52,068 bases of DNA from Thermoanaerobaculia bacterium (lineage in GTDB: Bacteria; Acidobacteriota; Thermoanaerobaculia; Multivoradales; JAIOJS01), in contig JAUIDB010000028.1 of assembly GCA_030429235.1 (NCBI GenBank), positions 1-52,068 of the forward strand. Direction: 5' to 3'. Below, in pieces: positions 1 to 52,068 of this stretch (the first letter of the stretch is position 1; each line of letters opens with the position of its first letter). A program made the translations under genes and the position numbers. A model generated the notes under the pieces. It worked only from the letters and a program-made list of their open reading frames with translations. It ran no database searches and was not told the origin of the DNA.

Positions 1-1440
1 CCACGACCCCTGGTCGGAGCGATTGTCCAGGAACCGAGCGGGGCCTTGATTCGAACTGATGACGACATCGGGATCGCCATCGTTGTCCACGTCTCCGAAC
101 GCGGCTCCTCGACTCACCTCGGAGACTTCGAACGCGGCCCCCGAGCGCTCACTGACCTCTTCGAAACGGCCGTTGCCGAGATTGTGGTAGAGCTGATTGC
201 GCTGGTGCAGTGGAAACGGATCCCCAGCCAACGCCAAGGCGCCGATCACCTGGACCTCGCCGTTCACCACCAGAAAGTCGAGCTGACCATCCTGATCGTA
301 GTCCAACCAACCGGCTCCGAATCCCGTGAAGGGAAAACTCGGCGCGGCCAAGCCAGCGGCCAGGGTCTGGTCCCCGAACATGCCACCGCCTTCGTTGTTG
401 TAGAGGGTGTTGCTCTGCCGATTCAGGTGGCTGAGGATCAGGTCCTCGTCACCGTCGCGATCGTAGTCTCCGGCATCGACTCCCATGCTGGCTTCCGGCG
501 CCCCGTCGAGGTTGACCGCGACGCCGGCCAGAAATGCGTCATCCTCGAACCGTCCATCTCCCAGGTTGACCCAGAGCTGATTGGGCGACTGATCGTTGGC
601 GACGTACAGGTCGACCAGCCCGTCCTGGTTCAGGTCCGCCGCGATGACTCCGAGCGCGCCGCCGGCCTCGGCCGCGATACCGCTTCGAGCACTGACGTCT
701 TCGAAGGTGCCGTCGCCGCGGTTTCGATAGAGCCGCGTCGGTACCGGATTGTAGGAACGGGGTCCGCAGTAGTCCCGAGCACTGGAGGTCGAGAAACAGG
801 GCTTGTGGGTGGCGATCGAGAAATCCACGTAGTCGGCCACAAACAGGTCGAGCGCGCCGTCACCGTCGAAGTCGAGCCAGCTGGCGCTGATGCTCCAACG
901 CGCATCGTCGACTCCGACCACTGCCGCGACCTCCTCGAACGTCCCGTCGCCCCGATTCCTCCAGAGCTCGTTGCGGCCAAAGTTCGTGACGTAGAGGTCC
1001 GGATCACCGTCGCCTTCCATGTCTCCCACTGCGACCCCCATCCCGTACTCTTGACTCGCGATCCCGGAGCGCTGCGTCACGTCGACGAATCGAACCCGTC
1101 GCACACCGTCGGCTCCGAGCACCGAGTCGTTGCGGTAGAGCCGGTCACCTAGTTCGTGACCGGGAGGCGGCGGGAAGGTCGCATCGTCCAACGACTTGCC
1201 GGTTCCCAACATCACCCCCTGGGGAATGAACAAGTCGAGATCGCCGTCGAGATCGTAGTCCACCAACCCCACGCCCGGACCCACCACCTCCGAGAAATAC
1301 ATCTCGCCGGACATGCCATTGAAGTGCCGGTAGTCGAGCTGGCTCTCCGCAGTGGCGTCGACGAAGGGATCGTCCCCCGCGACCACGGAAGGGACGAAGA
1401 GAACGAAGCACAGACAGATCGATCGATGGACGCGGTTCAC
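1..1440 (-). CDS. CRTAC1-family FG-GAP/VCBS repeat protein, 3' end cut by window
   Basis: The minus strand is open from a GTG at 1440 to the window edge (480 codons), so the C-terminus is missing. A short signal peptide (ICLCFVLFVPSVVAG) opens the protein, so it should be exported. Seven calcium-binding-type loops of the DxDxDG class recur near residues 60, 140, 190, 268, 323, 379 and 450 (for example DYDLDGDLDLF and DFDGDGALDLF). They are the hallmark of FG-GAP/VCBS beta-propeller blades. Phrases such as LYRNRGDGTFEDV between loops are typical of the CRTAC1 family. A binding or adhesion role outside the cell is inferred from the family; no catalytic motif is visible. The gene is divergent from the VWFA gene at 1663 across 222 bp with no strong promoter; a TATACT hexamer (1493-1498, minus) is a weak -10 candidate. 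The plus strand here is also open but is a mirror frame. Confidence 0.85.
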   Translation of the reverse strand, partial: MNRVHRSICLCFVLFVPSVVAGDDPFVDATAESQLDYRHFNGMSGEMYFSEVVGPGVGLVDYDLDGDLDLFIPQGVMLGTGKSLDDATFPPPPGHELGDRLYRNDSVLGADGVRRVRFVDVTQRSGIASQEYGMGVAVGDMEGDGDPDLYVTNFGRNELWRNRGDGTFEEVAAVVGVDDARWSISASWLDFDGDGALDLFVADYVDFSIATHKPCFSTSSARDYCGPRSYNPVPTRLYRNRGDGTFEDVSARSGIAAEAGGALGVIAADLNQDGLVDLYVANDQSPNQLWVNLGDGRFEDDAFLAGVAVNLDGAPEASMGVDAGDYDRDGDEDLILSHLNRQSNTLYNNEGGGMFGDQTLAAGLAAPSFPFTGFGAGWLDYDQDGQLDFLVVNGEVQVIGALALAGDPFPLHQRNQLYHNLGNGRFEEVSERSGAAFEVSEVSRGAAFGDVDNDGDPDVVISSNQGPARFLDNRSDQGSW

Positions 1441-1662
1441 GGTCGGCGGGGCTCGGATTTGCGGGCCGGGATTCGGCCCGAGCGGAGCCGGCAGTATACC
1501 GAAAGCAACCCCACCCGCCGCTCTCTCGTCCGTCGCACTAAACTAGAGTTCCGGGCAGGTACTCCGGCACCGTCACCTGCCGACCCTTTTCGCCGCTGGC
1601 TCGCCCTCCCGGCCAACGCGACGCATCATCCCAATCGCACCAAACTCGAGAGCCTAGCCATC

Positions 1663-3342
1663 GTGAACCACAGAACGACCTCCCTCCTCGTCGCACTCCT
1701 GCTTCTCGGTTCGATGTCCTGGGCTCAGGACGAAGAGGCCAGCCCCGATCCCGACCAGCTCTTCCTCGACACCGTTCACGTCCAACTCGTCAACTTCGAT
1801 GTCTTCGTGACGGACAAGAAGGGGAACCCCATTACGGATCTGCAGCCTGCCGACTTCGAGGTCTTCGAAGACGGGCGCCCGGTGGCCATCACCCACTTCC
1901 GAGCGGTGGTAGATGCCATCCCCCGGGATCCAGTATCGGAGGCTTCGAGCCCTCGACCGGAGCCGTCTGGCACGCCGCCGCCGGCCCGGGCCGCACCAAC
2001 TCGAGACCCCAACTACATCGTCATCGTGGTCGACAACCTGAACATTCGCCCCTTCAACCGTAAACGCGTGTTCGGCCAGATCCGTGACTTCCTGCGCCAT
2101 CAGGTCCAACCGGAAGACAAGGTCCTGCTCGCGACCATGAACCGCAATTTCAAGGTGCGAGAGCCGTTCACCACCGATCGTACGCGCATCAACTCGACTC
2201 TCATCAAGATCGAGAAGGAGACCACGGGGGGACCTGGCCGCGACGGTGAACGCACCGATGTCTTTCAGGCGATGAAACGAGCCGAGAGCATCAGTTCGGC
2301 CATGGGTCGGGCCCGGATGTACTCACTGGAGTACCGCAACGACACCCGAGCTACGATCAGTGCCCTCCGCGACCTGGTGGTCAGTCTCGGCGGCCTCGAG
2401 GGGCGGAAGGCGCTGCTCTACGTGTCCGACGGTCTGCCCATGGTGGCCGGCGAGGATGTCTTCATGGCCGCCGGCGAGAACTTCGACGACACCTCGGCCA
2501 TCCGAGGGGCCAAGGAGTTCGACATGGCCCGAAACTTCCAGAATGTGGGCATCGAAGCCAACACCCACCGCGTCACCTTCTACACCATCGACGCGACCGG
2601 TCTCCGCGCTCCCACCGCGATCGCGGCCGAGCACGGCCGCCAGGGCCCCTCCCCCGCGGTCGAAGAGCGGAACCAACACAACCTTCAGGCGCCGTTGCGA
2701 CAACTCGCCGACATCACCGGCGGGCGGGCGATCCTCAACCAGAACGACGTCGGCCCGGCTCTGACCCAAGCGAGCCAGGACCTCTACACCTACTACTCGC
2801 TAGGGTACCGACCGGTACACCCGGGCGACGGCCGCTACCACGGTATCGAGGTCAAGGTCCGGCGAAAGGGAGTCGACGTCCGCCATCGGCAGGGGTACCG
2901 GGATCGCAGCGCGGCCCAACGAATGATCGACGGTACCAAGTCGGCGCTACTCTACGGCGAGGCCAACAACCGTATCGGGGCCAAGCTCACGGCTCTGCCC
3001 ACGCAGTCCGGGGAGGACGGGCGATTCCTGGTTCCGGTCGAGGTCCACATCCCGATCGGACGCGTGACCCTGGTGCCCTCTGGTGGCCGGCACCTCGGCC
3101 GACTGCGCGTCTTCGTCGGCGTCCTCGACGACAAGGGTCGTCAATCTCCGATCGAGGGGACTCCCCTGCTGCTCGAGATCCCCGACGAGGACCTCCCGAC
3201 AGCTACGCAGCAGTCTTGGATCCACCAGGTCCAACTCATGATGCGCCCCGGAAGTCAGCGCATCACGGTGGGCATCCTCGATGAACTCGCCGGTCTCCAG
3301 TCCTACGCCAGCGGAGTGATCAAGGTCCCGAGTGGTTCCTGA
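1663..3342 (+). CDS. Secreted VWFA-related Acidobacterial domain protein (1)
   Basis: This 559-residue exported protein belongs to the TIGR03436-like 'VWFA-related Acidobacterial domain' family. I place the start at the GTG at 1663, because it immediately precedes a signal peptide (LLVALLLLGSMSWAQ); the frame is open further upstream but that part reads like non-coding sequence. After the signal comes the family signature DVFVTDKKGNPITDL...DFEVFEDGRPV (about residues 45-75). A Pro-rich linker follows, then a von Willebrand A-like fold beginning at YIVIVVDNLNIR. The usual DxSxS metal site is degenerate (DNLN), so metal-dependent adhesion is doubtful. The C-terminal family block YYSLGYRPVHPGDGRYH and RHRQGYRDRS is intact. 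The exact function of the family is unknown. Two paralogues lie at 13497 and 17007, around the two TonB receptors. Confidence 0.88.
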   Translation: MNHRTTSLLVALLLLGSMSWAQDEEASPDPDQLFLDTVHVQLVNFDVFVTDKKGNPITDLQPADFEVFEDGRPVAITHFRAVVDAIPRDPVSEASSPRPEPSGTPPPARAAPTRDPNYIVIVVDNLNIRPFNRKRVFGQIRDFLRHQVQPEDKVLLATMNRNFKVREPFTTDRTRINSTLIKIEKETTGGPGRDGERTDVFQAMKRAESISSAMGRARMYSLEYRNDTRATISALRDLVVSLGGLEGRKALLYVSDGLPMVAGEDVFMAAGENFDDTSAIRGAKEFDMARNFQNVGIEANTHRVTFYTIDATGLRAPTAIAAEHGRQGPSPAVEERNQHNLQAPLRQLADITGGRAILNQNDVGPALTQASQDLYTYYSLGYRPVHPGDGRYHGIEVKVRRKGVDVRHRQGYRDRSAAQRMIDGTKSALLYGEANNRIGAKLTALPTQSGEDGRFLVPVEVHIPIGRVTLVPSGGRHLGRLRVFVGVLDDKGRQSPIEGTPLLLEIPDEDLPTATQQSWIHQVQLMMRPGSQRITVGILDELAGLQSYASGVIKVPSGS

Positions 3343-3403
3343 GCCTCGGGAAACGCGAGGCCACGCTCCACAGTTGCTGCCCACGAGGCCTGATCGAGTA
3401 CCC

Positions 3404-3432
3404 TTGACAGTCTTGTGACAGCTCGGTACATT
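3404..3432 (+). promoter_or_regulatory. Sigma-70 promoter of the CarbopepD/TPR gene
   Basis: TTGACA (3404-3409) and TACATT (3427-3432) are separated by exactly 17 nt, close to the consensus housekeeping promoter. Transcription would start near 3439, leaving a leader of about 105 nt before the ATG at 3544. The leader holds two small perfect hairpins: AGGTCT-CATC-AGACCT (3485-3500) and AGATC-CAAT-GATCT (3515-3528). The second sits just upstream of the Shine-Dalgarno. Confidence 0.7.
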
Positions 3433-3543
3433 GCGCCCGCTTTGCTTCCGAAGCTACAACCTGACACGCCCGACACTCTTCGCGAGGTCTCATCAGACCT
3501 GGCGTTTCTCCACGAGATCCAATGATCTGTGAAAAGGAGTAGC

Positions 3544-4485
3544 ATGGCCATCTCCCGACCCATTCGTTCCCTGGCCCTCGGGGTCCTCATCCTCTCGATC
3601 GCGACCACGGCCTGGGCGGAGGTCAAAGGGCGGGCGTTCGGACAGTTGACCGACGAAAACGGCGATCCCGTCGCCGGTGCCCAGATCGTAGTCACCGATC
3701 CGGAACTGACCAACTTCCGCCTGGAGGATCTCACCGACAAGAAGGGGAAGTACAAGATCCTCTTCGTCGACGCGACCCGCAGCTATCAGATCGAGTTCTC
3801 CAAAGAGGGCTATCAGACGATTCAGGCACCTCTGAAGATCCCCGCGGGATCGAGCACGCGCCTGGACTACACGATTCTGTCGGAAGCGGCCGCCATGGCC
3901 CAGGCCAACGCGAGCGACCCGAGCGCTGCCGCCATCGCGACCTTCAACGAAGCTGGCTCCCTAGCCAACATGGGTGATTACCACGGAGCCCAGGTGAAGT
4001 TCCGCGAAGCGATCGAACTCGACCCGACGCTGGCCGCGGCCCACTCTGGACTGGCCACCGCCCTCAAAGCGATGGGTGACCTCTCGGGAGCGATCGAGGC
4101 CGCCGAAGCCGCCACCGCGATCGATGCCGAAGACACTCGGGCCCTGAAGATCCTGGTCGAGTCCTACGAGGCGCTAGGCGAGATGGGCAAAGCCGCCAAG
4201 GCCAAGGAAGCACTCCTGGCGGCCAATCCGCAGGCGGCAGTCGGCGAACTCTTCAAAGAAGCGGCCGCGCTCTACAACGACGGCGACATGGCGGCCGCCG
4301 AACCTCTACTGCAGCAAGTGGTAGAACTGAGGGAGAACCACGCCAAGGCCCACTACCTGCTGGGAGTTTGCCGCATCAACAGTGGCGACATCGAGGGCGC
4401 CAAGACCCACCTCGGGCGATTCATCGAACTCGCTCCCAACGACCCTGACGCGGCCGTCGCGCAAGAGATGATCAACAGCCTCTGA
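3544..4485 (+). CDS. Exported carboxypeptidase-regulatory-like / TPR protein
   Basis: The start is the ATG at 3544, four bases after GGAG in AAAAGGAGT; a GTG at 3529 is in frame but would place that Shine-Dalgarno inside the gene. The protein (313 residues) has a signal peptide (SLALGVLILSIATTAWA). Next is a transthyretin-like carboxypeptidase-regulatory domain (about residues 20-105, FGQLTDENGDPVAGAQIVV), then several TPR units (about 125-310, for example AAIATFNEAGSLANMGDYH and AHYLLGVCRINSGD). Both modules bind proteins or scaffold complexes, so a periplasmic or surface assembly role is inferred. The same N-terminal module type opens the two TonB receptors downstream. It has its own sigma-70 promoter, unlike the receptors. 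No catalytic residues are visible. Confidence 0.85.
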   Translation: MAISRPIRSLALGVLILSIATTAWAEVKGRAFGQLTDENGDPVAGAQIVVTDPELTNFRLEDLTDKKGKYKILFVDATRSYQIEFSKEGYQTIQAPLKIPAGSSTRLDYTILSEAAAMAQANASDPSAAAIATFNEAGSLANMGDYHGAQVKFREAIELDPTLAAAHSGLATALKAMGDLSGAIEAAEAATAIDAEDTRALKILVESYEALGEMGKAAKAKEALLAANPQAAVGELFKEAAALYNDGDMAAAEPLLQQVVELRENHAKAHYLLGVCRINSGDIEGAKTHLGRFIELAPNDPDAAVAQEMINSL

Positions 4486-4530
4486 TTCCGGGGGCCTTGC
4501 GCCCAGGGGTTGACCACCGCCCCGAGTATT

Positions 4531-4554
4531 CATTTTCTTGAATCGAGAACCCAA
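4531..4554 (+). promoter_or_regulatory. Conserved upstream dyad, candidate enhancer site (TonB receptor 1)
   Basis: This 24-nt block is identical at 22 of 24 positions to 10099-10122 upstream of TonB receptor 2. It contains the dyad TTCT-N7-AGAA (4535-4549). The dyad centre lies 118 bp from the GG of the -24 box at 4660; in the other gene the distance is 107 bp, so the two differ by about one helical turn. This geometry is what is expected of an activator site for a sigma-54 promoter. Confidence 0.5.
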
Positions 4555-4657
4555 ACACTTGGATCAAGACTCTCCCGGGCCGGCTCCCACGACAACCAAC
4601 TCAACCTAAATACGCATGAAGGCAGCAGAAGTTTCGAACCTACCGCCATGCCCTGAG

Positions 4658-4674
4658 TTGGCATGACTTCTGCT
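4658..4674 (+). promoter_or_regulatory. Sigma-54-type -24/-12 promoter (TonB receptor 1)
   Basis: TTGGCATGACTTCTGCT matches the -24/-12 pattern (YTGGCACG-N4-TTGCW) with GG at 4660-4661, GC at 4672-4673 and the required 10 nt between them. The same element, with two differences over 22 nt, lies upstream of TonB receptor 2 (10216-10231). Transcription would start near 4685, giving a leader of about 160 nt. Confidence 0.6.
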
Positions 4675-4717
4675 CTTGAAGTAAGCACATGTCCCCCAGC
4701 GCCCATCGAGTTCGGGT

Positions 4718-4744
4718 TTCGGAATCCACAGTCTGGGTTCCGAA
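4718..4744 (+). ncRNA. Stem-loop in the 5' leader of TonB receptor 1
   Basis: TTCGGAATCC (4718-4727) pairs with GGGTTCCGAA (4735-4744) across a 7-nt loop, with one G-T wobble. GAGTTCGG just upstream (4708-4715) could instead pair with CCGAACTC (4740-4747), so two mutually exclusive folds are possible. No counterpart is obvious in the receptor 2 leader. Confidence 0.4.
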
Positions 4745-4785
4745 CTCTGCATCATCGATCGGATCCAATTCACGAGTTGCAAGTC

Positions 4786-4837
4786 CTCTCGCCGGAGCGT
4801 TTCCGGGAGAGATCACGAGAACGTACTGAAGGAGTAC
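4786..4837 (+). ncRNA. Conserved two-hairpin leader RNA of TonB receptor 1
   Basis: Hairpin A has 10 base pairs: 4786-4790 with 4807-4811 and 4792-4796 with 4802-4806, with G4791 bulged. Its loop is GCGTT (4797-4801). Hairpin B is the perfect GTACT-GAAGG-AGTAC (4823-4837), which carries the Shine-Dalgarno GAAGGAG in its loop and 3' arm. The same two hairpins, with the same loops, occur at 10310-10361. Four stem pairs of hairpin A differ between the copies by changes on both sides, so pairing is kept. A role in translation control is inferred. Confidence 0.55.
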
Positions 4838-4843
4838 TTCTAC

Positions 4844-7804
4844 ATGAGAAACTTTGGGCGCTTCAGCGCACTGTTTCTGACGCTCGGCCTCGCGGCCTTG
4901 CTCTTGGTCCCGGCGGCCTCCGCCCAGACCACCCGCGGTTCCATCATCGGAACCGTGACCGACGACCAGGGAGCCGCTCTCCCCGGCGTCACCGTCACTG
5001 CGACCTCCGACGACCTGCTCGGCGAGAAGGTTGCGGTTACCGATGGTAGCGGCGGCTACGCCTTCCGGGTCATCCCGGTCGGTATCTACCGGGTCGAGTT
5101 CGCCCTGGAGAGCTTCCAGACCGTCGTCAAGGAGAACATCGCGGTTAACATCTCGAGCACCACCTCAGTGGACGCCGAGCTGACCTCTTCGTTCACCGAG
5201 GCCATCGTCGTCACCGCCGAGCGCCCCACGGTCAACACCAACTCGACCGAGTTGGGTGTGGCTCTGGACGCTTCGTTCTTCCAGGCTCTCCCCACCGGAC
5301 GAAACTACACCGCGGTCGCCAACGTGACTCCGGGCGCGCAGTCCGACGGTGCCGGCCAGACCTTCTACGGTTCCACCGGAGCCGAGAACGCCTACTACAT
5401 CGACGGTGTGAACACCACCGGTGTCGAGCTCGGCCAGCAGGGCAAGACCCTGAACTTCGAGTTCATCAAAGAGGTCCAGGTCAAGACGGCTGGTTACAAC
5501 GCTGAGTACGGTCGGTCCACCGGCGGTATCCTCAACGTGATCACCAAGTCCGGTGGTAACGAATTCCACGGCGACGTGTTCGGCTACTACGACAGCGACA
5601 GCCTACAGAACAGCCTCAAGGGCGGAGCCGCTGAAGGCGCCGTTTCGGGTTCGACCAAGACCACCGGTTTCGTGCGGTCCGACTTCGGCCTCGACCTCGG
5701 CGGCTACTTCGTCAAGGACAAGGTCTGGTTCTTCGCGGCCTACGACCGAGTCGACAACACCAACGATCTCGAAACGATCGAAGACTTCTCGTTCGTACCG
5801 GGAGCTCCCGGACTCGGCGAGACCTTTGCCGACGACACCACGCGGGACCTCTACGCCGGCAAGTTGACCTGGCTGGCTCATCCCAGCCATACCCTATCGG
5901 CCTCCGCCTTCGGTGATCCTTCGACCCGTGAAGGAGCCCTTGGCTCACTCGCCGCTCCGAGGACTGCCTACGAGCAGAGTCTCGAGACGGGCGCTCTCGA
6001 CTACGTCGTCAACTACGACGGTATTTTCACGTCGAGCCTGATCGGGAATCTCAGGATTGCCCAGCACCAGGAAGAGTCCACCACCGGTGGTCCTGGGATC
6101 AACCTCGTCTCCTACATCGACAACTCCAATCCCCTTGGTGACGGTACGATCACCTTCGGCTGGGATGGAACCGGCGACTCCGGTATCGGGTTCTTCCAGA
6201 ACCAGGAGTTCACGCGGGACCAACTCCGGGGCGACCTCACGCTGTTCGTCGAGGACTTCGTTGGCCAGCATGAGTTCAAGGGTGGCTACGAGTACGAGGA
6301 GATCGGAGTGGTCAACGCCAACTTCAACAGTGGCGGCGAGAGAATCTACCGATTCAACTGTACTAGCGCGTCCCGCTGCTTCGATGCAGCAGGCAACCGC
6401 GTCCACGACTACTACTATCGCCACCGTTTCTACCTCAACGACAAGATTGCTCCGGAGCAGGTCACTGCTGCGGATGTGAACAACCCGTTGACGGTGGACA
6501 CCAAGGCTGACAACTATGCCTACTTCTTGCAGGACACCTGGCGGCCCGCTTCCAACTTCACCGTGAACTTCGGTTACCGGATGGAGATTCAGAAGCTCTA
6601 CAACGCCCTCGGTGAGGTCAGTGCGGACATCGACGACAACGCAGCGCCACGTCTCGGGATCGTTTGGGATCCAATGAACAACGGCCAGTCCAAGGTCTTC
6701 GCATCGTGGGGATACTTCTACGAGACCATTCCGATGGACATCGTCATTCGCTCCTTCGGCGGCGAGATTTCCCTCTTCTCCTACAACTACTCTGACAACG
6801 TCGGTGACGTCACTCAGCTGTGCACCGATACCAACCCAAACTGCGTCCAGACCGCTGGCCGCACGTTGGGCGGAGGTATTTCTCGAGTAGATCCCGGAGT
6901 GGAAGGTCAGTACATCGAGGAGTTGATCGTCGGTGCTGAGATGGAGGTCTTCGACAACATGGCCGTGGGTCTGAAGTACATCAGCCGCGAACTCAACAGC
7001 GTCATCGAGGACGCCCTCTCGGCCGACGGTGACTACTTCATCGGAAACCCCGGCAAGGGCCTCATGATCGGTACCTACGATCTCGGCTACGCCTTCGGCT
7101 ACAACGAGACGCTTCATCTCCTGGATGAGCCGGTACGTGAGTACACCGGTGTCGAGGTCACGCTGCGCAAGAGCCTGTCGAACAACTTCCAATTCCTGGC
7201 CTCGGCCCTCTGGTCCGAGCTCGAGGGAAGCTACGACGGTCTCTTCCAGGCCTCTACGGGCCAGCTGGATCCGAACCTCAACTCGGCCTTCGACTACTAC
7301 GACTTCTCGGTCAACAACTACGGGCTTCTGTCCGGTGATCGGACGTGGCAGTTCAAGTTCGACGGTTCCTACCAGTTCGACTTCGGAATGACCGCTGGGC
7401 TGTCTGCCTACTGGCGCACCGGAACTCCGGTAACCGCCATGGGCTATTCCGATGGCTACTCCAACTGGGAGTACTACCTGTCCGAACGTGGTGCCTTCGG
7501 TCGCGTCGACGACCAGTACGAGGCGGACCTCCACCTCGACTATCCGATCAACCTGGGTGGTGACAAGGAAGTGAAGATCCTCTTCGACATCTTCAACGTC
7601 CTCAACCGCCAGGGTGAGCTGACTCGTAGCAACCGCTACACCGCAGCTCACGAGGACTACCAGCCTCTCGATTGGGAGACTGCGGAGATCTATACCATTC
7701 AGCCTGGCGATCCAGCCAAGCCGCCGACCAACTCGGCGTTCAATACCGCAACGACGTGGCAGAACCCCCGGTTCGTCCGCCTCGGCGTTCGGTTCTCCTT
7801 CTGA
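4844..7804 (+). CDS. Oar-like TonB-dependent outer-membrane receptor (1)
   Basis: This 986-residue protein starts at the ATG 9 bases after GAAGGAG. It has a signal peptide (ending LLVPAASAQ), a carboxypeptidase-regulatory domain (about 28-115, IIGTVTDDQGAALPGVTVT), a TonB-box-like segment EAIVVTAERP, a plug (about 120-240, AYYIDGVNTTG and AEYGRSTGGILNVITKSG), and a 22-strand-type barrel ending in VRLGVRFSF, whose final Phe is the usual BAM signal. Two Cys pairs (CTSASRC and CTDTNPNC) probably form disulfides in surface loops. It should import a large substrate with TonB energy; the ligand cannot be told. It is followed by a strong terminator, so it is a single-gene unit. Its GGT-rich glycine codons suggest high expression. 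It is a paralogue of the gene at 10369. Confidence 0.93.
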   Translation: MRNFGRFSALFLTLGLAALLLVPAASAQTTRGSIIGTVTDDQGAALPGVTVTATSDDLLGEKVAVTDGSGGYAFRVIPVGIYRVEFALESFQTVVKENIAVNISSTTSVDAELTSSFTEAIVVTAERPTVNTNSTELGVALDASFFQALPTGRNYTAVANVTPGAQSDGAGQTFYGSTGAENAYYIDGVNTTGVELGQQGKTLNFEFIKEVQVKTAGYNAEYGRSTGGILNVITKSGGNEFHGDVFGYYDSDSLQNSLKGGAAEGAVSGSTKTTGFVRSDFGLDLGGYFVKDKVWFFAAYDRVDNTNDLETIEDFSFVPGAPGLGETFADDTTRDLYAGKLTWLAHPSHTLSASAFGDPSTREGALGSLAAPRTAYEQSLETGALDYVVNYDGIFTSSLIGNLRIAQHQEESTTGGPGINLVSYIDNSNPLGDGTITFGWDGTGDSGIGFFQNQEFTRDQLRGDLTLFVEDFVGQHEFKGGYEYEEIGVVNANFNSGGERIYRFNCTSASRCFDAAGNRVHDYYYRHRFYLNDKIAPEQVTAADVNNPLTVDTKADNYAYFLQDTWRPASNFTVNFGYRMEIQKLYNALGEVSADIDDNAAPRLGIVWDPMNNGQSKVFASWGYFYETIPMDIVIRSFGGEISLFSYNYSDNVGDVTQLCTDTNPNCVQTAGRTLGGGISRVDPGVEGQYIEELIVGAEMEVFDNMAVGLKYISRELNSVIEDALSADGDYFIGNPGKGLMIGTYDLGYAFGYNETLHLLDEPVREYTGVEVTLRKSLSNNFQFLASALWSELEGSYDGLFQASTGQLDPNLNSAFDYYDFSVNNYGLLSGDRTWQFKFDGSYQFDFGMTAGLSAYWRTGTPVTAMGYSDGYSNWEYYLSERGAFGRVDDQYEADLHLDYPINLGGDKEVKILFDIFNVLNRQGELTRSNRYTAAHEDYQPLDWETAEIYTIQPGDPAKPPTNSAFNTATTWQNPRFVRLGVRFSF

Positions 7805-7840
7805 TCTCCTGATCAGCTAGGAGGGTTCGACTCGAACCCG

Positions 7841-7873
7841 AAAGGAGGGGGGCTTCGGCCCCCCTCCTTTTTT
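7841..7873 (+). terminator. Intrinsic terminator of TonB receptor 1
   Basis: A 13-bp perfect stem (7841-7853 with 7858-7870) has a TTCG tetraloop. Its 3' arm runs into a T tract that continues to 7873. Confidence 0.93.
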
Positions 7874-8201
7874 GATGCCGATGGAACTTCTCCGACCCCC
7901 GTGTCAGGGCGCCTCCAGAGAGGAGGTCCAGGCCGCGACATCACGACACTCTGCGGCGAGCTCGCCAAGCCCTGTCGCGTGGCTCGAGCCCAATCCAGAC
8001 CACCGGTAGGCTCGTGTCGTGCCTCAGACTGCGAAAGAACCCTGCTCTCAATCCCCGGATCACAGCAGGAGGAAGTTGCGGCCCGAATCTGGCTGGCCTC
8101 GGGGACGCCCTCGCTGTACAGCTGCGAGGGTGCAGGATCCCCGACTCCTGCGACAGAGATCTGGTGGCACGAAGACTCCTCTCGATACCCACGACGGCGT
8201 T
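7874..8201. other. Intergenic stretch left of the IS, no gene seen
   Basis: No convincing gene, RNA or repeat is visible here. Joining this side to the right flank at the duplicated target (removing the IS and one copy) leaves a frame open from 7901 to 9921 for about 142 codons. Its composition (many Arg, Ser, Pro and Cys) does not look like a real protein, so it is not called. Confidence 0.5.
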
Positions 8202-8217
8202 GGGGCCAGCTCAGGTC
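8202..8217. repeat. Target-site duplication, left copy
   Basis: GGGGCCAGCTCAGGTC is repeated exactly at 9794-9809, directly flanking the IS on both sides. The next base is T in both places, so the duplication could be counted as 17. Confidence 0.85.
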
Positions 8218-8322
8218 TGTCACTGCCAAGGGAAAATGACCGCTAACTGCCAGGGGAAAATGTCCGCAGCAGTTCCTGGTTAGTAGGCCCGCGTCGTGCC
8301 CGTCGGAGTTGGATGATCGTGT

Positions 8323-8392
8323 GATCCTCGAAGTCCGTCAAGGGTTCGCTCCTCCGGTCGCCGCTTAGCGCCCTTGACCGACTCCGAGGATC
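8323..8392. repeat. Long inverted repeat inside the IS, downstream of the transposase gene
   Basis: Arms 8323-8344 and 8371-8392 (22 nt each) are complementary except at two positions, around a 26-nt loop. It lies in the roughly 200-bp non-coding part of the IS between the transposase stop and the left end. It may end transposase transcription or block read-in from outside; there is no T tract. Confidence 0.6.
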
Positions 8393-8457
8393 CCACGGCA
8401 ATGTTTGTGCGGCGACGGGGAGAGAGCGGCTCTGCGAAAGACAGCCGTCTCCCGTCC

Positions 8458-9741
8458 TCATAGCCTGGCGAGTTCCTCCGGCAGCTGGTTGGCTTCCGGT
8501 ATGAAGTAGACCTCAATCGTCTCCTTGACCTTTCGGACTCGTCCGCCTCCAGATGCCTTGGTCCTGATGCTGTTGGGAGTCGCAAGCTGGGTAGGCGGAT
8601 GGTCGGCGATGACGTCGCCTCCGGTGGAGACGGTCCAGGCGCCATCGGCGTGCTGCCGGATGCGGACACGCTGCTTCGCATACGTGCGACCCTTTGGTCC
8701 CGGAGGAATCTGGATCGTCAGGTTCCCGAGTTCGACGACGTTGTCACGCTTGACGGTTCGCTCGTAGCGAAAGGACAGAGCCTGCCGCAGCTGGGCTGGT
8801 TCGATCGGGCAGTACATGGATTCCTTTGATCGGGGAGTCTTCGAGAAGCGGCGGTTGTAGCCCGCCATCCACCCAGCCAGATACTCGTTTGCTTGCTCGA
8901 TCGTCTTGATGCCTTCCAGCTTCAGCTCAGCGACGAGGCGGTCCTGAGCGACCGCAAAGAAGCGTTCGATGCGCCCCTTACCCTGGGCGCTTCGAGCGAA
9001 GATGGGGTGAATCCCGAGATCCTCGAGAATCTGACCGAGCTGAGTGGGCTTCTGCTCGCCGGCGAGTTCTTCTTCCAAGCTCCAGTGTCCATCGTTGCGG
9101 CGCAGAGATCCGTGCATGTCCTGATAGATGGCGACAGGTATCCCCTCAGTTTCCAGGATTTGCTCGAGTAGGCGGAAGTAGCCAAGCCCACTCTCCGTCG
9201 GCTGAAAACAGGCTGCTACAGCTGAAGTATCGGCGTCATCGACAGCGGCCATCAGAACCATCTGAGGCAGGTCTTCTCCTAGCCAGTGGTGTTTACTTCC
9301 GTCCCACTGGATCAGCTCGCCGCGAGCTGCGCGGCGTTCGCGGCGATGTCGGTGCTTGGGGCTACGCCTGCGACGTTTGCTCTTCCTTCCGTTCGCCCTG
9401 AGCAGCTGGCGAAGAGACTCGCGACTGATCTGAATCTGCTCGCGCTCTAGGAGCAGCTCCTGGAAGTGGCAGTCGTTGAAGTCACGGTACTTCCCGACTG
9501 CAAGCCTGAGAATCCGCTCCCGGGTCTCATCAGACAAGCGGTTCACCGGAGCACGACCACGGTTGCCGTGAATCAGCGACTGCACTCCGTCTCGTCTCAA
9601 ACCTGCCAGGAGCCTTCTTCCCTGGCGCTCGCTCAGCCGAAGCGCTTCGCACGCAGCGCTTAGCGACAACCGACCGTCCATCACCTCGGTGAGCAGTCTC
9701 AACCGACGTTGTTCTTGTCTGCCCAATGTGACCATCTCCAT
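8458..9741 (-). CDS. IS1202/ISNCY-type DDE transposase
   Basis: This 427-residue protein has an N-terminal helix-turn-helix (SLSAACEALRLSERQGRRLL, about 25-45) and a Lys/Arg-rich linker (about 120-137). Its rve-like catalytic core has Asp in IQWDGSKHHW (about 146), Asp in AIYQDMHGS (about 208) and Glu in GKGRIERFF (about 257), so the DDE triad is present. The C-terminal part (YNRRFSKTPRS and later) resembles ISNCY-group transposases. The frame is intact, so the element could still move. The ATG at 9741 is 52 nt inside the right end and no good Shine-Dalgarno precedes it; an ATG at 9735 is an alternative. Confidence 0.9.
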   Translation of the reverse strand: MEMVTLGRQEQRRLRLLTEVMDGRLSLSAACEALRLSERQGRRLLAGLRRDGVQSLIHGNRGRAPVNRLSDETRERILRLAVGKYRDFNDCHFQELLLEREQIQISRESLRQLLRANGRKSKRRRRSPKHRHRRERRAARGELIQWDGSKHHWLGEDLPQMVLMAAVDDADTSAVAACFQPTESGLGYFRLLEQILETEGIPVAIYQDMHGSLRRNDGHWSLEEELAGEQKPTQLGQILEDLGIHPIFARSAQGKGRIERFFAVAQDRLVAELKLEGIKTIEQANEYLAGWMAGYNRRFSKTPRSKESMYCPIEPAQLRQALSFRYERTVKRDNVVELGNLTIQIPPGPKGRTYAKQRVRIRQHADGAWTVSTGGDVIADHPPTQLATPNSIRTKASGGGRVRKVKETIEVYFIPEANQLPEELARL

Positions 9742-9793
9742 TCGGACATAGTCGCTTGGCAGTTAGCCCGGACGTTTTCCCTTGGCACCCACA

Positions 9794-9809
9794 GGGGCCA
9801 GCTCAGGTC
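9794..9809. repeat. Target-site duplication, right copy
   Basis: This is an exact copy of 8202-8217. Just beyond it, TTGCCG (9810-9815) and TACAAT (9834-9839) are 18 nt apart and could be a sigma-70 promoter, so the IS may have landed at the edge of a promoter. Confidence 0.85.
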
Positions 9810-9810
9810 T

Positions 9811-10098
9811 TGCCGAACCGGGCCAGCACTCGCTACAATGCTCGAGATTCTTGATCGCACACTGCAGAAACGCCAGTCGGCGAACCCGCGGTCACTTCTG
9901 ATTCTCTTCGAGTACGAGTAGGTGGCGGACGTCTCTCCACCTCATACAGAAGCCGAAGCACAGTCGAATCGGCTCCGTAGGGTCCAGCGGCCTGGTAGGC
10001 CCGCTGGCCCGAGGCAACAACCGGACGCGGCGTGCCGCGCCACCCAAGCGCTGTCGCTGGTGGTCGATCATCAAGACCTACACCAAGACCCAGGAATC
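9811..10098. other. Intergenic stretch right of the IS, no firm gene
   Basis: A possible promoter (9810-9839) is followed by a 27-codon frame (ATG 9838 to TAG 9921). There is no Shine-Dalgarno and no recognisable product, so no gene is called. The rest up to the receptor 2 control region holds nothing I can identify. Confidence 0.4.
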
Positions 10099-10122
10099 CA
10101 TTTTCTTGAATCTAGAAACCAA
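10099..10122 (+). promoter_or_regulatory. Conserved upstream dyad, candidate enhancer site (TonB receptor 2)
   Basis: This is the counterpart of 4531-4554 (22 of 24 identical). The dyad TTCT-N7-AGAA spans 10103-10117 and is extended here by one more pair (T10102/A10118). Its centre is 107 bp from the GG of the -24 box. Confidence 0.5.
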
Positions 10123-10215
10123 TTCCATGAAGTACGGCGAGGCCAAGACCGCTCCCAGAGGCGACTACTGCTGTATACGCGCCACTGTCGCGCGGGTTTC
10201 ACACTGAAACCGAGT

Positions 10216-10231
10216 TGGCACGCCTTCTGCT
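10216..10231 (+). promoter_or_regulatory. Sigma-54-type -24/-12 promoter (TonB receptor 2)
   Basis: TTGGCACGCCTTCTGCT (10215-10231) has GG at 10217-10218 and GC at 10229-10230 with exactly 10 nt between. TTGGCACG is a perfect -24 box and CTGCT a near-perfect -12 box. Transcription from near 10242 gives a leader of about 127 nt. Confidence 0.65.
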
Positions 10232-10309
10232 CTCTAGATTCTCGAACGTCGAACGGCTCTACCCAGAAGATCGAGCCCGCTGCGCAGCCACACAAGTTTC
10301 ACGTTAGCC

Positions 10310-10361
10310 CTTCGTCGGAGCGTTTCCGACGAAGAACACCAGAACGGTACTGAAGGAGTAC
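10310..10361 (+). ncRNA. Conserved two-hairpin leader RNA of TonB receptor 2
   Basis: Hairpin A is a perfect 10-bp stem (10310-10319 with 10325-10334) and loop GCGTT. Hairpin B, GTACT-GAAGG-AGTAC (10347-10361), presents the Shine-Dalgarno and ends 7 nt before the ATG. It matches 4786-4837 in order, spacing, loop sequences and size. Stem pairs 5 to 8 from the loop of hairpin A differ between the two copies by compensatory changes. Confidence 0.6.
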
Positions 10362-10368
10362 TCACTAC

Positions 10369-13300
10369 ATGAAGAACTTCAGCCTCGGCATGAAGGTAGC
10401 GACCATCACCGCTATCCTCCTCGCCCTGATCGCGCCGGTTACCTTCGCACAGGAGACCAGTGGATCGGTCGAAGGAACGGTGAACGGTCCGGATGGCAAC
10501 GCCCTACCCGGCGTCACCGTCACTCTGACCGGTGACGGTTTCCCCACCGGACAGCCCGCCCAGACCAACGAGCGTGGTCGCTTCCGCTACCCGGCGGTTC
10601 CCCCGGGCAACTACACCCTGCAGGCGAGCCTCGATGGCTTCGCCGACGCCCAGGTCTCCGCCTTCCGCGTGAACCTCGGTTCCGAGCTCACCATCAACAT
10701 GGCCATGCAGCTCGAGGCCCTGGAAGAGGCGATCGTCGTCACCGGCGACGCTCCGCTGTTCTCCATTACGGCCAGCGACACCTCGGCGACCATCGCCGAC
10801 GAGTGGATCGAAAAGATGCCGACCGCCCGGGACTTCACCTCCGTGGTGGATCAGGCCGCCGGTGCCAATAGCGAAGACACCCACCTCGGTGGTATCTCGA
10901 TCGACGGCTCCTCCGGTTCCGAGAACCGCTTCATCGTCGACGGCATGGACACCACCAACATCCAGGAAGGCGTCTCCCAGAAGCGTGTGATCACGGACTT
11001 TATCGAAGAGGTTCAGGTCAAGCAGGGCGGCTACATGGCCGAGTTCGGCGGTTCCACCGGCGGCGTCATCAACGCTGTGACCAAGCAGGGCGGTTCGGAC
11101 TTCTCCGGCGACCTGCACGTTTACGCCGAGGACAACAGCTGGAACGGTGACGTTCGTCCGGTCTTGCAGCACAACCCGACCAACGGTAACCCGGAACTCA
11201 AGGTCTTCGCCGATGATGACCGCGAGCGACTCGAGCCCGGATTCACCATTGGTGGCCCGCTACAGCGCGACCATCTCTGGTTCTTCGCTGGCTACTCGCC
11301 GGCCGAGGTTGATACCTCCCGGACGGTGACCTTCCTCAGCGACGGAGCCACCCGGACCTACACGGCGAGTTCCGAGAACGAGTACGCAACCGCCAACCTG
11401 ACCGGTTCGTACGGAAAAGTGTACTTCCGACTCGGTGGCAACCTCGATGATCAGACTATCGACAACGCCACCTCTGCCGGAGGTTTTAACCTGCCCAGCC
11501 GCAATGGAACGAGTTCACAGGATCCGGCCGACTATGACACCGACTCGGATCGTCCCGGTCTCTCCTACTCGGCAAGCCTCGACTACCTGGCCACCGCCAA
11601 CGTCTCGGCGAGTCTCCGGGGGGGGCACTTCGAGTACGACACCATGGACAGTGGTTTCCCCACCGGAACCTGGGCTGGACCGTCGACTTCCTCGGCAGGT
11701 ACGCCGTGCCAGGTGTTCCCGGCTGACTGTGTGACGGACACTCCGCTGGGTACCATGCCCAACCATCCGGACAACCGAGGGAACGTGTACGACTACTTCG
11801 AGCGCGAGACTCTGGGACTCGACACCACGATCTTCGTAGAAGACCTGGCTGGTGACCACGAGTTCAAGCTCGGCGTGCAAGAGAACAACATCGAGAACCA
11901 TGTTCTCAGCGGCTACTCGAACACCCGTATTCTCTTCTACATCGATCGCTCGTTCACCAACCTCTTCGGTGAGTCGGTCCGAGGCACCTTCGGCACCTAC
12001 CGTGTGCTGCAGATCGCGACCCAGACTGTGGATCCGGTCAGCTCGGACAACATCGGCCTCTTCCTCCAGGACTCCTGGCGGGCTACGGATCGGTTGACCT
12101 TCAACATCGGTGTCCGCTCGGAAGAGGAGAACGTTCCGTCGTTCGCCGCCACCCCGGGCATTCCGTCGACCGCGATCGAGTTCGGCTTCTCCGACAAGAT
12201 CGCTCCGCGTCTCGGCTTCGCCTACGACATCAAGGGTGACGGTACCTGGAAGGCCTATGGTTCCTACGGTGTGTTCTACGACATCACCAAGCTGGAGATG
12301 CCTCGTGGTTCCTTTGGTGGAGACAAGTGGGTCGACTACTTCTACGGCATGGAGACTCTCGACCTCGAGAGCGTGATCTCCAGCTGCCGGATCGTGGAGA
12401 ACTCCTCCGCCGTGCTGCCCGAGGGTTGCCCCGGTGAGTTCCTCTTCCTGGTCGACCAACGGCACCCGTCGAACGACCCGAACGACTCGACCATCGATCC
12501 GAACCTCAAGCCGATGGAGTCCAACGAGATCACTTTGGGTGTCGAGCACCTGATCGGTCGTAACATGACCGTGGGTGCCCGTTACGTCCACAAGGAGCTC
12601 GAGCGGACGATCGAAGACGTCGGTGTCAACGTTCCGGGCGTCGGTACGGTCTACTACATCGCCAACCCCGGCGAGGGTATCGCCAAGAGCATCCTGGGAG
12701 CTGGTTTCCCGGACCAGCCGCGCGCCGTGCGTGACTACGATGGTCTGACCCTGACCTTCCGCAAGAACCTGACGAACAACTGGGGTCTGAACATGACCTA
12801 CACCTACAGCAAGCTGGAGGGTAACTACTCCGGTCTGTCGAGCTCTGACGAGCTGGGTCGTACCTCCCCCAACGTCAACCGGTTCTTCGACGGTCTCCAG
12901 AACTCGTTCGACCAGAACGGCAATGCGGTGATCGGCGAGCTCGGTTCCGACCGTCCCCACCAGTTCAAGGCGCAGCTCTTGTACTCGCTGCCTTGGGGCA
13001 CCTTCGTCGGTGTCGACCAGCGGATCTCGTCCGGTACCCCGGTCTCGACCGAGTACGACGTGTCCCCGGGTCTGCCGTTCTTCCCGAACGGTCGTGGCGA
13101 CCTCGGCCGCACCGACACCTTCACCCAGACGGACCTCTATCTGTCGCACGAGTTCACCTTCGGCAACGACTACGGACTCGAGTTCTCGGTGAACGTGTCC
13201 AACCTGTTCGACGAGGAGAACGTGCTCGCCATCTACAACAGCGGTGTCGACCAAGACCTCCCGCTGACCGATGCTGAGTTCTTTGCCGGCTTCAACGCCG

Positions 13301-13407
13301 AGCAGGTGATCCAGCAGAACAACATCCCGCGCGATGACCTCTTTGGAATGCCCAACCGGTTCCAGGGACGTCGTACCGTTCGCCTGGGAGCCAAGTTCAC
13401 CTTCTGA
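10369..13407 (+). CDS. Oar-like TonB-dependent outer-membrane receptor (2)
   Basis: This 1,012-residue paralogue of the gene at 4844 has the same plan. There is a signal peptide (ALIAPVTFAQ), a carboxypeptidase-regulatory domain (VEGTVNGPDGNALPGVTVTL), and a TonB-box-like EEAIVVTGDAP. The plug contains RFIVDGMDTTN and AEFGGSTGGVINAVTKQG, and the barrel ends VRLGAKFTF. Cys pairs in CQVFPADC and in the segment SSCRIVEN...PEGC probably staple loops. The sequences differ most in the predicted barrel loops, so the two may take up different ligands. It has the same promoter and leader type as receptor 1, so shared control is likely. A terminator follows at once; the VWFA gene 90 bp downstream would need its own promoter or read-through. 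GGT and CGT codons are frequent. Confidence 0.93.
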   Translation: MKNFSLGMKVATITAILLALIAPVTFAQETSGSVEGTVNGPDGNALPGVTVTLTGDGFPTGQPAQTNERGRFRYPAVPPGNYTLQASLDGFADAQVSAFRVNLGSELTINMAMQLEALEEAIVVTGDAPLFSITASDTSATIADEWIEKMPTARDFTSVVDQAAGANSEDTHLGGISIDGSSGSENRFIVDGMDTTNIQEGVSQKRVITDFIEEVQVKQGGYMAEFGGSTGGVINAVTKQGGSDFSGDLHVYAEDNSWNGDVRPVLQHNPTNGNPELKVFADDDRERLEPGFTIGGPLQRDHLWFFAGYSPAEVDTSRTVTFLSDGATRTYTASSENEYATANLTGSYGKVYFRLGGNLDDQTIDNATSAGGFNLPSRNGTSSQDPADYDTDSDRPGLSYSASLDYLATANVSASLRGGHFEYDTMDSGFPTGTWAGPSTSSAGTPCQVFPADCVTDTPLGTMPNHPDNRGNVYDYFERETLGLDTTIFVEDLAGDHEFKLGVQENNIENHVLSGYSNTRILFYIDRSFTNLFGESVRGTFGTYRVLQIATQTVDPVSSDNIGLFLQDSWRATDRLTFNIGVRSEEENVPSFAATPGIPSTAIEFGFSDKIAPRLGFAYDIKGDGTWKAYGSYGVFYDITKLEMPRGSFGGDKWVDYFYGMETLDLESVISSCRIVENSSAVLPEGCPGEFLFLVDQRHPSNDPNDSTIDPNLKPMESNEITLGVEHLIGRNMTVGARYVHKELERTIEDVGVNVPGVGTVYYIANPGEGIAKSILGAGFPDQPRAVRDYDGLTLTFRKNLTNNWGLNMTYTYSKLEGNYSGLSSSDELGRTSPNVNRFFDGLQNSFDQNGNAVIGELGSDRPHQFKAQLLYSLPWGTFVGVDQRISSGTPVSTEYDVSPGLPFFPNGRGDLGRTDTFTQTDLYLSHEFTFGNDYGLEFSVNVSNLFDEENVLAIYNSGVDQDLPLTDAEFFAGFNAEQVIQQNNIPRDDLFGMPNRFQGRRTVRLGAKFTF

Positions 13408-13432
13408 TCTCCTAGAGATCTCGAGATGAACC

Positions 13433-13457
13433 AAGGGGGCCTTCGGGCCCCCTTTTT
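13433..13457 (+). terminator. Intrinsic terminator of TonB receptor 2
   Basis: AAGGGGGCC (13433-13441) pairs with GGCCCCCTT (13446-13454) across a TTCG loop. A T tract runs to 13457. Confidence 0.92.
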
Positions 13458-13496
13458 CGTGCCCGGATTCCCCGGCGATCAGCTAGGATCGGCCCC

Positions 13497-15248
13497 ATGA
13501 AGCGCTTCCGCATCCTGCTCGCCAGCCTCTTCCTCGTCGCGACCACTGGCCTTGCAGCCGCAAGTACCACCACGCCGGCACCAACCCAGGACGATTCTCG
13601 GCCGGAAGACCCAAACGACGACATCACCTCGCTCTTTGGCGACATCCTGGAGGTCGAGGTCGTGAACGTCGATGTGTTCGTCACCGACAAACAGGGGCGG
13701 CCCGTCCCCAACCTCAGCCCCGAAGACTTCGAAGTCCTGGAGGACGGCCAGCCCGTCGAGGTGACGAACTTCCGCTACATTGGTGATGAGGTTCGCACGC
13801 GGGTCGTGCCGGCGCCGACGCCAGAGACTCCTGAGGCCGAGCCACCCGCCGAAGTTCTCGTCGAAGAAGACCCCGAGCCCGTGGCCGAACGCGAGCCGTT
13901 CCACCTGATCCTCTACGTCGACCATGCCTTCTTGCGTTCGACCAACCGACACCGCGTCCTCCGCGATCTGCGGCAACTGGCCCGCAACGTCGACCCCGAA
14001 ACCCGGATCCTGGTGGCCTCCCACGCGAGATCGCTCAAGATTGATCTGCCCTTCACCACGGACACCTCCCGGGTCACCGATGCCCTCAACGCGATGGAGT
14101 TGCGCACAGCGTTCGGGAACGACGCCCAGAACCGCTTCATGGATCTCCTGCGGGACATCGAGGACACGAGGACGCCGCCCAATCGAATCGAGAACCAACT
14201 CATCAGCTACGCCCAGGAACTCCAACAGAACGTCCAGAACGGCCTCGATTCCATCCGACTCTTGATCGAGTCCCTGTCCGGGCTCCCAGGACGCAAAGCG
14301 CTGGTCTACGCCGCGGATGGCCTACCCTTGACCCCGGCCGAGGAACTGTTCAACGCCTTCAGCATTCGATTCAGCGACGTGTCGATCCTCGGCAAGATCA
14401 TGAACTTCAACGCCTCACGGGAGTTTCACGTCCTGGCCCAACACGCCAACACCGCCGACGTGGCGTTCTACGCAGTCCACGCCGCCGGTCTCGAGGCACC
14501 TCTGGGTTCCTCGGCCGAAATCTCCGGATCAGGGATCGACGAGATCCGGCCTACCGTGGACTCGGTGAGGACCGCCAACTTCCAGGGTTCCGGCCGTCTC
14601 CTGGCGGGCGAGACGGGAGGGCTGGCGATCCTCAACACCAACGACTTCTCCGCCGGCCTGGCCCGCATGCTCCAGGACTTCTCCACCCACTATTCTCTCG
14701 GCTACCACCCGAAGCACGGGCGGGACGAGCGATACCACTCCATCGAGGTCAGAGTGAAGGGTCGGAGGGACCTCGAGGTGCGACATCGCCGCGGCTATCG
14801 CGACCGTTCCCTCGCCAACCGTCTCAAGGACAGTGTCGTCGCCTCGCTGCAACACGGCGTCGAGGACAACCCCTTCGAGGTCACCATCCGGACGGGAGCT
14901 GCCCGACCCAGTGGCGAGGAGGGACGCGGAAACACGCTGATCCAGCCGTTCACGGTAGGCATCCCCATGGCACAACTCGTCCTCGTGCCTCGGGAGACCT
15001 CCCACGAGGGGCGCGTCAAGATCTACCTATCCGTCCTCGACGAGAAGGGTCAGAGCAGCACGCCAGAGGAGGTTACGGTTCCGATCAGCATCCCCAACGA
15101 GGCGATCGATCGCGCCCGGACCCAGAGCTGGAACCAAGAAGTACAACTCCTCGTCCGCCCCGGGGCCGGACTGATTGCGGTCGGAGTCTGGGACGAGATC
15201 GGCCGGACCTGGTCGGTCCTGCGGCGAAGCTACGAGAGCACGTACTAA
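13497..15248 (+). CDS. Secreted VWFA-related Acidobacterial domain protein (2)
   Basis: This 583-residue paralogue of the gene at 1663 has a signal peptide (LLASLFLVATTGLAAAS) and the family signature DVFVTDKQGRPVPNLSPEDF with EVLEDGQPVEV (about 60-90). An acidic/Pro linker is followed by the VWA-like fold, which opens with HLILYVDHAFLRSTN where the canonical DxSxS is missing, as in the paralogue. It ends with the YYSLGYHPKHGRDERYH and RHRRGYRDRS type block. TAGGAT (13484-13489) lies 7 nt before the ATG. It may be a -10 box for a leaderless message, or its AGGA may act as a weak Shine-Dalgarno. It follows receptor 2 on the same strand and is convergent with VWFA protein 3. Its function is unknown; a surface role is inferred. 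Confidence 0.88.
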   Translation: MKRFRILLASLFLVATTGLAAASTTTPAPTQDDSRPEDPNDDITSLFGDILEVEVVNVDVFVTDKQGRPVPNLSPEDFEVLEDGQPVEVTNFRYIGDEVRTRVVPAPTPETPEAEPPAEVLVEEDPEPVAEREPFHLILYVDHAFLRSTNRHRVLRDLRQLARNVDPETRILVASHARSLKIDLPFTTDTSRVTDALNAMELRTAFGNDAQNRFMDLLRDIEDTRTPPNRIENQLISYAQELQQNVQNGLDSIRLLIESLSGLPGRKALVYAADGLPLTPAEELFNAFSIRFSDVSILGKIMNFNASREFHVLAQHANTADVAFYAVHAAGLEAPLGSSAEISGSGIDEIRPTVDSVRTANFQGSGRLLAGETGGLAILNTNDFSAGLARMLQDFSTHYSLGYHPKHGRDERYHSIEVRVKGRRDLEVRHRRGYRDRSLANRLKDSVVASLQHGVEDNPFEVTIRTGAARPSGEEGRGNTLIQPFTVGIPMAQLVLVPRETSHEGRVKIYLSVLDEKGQSSTPEEVTVPISIPNEAIDRARTQSWNQEVQLLVRPGAGLIAVGVWDEIGRTWSVLRRSYESTY

Positions 15249-15294
15249 GAGCACGTACCAAGGGATCGCGTAGCCTCGCCCCAGGAGGGTCCCA

Positions 15295-17007
15295 CTACAG
15301 CGCGGAGACGGCGCCTCCCCAGACTCCGGTCGACGGTTCCTCGACCACCACCGAGAGTCGTTCGGTATCGGCCGGAACCTCGATGATGGTCTGGTAGAGC
15401 AGCTCGGGCCAAGAGCGCGTGTCCGCCGAGGGCAGGTTGAACGCCTGCTCGACCCGGTGAACGAAAGGCGGCCGGTTGGGAATCTCCACTCCGAACGTCA
15501 GCGAGAGTGGTACCTGCTGGTTCTGCAGTACCTCCTTCAGCATCGTGAGATCGAACGACACCTCGGCACTGATCGTGCGAGCTCCCTTGTTCGTCTTGGG
15601 TCCGACCGTCGGGAACTCCAGCCGCACCGGCATCTCACCGGCATCGGAGTCGAGAACCAGAAGTCGTCGCGCTCGGGACGCCATGACCTGCTCGAGCGTC
15701 GGGGACCGAACCCAGCGCGCCGAGTGCAGCTGCACTCCAGGACGCGTGGTCTCGACCCGTACTTCGTGTACTCGGCCATCCCGAGCCCGCGGAGCGCGGT
15801 AGATCAGGCGCGGCCGTTGGGCCAAGCGGTCGATCGCCGGGCCGGCCTTCTTCCGAGTCGTGATCACCTGTCCCCCGGTCTGCTCTGCAACCATACTGAG
15901 GGGCTCCATGGGAAAGCCCACCACCGTGTTGGTCGAAGCGGAGTCGGGACCCGCCGTACCGATCGCACCGATCGATCGAAAGCGGTCGCGCTGGGCCAAG
16001 GAAGCGTCGGAAGAGACCGGCGGAACCGAACTACCGCCCACCGACATCATCATCGTCGTCCACCCGGTTGCCGCCAGCTGTCGCCCCAGACCATCGATCA
16101 CATTCGATAGCTGGTACTCCTGCAGTTCGGCGCTCAGCGCCGCTTGGACCCCCAGGGTTGAGGTGGAGTCGAGGTAGAAGTTGCTCGGTTCGAGGTCAAA
16201 GCCATCGGAGACCACGATCGCAGCCGAGGCGGGCACGTCACCGTAGGCTGCCATCCACTCGCTGAAGGTCCGCACCCGACGATCGATCAGGTTGTACTCT
16301 CTCTGCACCGCGGACCGAATCGGACCGATCAAGGCTCGGGCCGAGGCCTCGGCATCGGGACCGTTGCCTTCGGTGAGTCGGGTATCGAGCAGTCGCATAT
16401 GGGCTCGGCGCTCGTCCAGGAGGTCGTTTCTGGCAGGCTCCTTCGCCACCTCCTTGAGGGCCTGGCGGACCAGGCCGGGATCCCGGGTAAAGGGCTGTAC
16501 TAGGCGCGGCGCAGGATTGGCCATCACAATCTCGACCGGACCGCGAGCGACCAGTTCCTCGACACGGTTCTCGAGGCCGTCGATCGCTCGTCGGATCGAG
16601 CGCTGTCCAGTGAGGGGCGCGTCGAAGTAGATCAGGAAGCGCCACTCCGCCGTTGCCGGACGAGCCAACGGTACGGCGGCCGTGGCCGCGGTCGCGGTAG
16701 CTGGAGACGGGCTCCGCTCGCTGCGCGGAGCGGCGGGGGAAGCCGACGGATAGTCGAGCCCGATGACCTCGACCGGTTCGCCGTCCTCCCAGACCTTGAA
16801 GTCCTCGGCGGTCAGGCCGAGCACCGGGTTGCCCTTCTTGTCATGAGGATCGATCATCAGCTCGACGATGGTCACGTCGAGGGTCTCGCTAAACGAATCG
16901 GCCACCTCTGCATCCTGAGCCGCGGCTTCGGATTCCTGGGCGGCCAGGGTGCTGGCCGACAGGAAAGAGACCATTAGGACTAAAAAGATCGAGAAGATTC
17001 GTTTCAC
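15295..17007 (-). CDS. Secreted VWFA-related protein (3), divergent member
   Basis: The start is a GTG at 17007, 7 nt after GGGAG (17015-17019, minus). The protein (570 residues) has a signal peptide (IFSIFLVLMVSFLSASTLAAQ). The family signature is weaker but clear: DKKGNPVLGLTAEDFKVWED (about 53-73). A VWA-like core follows (WRFLIYFDAPLTGQRSIRRA, where the metal site is again not DxSxS, and AAIVVSDGFDLE). It lacks the YYSLGY and QGYRDRS blocks of the other two; instead it has RLIYRAPRARDGRVHEV. It may therefore be a distinct subfamily. It is convergent with VWFA protein 2. A -24/-12-like element lies at 17183-17199, and hairpins occur in the leader (for example AGGACGA-TCG-TCGTCCT, 17065-17081 read on minus). 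Confidence 0.8.
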   Translation of the reverse strand: MKRIFSIFLVLMVSFLSASTLAAQESEAAAQDAEVADSFSETLDVTIVELMIDPHDKKGNPVLGLTAEDFKVWEDGEPVEVIGLDYPSASPAAPRSERSPSPATATAATAAVPLARPATAEWRFLIYFDAPLTGQRSIRRAIDGLENRVEELVARGPVEIVMANPAPRLVQPFTRDPGLVRQALKEVAKEPARNDLLDERRAHMRLLDTRLTEGNGPDAEASARALIGPIRSAVQREYNLIDRRVRTFSEWMAAYGDVPASAAIVVSDGFDLEPSNFYLDSTSTLGVQAALSAELQEYQLSNVIDGLGRQLAATGWTTMMMSVGGSSVPPVSSDASLAQRDRFRSIGAIGTAGPDSASTNTVVGFPMEPLSMVAEQTGGQVITTRKKAGPAIDRLAQRPRLIYRAPRARDGRVHEVRVETTRPGVQLHSARWVRSPTLEQVMASRARRLLVLDSDAGEMPVRLEFPTVGPKTNKGARTISAEVSFDLTMLKEVLQNQQVPLSLTFGVEIPNRPPFVHRVEQAFNLPSADTRSWPELLYQTIIEVPADTERLSVVVEEPSTGVWGGAVSAL

Positions 17008-17182
17008 GTTGCTGCTCCCTCAGTGGATTCCGGTACTGTTTTCAAAGGCTAGTGTCGCATGATCAGGACGACGATCGTCCTCGAAGTGTTGCGTTCCCGG
17101 TGCCTACGCCGCGCATCAGAACTGAGATCCCTTCCACCCAGGTCCGACGGGTGGGACGAGCCGCCAGGCACTGAGAAAGAGA

Positions 17183-17199
17183 AGCACGATTTGTGCCAG
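17183..17199 (-). promoter_or_regulatory. Possible sigma-54-type promoter of VWFA gene 3
   Basis: On the minus strand, CTGGCACAAATCGTGCTT has GG at 17197-17196 and GC at 17185-17184 with 10 nt between. The -24 box is good; the -12 box is GTGCT instead of TTGCW. It is intergenic and in the right direction, about 175 bp before the GTG. I see no copy of the TTCT-N7-AGAA dyad upstream. GG-N10-GC also arises by chance in this GC-rich DNA. Confidence 0.35.
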
Positions 17200-17226
17200 G
17201 GAATGGCTTTGGTGAGGCCAGGTCGC

Positions 17227-19533
17227 TCAGTGCTGAAAGGCGTACGAGATCTTGACGAACGCGCTCCGTCGCACCGGTTCTTGATTCCCGGCCGTCGTCT
17301 CCTCGCGATCCTCTCCCAGACCGACGAAGAGAACGGTCTGCCAGTTGATCTTGTAGGCGAAGAGGAGGGACCCGGTGAGGTCAGACTGCATCGGCGTCAC
17401 CGTGGCCGAGTAGAGGTCTGGATCCCGTTCGGTCGCCGTCCACTGGCCGATCAAACGAAGGTAGGAGCGGGCGTTGAAGTTATACACCGCCTTGAGGCGA
17501 GCGAGTTCGGCGGTGAACAACCGCCCCATCGTGGCTCCCCGATCCAGGTCGAGCCACTGACGAACCGCATCGAGCTGGACCTCCATCTGGTCGCTGAAGC
17601 GCAGATTCGATCGCACCTGGAGCGAACCACCGGTGCCCTTGCGGTGCTCGGAGAAGTCGATCTGATCTCCGTAGTCACCGTCGATCCGGATCCGTGAAAC
17701 GCGCCGACTCGGCCGCACGTCGAAAGTGTAGATGATGCGATTGCGGTCGAACCGCCGACCGCCGCTGGTCACGTCTTCGAACGAGCCTCGAATGCGGACG
17801 AAGGAGTTCCAGGGCGCGTCCAAACCGAAACCACTGGAGAAGTAGCTCTCGATCAGTTCTCCGTCGCGGTCCTCGGTGTGCCCGCCAAAGGTGTAGACCC
17901 GAATCCGCTTGACTCGGCTCTTCTGCGGTCGGAAGGTATACCCCGTCTCCCCGAACACTTCACGGTAGCCGACCTGCGGCACGAAACCGTTGTCGGCTCG
18001 GAAGCCGTCGGAGGCCTCCTCATACTCGACGAACCAGTCGACCTTCTCGGCACGGTGGCTCCACCAGATGTCGGCAGCGTGTCCCGACAGTGAACGGCCG
18101 TCCCACTCGGTGGCCAGATCCGTCCGGTCGGGCGTCTCGCTCCAACTGCCCAGTACCTGGGCCGTAATCTCGTCGCTCGGCCCCAGTCGCCATCGCAAGT
18201 CCGGGCCCACCAGGCGGTTGTAGCCTCCTCCGTCGATCTCGCGCCCGCTGTAGATCATGCTCACCAGGGCATCGTCACCCAGTTCACGACGCCAACGGCC
18301 GACCGCCACCAGCGACTCGAAGTCCTGCCGGGCCAGGGAGGATCCCCGGGGGCCGGGAATGATGACACTGCCTCCACCGCGATCCTCGCCCACCAGAACG
18401 GTGTAGGAGTTCTTGCCGACCTTGCCGGTGGAGCGCAGCCCCCAGCGGGGCGAAGTGAAGGTCCGGGTGTACAGGGCCTGGATTTCGGTATCGAAGAGGT
18501 CAGCCCCCTCCAGAAAGAAGGGACGCTTCTCCTCGAAGAAGAGAGCGAACCGTTCGTTGGTTCCGAGTTGCGCCGTATCCGACTCGATCTGAGAGAAGTC
18601 CGGGTTGTAGGTCAGATCGATCACCGTGTGGGGCGAGGGAACCCAGCGCACGTCGAATCCAACCTCCGAGTCGGTCGAGGAATCGTCCAGAGGTGTGCCT
18701 GCTCCATCGACGGCGCGCTCGGTCTGGGCGCCGGTAACGTACGGCGCGGCGACCCAGTGACTGCCGTTGGGAAGTCCGCGTAGCCCGCGCACTGGACTGG
18801 CGTTGCAGATGAAGCAGGATCTCTCGCGCGGGAGCCGGCTAGAGAACATCTGATACCGGTACTCCCGAGGTCGGTTGCGATAGAGCATGAGATTCCAGTT
18901 CTGCTCGGGTGCTTCCGAGTAGCGCAGGGAAGAGAAGGGGATCCGAATCTCCAGGACCCAACCGTCCTCGGTCACCCTGCCCGCCGACTCCCAGAAGAAG
19001 TCCGGCGCCGAGTCCTCACCGGCGACGTCGGAGGAGAGAGCGTCGTACTGGATTCCACGGGGGTTGGCGAGGAACATCTGGGCCGTGGTGAGGTCACCGG
19101 TGGTGTCGACGATCAGGCCCCCGTAGTCGGTGTAGGACGGTACGTTGTCCCGATCCCCCAGTGGGGCCCGGATCTTCTCTGGCTCTGGATCCTGGAACTC
19201 CAACCCAACGTAGAGATGGGTGTCGTCATAGGTCAGATAGCCGACGTTGGCGACGGAAGGTTCGATGTTGTCGCCGGGATTGGTTTCGAACCACTCCTCC
19301 AGCCGAACCGCTTGCTCCCAAGCCGGGTCGGAAAGATCCCCGTCGATCCGAATCTCTGAGTCGAGTCTCTCGATCAAGATGATCGACGGGTCCCTAGCCT
19401 CGGTCGCGATCTCGCTCGAGCCCTGCCCCTGCACCGATCCCACCACCCCCACGAGCCCCGAGAGCACTAGACCCGACACCCGGCGAATCCACGTCGAACT
19501 CTGCTTCCCCGAACTCCCGGTCCGTCGTTGCAT
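17227..19533 (-). CDS. DUF5916 / CBM9-like outer-membrane barrel protein
   Basis: This 768-residue exported protein starts at the ATG at 19533 behind AAGGA. After a signal region (VSGLVLSGLVGVVGSVQGQ) comes a carbohydrate-binding family 9-like domain (about 55-215, IRIDGDLSDPAWEQA and DDTHLYVGLEFQDP). This is followed by a DUF5916 region (about 240-768), rich in alternating amphipathic strands and containing EEKRPFFLEGADLF, the strongest family landmark. DUF5916 proteins are predicted outer-membrane barrels of unknown activity, often near TonB receptors and peptidases. CSCFIC-like Cys residues (SCFICNASP) may bind metal or form a disulfide. It shares a 62-bp divergent region with the ArsR-methyltransferase gene. 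No terminator is visible between it and VWFA gene 3 (219-bp gap), so read-through into that gene is possible. Confidence 0.85.
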   Translation of the reverse strand: MQRRTGSSGKQSSTWIRRVSGLVLSGLVGVVGSVQGQGSSEIATEARDPSIILIERLDSEIRIDGDLSDPAWEQAVRLEEWFETNPGDNIEPSVANVGYLTYDDTHLYVGLEFQDPEPEKIRAPLGDRDNVPSYTDYGGLIVDTTGDLTTAQMFLANPRGIQYDALSSDVAGEDSAPDFFWESAGRVTEDGWVLEIRIPFSSLRYSEAPEQNWNLMLYRNRPREYRYQMFSSRLPRERSCFICNASPVRGLRGLPNGSHWVAAPYVTGAQTERAVDGAGTPLDDSSTDSEVGFDVRWVPSPHTVIDLTYNPDFSQIESDTAQLGTNERFALFFEEKRPFFLEGADLFDTEIQALYTRTFTSPRWGLRSTGKVGKNSYTVLVGEDRGGGSVIIPGPRGSSLARQDFESLVAVGRWRRELGDDALVSMIYSGREIDGGGYNRLVGPDLRWRLGPSDEITAQVLGSWSETPDRTDLATEWDGRSLSGHAADIWWSHRAEKVDWFVEYEEASDGFRADNGFVPQVGYREVFGETGYTFRPQKSRVKRIRVYTFGGHTEDRDGELIESYFSSGFGLDAPWNSFVRIRGSFEDVTSGGRRFDRNRIIYTFDVRPSRRVSRIRIDGDYGDQIDFSEHRKGTGGSLQVRSNLRFSDQMEVQLDAVRQWLDLDRGATMGRLFTAELARLKAVYNFNARSYLRLIGQWTATERDPDLYSATVTPMQSDLTGSLLFAYKINWQTVLFVGLGEDREETTAGNQEPVRRSAFVKISYAFQH

Positions 19534-19565
19534 GTGTCCTTGTACGGAGGAGACGCCCCCAGGGT

Positions 19566-19622
19566 TCCGGACGGACTTGACAACACGCCGCTGCTATGAA
19601 ACCCTTCATCCGGATGGACGGA
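19566..19622. promoter_or_regulatory. Repeated TCCGGA..GGA motif in the divergent promoter region
   Basis: TCCGGACGGA (19566-19575) and TCCGGATGGACGGA (19609-19622) are two related motifs 43 bp apart, about four helical turns. The second includes the 10-bp palindrome CATCCGGATG (19607-19616), which overlaps the start of the regulator gene. TTGACA lies between them (19577-19582), but no -10 box at proper spacing is clear. Autoregulation by the ArsR-type protein is a guess. Confidence 0.25.
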
Positions 19623-20564
19623 TTAAATCAACCGCCGAGCATTCTGGATACTGCCGCTCTGTTGGCAGACGCTACGCGGTGCCGAATTCTCCAACTCCTC
19701 GACGAGCACGAGTTGACCGTGTCCGAGCTGTGTGCCGTGCTTCAGATGCCGCAGTCTACGGTCAGTCGTCACCTCAAGACCCTCAATGCCGGAGGCTGGG
19801 TCCAAGCCCGCCGGGAGGGGACCAGCAATCTCTATCGGCAGACCGGGCGCAACGGTGCCGACGGCAGCCTCTGGCGCCTGATCCGGGAGCAGCTGACCCA
19901 AGAGCGCTCCAGTCGACGGGATCGGGAACGACTCCGACAGGTCTTGGCGGAACGGCTGTCGCGCTCTGAGCAGTTCTTCGCCAAAAGCGCCGGCGACTGG
20001 GATCTCCTCCGCGACGAGCTCTTCGGCAGCCGCTTCGACCTGCAGGCCCTCACCTGGCTCCTCGATCCGACCCTGGTGGTCGGTGACCTCGCCTGCGGAA
20101 CCGGTCGGGTGGCGGAGGCCCTGGCTCCCGCCGTCGGCCACGTCGTCGCCATCGACCAGTCGGTCCCGATGATCGAAGCCGCTCGCCAGCGCTTGGGCCA
20201 CTTCGAGAACATCGATGTGCGCGAGGGGCGCCTCGAAGCGCTCCCCCTGGCCGACCAGAGCCTCGATCTCGGCGCTCTCTTTCTCGCGCTTCACCTCTCG
20301 AGCGATCCCGTGCGCGTCCTCGAGGAGGTCCGACGGGTGCTCCGTCCCGGCGGACGACTCCTGGTGGTCGACCTTCTCCCCCACGGCCGAGAGGAGTTGC
20401 GACAGAACATGGGACACGTCTGGCTGGGATTCTCTGCCGAGCAACTGGCCGAGCAGCTGACTCTGGCCGGCTTCGACGGCAGTCGACAACGCTACGCCGC
20501 TCTGCCCGAGGCGACCTCGGCTACTGGTCCCGCTCTTTTCGTATCCACAGTCGCATGCCCCTGA
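19596..20564 (+). CDS. ArsR-family regulator fused to SAM methyltransferase domain (SahR-like)
   Basis: The protein (322 residues) joins an ArsR-type winged helix (about 15-95, [20 protein letters not shown]) to a class I methyltransferase-fold domain (about 135-315). Motif I is [16 protein letters not shown], the acidic motif is VVAIDQS, and the post-I region is [15 protein letters not shown]. It lies 58 bp before ahcY on the same strand. This domain pair and neighbourhood match SahR, described as an S-adenosylhomocysteine-sensing repressor of the SAM cycle in Proteobacteria. In that case the methyltransferase fold would bind SAH rather than catalyse. This is an inference by analogy, and a true methyltransferase is not excluded. 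The ATG at 19596 lacks a Shine-Dalgarno; ATG 19614 (MDGLNQPPS) is an alternative start. Confidence 0.85.
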
Positions 20565-20622
20565 CGGTCGGCGACACCACGCTGCAACGCTTTCAACTCA
20601 AAACAAACTGCAGGAGTCTTTC

Positions 20623-22125
20623 ATGACCGTAGCTACTCTCGAACAGCACAGCCCGTTTACCGCCGTCGAGGCGGTGGGGCGCCTCCCCTACAAGGTTGCC
20701 GACCTCTCGCTGGCCGACTTCGGCCGCAAGGAACTGGCACTGGCCGAGCACGAGATGCCCGGCCTCATGTCGCTGCGCGACAAGTTCGGCGATGCCAAGC
20801 CTCTGGCCGGCAAGAAGATCATGGGCAGTCTCCACATGACGGTGCAAACCGCCGTTCTGATCGAGACCCTGACCGCTCTCGGGGCGGATGTCCGTTGGGT
20901 CTCCTGCAACATCTTCTCGACCCAGGACCACGCCGCTGCCGCGGTGGTCGTCGGCCGACCGGAGTCGGGCGGAACGATCGAGGACCCGAGAGGGGTTCCG
21001 GTCTACGCTTGGAAGGGTGAGACCCTGGAGGAGTACTGGTGGTGCACCAGTGAGGCCCTGATGTGGGCCGATGGCAGTGGTCCCGACCTCATCGTCGACG
21101 ACGGCGGCGACGCCACGCTCCTGATCCACAAGGGCGTCGAATTCGAGAAGACCGGCGTCGTTCCCGACTTCGACGCCGACAACGAGCCGGAGGAGTGGGG
21201 CGTCATCCTCGACTTGCTGCGCCGCGAGTTGGTCGGCAACCCGGGTCGCTGGCAACGAACCGCAGACGGCATGATCGGGGTCAGCGAAGAGACCACGACC
21301 GGTGTCCACCGTCTCTATCAGATGGAAGAGGCTGGTTCCTTGCTGTTCCCCGCCATCAACGTCAACGACTCGGTTACCAAGAGCAAGTTCGACAACATCT
21401 ACGGTTGTCGTCACTCCGTGATCGACGGAATCAACCGGGCGAGCGACGTCATGCTCTCGGGCAAGCTCGCCGTGGTGTGCGGCTACGGTGAGGTCGGCAA
21501 GGGCTGTGCTCAGGCCCTCAAGAGCCAGGGTTGCCGTGTCGTCGTCACCGAAATCGATCCGATCTGCGCGCTGCAGGCCGCCATGGAGGGTTTCGAGGTC
21601 AAGACCCTCGAGGACGTAGTCTCCGAGGCGGATGTCTTCGTGACCGCCACCGGCAACAAGGACATCATCACGGCCCACCACATGGCCCAGATGAAGGACA
21701 AGGCGATCGTCGGCAACATCGGCCACTTCGACAACGAAATCGACATGGCTGGCCTGGCGAAGATCGAGGGAATCCAGAAAGTCAACATCAAGCCGCAGTA
21801 CGACGAGTGGATCTTCCCCGATGGACACGGCGTGCTGATCCTGGCCGAGGGACGACTCCTGAACCTCGGTTGCGCCACCGGCCACCCGAGCTTCGTGATG
21901 TCGGCTTCCTTCACCAACCAGGTGCTCGCCCAGATCGAGCTCGCCGTCAACACCGAGAACTACGAGAACAAGGTCTACGTGCTGCCCAAGGTCCTCGATG
22001 AGGAGGTGGCCCGGCTGCATCTCGACAAGCTGGGAGTGAAGCTCACCAAGCTCACCGACAATCAGGCCGAGTACCTCGGGATCCCGCAGGACGGTCCGTT
22101 CAAACCCGAGATGTACCGCTACTAG
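20623..22125 (+). CDS. ahcY: Adenosylhomocysteinase
   Basis: The enzyme hydrolyses S-adenosylhomocysteine to adenosine and homocysteine in the cytoplasm, recycling the product of methyl transfer. The start is the ATG behind CAGGAG. The 500-residue length fits the longer bacterial form with the extra segment after residue 150 (roughly [20 protein letters not shown]). Landmarks are [22 protein letters not shown], the NAD-binding loop GYGEVGKG (about 286-293), [11 protein letters not shown] and the C-terminal PFKPEMYRY with the conserved Lys-Tyr tail. It forms a likely two-gene unit with the upstream SahR-like gene. No SAH riboswitch fits in the 58-bp gap. A terminator follows at 22144. Confidence 0.97.
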
Positions 22126-22143
22126 GTCGAACTCGACCACCCG

Positions 22144-22177
22144 GGGCTGGACGGTTGGCAACGCCGTCCAGCCCTTT
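22144..22177 (+). terminator. Probable terminator of ahcY
   Basis: GGGCTGGACGG (22144-22154) pairs perfectly with CCGTCCAGCCC (22164-22174) around a 9-nt loop. Only three T residues follow. Confidence 0.7.
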
Positions 22178-22241
22178 CGGTCGCGGAGCGACGCGAGCAC
22201 CGAGGCCGGTTCCGAGCGAGGACCGGGCCCGGGAGCAGGCC

Positions 22242-22247
22242 TATAAT
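22242..22247 (+). promoter_or_regulatory. -10 box TATAAT for a leaderless kinase message
   Basis: A perfect TATAAT lies 7 nt before the ATG at 22255, so transcription would start at or next to the A of the start codon. No Shine-Dalgarno and no clear -35 box are present. Confidence 0.5.
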
Positions 22248-22254
22248 CGATCCG

Positions 22255-24765
22255 ATGGCCGCTACTTCTCGCCCCTGGTGGCGTGACGATTTCCGTCTTG
22301 TTACGCTCCTGACACCACTGGTGTTGCTCGCCCTCGGCCTCTACGGCTGGGAGCAAGCCCGATTCTCGCAGCGCCAGATCGGGTTCGTGATCGCCGACTC
22401 GGACGAGGGGCTGACCGTCTCCGCCGTCCGCCCGGCCGGACCCGCCGCGCGAGCCGGTCTCGAGTCCGGCGACGTGATCCGCTCGGTGCAGGGCATGCCG
22501 GTCGAGTCGATGCTCGACTACGACCCGGCGATCAGGTCTCGCCAACCCGGCAGTCTGACGCTCATCGAGGTCGAACGCGACGGGCGTCGGATCGATGTCG
22601 GGGTGCAGCCGGGCATGCCCTTCCCGCTCTTCTCGTTCTCGGCGACCGCCCTCACGGTCCTCGCCTACCTACTGATCGGACCGCTGGCCCTACGGAAGCG
22701 CCCCGGTTACCTGCGATCGCGGATCCTGTTCCTTCTGAGTATCGCGATCGCTCTCGAGATCGCCCTGCCCGGAGTCCACACCGCGATCGACCTCTGGGCC
22801 GGTTTCGGGGTACTGCTGAGCGGAATCCAACTCGCCCTAGAGTTCCACCTCGCCTCGGTGATCCCCGAACGACAGGGTTGGATCCGGCGACACCCCTGGG
22901 TCATCCCGTCCTACTACCTGGTGGGTCTCGGTTTCGGCCTTGCCATCGCGGGCGGCTTCTTGCTCGACCACTACGGATTCGGAGCCCTGCTCCTCTGGGA
23001 TACCAACGCGCTCTATGGCTTCTTCCTGACCGTGGTCTCCCCCTTGTGGGCGGTCGGGGTGTTGTTCCTGCTCGGACGACAGGCTCTCTTTTATCCCGAG
23101 GCTCAGGGCCGACAGCAAGCGGGGATCGTCGCCCTCGGGGTGCTGCCTTGGGCCCTGGTCCTGCTCGCCAGCGAGTTCGGTTGGCTCTCCTCGTGGGTTG
23201 CCTTCCGCTGGGAACAGCTGGTCTGGAATCTCGCGCTCCTCTGCTATCCGCTGGCGGTTCTCCTGCTGCTCTACCAGGAGGCTACGACCCAGGAGCGCAT
23301 TCTCCTCGACCTCACTCGTCGAGTCCACGACGCCACCTCGCTCGTGGAGGTATCTCGCATCGTCAGCGAAGACCTCGCCGCGGCCTTCCACCCCCAGGCC
23401 ACTCACGTGTTCTATCGCCAACGTCAGGAACGCGATCTGAGGCTGGGGCATTCCAGTGGTCCCCGCCTCCCGGAGGAATCGATCCCCCGGGACAGCTCGT
23501 TGCTCCGGTTGGTCGAGGCCGCGGGTAGAGCCGTTGACTACCCGGACGAGTTGGTCGGACTCGACCCGCCGGACGCCGCCTGGCTCGACCAGCTGGGCGC
23601 CAGTCTGGTAGTTCCGCTGCGCGGTCGTGACAAGACCCTCCTCGGCCTTCTGATCCTCGGCCAGAAGAAGTCCGAAGAACCCTACTCACCGCACGACCGC
23701 AATCTCCTGCGGGCGCTGACCCATCAGATCTCCCTGATCTACGAGAACGCGCGCCTCGAGGAACGGGTCGTCGAAAGCCAACAGATCCAGAACGACTACC
23801 TCGTGGACCACGAAGCGGAGTTGCTCAGAGAGTGTCCCGACTGTGGTCGATGCCACCCCGCCTCGACCGACCGATGCCACGAGGACGGCCACGATCTCCC
23901 CCCGCCCCGCCCGATCGAGTTCCACCTGGAGGGCAGATACCGCTTCGAGCGACGTCTCGGGCGAGGAGGGATGGGAGCTATCTATCGAGCCACCGACGAG
24001 CAACTGGAGCGGGCCGTGGCCATCAAGGTGCTCCTGGGGGACTTCGCTACCAGCGACGCCAGGCGCCGTTTCGAGAACGAAGCTCGCCTGACGGCTCGAT
24101 TGCAACATCCGAACGTCGTAACCCTGCACGATTACGGCATGACCCAAACCGGAGCGGCCTATCTGGTCCTCGAGTACCTCGAGGGTGAGACGCTGGCCGA
24201 TCGCATCGCCCGATCGGGCCCGCTCACTCCCGCCGATCTGCTACCGCTGGTTCGGCAGATTCTGGCCGCGGTCCAGACCGCCCATCAGCAGCAGGTAGTG
24301 CATCGCGATCTGAAGCCGTCGAACATCTTCCTCGCGATCGGCGACGGTGTCCCCATGGTCAAGGTCCTCGATTTCGGAGTCGCCAAGGTACTCGACCAGG
24401 TTCGTTCGGACGCCGACCACACGACGCCAGGCTTGCTGGTCGGCACCTTCCAATACATGGCTCCCGAGCAGCTACGGGGCGAGGAGGCTGACGAACGCAG
24501 TGACCTCTTTGCGGTCGGCGTGCTCCTGGTCGAGGCCCTCGTGGGTAAACCCCCGTTCTCCGGCGAAGCGCCACCCCGCCTCTTGAACTCTATCCAGCAG
24601 GGATTCGACTCCGAACTTCTCCCCGCCGGCAGCGGGCGACTCGCCACCGTCCTGCGACGCGCGCTGGACTACGAACCGGAGCGACGCTACGCTTCGCTGC
24701 GCGAACTGCGCCACGACCTCTTGCCGGCACTCGACGAGCTGGCCAGTTCCACCCCACATCCCTGA
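22255..24765 (+). CDS. Membrane Ser/Thr protein kinase: PDZ-7TM-GAF-zinc knuckle-kinase
   Basis: This 836-residue protein has, in order, an N-terminal membrane anchor and a PDZ domain (about 45-100, VSAVRPAGPAARAGLESGDV). Next is a block of about seven membrane segments (about 125-345), a GAF domain (about 355-510), a Cys/His knuckle CPDCGRCHP...CHEDGH (about 527-546), and a Hanks-type kinase (about 560-825). The kinase has GRGGMG, the VAIK lysine (about 588), HRDLKPSN (about 682-689) and DFG (about 705), so it should be active. A PDZ outside and a kinase inside suggest sensing of envelope peptides or proteins. The SpoIIE phosphatase at 34196 has the same PDZ-7TM-GAF plan. Translation is likely leaderless. 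The gap to the peroxiredoxin is 25 bp, so they may be co-transcribed. Confidence 0.9.
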   Translation: MAATSRPWWRDDFRLVTLLTPLVLLALGLYGWEQARFSQRQIGFVIADSDEGLTVSAVRPAGPAARAGLESGDVIRSVQGMPVESMLDYDPAIRSRQPGSLTLIEVERDGRRIDVGVQPGMPFPLFSFSATALTVLAYLLIGPLALRKRPGYLRSRILFLLSIAIALEIALPGVHTAIDLWAGFGVLLSGIQLALEFHLASVIPERQGWIRRHPWVIPSYYLVGLGFGLAIAGGFLLDHYGFGALLLWDTNALYGFFLTVVSPLWAVGVLFLLGRQALFYPEAQGRQQAGIVALGVLPWALVLLASEFGWLSSWVAFRWEQLVWNLALLCYPLAVLLLLYQEATTQERILLDLTRRVHDATSLVEVSRIVSEDLAAAFHPQATHVFYRQRQERDLRLGHSSGPRLPEESIPRDSSLLRLVEAAGRAVDYPDELVGLDPPDAAWLDQLGASLVVPLRGRDKTLLGLLILGQKKSEEPYSPHDRNLLRALTHQISLIYENARLEERVVESQQIQNDYLVDHEAELLRECPDCGRCHPASTDRCHEDGHDLPPPRPIEFHLEGRYRFERRLGRGGMGAIYRATDEQLERAVAIKVLLGDFATSDARRRFENEARLTARLQHPNVVTLHDYGMTQTGAAYLVLEYLEGETLADRIARSGPLTPADLLPLVRQILAAVQTAHQQQVVHRDLKPSNIFLAIGDGVPMVKVLDFGVAKVLDQVRSDADHTTPGLLVGTFQYMAPEQLRGEEADERSDLFAVGVLLVEALVGKPPFSGEAPPRLLNSIQQGFDSELLPAGSGRLATVLRRALDYEPERRYASLRELRHDLLPALDELASSTPHP

Positions 24766-24790
24766 CTCCACTTTCTTGCGAGGAATCACC

Positions 24791-25264
24791 ATGACCGATT
24801 GGATCGAAGCGGGCCAGGAGGCCCCCGACTTCACGCTGCACGACGATCGCGGCACGGACGTGACACTGTCGAGCCTGCGCGGCCGGGCGGTCGTGCTGTA
24901 CTTCTACCCCAAAGACGATACCCCCGGCTGCACGAAACAGGCCTGTGCCTTCCGAGACCGGCGCCAGGACTTCGATCGACTCGACGCCGTTGTGCTCGGA
25001 GTCAGCCCCGATGGCGTCGACAGCCACGGAGCCTTCCGAGACAAGTACGGACTGAACTTCCACCTGCTGGCCGATGCCGACCACCAGGTCGCCGAGGCCT
25101 ACGGCGCCTGGCGAGAGAAGACCCTCTACGGTCGGAAGTCGATCGGGATCCAGCGGTCCACCTTCGTGATCGATCGCGAGGGCGTCGTCCAGAAGGTCTG
25201 GAAGCGGGTTCGGGTCGACGGCCACGACGCCAAGGTCGTCGAGGCCTTGGAAGCGCTTGGCTGA
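24791..25264 (+). CDS. bcp: Thiol peroxiredoxin, BCP/PrxQ type
   Basis: This 157-residue thioredoxin-fold enzyme reduces hydrogen peroxide and organic peroxides using thiols in the cytoplasm. The start is the ATG at 24791 behind GAGGA; an in-frame upstream start at 24776 has no Shine-Dalgarno of its own. The active site is YPKDDTPGCTKQACAFRD, with the peroxidatic Cys near residue 47 and the resolving Cys five residues later, the pattern of atypical two-Cys PrxQ enzymes. Other family landmarks are VVLGVSPDGVDSHGAF and RSTFVIDREG. The stop overlaps the start of the DUF2156 gene by 8 bp, so the two are translationally coupled. Confidence 0.95.
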   Translation: MTDWIEAGQEAPDFTLHDDRGTDVTLSSLRGRAVVLYFYPKDDTPGCTKQACAFRDRRQDFDRLDAVVLGVSPDGVDSHGAFRDKYGLNFHLLADADHQVAEAYGAWREKTLYGRKSIGIQRSTFVIDREGVVQKVWKRVRVDGHDAKVVEALEALG

Positions 25265-26363
25265 TCAGAGCACCCTCTCGGATGCCGGAGACTCCGATCT
25301 CCGACGAGCCCGACAGCTCGTCCTCGAGTTCGGCCACAACGCCACTGCGTATCAGATCCTCAATCCCGGGCTGAAGCTCTGGTTCAACGTCGAGCCGAGT
25401 GGAGTGGTCGGCTTCGTCGAAACCAAACGGCGAAGAGTCGTGGCCGGCGAACCGATCGGTCCGGCCGGCAGTATCCTCGAACTCGCCGATCGGTTCGAAC
25501 GGCGGGCCAGCCGGGACGGAGTGGCGGTCTGCTACTTCGGCGCCGAGGCGCCCCTCGCCGATGCCGAACCGGTCGATCGCCTCCTGCTCGGCGCTCAACC
25601 CTGCTGGCGACCACGGAGTTGGCAGAGGATCCTCGGAAGCAAGGCCTCCCTCCGGGGTCAGCTCGCTCGCGCCCGCAACAAGGGCGTCCTCATCGAGGAA
25701 TGGGATGTCGATCGGGCCACCGGACACCCCGAGCTGAACCGTTGCCTCGAAGAATGGCTGGCCACTCGGGGGCTTCCCCCGATGCACTTCCTGGTCGAAC
25801 CGGAGACCCTGGAGCGGTTGTTCGATCGGCGGGTCCTGGTCGCCCGGCGCCAAGCCACCGTCGTGGCCTTTCTGGTCGCCTCTCCGATCCAGAACCGAAA
25901 CGGCTGGCTCGTCGAGCAGATCGTGCGTGGCCACGCTGCCCCCAACGGTACGGCCGAACTCCTGCTCGATGCCCTGTTCGATCGACTCGACGCCGAGGAG
26001 AGCCGCTACGTGACGCTCGGACTCTCCCCGCTTTCACACCGGTCGGGCCTGCAAGAACCTCCCGACCGCTGGTGGATCAGGCTCCTGTTGGGGTGGGTGC
26101 GCGCCCACGGGCGGCGCTTCTACGACTTCGATGGGCTCGACTTCTTCAAGGACAAGCTGAAGCCCGACCACTGGGAGCCGATCTACGCCGTGTGTCGCGG
26201 GCGCCGCCTCGGCCTGGGCGATCTCTACGCGATCGGATCGGCCTTCAGCGGCGGTACTCCCTGGAGATTCCTCGCGGCAGGAGTCGGCCGGGCGATTCGC
26301 TCCGAAGCGAGAACACTGATCCGTATCGCGCGGCGACCCGGCCGGAGAGTGCTCCTGTGCTAG
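25257..26363 (+). CDS. DUF2156 protein, MprF C-terminal-like aminoacyltransferase fold
   Basis: This 368-residue protein is related to the soluble domain of lysylphosphatidylglycerol synthase (MprF), a tandem GNAT fold that moves an aminoacyl group from tRNA to lipid. No flippase membrane part is present, so it is a stand-alone DUF2156 protein and its substrate is unknown. Landmarks are EFGHNATAYQILNPGLKLWF, RRRVVAGEPIGP, KASLRGQLARARNKGV, VEQIVRGHAAPNGTAELL, YVTLGLSPLS and FYDFDGLDFFKDKLKPDHWE, the last the most typical of the family. The start is a TTG at 25257 inside the end of the peroxiredoxin gene (8-bp overlap), the only reasonable start before conserved sequence. The stop is one base before the next GTG, so the run of genes is an operon. 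Confidence 0.85.
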   Translation: MADQSTLSDAGDSDLRRARQLVLEFGHNATAYQILNPGLKLWFNVEPSGVVGFVETKRRRVVAGEPIGPAGSILELADRFERRASRDGVAVCYFGAEAPLADAEPVDRLLLGAQPCWRPRSWQRILGSKASLRGQLARARNKGVLIEEWDVDRATGHPELNRCLEEWLATRGLPPMHFLVEPETLERLFDRRVLVARRQATVVAFLVASPIQNRNGWLVEQIVRGHAAPNGTAELLLDALFDRLDAEESRYVTLGLSPLSHRSGLQEPPDRWWIRLLLGWVRAHGRRFYDFDGLDFFKDKLKPDHWEPIYAVCRGRRLGLGDLYAIGSAFSGGTPWRFLAAGVGRAIRSEARTLIRIARRPGRRVLLC

Positions 26364-26364
26364 C

Positions 26365-27684
26365 GTGGACCACGGGACGATGACAGTGCCACCAGACCGC
26401 GACCGGGCTCCGATCCTCGCGGCGAGTCTGCGCGACGATCTCGCCTATCGCGACGAACTCACAGGTTTGTACAACCGCCGCGTCCTGGACCATCTGGAGC
26501 GGCACCACTGGCCGGAACTGACGGCGCAGGGTGCTCCGCTCTCCCTGGTCCTGGTGGATCTCGACCTGTTCAAAGAGGTCAACGATACCTACGGCCATCT
26601 GGCCGGCGACCGCATTCTCCGGGCTACGGCCGATGCCCTTCGCGACAGCTTCCGGCGGCGCGACATCGCGGTCCGATACGGTGGTGACGAGTTCCTGGTC
26701 ATCCTGCCGGGTGCCGGAGAGATCGAGGCGCAGACGCTAGCGGAGCGCGCGAGGGAAGCCCTGTCGTCGCAGCACCACACCGCCGACGAGGCCGGCGGTA
26801 CGACGATCGACATCCCCGTTTCCTTCAGTTTGGGACGCGCCACCCACCCGGCGGACGGCGTCGACCTGTCCGAACTCATGGCGACCGCCGATGAGCGACT
26901 ATACGCCGAAAAGGAGAAGCGCCGGCCCCACCGGACGAAATACGGCAGAGCACTCACGATCGGGTTGTTCGGTCTCTTGCTCCTGATCCTGGGTTCGAGT
27001 TGGTGGTCCCGGTCCGAACCGGCTCCGACTCCGGTGGTGGAGGCGACCGAAGACCCGACCGTCAACGACGGGGCAACCGCTCACCTGGAACGGCAGATCG
27101 CCGCCCTCGAGGAGAGCGTCCGGACGCTGCGGGCCGCCCTGACCGCCGAGAGGGAGTCGCCCGAGGCCAGCGCCGACAGAGCGCGCATCGATGCCCTCGA
27201 AGCCACCATCACACGACTTCGTGAGGACCTGCAACGACGCAACGAGGCGGCGAGCCCGCCGCCGGAACCGACTTCCGTGCCGCTTCCGGAGCCGACGCAG
27301 AGTCCCCCAGCCGAAGCGTCGACGCCGCCAGCCGGCTCGTCCGAGACCCCGGACGAGCCGGGACTCGACTTGCCCGCGGTCCCGATCGAGACTCCCACTC
27401 CGCGCGAGATCGTGCTCGAGCCTCCCCGCCTGCGCGACCTCGCCCCTCCCGACTACCCCCGACGCGCCCTCGAGTTGCGGCGTGAGGCCACCCTCCGATT
27501 CGAGGTCGTCGTCGCTCCCGATGGCTCGGTGCTCTCGGCCCGTGCGCTGGACGAACCGGCGGGTTTCGGCTTCGATCAAGCGGCGCACGAAGCGGCGCTC
27601 GCCGCCCGCTACTCTCCAGGGACTCGCGACGGCGTTGCCACCGAGATGACGGCGCGCCTGTCGATTCAGTTTCGGTTGGACTGA
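26365..27684 (+). CDS. Diguanylate cyclase fused to periplasmic TonB C-terminal domain
   Basis: This 439-residue protein has a cytoplasmic GGDEF domain (about 28-180), one membrane helix (about 195-214, ALTIGLFGLLLLILGSSWW), a periplasmic coiled coil (about 235-295), a Pro-rich linker (297-345), and a TonB C-terminal domain (about 355-438, PPDYPRRALELRREATLRFE and VVAPDGSVLSARALDEP). The cyclase has an intact RYGGDEF and an RRRD inhibitory site five residues before it, so it should make c-di-GMP from GTP with product feedback. TonB C-terminal domains contact receptors or peptidoglycan. The fusion implies a link between c-di-GMP and TonB-type transport, which is inference. The start is the GTG one base after the previous stop; ATG 26380 is an alternative. 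The 3' end overlaps the convergent sulfatase-fold gene by 19 bp. Confidence 0.88.
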   Translation: MDHGTMTVPPDRDRAPILAASLRDDLAYRDELTGLYNRRVLDHLERHHWPELTAQGAPLSLVLVDLDLFKEVNDTYGHLAGDRILRATADALRDSFRRRDIAVRYGGDEFLVILPGAGEIEAQTLAERAREALSSQHHTADEAGGTTIDIPVSFSLGRATHPADGVDLSELMATADERLYAEKEKRRPHRTKYGRALTIGLFGLLLLILGSSWWSRSEPAPTPVVEATEDPTVNDGATAHLERQIAALEESVRTLRAALTAERESPEASADRARIDALEATITRLREDLQRRNEAASPPPEPTSVPLPEPTQSPPAEASTPPAGSSETPDEPGLDLPAVPIETPTPREIVLEPPRLRDLAPPDYPRRALELRREATLRFEVVVAPDGSVLSARALDEPAGFGFDQAAHEAALAARYSPGTRDGVATEMTARLSIQFRLD

Positions 27685-29336
27685 CGCTCTCGACCGACGT
27701 AGCCGAGATTGCGTAGAGACTCCTCGAGTTCGGCGTCCGGCTCCCGCTCCACCTGCCGAGGAATCCCTGCCGCCCAGTCTTCGAGTGCTGCCGTCAGTCC
27801 CTCGAGCACCGTAGGGTGTTCGGCACTGACATCCTTGCCCTCGCCGGCCCCGGCCAGGTCGTACAGTTCGCTCCGGTATCCCCCTTCGGGACGCGGGAAC
27901 TGAATCAGTTTGAATCGAGTGGTCCGGGCGACCCGCTCGCGAGCGCTTTCGGCCGGCCAACGGTCGAGGATCGCCACCAGACTCTCCGTGGCGACCGTCG
28001 CTGGAGCCGGTTGAGGATCAACCAGCCCGGGATCGAGGGTGCGATCGAAGAGTTCGAGTTCGCCGTGCTGGCGACAGAGCGTCGTCGTCTCGGAGTTCAC
28101 GCAGACTCGGCTCCCTAGCCGTCCGGTGATCAAGGGTTCCCGGGCCTCGTTGAGCAGGGCCGAAGCGCTCTCGGCGAAGACGATGCGGCTGGCGTCGGGC
28201 GGCAAGGAAGCGCTCGGCGCGAGCCGCAGCCCGAGGTCCTCGCCGTCGACCGCGGCCGAGTCGGTGGTCAAGCCGACCTGGCCGAGGAGGGTCGGCAGGA
28301 CATCGACCAAACTGACGGCGGTCGGGTCGACGCGGCCCGCCGCGACCCGGGGTCCCTTGAACACCAACGGTACCCTGAGACCGGCATCGTGCCCGTTGTC
28401 TCCATGCTCGAAGAAGAGTCCGGCCTCGCCGAAGTTCTCACCGTGGTCGGCCGTGAAAACGATCAACGTGTCTTCGAGGAGGCCGCGGGTCTCGAGCCCG
28501 GCCAGGAGACGTCCGATCTCGTGATCCGTGTACCGCACCTCGGCCTCGTACAGCTTCCAGCAATCCTCCAAGGCAGCGCTGGCCACGCCTCCGATGTCCG
28601 CGAAGATCTCGCCGCCTCGATGCGTTCGCTCGGCGTACGAGGCGTAAAGCTCCCAGCAACCCTGGGCCTCGAGGTCGTCCTGCCAGGGCGCGGGAGGCCG
28701 GTAGACGAAGTGTGGATCGAAGTAGAAGGTCCAAAGGAACCAAGGCTGGTCGGCCACCGATTCGTCGACCAGCCGGAGGGCGGCGTCGGTCGTCGCCGTG
28801 GCCCAGCCCGTCCCTCTGGGGCCGGAGGGACTCTTCTCGTGGTAGAGATCATCGCCCACCCGGGTCAGAAGATCACGGTAGCTGACGAAGCGCTCGAAGC
28901 CACGATCGAGTCCCTGCTTCGGACCGGCTGAATCGTTGACGCTCACCGCCATCGTCGTCCAGCCTGCGGCCTGCAGCCTCTGCGCTAGCGTCTCGACGTG
29001 TGCGACCAGCGGATCGCCTACCTCTCGCGACCCGTGGTTCTGGGGCCACAAGCCCGTCAGAAGTGAACCGAGGGCCGGCGTGGTCCGAGGCATGGGTGCC
29101 ATCGCATGAGAGAAGGAGGTTCCGGCGGCGGCAAGGCCATCGAGCACGGGAGTCTCAGTTCCACCGGCAAACCCCAGGACGTCGTAGCGCAGGGTGTCCA
29201 CCGACAGAATCAGGATGCCGGTAGGTTCGGCCGTCTCCTCCGAACCCGGCCCGTTGCACCCGAAGCCGACGAGAATCAGCAGTGAGCTGGCGAGAGCGCG
29301 GCGAGTCCAGAGCCACGCGGTTCGCGACCGGTTCAC
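27666..29336 (-). CDS. Sulfatase-fold lipoprotein (alkaline phosphatase superfamily)
   Basis: This 556-residue protein starts at a GTG one base after the ABC ATPase stop, so translation is coupled. The N-terminus looks like a lipoprotein signal (LLILVGFGC). The fold is the sulfatase/phosphatase type: ILILSVDTLRYD supplies the first metal Asp and TADHGENFGE (about 298) the second Asp-His pair. The nucleophile region reads MPRTTPALGSLLTG (about 83-96). The Cys or Ser of the CxPxR motif that becomes formylglycine is replaced by Thr and the Arg by Leu. It is therefore unlikely to be a classical sulfatase; a phospho- or phosphoethanolamine-transferase or phosphatase activity fits better. Its place behind a Wzt-type ATPase suggests surface glycan modification. 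Confidence 0.85.
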   Translation of the reverse strand: MNRSRTAWLWTRRALASSLLILVGFGCNGPGSEETAEPTGILILSVDTLRYDVLGFAGGTETPVLDGLAAAGTSFSHAMAPMPRTTPALGSLLTGLWPQNHGSREVGDPLVAHVETLAQRLQAAGWTTMAVSVNDSAGPKQGLDRGFERFVSYRDLLTRVGDDLYHEKSPSGPRGTGWATATTDAALRLVDESVADQPWFLWTFYFDPHFVYRPPAPWQDDLEAQGCWELYASYAERTHRGGEIFADIGGVASAALEDCWKLYEAEVRYTDHEIGRLLAGLETRGLLEDTLIVFTADHGENFGEAGLFFEHGDNGHDAGLRVPLVFKGPRVAAGRVDPTAVSLVDVLPTLLGQVGLTTDSAAVDGEDLGLRLAPSASLPPDASRIVFAESASALLNEAREPLITGRLGSRVCVNSETTTLCRQHGELELFDRTLDPGLVDPQPAPATVATESLVAILDRWPAESARERVARTTRFKLIQFPRPEGGYRSELYDLAGAGEGKDVSAEHPTVLEGLTAALEDWAAGIPRQVEREPDAELEESLRNLGYVGRERQSNRN

Positions 29337-29337
29337 C

Positions 29338-30564
29338 TCACCCGACCTCGACGTCGGCCCGCACCCAGCGGTGCGAGATCCGGGTGAGTCCGATCTCGTA
29401 CTCGTCGCCGTGCACCACGAAGGCCCGCCGGACGATGCGTAGGTCGTAAGGGTGCAACCCTCGTTCGTCCATCAGGTAGACGAACACCGTGAACTCTCCC
29501 TTCACGATCGGCAGTTCGTGCAACGAGAGTCGAAGCCGGTAGTCGGCCCGGCCCTCGAACGGATCGCCACCCTCCTTCCAGGTAGAGAACGAGGCCACCT
29601 GTACGCTGTCGATCCGGTCGATTCCGACGGCCACGTGAAAGGGAACTCGAGGATCTGCCGTCTGCCAGGTGATTTCGAGCTCGAGCGGATCTCCATAGCG
29701 AAACACCCTTGGATCCTCGGTCGACTCGCCCGGCTTTCCACCGCTGAGCACGACGTCGGTGATCCGCCCGACTCCCGGGCGCTCCACCTCGCCCGGCCCT
29801 TCGTCCTCCGGATCGACTTCGATCGCTTCTCCGCCCTTCTCCAGCAGGAAGTTCTCGTACTCACGGACGACGTCGGCCGCGGGACCGAGGCGCTCGATCC
29901 GTCCCTTGCGCATCCACAGCGCCCGCTGACAGAAGGAACTCACGTAGTACATCGCGTGAGAGCAGAAGAGCAGAGTACCCCCGTGGTTGGTGAACTCGGT
30001 CATGCGGTCCATGCACTTCTTCTGGAAGTAGCCGTCGCCCACCGACAGAGCCTCGTCGATCACCAGAACCTCCGGCTCGACCTGCGTAGCGATGGCAAAA
30101 CCCAGCCGCATCGACATTCCGGTCGAATAGACCTTCACCGGCTGGTCGATGAAGTCGCCGAGTTCACTGAACTCGATGATCTCCGGAATCCGGGCCTCGA
30201 GCTCGGCCTCGTCGAGGCCGAGCATCGCCGCATTCAGCCGAATGTTCTGCCGTCCCGTGAAGTCGGGGTGGAACCCAGAGCCGAGTTCGAGGATCGAAGC
30301 GACCTTGCCACGTACCTCGATCTCCCCCGAGGTCTGCGTAGTGACGCCCGATAAGATCTTGAGAAGAGTGGATTTGCCGGCCCCGTTCTCTCCGACGATA
30401 CCTAGTCCCTCTCCTGCCGCAAGCTCGAAGCTGATGTCCTGAAGAGCGGGAAACTCGTGGTGCCGGCGCTTGCCTCCAAACAGTTCGAGGAAGCGGTCGG
30501 CCGGACGCGAGTAGACCTTGTATATCTTGCTGACCGCATTGGCTTTGACAACCGACTCCGACAT
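29338..30564 (-). CDS. ABC transporter ATPase of polysaccharide export, Wzt type
   Basis: This 408-residue protein has an ATP-binding domain (about 5-245) with Walker A GENGAGKST and Walker B VLVIDEALSVGD. Its signature YSTGMSMRLGFA replaces LSGGQ, as is usual for Wzt/TagH-type exporters. A C-terminal beta-sandwich (about 270-408, FRYGDPLELEITW to the end) is of the Wzt-C type, which binds the non-reducing end of the glycan. It would pair with a Wzm permease to export O-antigen-like polysaccharide across the inner membrane, but no permease gene lies in this window. It is followed at 1 bp by the sulfatase-fold gene, and divergent from the glycosyltransferase-like genes. Confidence 0.92.
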   Translation of the reverse strand: MSESVVKANAVSKIYKVYSRPADRFLELFGGKRRHHEFPALQDISFELAAGEGLGIVGENGAGKSTLLKILSGVTTQTSGEIEVRGKVASILELGSGFHPDFTGRQNIRLNAAMLGLDEAELEARIPEIIEFSELGDFIDQPVKVYSTGMSMRLGFAIATQVEPEVLVIDEALSVGDGYFQKKCMDRMTEFTNHGGTLLFCSHAMYYVSSFCQRALWMRKGRIERLGPAADVVREYENFLLEKGGEAIEVDPEDEGPGEVERPGVGRITDVVLSGGKPGESTEDPRVFRYGDPLELEITWQTADPRVPFHVAVGIDRIDSVQVASFSTWKEGGDPFEGRADYRLRLSLHELPIVKGEFTVFVYLMDERGLHPYDLRIVRRAFVVHGDEYEIGLTRISHRWVRADVEVG

Positions 30565-30689
30565 CGGCCGGAGTATAGCCGGCGGCAGGGCTTCGCGAAG
30601 TGCCCTCTGACGAACCCGAGGGTCGGCTCCCCCGGCTGCTACACTGCCGGCGTTTCGGCATCCTCAACCCGCGGTTCGAACCTCCACTC

Positions 30690-32393
30690 GTGAAGCTCAG
30701 CCCCTCCTCCCCGCCCTCCTCGAGTTCCCTGTCGGACACACCGACACGCGGCGGGCGCACCCCCACCGACCTGCGGTTCGCCATTCCCGCCTTGCTCCTG
30801 ACTGGCTGGCTGCAGGCACCTGCCCTCGCCGCCTGGTGGACCCGCGACGACCCTTGCCTCCTCCGGTCGCTCGAGGCCCACGGGGCCCTGGCCCACGGAA
30901 CCGATCCCGCGGTCTGGCAACAGCTGTCCACCAACGTCTTCATGCCATGGCAGCTTCTATCGCTGGGACTCGACTACCAGCTCTTCGGCCTCGGCCCCCG
31001 TGGGTTCTATCTCCACCAACTCCTGGCCGTCGGCCTGGTGGTGCTCCTCGCACATCGACTGCTCTGTCGCTGGATGCCGGGCCCGGTCAGCGGCCTCGCG
31101 GTCTGGTTCTTCGCGGCCTCGGCTCCCTTTTACGGGGTCGGGCAACAGCTGATGAACCGACACTACCTCGAGGGGTTGGGCTTCAGTCTCGCCGCCATGC
31201 TGCTCTACCGACCGGACGGTCTCGAAGGCTCGTCGTGGCGATCTCCGCGCAATCTGGCCAGCGCGGGTTTGTACTTCTGCGCTGCCGCCGCCAAAGAGGT
31301 CTTCGTCCCCCTTCCTCTTCTTCTCTTCACGCTGCCGCCGAGCCGCTCCTTGCGCCCAGGGTGGAGGGTCCGCCTCGCCATGCTGGGACCCCATCTAACC
31401 CTCTCGATCGTCTACCTGGCCTGGCGAACCAGAATGCTCGGAGGCGAGATCCTGACCCGCTACGGTGGTCGCCCCGGTCTGGACGACCCTTCGTCTCTGG
31501 GAGACGGCCTGCTGAGAGCGGGCCAGGCCCTGCTCCCCAGTGTAGGCTGGCCCTCGGCTCTCTACCTCTTGGTCCTCGGGGTGGCCGTACTGCGGGTGGT
31601 GTGGCGCCGTCCAGATCGGTGGCCCCTGATCTCGGCCATCGGGCTTGCGGTCACCTTGCCCTGGCTCGGCGTCTATCCCGATCTCGAGGCTCGCCACCTC
31701 CTCGTCGTCGCTCTGGCGGCCAGCATCGCCCTGGCGTTGGCCATCGCGGAGTTCGAGATCACCCCTCCCCGGAAGGTGGTCGGGGCCGGGTTGGCGGCGC
31801 TGGCGGTTGCCGCCCTCGCTCTCCAGGCCCCGTTGCGCGAGCAGCAGGCGGCTCGGGTCGCTCACCATCGGGCCGAGGGAGAGTGGATGCTCCGCGGTCA
31901 GGGGGCACCCCTCTTGACGACGCTGGCTGACGCGTCGTTTCTCGAGTGCCTGGTCGACCTCAGGCCCCGAGTGGCAAGCCCGATGGGCCCTGCCCCCGGA
32001 TACTGTGGCGATCCCTGCTGGTGCGGAGACCAAAGCTCGAGCTGGCTCGCCTACGACGGAGTCTCTGAGCTGGACGAGTCTTTGACCACCGTGGATTGCC
32101 GAATGACCGGATCGACCCGGCCATTCGAGGTTTCTCTCGAGCGCGACCCCGGCACCGACTACCTGCGTTGGCAGCTGGGTCCGTGGTCGACTGGGGAGTA
32201 CAGCGTGCTGCTGGATGCCTCTGGCCCGACTCTCTCCACCGACCCCGAGCCGGCTCCGGCCGTGAGCGTGCCGATCCCCATCCCCCGGCAGGGTGGACTG
32301 CGCTGGCCGGGAGACCACGAGTTCGTCTTCCGCTATCGCTCGCCAGAGGGCTGGACGGTCTACCAGCCGGCCGTGGTGGGGAACGAGCCGTGA
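30690..32393 (+). CDS. Polytopic membrane protein, GT-C-like
   Basis: This is a protein of about 567 residues with many membrane segments (for example LLAVGLVVLLAHRLL and LYLLVLGVAVLRVVW) and a soluble C-terminal part (about 410-567). I place the start at the GTG at 30690 (VKLSPSSPP); an earlier in-frame ATG at 30600 would add sequence lacking protein character and lying before a TACACT -10-like box (30640-30645). AWWTRDDPCLL in the first loop resembles the acidic loop motif of GT-C glycosyltransferases that use lipid-linked sugars, and NRHYLEGLGFSLAAMLL fits this fold. A glycosyltransferase role is a moderate inference. The last four bases overlap the next gene (GTGA), so the pair is an operon. 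Confidence 0.75.
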   Translation: MKLSPSSPPSSSSLSDTPTRGGRTPTDLRFAIPALLLTGWLQAPALAAWWTRDDPCLLRSLEAHGALAHGTDPAVWQQLSTNVFMPWQLLSLGLDYQLFGLGPRGFYLHQLLAVGLVVLLAHRLLCRWMPGPVSGLAVWFFAASAPFYGVGQQLMNRHYLEGLGFSLAAMLLYRPDGLEGSSWRSPRNLASAGLYFCAAAAKEVFVPLPLLLFTLPPSRSLRPGWRVRLAMLGPHLTLSIVYLAWRTRMLGGEILTRYGGRPGLDDPSSLGDGLLRAGQALLPSVGWPSALYLLVLGVAVLRVVWRRPDRWPLISAIGLAVTLPWLGVYPDLEARHLLVVALAASIALALAIAEFEITPPRKVVGAGLAALAVAALALQAPLREQQAARVAHHRAEGEWMLRGQGAPLLTTLADASFLECLVDLRPRVASPMGPAPGYCGDPCWCGDQSSSWLAYDGVSELDESLTTVDCRMTGSTRPFEVSLERDPGTDYLRWQLGPWSTGEYSVLLDASGPTLSTDPEPAPAVSVPIPIPRQGGLRWPGDHEFVFRYRSPEGWTVYQPAVVGNEP

Positions 32394-34126
32394 GCCAGCG
32401 CATCGGAACCAGGCTCCTCGGGGTCGCGCTCCTGGTCGGACTCGGGTTCGCGCTGGCCCTACAAGAGCGAGCCATCGACGGGCAGTCGTTGATCGGAGAC
32501 GCTCCGTACCACCTCGTGGCCGGACACCAGGCGCTGCGCTACGGCCAGAACACCCTGAACCTGGAGCACCCACCCCTGGTGAAGCTCGTCGCGGCCCTGC
32601 CCCTCTTGCTCGAAGAACCGGTGGCACCCCCGTCGCGCATCGACGACGCGCTGACGACGGCCCATCGGCTCTTCGACGATCCGAGCCAGCTGGAACGGAT
32701 CCGACTGCGAAGTCGCAGTCTGCTCTTCCTCCTGTTCGGACTCCCCCTTCTCCTCTCTGTCGACGGACTGGGCCGACACCTGGTCTCGAGGCGGGTGGGC
32801 CACCTGCTCTCGCTCTCGCTCGCTCTCTCCTTCGCTTCCCTACCCTTCCTCTCGGTGATCCAGACCGACACCGCCGTCGCTCTGGGTTTCGTCCTCACCC
32901 TCTGGATGGCGCTGCGCTTCGTCGAAGGACCCACACCAGGCGCCGCCCTGGCCCTGGGAGCAGGACTGGGACTGGCTCTGGCCAGCAAGTTCTCGGCGCT
33001 TCTCCTGCTGCCGGTGGTCGCGTTGGCCCTAGGGCTGGCGTCGGGGCTCAGTTTCGGTCGGCGGCTCGCCCGCGCTGCCCTGGTTCTCTTGCCCGCGGTG
33101 GGTCTTCCCTGGGCCAGCTATGCCGTGGCCAACCACGCCTACGACTCCGAGGCCGGGCGACAGACGATCCGCGCCTACTGCCAAGGCGATGCTCTGGTCA
33201 CCGAAGACCGGCTGCTTCCGTGGGAAGAGAACCTCCTCCGCCTCGAGACTCTCTCTCCGAGCCTGGCGCAGTACGCCACGGGAGTCCTCGGTGTCCACGC
33301 TCAGAACGACCTGGGGATCTACCCGACCCTGGCGTTCGGCACTCTCTCGACGGAAGGTCGTTGGTGGTACTTCCCTGCCCTGCTCCTGCTGCGCACCCCG
33401 TGGGTCCTCTTGCTGTGCGGCGTCGCCGCGGCGATCCACCGCGTCCTCGCGCCCCCTCGGCCACTCCCTCTGCCCGCCCAGGGTCCGGCTCGCCGCGCCC
33501 GGTGGTTGCTCGCGGCGACCGCCGTGATCTACCTCGGAGTGGCGGCAACCTCCTCCTACAACCTCGGAGTACGACACCTGCTCCCCGTGCTGCCCTTGAT
33601 CTACCTGCCCGCCGTCCGCTGGGCCGCTCGCGGAGCCTGGACGAGTCTCCTGCTCCTCGCGATCCTGGCCACCGAAGGCTGGCTCCTAGCCCCCCTCTGG
33701 ATGAGTGCCACCGGCAGTTGGTGGCTGTCCGAGGATCCGGCGCGGCTCGCGATGGTGAGCGGCGATACCGAGTACCATCAGAACTTCATCGCTCTGGAAC
33801 GATGGGCCGAGGAGCAGGGAATCGATCGCTACGCCCTGCTCTACCCCCTGCTGTCCGCCCACGAGGTCGCCGCCTACTCGGAACGTGCCGTAGTGGTCCG
33901 GCCCGGCGAGGAACTCGACTTCGAATGGGTGGTCACGTCGATCCTCCTCGAATCGCATCTGCCGGCGGTCGAGACCTCGCCCGCCGAGGGACTCCGGGGC
34001 GCCGAAGCACTTCGAGAGCTGGCCGTCGCCTGGCGACCTCTGTGGAACTCCGCGCGCCAGGGGGAGGACCTCGGCCCGGTAGCCGGGACCTTCCGCGTTT
34101 TCCACCACCCCCGTCCGCCGGACTGA
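32390..34126 (+). CDS. Glycosyltransferase family 39-like membrane protein
   Basis: The start is the GTG at 32390, which overlaps the previous stop in GTGA. The 578-residue protein has about ten membrane helices. The first periplasmic loop carries GDAPYHLVAGHQALRYG and LEHPPLVKLVAALPLLL, the HPPL..K pattern typical of ArnT/PMT-type GT39 enzymes. These transfer sugars from polyprenyl phosphate to lipid or protein on the outer face of the inner membrane. Later landmarks are NLGVRHLLPVLPLIYLPA and a C-terminal periplasmic domain (about 450-578). Together with the preceding GT-C-like protein and the divergent Wzt-type gene it suggests a surface glycosylation locus. The acceptor cannot be told. 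Confidence 0.85.
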   Translation: MSQRIGTRLLGVALLVGLGFALALQERAIDGQSLIGDAPYHLVAGHQALRYGQNTLNLEHPPLVKLVAALPLLLEEPVAPPSRIDDALTTAHRLFDDPSQLERIRLRSRSLLFLLFGLPLLLSVDGLGRHLVSRRVGHLLSLSLALSFASLPFLSVIQTDTAVALGFVLTLWMALRFVEGPTPGAALALGAGLGLALASKFSALLLLPVVALALGLASGLSFGRRLARAALVLLPAVGLPWASYAVANHAYDSEAGRQTIRAYCQGDALVTEDRLLPWEENLLRLETLSPSLAQYATGVLGVHAQNDLGIYPTLAFGTLSTEGRWWYFPALLLLRTPWVLLLCGVAAAIHRVLAPPRPLPLPAQGPARRARWLLAATAVIYLGVAATSSYNLGVRHLLPVLPLIYLPAVRWAARGAWTSLLLLAILATEGWLLAPLWMSATGSWWLSEDPARLAMVSGDTEYHQNFIALERWAEEQGIDRYALLYPLLSAHEVAAYSERAVVVRPGEELDFEWVVTSILLESHLPAVETSPAEGLRGAEALRELAVAWRPLWNSARQGEDLGPVAGTFRVFHHPRPPD

Positions 34127-34195
34127 CGGCCGCCGACCGGCACCGAACAACGCGCCCCGACTAAACTCGTCGAGCCATGGAGCGTATCTAGACAA

Positions 34196-36706
34196 ATGCG
34201 GGTCGAACGAGCCTCCGTACGCCTTCTGATCGCCGTAGGCCTCCTGGCCTTCGGGTTGGCGCTCGCTTCGATCATCGACATGTTCCGCCCCCAGCCCTAC
34301 GATGGGGTGGTCCTCGAAGCCGACGCTCCCGCACAGTTGATCGTCGCCGAGGTGGTCGAGGGATCGGGAGCAGACGAAGCCGGGATCCGCGCCGGCGATC
34401 GGATCGTCGGCATCGGTCGTGACCTCCTGCAGTCGACCCAACACGCTTCCCGCCTCCTGCAGGGGTATCGCATCGGCGAGATCGTGCCCTACCTCGTGGA
34501 ATCGGATGGTCGTCGTTGGGAGACCCTGGTGCGTCTCGGTACGCGCCGGATCGGGAGCGTGGCCTACCTAGGAGCCTGCCTGCTCGGCTTCGCCTTCTTT
34601 GGAGTCGGCGCCTTCGTCCTCCGCCAGCGGCCCCACCTGCGGGTAGCCCAGGTTTTTTACCTGCTTTCCAGTGCCTTTCTGGTGTTCTTGGTATGCCGCC
34701 TGCGCCCCGCCTCCTACTCGGGAGTCGACGAATTCGTGCTGCGCATGGGTACGGTAGCTCTCCTGCTCCTGCCCGGCTGCTTCCTGCACTTCTTCCTCAT
34801 CTTCCCGCGTCCCGTGTGGCGGGACCGAGGTGGTGTCCTCGGAGCACTCGACCGCAGTCGACGCCTGCGCGTGGTGTTGCTCACCGCTCTCTACCTCCTG
34901 CCCGTCGCGATCTTCCTGACCGTCATCTACGTCTACTCCTTGCAAGAACTACCGCTGTTTCTGATCAGCGGCGCTCCTCGGGCCAACTGGTGGACCCTCG
35001 GCGCCTACATGCTGCTGGGACTCACCGTACTGGCGACCAATGCGAGCCAGATCCGCCGCCTGAACGAACGCCGGGGCGCCGTGTTGGTCTTCCTCGGTAC
35101 CCTCTTTGGCCTGGTTCCCTTCCTAGTGTTCACCGTGGCGTTTCCGTCCTTCCGCCACACCGAGCAGTTCTTGTACTACGGTGCCGCACCCCTGATCCTG
35201 GTGCCGCTGACCTTCGCGTACTCGATCGTGCGCTTCCAGCTGCTCGATATCCGTGTCATCCTGCGCAAAAGCCTGTTCTACACCGGCACCACCGCCGCGA
35301 TCACGGCGATCTACGCCGCCGGCATGACGGCGTTCAACTGGGTCCTCCAGGGAGCAGGATTCACTCAACACCCCCTCTTCCCCCTGGTCTTCGCGCTGGC
35401 GGTCGTGCTGGGACTCGAACCCCTGCGGCGGCGCCTGCAGGGACCGGTCGACCGCTTCTTTCTCGGAGATCTGTCGCGGCTGCAGGACGCAGTCGTGGAG
35501 ATGGGAGAGGCTCTGGGGGCACACGCCGACCCTGGGCAGCTCGTCCGCGACCTCGTGGCTCAGCTACCGGAACGCCTGGGCATCCACTTCGCCGCCCTCT
35601 ACCAGGTCCAGGACGGAGTCCTGGAACGAGTCGCTGGCCCCCACCACCTTCCTACCTTTCTGGGGCCTCCCGAGGTCTTGGACCCCCTCACGGAGCAACT
35701 AGGAGTCCTCGCCCCGTTGGAGGGACGGCAGGAGCTCGGAGGCGAGATCGACGACCTGCTCGCCGAACTGGAGGACGACGGCGTTTCGCTGATCGGCGAA
35801 CTCGCCTCACCTCGCCGGCGCGTGGGAGTCATGCTGCTCTCGGAAAAGGACGCGCACCTGGGCTGGGATCCTTCGGAGCTGGAGATTCTGCGCGGGCTGC
35901 TGGCCCAGGCCGCGATCGCGCTCGAGACCAGCCAGCTCCTGGCCGAACGTACGCAGCAAGCGGAGTTCGAGCGCGAACTCGAGATCGCGGCGGGGATCCA
36001 GGCCGGGTTGCTGCCGACTCGGGTCGAGTTCGCTCACGGCTGGAAGGTCTCGGCGGTCTGTCAACCCGCCAAACACGTCGGCGGGGACTTCTTTTCGGAG
36101 ATCCCGGCGCCGAACAACGGATCCAAGGCCCTGGTCTACGGCGATGTCGCCGGCAAGTCCATTCCCGCCGCTCTGATGATGATGGCAGCCCAGGAGGTCC
36201 TGCACTCCCTGTCGATGACCCACCGAGAACCTCGCCAGCTGATCGAGTTGGCGAATCAGCGCCTCTATCGGCTCCAACGACGCAGTTTCGTCGCCCTCAC
36301 CTACCTCACCGCGCGCCCCGACGGACGCGGCATCGAGTACCTGGTCGCGGGCCAACCGAGTCTCCTCTGTCGTCGTCGCAACGGCGAGGTAGAGGAACTG
36401 CCGCTGGCTGAACACCGCCTGCCCCTCGGTGCCCTCGAAGTCGGTGGATACCACACCCTCGAGGTCGACCTCGACGACGGCGACCTCGTTCTGGGCTGCT
36501 CCGATGGCGTTCTCGAGGCCCAATCGGCCGGGGGCTCCTTCTTCGGCCACGAACGGTTGGTCGCGGCCCTGGCCTCCGGACCCTCCGAACCAGCCGCCGC
36601 GGTGCAACACATCCTGCACCAGATCTCACGATTCACCGCCGGTTCCGAACCCTACGACGACCTCACACTGGTGGCGCTGCAACGCCACCCGGAGATGCGC
36701 TCATGA
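34196..36706 (+). CDS. Membrane PP2C-type phosphatase: PDZ-7TM-GAF-SpoIIE (RsbU-like)
   Basis: This 836-residue protein has a membrane anchor and a PDZ domain (about 40-100, EVVEGSGADEAGIRAGDRIV). About seven to eight membrane helices (about 120-390), a GAF domain (about 430-580), and a coiled linker (ERELEIAAGIQAGLLP) follow. The SpoIIE/RsbU phosphatase domain (about 600-830) has AKHVGGDFFSEI (about 628) and VYGDVAGKSIPAALMMM (about 648). The usual GGDxxD motif reads GGDFFS, so one acidic residue is changed. Such proteins dephosphorylate anti-sigma antagonists; none is encoded nearby. Upstream, the five-codon frame ATG GAG CGT ATC TAG (34177-34191) ends 4 nt before the start. The stop overlaps the TPR gene start (ATGA). 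Confidence 0.9.
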   Translation: MRVERASVRLLIAVGLLAFGLALASIIDMFRPQPYDGVVLEADAPAQLIVAEVVEGSGADEAGIRAGDRIVGIGRDLLQSTQHASRLLQGYRIGEIVPYLVESDGRRWETLVRLGTRRIGSVAYLGACLLGFAFFGVGAFVLRQRPHLRVAQVFYLLSSAFLVFLVCRLRPASYSGVDEFVLRMGTVALLLLPGCFLHFFLIFPRPVWRDRGGVLGALDRSRRLRVVLLTALYLLPVAIFLTVIYVYSLQELPLFLISGAPRANWWTLGAYMLLGLTVLATNASQIRRLNERRGAVLVFLGTLFGLVPFLVFTVAFPSFRHTEQFLYYGAAPLILVPLTFAYSIVRFQLLDIRVILRKSLFYTGTTAAITAIYAAGMTAFNWVLQGAGFTQHPLFPLVFALAVVLGLEPLRRRLQGPVDRFFLGDLSRLQDAVVEMGEALGAHADPGQLVRDLVAQLPERLGIHFAALYQVQDGVLERVAGPHHLPTFLGPPEVLDPLTEQLGVLAPLEGRQELGGEIDDLLAELEDDGVSLIGELASPRRRVGVMLLSEKDAHLGWDPSELEILRGLLAQAAIALETSQLLAERTQQAEFERELEIAAGIQAGLLPTRVEFAHGWKVSAVCQPAKHVGGDFFSEIPAPNNGSKALVYGDVAGKSIPAALMMMAAQEVLHSLSMTHREPRQLIELANQRLYRLQRRSFVALTYLTARPDGRGIEYLVAGQPSLLCRRRNGEVEELPLAEHRLPLGALEVGGYHTLEVDLDDGDLVLGCSDGVLEAQSAGGSFFGHERLVAALASGPSEPAAAVQHILHQISRFTAGSEPYDDLTLVALQRHPEMRS

Positions 36707-38043
36707 ATACCTCGAAACGAACCCGCCGTCTGGCCTGGAGTGCCCTAAGCTGTCTCGGCCTGGCCCTGCTCGGTTGCCCCGATCCTCCGGCCCCGGAGTG
36801 GACGACCGACTCCGCCGAAGCGCGCCAGGAGTTCGAACAGGGTCTCGCCGCCGAGATGAAGATGTACGGCGTCGACGCCCGGCAGCACTTCGAGAGAGCG
36901 CTCGAGGCCGATCCGGACTTCGTGATGGCACAGGTCAAGATCCTCGCCCGCACGTACCATCGCGACCCGCGCTACGCCGAACTGCGAGAACACCTCGAGG
37001 CCGCCGATCTCGATCAGTTGACGCCTCGCGAGGCCTTCCTGACCCGCTTCTTCCTCCTGCACCGCGACCGTCAGGTCGACGAGGCGATCCAGCTACTCGA
37101 CCAGTACCTCGTCGATCATCCCAAAGATCCTTACGGTCTCGAACTCCAGTGCCAGGGAGTTTGGGAAACCGGTCAATGGGAGGCAGCGGAGCGGTGCTAC
37201 GAGCATCTGTTGACGGTCGACCCCAATTGGGTCTTGGCCCAAAACCGCCTCGGCTATCTCGCCATGGCCCAGGGACATTTCGAAGAAGCCGAAGAGCGGT
37301 TCCGGAACTACCGCTACGTAGCGCCGGACCAGGCGAATCCGCACGACTCTCTGGGCGAACTCTTCGTCCTCCAGGGTCGCTACGAAGAGGCCGAGAGGGA
37401 GTTGCGAGAGGCACTCGAAGTGCGACCCGACTTCTGTGCGTCCTATCTCAACCTCGCTACCGCAAACCTCTACCAGGGACAGATCGAGGAGGCCTACGAC
37501 GTAGCCGACCAATCGAAGGAGAACGGCTGCTCCCCAGGGTACCGGGCTCGCCTGCGTTGCCAGATCGGCACCTTCGTGTTGTACCAGGAGGAGAAGTGGC
37601 AGGAGCTGGTGGAAGCGGTCGAGGGCGAATGCTACCGCTCCAAACTGATCGCCACCTGGCTGCCCCACCTGGGAGCACTGCACCTCGGAGACCTCGAGCT
37701 AGCGCGTCGCTTGGAGGACTCGGAACCGATCGCGGCCGCGGGCGAGATGCGGATGAAGCAGGAGTACTCTGAGTCGGCGGACCTCCTGAGCCTCAAGGGG
37801 ACTCGCCTCCTCGCCGAAGGACAGCCCGAGTCGGCCGTCGAGGAACTGCGCGAGGCGGACGATCTGCTCGACTATTGGGGCCTGGGCGCTGGAATGTACA
37901 AGGTCTACAACCGGCTGCTGCTGGTGGAGGCCCTGCGCCGCAGTGGCGAGACCGCCGCTGCCGACCAGCTGTTGTCCGAGGTCGGGTCGGTGAACCCGGC
38001 CATGGCAGCGATCTACCAAGACGGCGATCTCAGCATCCCCTAG
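36703..38043 (+). CDS. TPR-repeat lipoprotein
   Basis: This 446-residue protein overlaps the phosphatase gene by 4 bp (ATGA), so the two are coupled. It has a lipoprotein signal with lipobox LALLGC (about 22-27) and at least six TPR-like units (for example EARQEFEQGLAAEMKMYG, VLAQNRLGYLAMAQGHFEEA, DSLGELFVLQGRYEEAERE and SYLNLATANLYQGQIEEAYD). It is therefore likely a periplasmic scaffold anchored to a membrane. Six or more Cys residues in the middle and C-terminal thirds (CQGVWETGQWEAAERCYEH and ENGCSPGYRARLRCQ) could form disulfides. Its partner may be the PDZ part of the phosphatase; this is inferred only from the coupling. Confidence 0.85.
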   Translation: MNTSKRTRRLAWSALSCLGLALLGCPDPPAPEWTTDSAEARQEFEQGLAAEMKMYGVDARQHFERALEADPDFVMAQVKILARTYHRDPRYAELREHLEAADLDQLTPREAFLTRFFLLHRDRQVDEAIQLLDQYLVDHPKDPYGLELQCQGVWETGQWEAAERCYEHLLTVDPNWVLAQNRLGYLAMAQGHFEEAEERFRNYRYVAPDQANPHDSLGELFVLQGRYEEAERELREALEVRPDFCASYLNLATANLYQGQIEEAYDVADQSKENGCSPGYRARLRCQIGTFVLYQEEKWQELVEAVEGECYRSKLIATWLPHLGALHLGDLELARRLEDSEPIAAAGEMRMKQEYSESADLLSLKGTRLLAEGQPESAVEELREADDLLDYWGLGAGMYKVYNRLLLVEALRRSGETAAADQLLSEVGSVNPAMAAIYQDGDLSIP

Positions 38044-38178
38044 CGGGCCAGGCGTTTCGACTGGGGATGCAACTCCGCAGCGGAGGCGCCGCGGGTGGCG
38101 GTGGCGCAATCCAGCGCTTCGGGCCCAGAAACTTCTCTCAGGGGTCCGCGAGCGGCGAAGAGACTCGATGGCCCCGAC

Positions 38179-40578
38179 CTAGCTGAGGGCCGGCAGTTCC
38201 CCCGACTCGTGGAGACGGCGCTGCCGCGCCCAGATCAGGAGCTCCGTCGGCGGCAACGGCCGAGCGTAGTGGAAACCCTGGGCGAGGTGGCAATGCTCCT
38301 GCTCGAGAAAAGCAACCTGCTGAGGGGTTTCCACTCCCTCCGCGACCACCTCGAGACCGAGGCTCAACCCGAGACTGATGATGGTCCGTACCAGGACCGC
38401 TGCGTCCTGGTCCTCGGGGAGGTCCGCGACGAAGGAACGATCGATCTTGAGCGTATCGACCGGAAAGCGCCTGAGGTACCCGAGGGACGAGTAGCCGGTC
38501 CCGAAGTCGTCCACGGCGATGGCCAACCCGCGGGACCGTAGCGCCCCCAACGTCTCGACCGCCTGGTCGGGATTGACCATGATCGCGCTCTCCGTGATCT
38601 CGATCTGGACCGAGCGGGGATCGATACCGGAGCGGTCGATCGCCTGTGCCACGGTCCGCACCATACCCGAATGCCCGAAGTAGTGCGGTGAAACGTTGAC
38701 CGAGAGTCGAAGGTCCCCGAGACCAGAGGCCTGCCAGTCTCTCACCTGACCACAAGCCTCTCGCAGGGCCCACTCGCTGAGGCGGTCGATCAAGCCAGCT
38801 TCCTCTACCACCCGTAGAAACTCGGCCGGAGGCAGGATGCCCCGTTGGGGATGATCCCAACGCACCAAGGCCTCGACGCCGACCAGCCGCCCGAGGGTGA
38901 GGTCGATCAGGGGCTGGTAGTGCAGAACCATCTGCCTGCGCTCGATCGCGTTGAAGAGTTCCTCCTCGAGCTGTCGACGCTCGCGGACCACCTCGTTCAT
39001 GCGGGGCAGGAAGTAGCGGTAGCGGTTGCGGCCCTCCGCTTTGGCTGCGTACATCGCGAGGTCCGCGTTCTTGAGGAGGGCCTCCGGATCGCTGCCGTCC
39101 TCGGGGTACAGGGTCACCCCGACGCTCGCGGTGACGAATAGAGTCCGGCCGCCCAGTTGCACGGGTTTGCCGAGAGAGTCGATGACCCGCTGCGCCAACA
39201 GAGCCGCGCTCTTGGCGCCCTCGAGGTCGGTTTGGATCACCCCGAACTCGTCTCCTCCCAGGCGAGCAGCCGTGTCGCTACCGCGGGTCGCATCGCGCAG
39301 ACGTACCGCCATTTCGACCAGGAGCTTGTCGCCAAAGTCGTGCCCCAACGTGTCGTTGACGTCCTTGAACCGATCGAGGTCGATGAACAAAACTGCGACA
39401 CCGGTGTCGTTCCGACTCGCACCGGCCAGGGCTTGTTCGAGACGGTCGTGGAACAGGGTCCGGTTGGGCAGTCCCGTCAGCACATCGTGGAGCGCGAGAT
39501 GTCGCATCCGCCCCTCGAACTCGCGCCGTTCGGTGACATCGGTGTAGGTGGAAACGAAGCCGCCGCCGGGCATGGGATTCGAATGCACTTCGAGTACCGT
39601 GCCGTCCGGCCGCTGGCGCTCGTAGCGGTGGGTGCCACCCGAACGAGCCGATCGTGCGATCGAAAGGCGATCGAAGAGCAGCGACTCGATGTCAGTCTCG
39701 CCGTACTCACCTCGCTCGGCGTTGAATCGCAGAATCTCCTCGAGGGTCATCCCGACCCGAACCGCATCGGGCTCGACCCCCAGCAACTCGAAATAGCGCT
39801 GGTTGCAAGTCACCAGGACGAGTTCACCGTCGAACACACAGATCCCCTGACCCATGTTCTGCAGTGTGGCCTCGAGCAGGGCGGACTTGCGAGCCGTTTC
39901 GGCTTCGGCTTCCGTGTGCTGTACCAGCATCCGGTTGTACTCCCGCACGAGGAGACCGAGTTCGTCTGGGCTCTCCCAGTCCACCTGACGGCGCGGTCCC
40001 GTCGGTGCGGCCTGACGCATCGACTCGAGGAGCCGATTCAGAGGCTCGCTCAGCGAGGTCCTGACCGCCACCAGAACCCCGACCAGCAGGGCACCGAGCA
40101 GGGCGGTGGAGAGCAAGAGATCGACCAGGATCCGCTGCCGCAACTGGCGCCGAATTCCCGCTGAGGTGAAGTAGAGCTCGATCTGGCCGACCGCGTGTGA
40201 CACACCACGGCTCTGGTACACCACCGGACGCACGGTGAGCAGATTGGATCCTGAACCGTCTCCGATCGGCGATCCGGCTCGAGCCAATACCTCTCCGTCC
40301 TGGCCCCGGGCCACGGCGGCAACTACGTCCTCGACCTTGAGGAGTCCGTTCATCGCCGACTCGATGTTGCCGATATCCAGATTCCAGAAGGGAACTGCCA
40401 ACACCTCGGCGCTGACTTCGGCCTCGCGCCCCATACGAGACTCCAACTGGCGCTCGAGGGAGCGATAGGTCAACGTCTCGACCAGCGTGAAGATCAGGAT
40501 GCAGAGCAGACTCACCACGGCGACCGAAATAGCGAGAAAGCGATTCCGGAGGGAGCGAAATCTGTTCAGTATCTTCAT
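38179..40578 (-). CDS. Membrane sensor with PAS, GGDEF and EAL domains
   Basis: I place the start at the ATG at 40578 (MKILNRFRSLRNRF), just before the first membrane helix; an in-frame TTG at 40617 would only add a polar tail. The order is helix 1 (about 12-35), periplasmic sensor domain (36-165, PFWNLDIGNIESAMNGLL), helix 2, HAMP-like linker (187-240), PAS (245-365), GGDEF (370-535) and EAL (545-795). The cyclase motif is LGGDEF (about 440) with RGSD as inhibitory site. The phosphodiesterase residues are all present: GVEALVRW, VNVSP, ITES, DDFGTGYSS, LKIDRSF and AEGVET. Both activities are therefore plausible. It is divergent from a periplasmic binding-protein gene, which might deliver a signal to its sensor domain. 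Confidence 0.93.
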   Translation of the reverse strand: MKILNRFRSLRNRFLAISVAVVSLLCILIFTLVETLTYRSLERQLESRMGREAEVSAEVLAVPFWNLDIGNIESAMNGLLKVEDVVAAVARGQDGEVLARAGSPIGDGSGSNLLTVRPVVYQSRGVSHAVGQIELYFTSAGIRRQLRQRILVDLLLSTALLGALLVGVLVAVRTSLSEPLNRLLESMRQAAPTGPRRQVDWESPDELGLLVREYNRMLVQHTEAEAETARKSALLEATLQNMGQGICVFDGELVLVTCNQRYFELLGVEPDAVRVGMTLEEILRFNAERGEYGETDIESLLFDRLSIARSARSGGTHRYERQRPDGTVLEVHSNPMPGGGFVSTYTDVTERREFEGRMRHLALHDVLTGLPNRTLFHDRLEQALAGASRNDTGVAVLFIDLDRFKDVNDTLGHDFGDKLLVEMAVRLRDATRGSDTAARLGGDEFGVIQTDLEGAKSAALLAQRVIDSLGKPVQLGGRTLFVTASVGVTLYPEDGSDPEALLKNADLAMYAAKAEGRNRYRYFLPRMNEVVRERRQLEEELFNAIERRQMVLHYQPLIDLTLGRLVGVEALVRWDHPQRGILPPAEFLRVVEEAGLIDRLSEWALREACGQVRDWQASGLGDLRLSVNVSPHYFGHSGMVRTVAQAIDRSGIDPRSVQIEITESAIMVNPDQAVETLGALRSRGLAIAVDDFGTGYSSLGYLRRFPVDTLKIDRSFVADLPEDQDAAVLVRTIISLGLSLGLEVVAEGVETPQQVAFLEQEHCHLAQGFHYARPLPPTELLIWARQRRLHESGELPALS

Positions 40579-40648
40579 GAGCAGAAGTTCGATGGAGCGG
40601 GAAGGACCGCCGAGCAAGCCGGGCCGTCACTGAGGGGGCAGTTTGACT

Positions 40649-40665
40649 TGGTAGCAAAGCTACCA
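40649..40665. promoter_or_regulatory. Perfect dyad between the GGDEF-EAL and binding-protein genes
   Basis: TGGTAGC-AAA-GCTACCA is a perfect 7-bp inverted repeat in the 138-bp divergent region. It could be an operator serving both genes, or a hairpin. No regulator gene is adjacent. Confidence 0.4.
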
Positions 40666-40716
40666 CAGTCTCCGTCCCGCAAGCCGCGGCGCTCGTCATG
40701 CTACAGTGACCCCACC

Positions 40717-41490
40717 GTGTTCCCACGAACTTCGATGCTTCTGTTGGCGGTGGCCATCTTCGGTTCGAGTGCGCCTGCCCCGGGCCAGCGTTCGACCACC
40801 CTGACCGTCCAGGACGCCGAATGGGCCCCCTACTACTTCGGCGGCGAAGGACTACAGAAAGGGTTTGCCAAAGAGGTTCTCGAGCGTTGCCTACCGGCGG
40901 GCGGACTCACTTTCGAGTTCGCCTCGTTTCCGATCGTGCGGATGTTCAACTACCTCCGAAGTGGCCAGATCGATGTTCATGTCGTCTCGCACACCGAAGA
41001 GCGTGAGGCCTTCCTGTTCTACGGCCAGGAACCGCTCTTCGAGTCGAGCTACCGCCCGATCGTGGCCAGGTCCTCGACCGTCGAAGTCGCAGCCCTGGAA
41101 GACCTCGACGGGCTTCGACTCGGCGCCATCCGTGGGGTCGACTACATCGATTGGTACCAGGAGTACCTCGACCGTAGGGACGCCGAGGGGAGCATCGAGT
41201 GGGCTCCGGACAACGAGAGCGTTCTGCGGATGCTTCTGGCCGACCGCATCGATGTCTTCGTCAACACCGTCGCCACGGCCAAATGGCTCGCCGGTTCCTT
41301 CGGCGCATCGGACGAGATTCGCGTGTTGGACTTCGAGATCAAGACCAGCCCGTACTTCGTGGTCGTATCCCGAGCCTCCACTCGCGTGGCCGACCCTCGG
41401 GCCTTCCTGGAGGCCGTAGACCGTTGCATCCGGGACTTCAGGTCCTCGGGGGAGTACGAAAGCCTTGCCGACCGCTACATGATTCGCTAG
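40717..41490 (+). CDS. Periplasmic amino-acid-type solute-binding protein (SBP family 3)
   Basis: This protein of about 257 residues has a signal peptide (MLLLAVAIFGSSAPAPGQ). Its two-lobed SBP_bac_3 fold shows QDAEWAPYYFGGEGLQKGFAKE, VRMFNYLRSGQIDVHVVSHT, LDGLRLGAIRGVDY and LADRIDVFVNTVATAKWL. No transporter permease or ATPase gene is near, so it may be a sensory ligand-binding protein rather than part of an importer. The start is the GTG at 40717, 9 nt after a TACAGT -10-like box (40702-40707); ATG 40735 is an alternative. It is divergent from the GGDEF-EAL sensor and convergent with glgB. Confidence 0.85.
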   Translation: MFPRTSMLLLAVAIFGSSAPAPGQRSTTLTVQDAEWAPYYFGGEGLQKGFAKEVLERCLPAGGLTFEFASFPIVRMFNYLRSGQIDVHVVSHTEEREAFLFYGQEPLFESSYRPIVARSSTVEVAALEDLDGLRLGAIRGVDYIDWYQEYLDRRDAEGSIEWAPDNESVLRMLLADRIDVFVNTVATAKWLAGSFGASDEIRVLDFEIKTSPYFVVVSRASTRVADPRAFLEAVDRCIRDFRSSGEYESLADRYMIR

Positions 41491-41535
41491 CGAGGGCGCA
41501 ACGCCGCCAGACTCGAGGAAACGACCGACGACATC

Positions 41536-43617
41536 CTACGGTACGGAACGCTCGGCACCCTCGGCTCGCACGGCAGCCTCCGCCCCAGGCTCGGAGCTGT
41601 CCTGGCGACCCACGACCGCCTGAACGCTTTCGACCTGACGAGCCGATTCAGCCTGGTCGACCACCAGCCCCGCGGGAACCGAGCCAGGGTCCTCCTCTTC
41701 GAACACCAGGACGGCCAGGCCGGGTAGGGTTAGCCGCAACGAAGCCGGTTGACCGTGCACCGGTTCGTCTTCCGCCTGCACCCGTCCCAGATTGCCGACA
41801 CCACGCCCTCCGTAGTGGGTCGCGTCGCTGTTGAGGACCTCGCGCCAAACACCGTTCGCCGGCGCTCCGATGGCATAGTCACGACGGACGACGGGCGTGA
41901 GGTTGCACACCACGAGGAACGGTCTCGACGACACCCCGCGACGCAACCAGGAGACCACACCATGCTCGGCGTCGGAACAGTCGACCCATCCGAACGCATC
42001 GGCATCGGCCTCGCTGCGGTACAGGCTCGGCTCGCGCCGGTACAGGGCGTTCAGGTCGGCCACCCAGCGGCCGACCCCCCGATGCCGTTCGCCCTCGTCC
42101 TGCGTAGCTTCGAGCAGCTCCCACGGTAGCTCGGCGTCGTGGTTCCACTCGGAGGGTTGCGCCAACTCTCCCCCCATGAACAGGAGCTTCTTCCCTGGCT
42201 GCATCCACTGGTACCCCAGGAGCAGTCGCAGGTTGGCGAACTGCTGTTCCCGACTCCCCGGCATCTTGCTCAAGAGCGAGCGCTTGCCGTGCACGACTTC
42301 GTCGTGGGACAGGGCGAGACAGAACCGTTCGGTGAAGGCGTACATCATGCGAAAGGTCAAACGGTCGTGACGGTAGCGTCGGAAGAGTGGGTCGTGCCGC
42401 AGATACGCGAGGGTGTCGTTCATCCAACCCATGTCCCACTTGAGTCCGAACCCCAGTCCTCCCACGTAGGTCGGCCGCGTGACCATGGGCCAGGAGGTCG
42501 ATTCCTCCGCCACCATCAGCCGATCGGGTAGGGCGGCGGAAACCGCCTCGTTCAAGGCGCGGAGGAAACCGATCGCCTCCAGGTTCTCGTTGCCCCCGAA
42601 CTGGTTGGGAGACCATTCTCCCTTGCGCCTCGAGTAGTTGAGGTAGATCATCGAAGAGACGGCATCGACGCGCAGACCGTCGCCGCGGAACACCTCGAGC
42701 CAGTACAGAGCGCTCGAGATCAAGAAGCTCCTCACCTGCGGCCGGCCGTAGTCGAAAACACAGCTCTTCCAATCTGGGTGCCAACCGCGCCGAGGGTCCT
42801 GGTGTTCGAAGAGATGGGTGCCATCGAAGTAGACCAGACCGTGCTCGTCGCTCGGAAAATGCGACGGCACCCAGTCGAAGAGGACGCCGATGCCCGCCCC
42901 GTGCAGTCTGTCCACCAGGGCCATCAGGTCCTGGGGAGTACCGTAGCGGCTGGTGGCGGCGAAGTAGCCGGTCGTCTGGTATCCCCAGGAACCGAAGAAA
43001 GGGTGCTCCATCAGTGGGAGAAACTGCACGTGGGTGAAGCCATGGTCCCGAAGGTGTTCGATCAGGGGGTCGGCGATCGTCCGGTAGTTGGGCCATTCCC
43101 CTCCCGGACGGCGCCACGATCCCAGATGGAGCTCGTAGATCGAGATGGGCGCCTCGACCGGTGGCGCGGCCGTCCGCTTCTCCTCCCAGGCCGTGTCGTT
43201 CCATTGGAACTCGTGGTTCCAGACTCGCGACCCGGTAGCCGGAGGCAGCTCGGCCGTCCACGCCAAGGGATCCGCCTTGTCACCCCACTTGCTCCCGTCC
43301 GCCGAGACCACGCGGTACTTGTAGACGGCGCCCGGCTCGAGACCCGGAACGAACCCCTCCCAGATCCCACCGTCCCTCGAGCGGAGCGGATGGGAGTCAC
43401 CGCTCCACTCGTTCCAGGGCCCCACCACCGACACCGACGACGCGGCCGGAGCCCAGACGCCAAAATGGACTCCGGAGCGTCCATCGAGCGTGGTCCCGCG
43501 AGAGCCGAGCTTCTCCCAGAGTCGGTAGTGCCGCCCCTCCTCGAAGAGGTGCAGATCGTCTGCCGTCCAAAGGCTCGCCACCGGGACCGTGCCTTCGATG
43601 GTCGCTCGTTTCGACAC
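41536..43617 (-). CDS. glgB: 1,4-alpha-glucan branching enzyme
   Basis: The enzyme makes alpha-1,6 branches in glycogen in the cytoplasm. The start is the GTG at 43617, 5 nt after AGGAG (43623-43627, minus); an in-frame GTG at 43647 lacks a ribosome site. The 693-residue protein has a CBM48 domain (VHFGVWAPAASSVSVVGPWN), a GH13 barrel and a C-terminal beta domain. Catalytic residues are the Asp nucleophile in GLRVDAVSSMIY (about 316), the Glu in VAEESTSWP (about 368) and the Asp in ALSHDEVVHGK (about 437). YELHLGSWRR and FLPLMEHPFFGSWGYQTTGYF are GlgB signatures. The last 55 residues (GSVPAGLVVDQAESARQ onward) are an unusual tail. No other glycogen genes are in the window. Confidence 0.95.
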   Translation of the reverse strand: MSKRATIEGTVPVASLWTADDLHLFEEGRHYRLWEKLGSRGTTLDGRSGVHFGVWAPAASSVSVVGPWNEWSGDSHPLRSRDGGIWEGFVPGLEPGAVYKYRVVSADGSKWGDKADPLAWTAELPPATGSRVWNHEFQWNDTAWEEKRTAAPPVEAPISIYELHLGSWRRPGGEWPNYRTIADPLIEHLRDHGFTHVQFLPLMEHPFFGSWGYQTTGYFAATSRYGTPQDLMALVDRLHGAGIGVLFDWVPSHFPSDEHGLVYFDGTHLFEHQDPRRGWHPDWKSCVFDYGRPQVRSFLISSALYWLEVFRGDGLRVDAVSSMIYLNYSRRKGEWSPNQFGGNENLEAIGFLRALNEAVSAALPDRLMVAEESTSWPMVTRPTYVGGLGFGLKWDMGWMNDTLAYLRHDPLFRRYRHDRLTFRMMYAFTERFCLALSHDEVVHGKRSLLSKMPGSREQQFANLRLLLGYQWMQPGKKLLFMGGELAQPSEWNHDAELPWELLEATQDEGERHRGVGRWVADLNALYRREPSLYRSEADADAFGWVDCSDAEHGVVSWLRRGVSSRPFLVVCNLTPVVRRDYAIGAPANGVWREVLNSDATHYGGRGVGNLGRVQAEDEPVHGQPASLRLTLPGLAVLVFEEEDPGSVPAGLVVDQAESARQVESVQAVVGRQDSSEPGAEAAVRAEGAERSVP

Positions 43618-43808
43618 CTGCGCTCCTGACTGCCGTTCGTAGTCCACCGGGACCGAGCAGAGCCCGCGAGTGTGCTCGAGGCCTGCCCTTCAGTTCTTTC
43701 CAGAGCTTACACGTGCCCTGCTATGCTCGCGATACAGAACCACCCACGACTCGCCACCCGCCCGATGACCGGGCTGAGGGGCGTGCCGGCCATCACCAGG
43801 AGACCACC

Positions 43809-44009
43809 ATGTCCGTAGCCAAAGTGATCGAACTCAGCAGCTCCTCTTCCACCAGTTTCGACGACGCCATCCGCAAGGGAATCGCCAAGGCCAGCGAGAC
43901 CGTCCAGGGAATCCAGGGAGCCTGGATCAAGGAACAGAAGGTGGTCATCAACGACGGCGCCATCACCAGCTACCGCGTGCACATGCAAGTGACCTTCGTC
44001 ATCGACTGA
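43809..44009 (+). CDS. Dodecin family flavin-binding protein
   Basis: This 66-residue protein starts at the ATG behind AGGAGA; the frame is open further upstream but that is leader. The whole length fits dodecin: SVAKVIELSSSSSTSFDDAI, GAWIKEQKVV and a final MQVTFVID strand. The Trp and Gln that stack on and bind flavin in the family are present. Dodecins form hollow 12-mers that store and protect riboflavin or FMN. It stands alone between convergent and divergent neighbours, 20 bp from the stop of the four-helix-bundle gene. Confidence 0.93.
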   Translation: MSVAKVIELSSSSSTSFDDAIRKGIAKASETVQGIQGAWIKEQKVVINDGAITSYRVHMQVTFVID

Positions 44010-44029
44010 CGACGGAATCCGATCGGAGG

Positions 44030-44389
44030 TCAGCCGGCGAGCGAGGCCTGCAGGGAAGCCACGGCGCGCCGTTGCATGGCGAGGAGCTCCTCCGCCGCCG
44101 AAGCATCGATTCGGCCATCCCGCCGGCCCTCCGCGATCAACTGGCCCAGGAGAGCGGTTGCCTCGAGCGAAGCTTGGAGGTGACCGCGCCGCGCCACCTT
44201 GTCGGTGCAGGTCGTGCCGTCGACGAGGTTCATGGCCACGGCCAAGGCGGTCCGACTCAACGAGTCCGGCGCGGTCTCTGGGCCTGCCTCGACCTCACCC
44301 TCTGGTCCCGAGTCGACCAGGAGATGCCGAGCGAGACGGTACGCCTCGAAGTCGCGATAACTCAGGGTTGGCACCGTGCCTCGTTCCAC
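44030..44389 (-). CDS. Probable four-helix-bundle protein (S23/TIGR02436-like)
   Basis: This 119-residue protein is mostly helical. SYRDFEAYRLARHLLVDSG near the N-terminus and later SLEATALLGQLIAEGRRDGR resemble the 'four helix bundle protein' family first seen in 23S rRNA intervening sequences. The match is moderate: the acidic loop PEGEVEAGPETAPDS is longer than usual. No rRNA gene is near, so it is a free-standing copy. The start is a GTG at 44389 with a weak upstream GGACGAG. The upstream 178 bp to the methyltransferase stop hold the palindrome CGCTCGCGAGCG (44472-44483) and nothing else recognisable. Confidence 0.65.
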   Translation of the reverse strand: MERGTVPTLSYRDFEAYRLARHLLVDSGPEGEVEAGPETAPDSLSRTALAVAMNLVDGTTCTDKVARRGHLQASLEATALLGQLIAEGRRDGRIDASAAEELLAMQRRAVASLQASLAG

Positions 44390-44567
44390 CTCGTCCTGCC
44401 TCGGCTGCTGCCGGCCGCCATCTGGCGTGTCCTTCTGGTGATGGGGAGAACCCCCTCTACATGTAGTAACGCGCTCGCGAGCGATCGGTTACAGATCGGA
44501 TGCAATCTGCAACCCTTCCCGCAGCTCACTTATTCCTACGCACCAGGCTCTCGACCTGTTCCCTTTT

Positions 44568-45887
44568 CTACGGATCCGAGGGACCATCCGTCGCCGTCTC
44601 TTCGCCGGCCCGTGGCCGGCGCCCGATCCGGTAGTGGGCTAGGCGGCACGGCAACGGACCGTGGTACAGCTTGTTTACCTTGTACCACCGCAGGCCGACC
44701 TCTCGAAGCAGGTCCTCGTCCGGCCCGAGGATCGAGGCCTGCCAGCCGTCGAAGGCTTCACGCAACCGCTCTCCCAGACGACCGTAGAGTCCGTCCAGCC
44801 CGTCGCCTCCACCCAGCCGCTGTCCCCACGGTGGATTCGTGATCAACAAGCCGTGATCGGCTCCCGTCGGCGGGGCCGCGAGCGACACTCCTTCGACCCG
44901 CAGAGAAATCTGTTCGCCGAGTTCCGCGGCCTCGACGTTCTGGCGAGCGGCCTCGACTGCCTCCGGGGAGGAGTCGCTGCCCGCGATGCCGGGCATGGCG
45001 ATCCGTCCGCGCCGATACCGAGCCCGCGCCTCTTCGCGCAGCTGACTCCATCGCTGAGGATGATGGCCCAGCCAGCCTTCGAAGCCGAAGCTCTCCCGCC
45101 CGAGCCCTGGAGCCCGATCCGCGGCCATCCACGCCGCCTCGATGACCAGGGTCCCCGACCCGCACATCGGATCGAGCAAGCTCCACCCCGCTGCAGCCAG
45201 GCGCGGCCAGCCGGCGCGAGCCAGGAGTGCCGCCGCCAAGTTCTCCTTCAGCGGAGCCGCCACGCCGCGGACCCGGTACCCCCGGCGATGGAGTGGCGCC
45301 CCCGACAGGTCGATTCCTACCGTGGCCTGGTCGCCGTCCACAAAGCAGTAGACGGAAAGATCCGGTTGCTCCAGGTCGATTCCGGGACGAGCCCCTCGTC
45401 GCTGGCGAAAGCGATCGACGATGGCGTCCTTGGTCCGCAACGCTACGAACTGGCTGTGGTCGAACACGGCGTTTCTCAGCTTGACTCCCACCGCAAAGGT
45501 GGAGTCGAGGTGCATCTGCTCTTCCCAGGCAACAGCGGCCACACCCCGGTACAGGCCGTCCGAGTCGGCGGCTGGAAACGTCGCCAACGGGAGCAGGATT
45601 CGACTCGCATACCGCGACCACAGGCACGCTCGATACGCCGTTTCCTTAGTCCCTCGAAACGAAGCCCCGGCGGCTGTGGTCTGCACTTCCCGAGCGCCGA
45701 GCTCCTCGAGTTCGCCCAGCACCAGGTCTTCGACCCCTCGCGGCACCACGGCGAAAAAGTCTCGTTCTCGATCCGGCGCCGCGTCGACGACCGAAACCTC
45801 GCGGGCCGTCTGCAGTTCGAGTCGTTCTCGCGCCGCGGCCCAGGGAGACTCCCGGGTCGTAGCTCCGGGCTCGGAGGAGTCACTCAT
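44568..45887 (-). CDS. rlmL: THUMP-domain 23S rRNA guanine-N2 methyltransferase, RlmL type
   Basis: This 439-residue protein has a THUMP-type RNA-binding domain (about 45-205, with ASFRGTKETAYRACLWSRYA), then a Rossmann methyltransferase (about 215-435). Motif I is LLDPMCGSGTLVIEAA and the catalytic motif is TNPPWGQRL, the NPPY/W type that methylates exocyclic amines of G. The HRRGYRVRGVAAPLKENLAA segment is typical of RlmL/YpsC. It lacks the second (RlmK) methyltransferase half of the E. coli fusion. The N-terminus is extended by about 40 low-complexity residues. TAGACT (45897-45902 on minus) sits 9 nt before the ATG without a Shine-Dalgarno, so the message may be nearly leaderless. Confidence 0.88.
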   Translation of the reverse strand: MSDSSEPGATTRESPWAAARERLELQTAREVSVVDAAPDRERDFFAVVPRGVEDLVLGELEELGAREVQTTAAGASFRGTKETAYRACLWSRYASRILLPLATFPAADSDGLYRGVAAVAWEEQMHLDSTFAVGVKLRNAVFDHSQFVALRTKDAIVDRFRQRRGARPGIDLEQPDLSVYCFVDGDQATVGIDLSGAPLHRRGYRVRGVAAPLKENLAAALLARAGWPRLAAAGWSLLDPMCGSGTLVIEAAWMAADRAPGLGRESFGFEGWLGHHPQRWSQLREEARARYRRGRIAMPGIAGSDSSPEAVEAARQNVEAAELGEQISLRVEGVSLAAPPTGADHGLLITNPPWGQRLGGGDGLDGLYGRLGERLREAFDGWQASILGPDEDLLREVGLRWYKVNKLYHGPLPCRLAHYRIGRRPRAGEETATDGPSDP

Positions 45888-45949
45888 GGCCCGTCTAGTC
45901 TACTCTTCCTCGCCTATGCCGCAACGCGTCAAGAACCGCATGCCGCACC

Positions 45950-45979
45950 TTGACAAGGTCTGCCGCATCGCGGTATCAT
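45950..45979 (+). promoter_or_regulatory. Sigma-70 promoter of the phasin-like gene
   Basis: TTGACA (45950-45955) and TATCAT (45974-45979) are 18 nt apart. Transcription from about 45986 gives a leader of about 50 nt that contains CGGGT-N8-ACCCG and then the Shine-Dalgarno hairpin at 46021. Confidence 0.75.
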
Positions 45980-46020
45980 CGTCTCGGGTTCGGAAAGACC
46001 CGACCCTACCGACCGCACAC

Positions 46021-46035
46021 TCGAAGGAGATTCGA
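46021..46035 (+). promoter_or_regulatory. Shine-Dalgarno-in-loop hairpin before the phasin-like gene
   Basis: TCGAA-GGAGA-TTCGA is a perfect 5-bp stem whose 5-nt loop is the Shine-Dalgarno, and whose last base is the A of the ATG. The layout resembles hairpin B of the two TonB receptor leaders, with a different stem sequence. Confidence 0.45.
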
Positions 46036-46694
46036 TGAATACCCAGATCAGCCTCCCCAAGATTCCAGATACCCTCACCCAGTCGGCGCGCCGCGTCTGG
46101 CTCGCCAGCCTCGGAACCGTCTCTCTGGTCAGCGAGAACACCAGCAAGGTCGTGGACCAGTTGGGCGAGCAGGGCAAGAAGCTCGGTGCCCACGGGCGCA
46201 AGTCGTTCGATACCCTCGTGGATCGGGGTACCAAGCTCGAGAAGAAGCTCAACCAGAAGACCGAAGCCGCCCGCAAGGACCTCGACCAGGTGGTGGACAA
46301 GGCGACCGACAAGGCCGAGCAGCGTTTCGAAGGCCTGCAGGACGGGGTCGACGCGCGATTGGCCAAGGTGGCCGAGCGCCTGGGCCTCCCCAACCGGGAA
46401 CAGATCCGTGCCCTGAGTGATCGCGTCGAGGAACTCACGCGCAAGGTCGAGGCATTCCAGACCGGTTCGACGGTGATCGAAGACGAGGTTCCGGTGGTCT
46501 TCCACCTGGTACCGGCACCCCAGGGCTGGGCCCTGAAGAGTGCAGGAACGGACACCGTCCTCAGCGAGCACCCCACCAAGGACAAGGGACTCGTGGCCGG
46601 GCGTGAACTCGCTCAATCTCAGGAGCCGGCCCAACTCGTGGTCTACAAACTGGACGGTGAGGTCCAAGCGACCTACCACTACGGCGACCAGTAA
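46035..46694 (+). CDS. Phasin-like coiled-coil protein with C-terminal DUF2188-like domain
   Basis: This 219-residue protein starts at the ATG behind GAAGGAGA. Its N-terminal part (about 10-150) is an amphipathic, Lys/Glu-rich helix run. It opens with ARRVWLASLGTVSLV, the pattern of PhaF/PhaI phasins that coat polyhydroxyalkanoate granules, and includes ALSDRVEELTRKVEAF. The C-terminal part (about 155-219) reads VVFHLVPAPQGWALKSAG and SQEPAQLVVYKLDGEVQA, which fits DUF2188. I do not know this fusion from described phasins. No phaC or other polyhydroxyalkanoate gene is present here, so granule binding is only inferred. The strong promoter and ribosome site suggest good expression. Confidence 0.78.
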   Translation: MNTQISLPKIPDTLTQSARRVWLASLGTVSLVSENTSKVVDQLGEQGKKLGAHGRKSFDTLVDRGTKLEKKLNQKTEAARKDLDQVVDKATDKAEQRFEGLQDGVDARLAKVAERLGLPNREQIRALSDRVEELTRKVEAFQTGSTVIEDEVPVVFHLVPAPQGWALKSAGTDTVLSEHPTKDKGLVAGRELAQSQEPAQLVVYKLDGEVQATYHYGDQ

Positions 46695-46741
46695 GACCCC
46701 CGTCGCTCGGCGACCTCTGAACGGGTCGACCACCGATTGAT

Positions 46742-46775
46742 CGCAAGGGCCGCCCCGTAGGGGGTGGCCCTTGCG
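46742..46775 (+). terminator. Probable terminator of the phasin-like gene
   Basis: CGCAAGGGCC (46742-46751) pairs perfectly with GGCCCTTGCG (46766-46775), and the loop can extend the stem. There is no T tract, so efficiency is uncertain. Confidence 0.6.
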
Positions 46776-46877
46776 TCGTTGGATCCTCATCACCGGAGCT
46801 TGGTGTACAGTCTTGGTGGGTGCGTCGCCCTCGATCGGGTCGAGCACTCGTTCCCCAACCACCCGAGGAGAATCTTC

Positions 46878-47357
46878 ATGCGCCTACCCGTCACTCGTGT
46901 CGCCACGCCGATTGGAGCTCTCTGCCTGGGCGTCGTCCTCGTCCTGGTCAGCGTCCCGGGTCAGGCCGGCGAGGTGTCGAAGTCCGTCCCCTTCGAACTC
47001 GATCGATGGGTCGAACTGGAAGCGACGGACGGCCCGGTGACACTGCACCGGATCCGCCTCCATCGCGTCTCGGGAGGCATGACCAAGTCCAAGCTCTTCC
47101 GACCGGGGAACGACGAGTTCCTCGAAACCGTCCGGATCGAACTCGAGTACAGCAACCAATCCGGATCGGACTGGGAGGTCGACATCGATCTTCGGTGGGT
47201 CGACGAGGCGGGCCGAACGATCGACGGCTACCACGACGAAGAAGACCTCGACAACGACGAACGGTACGACGACGCTACGGTGACCCTCTCCACCCTGCGC
47301 TACGGTCTGGAACGTGCTACCACGCTGGAACTGAGCCTCGACTTCTACCGGGAGTGA
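46878..47357 (+). CDS. Small secreted protein of unknown function
   Basis: This 159-residue protein starts at the ATG at 46878 behind GAGGAG. It has a signal peptide (IGALCLGVVLVLVSVPGQAG), then a single beta-rich domain with VELEATDGPVTLHRIRLHRV and WEVDIDLRWVDEAGRTIDGY. A very acidic loop, HDEEDLDNDERYDD (about 123-136), might bind cations. I do not recognise the family. A TACAGT box near 46806 may be its -10. It lies 19 bp before the Nudix gene, so the two may be co-transcribed. Confidence 0.75.
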   Translation: MRLPVTRVATPIGALCLGVVLVLVSVPGQAGEVSKSVPFELDRWVELEATDGPVTLHRIRLHRVSGGMTKSKLFRPGNDEFLETVRIELEYSNQSGSDWEVDIDLRWVDEAGRTIDGYHDEEDLDNDERYDDATVTLSTLRYGLERATTLELSLDFYRE

Positions 47358-47376
47358 GCGACTCCACCGCGCCGCG

Positions 47377-47991
47377 ATGACGATTCAGTCGCCACCGTCG
47401 ATCCTCCTCGAGCGTTTGCGCCAGGCTCTACCGCGCACCCCGGCGGTTGAGCTCGATGCCGCAGCCGCGGTCGCGGTCGTGGTCCGGGAGCGTCACGCGG
47501 GACCGGAGATCCTGTACATCCGACGGGCAGAACACCCGTTGGACCCCTGGTCCGGTCACATCGCCTTTCCGGGCGGGCGGGTCGATCCTGGCGACGAGAA
47601 CGCGCTGGCCGCAGCCTACCGAGAGACCCGGGAAGAGCTCGACCTCGACTTGATGCGCCATGCGAACCCACTCGGGTGCCTCGATCCAATGCCGATCATG
47701 TCGAAGGGTCGCGCACTGGGTCGAACCATTGCTCCCTTCGTGTTCGAACTGACCCAAGAGGTCGCGCTCCGCCTGAACCACGAAGTGGATGAGGTCCACT
47801 GGGTCTCGATGGATCGCCTCGCCGATCCCGCCCGGCGACAACCGTTCACCTACCAACGCGACAGCCTCCGCGTCACCCTTCCTAGCGTGCCGTTGGGGCA
47901 GCACCGGATCTGGGGACTCACGTTGGGGATGACCGACGACCTACTGGGTCGACTTGGCTGTCGACCGCTGGCTCCCCCCACGGCCCGATGA
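47377..47991 (+). CDS. Nudix hydrolase, probable CoA pyrophosphatase
   Basis: This 204-residue enzyme has the Nudix core GGRVDPGDENALAAAYRETR with EELDLD following (about 65-90). As in NudL, the box has one residue shift relative to the strict GX5EX7REUXEE form. The preceding ILYIRRAEHPLDPWSGHIAF matches the CoA-Nudix signature (LLTxR...LRxHxGQxxFPGG). It would split CoA or acyl-CoA into phosphopantetheine and 3',5'-ADP. The last bases overlap the next gene (ATGA), so the unknown membrane protein downstream is translationally coupled. Confidence 0.88.
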   Translation: MTIQSPPSILLERLRQALPRTPAVELDAAAAVAVVVRERHAGPEILYIRRAEHPLDPWSGHIAFPGGRVDPGDENALAAAYRETREELDLDLMRHANPLGCLDPMPIMSKGRALGRTIAPFVFELTQEVALRLNHEVDEVHWVSMDRLADPARRQPFTYQRDSLRVTLPSVPLGQHRIWGLTLGMTDDLLGRLGCRPLAPPTAR

Positions 47992-49427
47992 CCCCATCGA
48001 CGAGCGCCGGTCCGCGAGAACACCGATTCTCCACCGGCGACTGGCTCGAAGCGGCCGGTAGAGTCGAAGGCCAACTCCTCCTCCACTCCCCGATCGAAAA
48101 GCCGCGCTGGAAAGCCAGGCTTGCCGGTTCGCACACCCACGCCGAGTTTCCCGGAACCGCCATCGCCTACCGCGACGAGTACTACGAGGTCACGGCGGTC
48201 CAAGCGACGGCAGATGGGCGAGGCGTCGTCTACACCCTTTCCCCGTGGGACGACCGTCACCTCTTGCGAGCCCCTCAGACACTCGACGAAGCCGCGCTCG
48301 TGGCCCTCGCCGAGGAGTTCAGCCGCGACCAGCGCCCGGTCCCTTCGATTCTCTGGTTGCCCTGGTATGGAGCCCTTCCGGCCGAGGACCAGCTGCGCCG
48401 TGAAAGCGACGACGGGGTTCCCGCCACTCACGCCACCATCGCTTCCTCGGTGGTTGGACTCGCGGTGGCACTTCCGACTGCTGCCGCCGCCGTTCTCCTG
48501 CTGGTCGACCCCTGGACCTTCGGCGCCGAACACCCGGAACTGGGCTGGATTCGTCGCACCTGCCTGGTCTGGTTCTACCTCCTGATCGAATCCCTGGTGC
48601 GACTCCTGGTCTCCCTCGCGCTGCACCGGCCCTTGGGGACGCTACCCCTGGTTCTGTTGTGGGGGATCCCCCGTGCCGTTCGTCAACACCGAGACGAGAG
48701 CATTCAGCGGGCCGAGAATCGGACCCATCGCCCGCCAGACGCGAGTTCCCTGCTCCAGGCGCGGGATCGACTCCACCCGCTGCCGGCCACTGCAGACTCA
48801 CCCGAGGCCCTGGAGATCCTCTCGCCCCTGCCCAAACCCGACTGGGTTCTCGGCCACACTCTCGTCCGCATCGAGGGAAGTTGCTACCTACCGACCGACC
48901 GAGAGGTTCTCGGCACCGGGCCGGCGGTGCGCCACCGGTTTCGACTGGAACCGGTGGAGACTCTCGCTCTGGCCCGACCGCCCTACGAATACACCACGTC
49001 CGACCCCGCCCTCCGAGCCCGAGAGATCGTCCGCCGGCGCCGCGCCCATTGGGTCGAGCCGCTGCCTTTCGTATGGGGATTCCTGGACGAGGGGCACCAG
49101 CAGCGCCTCGAACGGGTCTTTGGTCACGACCCGCTGCCCGCCACCCAACTCAACTACCGGGTGACATCGGTCTTTGCCACCCTGGTCGCGACGGTGACGC
49201 TGGCCCGTCTCGTCGGCGCGGTCCACGTGTTCGACGTCCTCCTCTTGGCAGTTGCGTTGGCGTTCCTGGTCGAGGCACCGCGACGACGACGGGAGCACCG
49301 GAGGGGTCGGGTGCGAGGATCCTGGTTCGGCCACCTCCTGACACCAGCCGCCGAGCGGCTCCTCGCTCGGCTCGAAGGACCAGGCCCGCCGGGAACGCGG
49401 AACACTACAGGCCAGAACGAGCGGTGA
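47988..49427 (+). CDS. Unknown membrane protein coupled to the Nudix gene
   Basis: I do not recognise this 479-residue protein. It starts at the ATG that overlaps the Nudix stop. The N-terminal soluble part (1-145) has a beta-rich look (EYYEVTAVQATADGRGVVYT and LSPWDDRHLLRAPQTLD). Two or three membrane helices follow (about 150-225, SSVVGLAVALPTAAAAVLLL and LVWFYLLIESLVRLLVSLAL), then a second soluble region (about 230-385) and two closely spaced helices (about 390-425). The tail is Arg-rich. The repeated soluble-plus-membrane plan suggests a cytoplasmic module with a membrane anchor. The 3' end overlaps the convergent epmB gene by 23 bp. Confidence 0.75.
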   Translation: MTPSTSAGPREHRFSTGDWLEAAGRVEGQLLLHSPIEKPRWKARLAGSHTHAEFPGTAIAYRDEYYEVTAVQATADGRGVVYTLSPWDDRHLLRAPQTLDEAALVALAEEFSRDQRPVPSILWLPWYGALPAEDQLRRESDDGVPATHATIASSVVGLAVALPTAAAAVLLLVDPWTFGAEHPELGWIRRTCLVWFYLLIESLVRLLVSLALHRPLGTLPLVLLWGIPRAVRQHRDESIQRAENRTHRPPDASSLLQARDRLHPLPATADSPEALEILSPLPKPDWVLGHTLVRIEGSCYLPTDREVLGTGPAVRHRFRLEPVETLALARPPYEYTTSDPALRAREIVRRRRAHWVEPLPFVWGFLDEGHQQRLERVFGHDPLPATQLNYRVTSVFATLVATVTLARLVGAVHVFDVLLLAVALAFLVEAPRRRREHRRGRVRGSWFGHLLTPAAERLLARLEGPGPPGTRNTTGQNER

Positions 49428-50442
49428 CCGGTACCTTGCTCGGCGCTCCCGGAACCTCACGCACCAGCCTCGGTACCAGGTATCCGGGAAGCTCCTGCCG
49501 CATCTCCTCGACCAGTCGCAACGCCACCGAGGTCGCGACCTCGAAGTGCGCCGCCCCCTGTACGCGGTCGAGCAGGTGGAGGTAGTAGGGCAACACACCC
49601 ACCGCAAACAGTGACCGCGACAGCGTGATCAGATCCGCGGCCCGATCGTTGACGCCAGCCAGCAGGACCGACTGATTGAGGACCGTGACCCCGGTCCCCC
49701 GGAGTCGAGAGACCGCTCGTCCCACCTCTCCGTCGATCTCCTGCGGATGATTGGCGTGGAGAACGACCACGGTGGCCAGACGGGTGTGGCCCAGCCACTG
49801 GAGGAGCCGCTGATCGACGCGAGAGGGCAGCACCACCGGCAAACGGGTGTGAATCCTGAGGGTGTCGAGGTGTTCGATCTCGGACAACCGATCCACCAGG
49901 CCGGCCAGCTTGCGATCACTGGCGACCAACGGGTCACCGCCGGACAGGATGACCTCGCGAATCGACGGGTCCGCCGCGATCGAGTCCACCACCGCGGTCG
50001 CCTCTCCGGCCCAGGGATGCTGGCTGGCATAGGGGAAGTTGCGGCGGAAACAGTAGCGACAGTTGATGGCACAGCTACCGGCTGTCACCACCAGGACACG
50101 CCCCCGGTACTTCTGGATCAAGCCAGGACGAGGCGCAAACAACTCCTCTTCGAGTGGCTGCTCCCTGTACCCTGGCCGAACCTCGAACTCGGCGGCGGTG
50201 GGGAGCACTTGCTGCAGCAGGGGATCCCGTGGATCGCGAGGCCGCATCCGGGCCACGAACTCGCGCGGCACCCTCAACGGGAAGTCGCCGCAGTCAGCGA
50301 CCCGAGGATCCAGCAGTTCGGGGGACAGTTCGAGTAGCTCGAGCAACTCCTCGAGGCTCGACACCACGTTGCGCAGGCTCTGTTGCCAAGCCGGAAGGTC
50401 GCTCTCGACCGTTGACGCTGTGGCCTGCGTTCGCGGTATCAT
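49405..50442 (-). CDS. epmB: EF-P-(R)-beta-lysylation protein EpmB, lysine 2,3-aminomutase family
   Basis: This radical SAM/PLP enzyme turns (S)-alpha-lysine into (R)-beta-lysine for attachment to EF-P. The iron-sulphur Cys triad is in CAINCRYCFRRNFPY (about 124, 128 and 131), and VILSGGDPLVASDRKLAGLV is the family's SAM/PLP region. The length, about 345 residues, is that of EpmB rather than the longer lysine-fermentation KamA. I start at the ATG at 50442 (MIPRTQ); a GTG at 50484 is in frame. The N-terminal WQQSLRNVVSSLEELLELL matches EpmB-type starts. It is divergent from efp, and the ATG lies within the putative -10 box of the efp promoter. The complete set epmB, efp, epmA makes the assignment secure. 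Confidence 0.93.
   Translation of the reverse strand: MIPRTQATASTVESDLPAWQQSLRNVVSSLEELLELLELSPELLDPRVADCGDFPLRVPREFVARMRPRDPRDPLLQQVLPTAAEFEVRPGYREQPLEEELFAPRPGLIQKYRGRVLVVTAGSCAINCRYCFRRNFPYASQHPWAGEATAVVDSIAADPSIREVILSGGDPLVASDRKLAGLVDRLSEIEHLDTLRIHTRLPVVLPSRVDQRLLQWLGHTRLATVVVLHANHPQEIDGEVGRAVSRLRGTGVTVLNQSVLLAGVNDRAADLITLSRSLFAVGVLPYYLHLLDRVQGAAHFEVATSVALRLVEEMRQELPGYLVPRLVREVPGAPSKVPVTARSGL
50412..50442 (+). promoter_or_regulatory. Probable sigma-70 promoter of efp
   Basis: TTGACG (50412-50417) and TATCAT (50437-50442) are 19 nt apart, slightly long. The -10 box read on the other strand is the ATGATA start of epmB. The same TATCAT box is used before the phasin-like gene. Confidence 0.5.
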
Positions 50443-50451
50443 CGGCTCACG

Positions 50452-50517
50452 ATACTCCCGCCGCGGAGTATGGTTCAACCCCACCTCACCACGTCACTCC
50501 CGTAGTCTCAGACTACG
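50452..50517 (+). ncRNA. Two perfect hairpins in the efp leader
   Basis: ATACTCC-N6-GGAGTAT (50452-50471) and CGTAGTC-TCA-GACTACG (50501-50517) are both perfect 7-bp stems in the roughly 120-nt leader between the promoter and the efp ATG at 50571. Their role is unknown. Confidence 0.4.
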
Positions 50518-50570
50518 CGCAATACAACCCGTAGCGCCCGAGCCGAGTTCGGGGCACCGGAGGATCGTCG

Positions 50571-51140
50571 ATGGCCACACTCAACACCAACCAGTTCAAG
50601 AGCGGCGTCAAGCTGCTCCTCGACGGCGACCCCTGCTCGATCATGGACGCGGAGTTCGTAAAACCGGGCAAGGGCCAGGCGTTCGTCAAGGTGAAGTATC
50701 GAAACCTCATGTCTGGTCGAGTCAACGAGCGGACCTTCCGTTCCAACGAAACCGCCGAGAGCGCCGATGTCGTCGAGACCAATATGCAGTACCTCTACAA
50801 CGACGGCGAGTTCTGGCACTTCATGGACCCCAACAGCTACGAGCAATACGCCGCCGGCGAAGCGGCCATCGCCGACGCCAAGTTGTGGATCAAGGAAGAG
50901 GATTCCTGCGCCGTCACCCTGTTCAACAACAACCTGATTGCGGTCGCAGCGCCCAACTTCGTCAACCTGCAGGTCACCGAGACCGACCCGGGAGTCCGGG
51001 GAGACACCTCCGGCGGGGGCAGCAAGCCGGCGACGCTGGAAACCGGAGCCGTGGTTCGGGTTCCGCTGTTCATCGACGAAGGTGAGTTGATCAAGGTCGA
51101 CACCCGCACGGCCGAGTACGCCTCCCGAGCCAAGGAGTAG
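50571..51140 (+). CDS. efp: Translation elongation factor P
   Basis: This 189-residue protein rescues ribosomes stalled at poly-proline stretches. It starts at the ATG behind GGAGGAT. Domain I carries [19 protein letters not shown], in which Lys34 in PGKGQA is the lysine that EpmA modifies with beta-lysine in E. coli. The OB domains follow ([20 protein letters not shown], and [20 protein letters not shown] at the C-terminus). The modifying enzymes sit on either side, epmB divergent and epmA 32 bp downstream on the same strand. The lysylation pathway is therefore complete as far as the window shows. Confidence 0.97.
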
Positions 51141-51172
51141 CGCGGCCGCCCTGGGGCGCAGCCGCGCCTGCC

Positions 51173-52068
51173 GTGACCGACCCACACCCGGCCGAAGCCT
51201 GGCGCCCGAGCGCTCCCCAGGAAAACCTCCGAGCCCGGGCGCAGTTGCTGCGCGCCTTGCGGGACTTCTTCGCCCGGCGAGGAGTGCTCGAGGTCGAAAC
51301 CCCTCTTCTGGGAAGTGGTGGCTCCACGGACCTCCATCTCGGCAGTCTCGAAACCCAGACGGGGGACGGCCGCTCCTGGTATCTACAGACGTCGCCAGAG
51401 TTCGCCATGAAGCGGCTCTTGGCTGCCGGCTCAGGGTCGATTTACCAGATCGGGCGCGCCTTCCGCAACGATGAATCGGGCCGCCTCCACAACCCAGAGT
51501 TCACCCTGCTGGAGTGGTACCGGGTGGGCTGGGATCATCAGGCTCTGATGAACGAGATCGACGACCTGTTGTCCGACATCCTCGGCGAACCCGCGGCCGA
51601 GCGCTTGACCTACGCCGAGCTGTTCGATCGTCACCTCGCTCTGAACCCGCACCGCGCCACGAAGGCTGACCTCGGCCTGGCTCTCGCCCGAGCTGAGATC
51701 GAGGTCGCCAACCCCGAGTCGCTGGACTGCGACACACTCTTGCAGGTCCTGATGAGCCAGGTCATCGAACCCGCCTTGCCCTCCGACCGTCCCACGTTCG
51801 TGTACGACTTCCCGCCTTCGCAGGCCGCACTCGCCCGGATCCGTCCCGGTCCCCCCTCGGTCGCCGAACGATTCGAGGTCTACGTTCGGGGGGTCGAACT
51901 GGCCAACGGGTACCACGAATTGAGAGATCCCGACGAGCAGGAACACCGCTTCCGCTGCGACCTCGAGGCCAGGGGAGCTCACGGTCTGCCCCGAGTCGAG
52001 CCGGACCAGCATCTGCTGGCGGCGCTGCGAGCCGGCCTCCCCGCGTGTGCCGGAGTGGCCCTGGGAGT
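51173..52068 (+). CDS. epmA: EF-P-lysine lysyltransferase EpmA (GenX/PoxA), 3' end cut by window
   Basis: The frame is open from the GTG at 51173 to the window end (298 codons) with no stop. It is a short class II lysyl-tRNA-synthetase-like protein without the anticodon-binding domain, as expected for EpmA. Landmarks are RGVLEVETPLLGSGGSTDLH, YLQTSPEFAMKRLLAAGSGS, motif 2 QIGRAFRNDESGRLHNPEFT with LLEWYR after it (about residue 96), and VYVRGVELANGYHELRDPDE near the motif 3 side. It would attach beta-lysine to Lys34 of EF-P. The last residues of motif 3 and the C-terminus lie outside the window. It is likely co-transcribed with efp. Confidence 0.93.
   Translation, partial: MTDPHPAEAWRPSAPQENLRARAQLLRALRDFFARRGVLEVETPLLGSGGSTDLHLGSLETQTGDGRSWYLQTSPEFAMKRLLAAGSGSIYQIGRAFRNDESGRLHNPEFTLLEWYRVGWDHQALMNEIDDLLSDILGEPAAERLTYAELFDRHLALNPHRATKADLGLALARAEIEVANPESLDCDTLLQVLMSQVIEPALPSDRPTFVYDFPPSQAALARIRPGPPSVAERFEVYVRGVELANGYHELRDPDEQEHRFRCDLEARGAHGLPRVEPDQHLLAALRAGLPACAGVALG

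Follow-up and report, generated by a model that had tools for sequence, protein, structure and literature searches.

The window, as the whole stretch of DNA analysed here is called, has a length of 52,068 nucleotides. One of its genes encodes a protein in which a GGDEF domain, a single membrane helix, a stalk, a Pro-rich spacer and a TonB C-terminal (TonB_C) domain follow each other. The features of this protein and the neighbors relevant to it are the following:

26365..27684, + strand: GGDEF-TM-stalk-TonB_C protein of 439 aa; one intact ORF, supported by Pfam and by homologs
26443..26925, + strand: GGDEF diguanylate cyclase domain, residues 27-187; Pfam PF00990, 1.3e-40; fold and sequence matches to cyclases in the PDB
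26653..26664, + strand: RxxD inhibitory-site motif, RRRD, five residues ahead of GGDEF; RxxD in 12/12 members
26680..26694, + strand: intact GGDEF signature, invariant across the aligned members
26950..27006, + strand: single transmembrane helix without histidine; hydropathy and AlphaFold2 helix
27067..27252, + strand: periplasmic helical stalk of two helices, a probable coiled coil; AlphaFold2 helices 230-256 and 261-291 (A4 numbering) and heptad test
27256..27414, + strand: Pro-rich disordered spacer; 33% Pro, AlphaFold2 pLDDT mostly <60
27445..27678, + strand: TonB_C domain, residues 361-438; Pfam PF03544, 3.1e-13; AlphaFold2, Foldseek and PDB profile match
25257..26363, + strand: upstream gene, LPG_synthase_C; context, not a shown partner of the cyclase
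4844-7804 and 10369-13407: TonB-dependent receptors
38179-40617, - strand: PAS-GGDEF-EAL protein

The cyclase gene starts with GTG at 26365 or, alternatively, with ATG at 26380. The GTG lies one base past the stop of the LPG_synthase_C gene, with which the cyclase gene is possibly co-transcribed, and the 3' end shares 19 bases with a convergent sulfatase gene. A recent foreign insertion was considered and rejected, because the GC3 of the cyclase gene (0.795) equals that of its neighbors (0.78-0.79). The two TonB receptors and the GGDEF-EAL protein that a preliminary description had placed in the window are all present, each at least 10 kb from the cyclase gene and without an operon link to it. 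The window also encodes two proteins, possibly a pair of similar build, with a PDZ and then a GAF domain: the one at 22255-24765 ends in a Ser/Thr kinase, the one at 34196-36706 in a SpoIIE-type phosphatase.

Domains of the Predicted Protein

The GGDEF domain scores 139.3 bits against a curated Pfam cut-off of 23.8, and the solved GGDEF domains nearest to it are 3ign, DosC, WspR and PleD. The motifs DLD, ND, GH..GD, GGDEF and RRRD are all found. The residues for metal, guanine and phosphate (DxD, ND, GD and the K/R after ADxxLY) are present in the ORF, in VDLDLFKEVNDTYGHLAGD and ADERLYAEKEKRR, and GD, K and R are conserved in the aligned homologs. With its motifs intact, the domain would be an active cyclase. 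The intact GGDEF with an inhibitory RxxD site, as first described, is borne out by Pfam and by the motifs, and is kept in 12 of 12 genomes. In Hypr (cGAMP) enzymes, Ser/Thr replaces the Asp of the GHxxGD motif, and the Geobacter structure 6d9m reads GS where this family has GD. An identity as a Hypr cyclase was ruled out, as GD is invariant in all aligned members.

The sole hydrophobic helix, ALTIGLFGLLLLILGSSWW, is preceded by a basic stretch, EKEKRRPHRTKYGR. By the positive-inside rule, the protein would be oriented N-in/C-out, which fits the topology initially proposed, with the cyclase in the cytoplasm and the TonB domain in the periplasm. The single membrane helix and the Pro-rich spacer of that proposal are both present in the ORF, and the domain order is confirmed. 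The region between helix and spacer is a helical stalk, probably a coiled coil: in the heptad test, 13 of 2000 shuffles were as good as the stalk of the window protein. The same test supports a coiled coil in one homolog and not in every homolog, so that the earlier assignment is supported for these two proteins and not for all members.

An AlphaFold2 model of the full-length protein, built on an alignment of 11 rows, has a mean pLDDT of 78.9 and a pTM of 0.44, with confident GGDEF and TonB_C domains. Helices are predicted at residues 185-209 (transmembrane), 230-256 and 261-291, and the spacer is disordered. In Pfam, the TonB_C domain scores 50.4 bits (cut-off 24.6). Modeled alone, this part reaches a pLDDT of 93.4, and Foldseek matches it to E. 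coli TonB (1u07_B, E 2.1e-5, probability 1.00) and to P. aeruginosa TonB in the FoxA complex (6i97_D, TMt 0.80), among others. The sequence profile of the family also matches TonB2 and TonB chains in the PDB. A C-terminal domain that is not TonB-like, an objection foreseen in the preliminary description, is thus contradicted by the predicted fold, which matches solved TonB domains.

Distribution and Conservation of the Fusion

Homologs were searched in the relatives, the order and the class, as well as in a sample of the phylum. The same domain order occurs in 12 genomes of five families, one of them in another class; as this number includes the window genome, eleven others carry it. Six belong to family f9 (G009, G017, G024, G034, G037 and G045), and the remainder are G100 (f10), G419, G472 and G474 (f16) and G321 (f54, the other class). 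The start of the G037 homolog is missing at a contig end, and the G045 homolog is spread over two contigs (L043, L110), which was taken as an assembly break. G030, in which a contig end leaves only a C-terminal piece (L128), was left out of the count. Within the class, 11 of the 149 genomes encode the fusion. A search of named genomes gave only other GGDEF proteins, not the fusion. The recurrence of a continuous ORF in five families refutes a frameshift joining two genes, and gives a negligible probability to any artefact, be it a frameshift, a misassembly or a chance join.

Pairwise identity is 56% in the GGDEF domain and 50% in TonB_C, against 22% in the transmembrane helix, 29% in the stalk and 22% in the spacer. 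Both ends, conserved while the connecting parts drift, hence appear to be under selection.

No operon partner is shared between families, and synteny was found only among near relatives in f9. In the same genus, contig C338 of G001 (L185) is colinear with positions 24078-30363 of the window but lacks the cyclase gene. Its order is kinase, thiol-peroxidase-like protein, LPG_synthase_C (66% identical to its ortholog in the window), sulfatase and ABC, the site of the gap lying between LPG_synthase_C and sulfatase. The gene is therefore dispensable in the genus and is gained or lost as a whole. Since its GC3 equals that of the neighbors, this difference may be an old gain or else a loss.

Comparison with TonB Proteins and with Tailed Kinases

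Like the TonB energy transducer, the window protein has an N-in single helix, a Pro-rich spacer and, at the C-terminus, a TonB domain with the same fold. Unlike TonB, it adds a cytoplasmic enzyme and a helical stalk, has an altered tryptophan motif, is not part of an exb cluster and lacks the histidine of the SHLS motif. The TonB helix makes contact with ExbB through Ser16 and His20, of which the histidine is essential (PMC12215075). For comparison, 24 short stand-alone TonB_C proteins were collected, three from this genome and 21 from relatives; L169, without a helix in its fetched stretch, was dropped from the histidine count, which leaves 23. The histidine is present in 21 of these (not in L176 and L180) and in none of the 12 cyclases. 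In addition, the cyclase tails have A, S or T where the W-x-[FY]-x-P motif of stand-alone TonBs has its tryptophan. A separate ExbB-ExbD-ExbD-TonB cluster is encoded in the genome at C75:57722-59869 (ExbB at 57722, ExbD at 58236 and 58685, TonB at 59636). None of the contigs with exbB or exbD genes (C75, C44, C6, C37) is the one that carries the cyclase gene.

Searching the class with the TonB_C domain of the cyclase family gave ORFs of 540-1280 aa, nine of which were scanned with Pfam. TonB_C is present in all nine; the kinase domain is strong in five, weak but above the Pfam cut-off in two, just below it in one and only a trace in L151. The kinase-type proteins have a His-free helix, a stalk and a Pro/Glu-rich spacer in common, and the helix contains no histidine in any of the 25 kinase-type tails in which it is visible. 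Their tryptophan, too, is A, S or T in nearly all cases, L155 and L158 having kept it. Two such proteins belong to this genome: L147:557-2488 (G000:C21), with a degenerate kinase ahead of the TM-stalk-TonB_C tail, and L148:360-3536 (G000:C75), with a kinase domain (6e-39) containing HRDVSPQN ahead of it. Apparently, (pseudo)kinases with this tail are common in the class, and in some relatives (L155, L159) a receiver domain is added.

These proteins (L147, L148, L149, L153 and others) have the same kind of tail as the cyclase, with a TonB_C mostly without the tryptophan, and differ in their cytoplasmic part, a kinase. The cyclase can be placed with them in a set of the form signalling enzyme-TM-stalk-TonB_C, having an enzyme, a His-free transmembrane helix, a stalk, a Pro/Glu-rich spacer and a C-terminal TonB_C. 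The fusion is not a one-off and resembles a wider set of tailed signalling proteins, mainly kinases. No paper describing a GGDEF-TonB or kinase-TonB_C fusion was found in the open-access literature; the new observation is that the TM-stalk-TonB_C tail without histidine is also carried by Ser/Thr (pseudo)kinases.

In a tree of 63 TonB_C domains (99 columns), the stand-alone TonBs form one clade (100/99.6), L176 and L180 having been excluded from this group, so that the grouping is partly our choice. The cyclase tails form one group (90/88), and there is moderate support for the cyclase fusion having arisen once. A tree with the cyclase tails and the stand-alone TonBs together was not rejected (p-AU 0.407); a shared origin of the cyclase and kinase tails is suggested, not shown.

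TonB_C domains also occur elsewhere in this genome. Two M56/BlaR1-type peptidases, L027 and L032 (G000:C37, C69), have a C-terminal TonB_C, in one of them twice. Like the window protein, they are probable signalling proteins ending in this domain, but they have several transmembrane helices and a peptidase, and their TonB_C is nearer the canonical type. The LptD-type outer-membrane protein L033:1-2286 (G000:C21:25653-28853; LptD 3.4e-20 at residues 190-420) has a TonB_C at 501-566 (6.1e-14) with more sequence beyond, perhaps as an insertion within the barrel region.

According to the preliminary description, energy coupling could depend on the messenger. As an energy transducer, the protein would be a TonB driven by ExbB-ExbD, its cyclase coupling transport to c-di-GMP. 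The arrangement of transmembrane helix, Pro-rich spacer and TonB_C is indeed that of TonB. However, the lack of the histidine in 12 of 12 members, the altered tryptophan, the complete and separate Exb-TonB cluster, the approximately 190 cytoplasmic residues preceding the membrane and the occurrence of such tails on kinases make this very improbable. As far as the sequence goes, the missing histidine argues against a contact with ExbB; it is no proof of independence from ExbD.

A Putative Periplasmic Sensor of a Cytoplasmic Cyclase

Signalling from periplasm to cytoplasm is the best reading of the cyclase. It is reasonably likely to be an inverted single-pass transmembrane cyclase, in which TonB_C works as a periplasmic sensor that binds or anchors, instead of an arm powered by the proton motive force. 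The GGDEF domain would lie N-terminally in the cytoplasm and the input part, made of stalk, Pro-rich tether and TonB_C, C-terminally in the periplasm. Most likely, TonB_C would bind or be anchored to a partner in the envelope, such as peptidoglycan or a peptide resembling a TonB box. Binding or tension would then change the dimerisation or the register of stalk and helix, altering the pairing of the two GGDEF domains, and the RxxD site would cap the output, which implies product inhibition. As GGDEF domains act as dimers, control through stalk pairing is plausible; we infer both the dimerisation of this cyclase and the direction of its regulation. A tail of this kind is also carried by Ser/Thr kinases and pseudokinases, which suggests an input module that can be reused.

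A specific form of this explanation is a sensor of receptor occupancy, with TonB_C binding the TonB boxes of substrate-loaded outer-membrane receptors and thereby setting the c-di-GMP level. TonB domains recruit these boxes through strand addition (PMC10907165), and TonB domains solved in receptor complexes (6i97, 2gsk, 9dc4) have this fold. The genome contains 27 Plug domains, and stalk and spacer together could extend a long way into the periplasm. This form is nevertheless rather unlikely, as 13 kb separate the cyclase gene from the nearest receptor gene, the neighbors are not common to the homologs and the tryptophan of W-x-[FY]-x-P is replaced. Somewhat more doubtful is a constitutive cyclase which TonB_C merely tethers to peptidoglycan or an envelope site, with local c-di-GMP and no sensing. 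An association of the TonB C-terminal domain with peptidoglycan has been proposed (review PMC9022066), and the tail is reused on several enzymes; yet a stalk running via the membrane helix straight into the catalytic domain exceeds the needs of a tether.

The sensor reading also invites comparison with known receptors. Membrane-bound GGDEF cyclases (DgcN/YfiN/TpbB, DgcJ) likewise combine an intact GGDEF and RxxD with a periplasmic part joined to the cytoplasmic cyclase. The order is inverted in the window protein, with the cyclase N-terminal and the periplasmic part C-terminal; HAMP, CHASE and PAS are absent, and the periplasmic part is a TonB_C. All NCBIfam equivalog models for named cyclases score far below their cut-offs on it. 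PASTA-type receptor kinases, with a cytoplasmic signalling enzyme, one transmembrane helix and a C-terminal extracytoplasmic part that binds the cell wall, have a different enzyme and a different extracytoplasmic domain, so that the resemblance is one of analogy, not homology. In the best reading, the cyclase represents the c-di-GMP version of a receptor type that combines a cytoplasmic signalling enzyme with a periplasmic TonB-like tail.

To our knowledge, the ligands of most membrane cyclases are not known. In this conserved cyclase, the TonB-like domain is the one folded part in the periplasm, which gives a short list of candidates (TonB boxes, peptidoglycan). Signalling from the outer membrane to the cell is known mainly via FecR-type sigma regulators. 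The protein suggests a little-studied way of envelope sensing and not a component of the motor for nutrient uptake. The kinase relatives suggest that many proteins of these bacteria named 'TonB family' are sensors and not energy transducers, and the histidine of the membrane helix provides a simple sequence test separating TonB transducers from TonB_C sensors. More tentatively, TonB_C is possibly a general periplasmic input module, off ExbB-ExbD, through which the condition of outer membrane or peptidoglycan is fed into c-di-GMP synthesis and Ser/Thr phosphorylation. If true, cytoplasmic signalling enzymes would read receptor occupancy or the state of the envelope directly.
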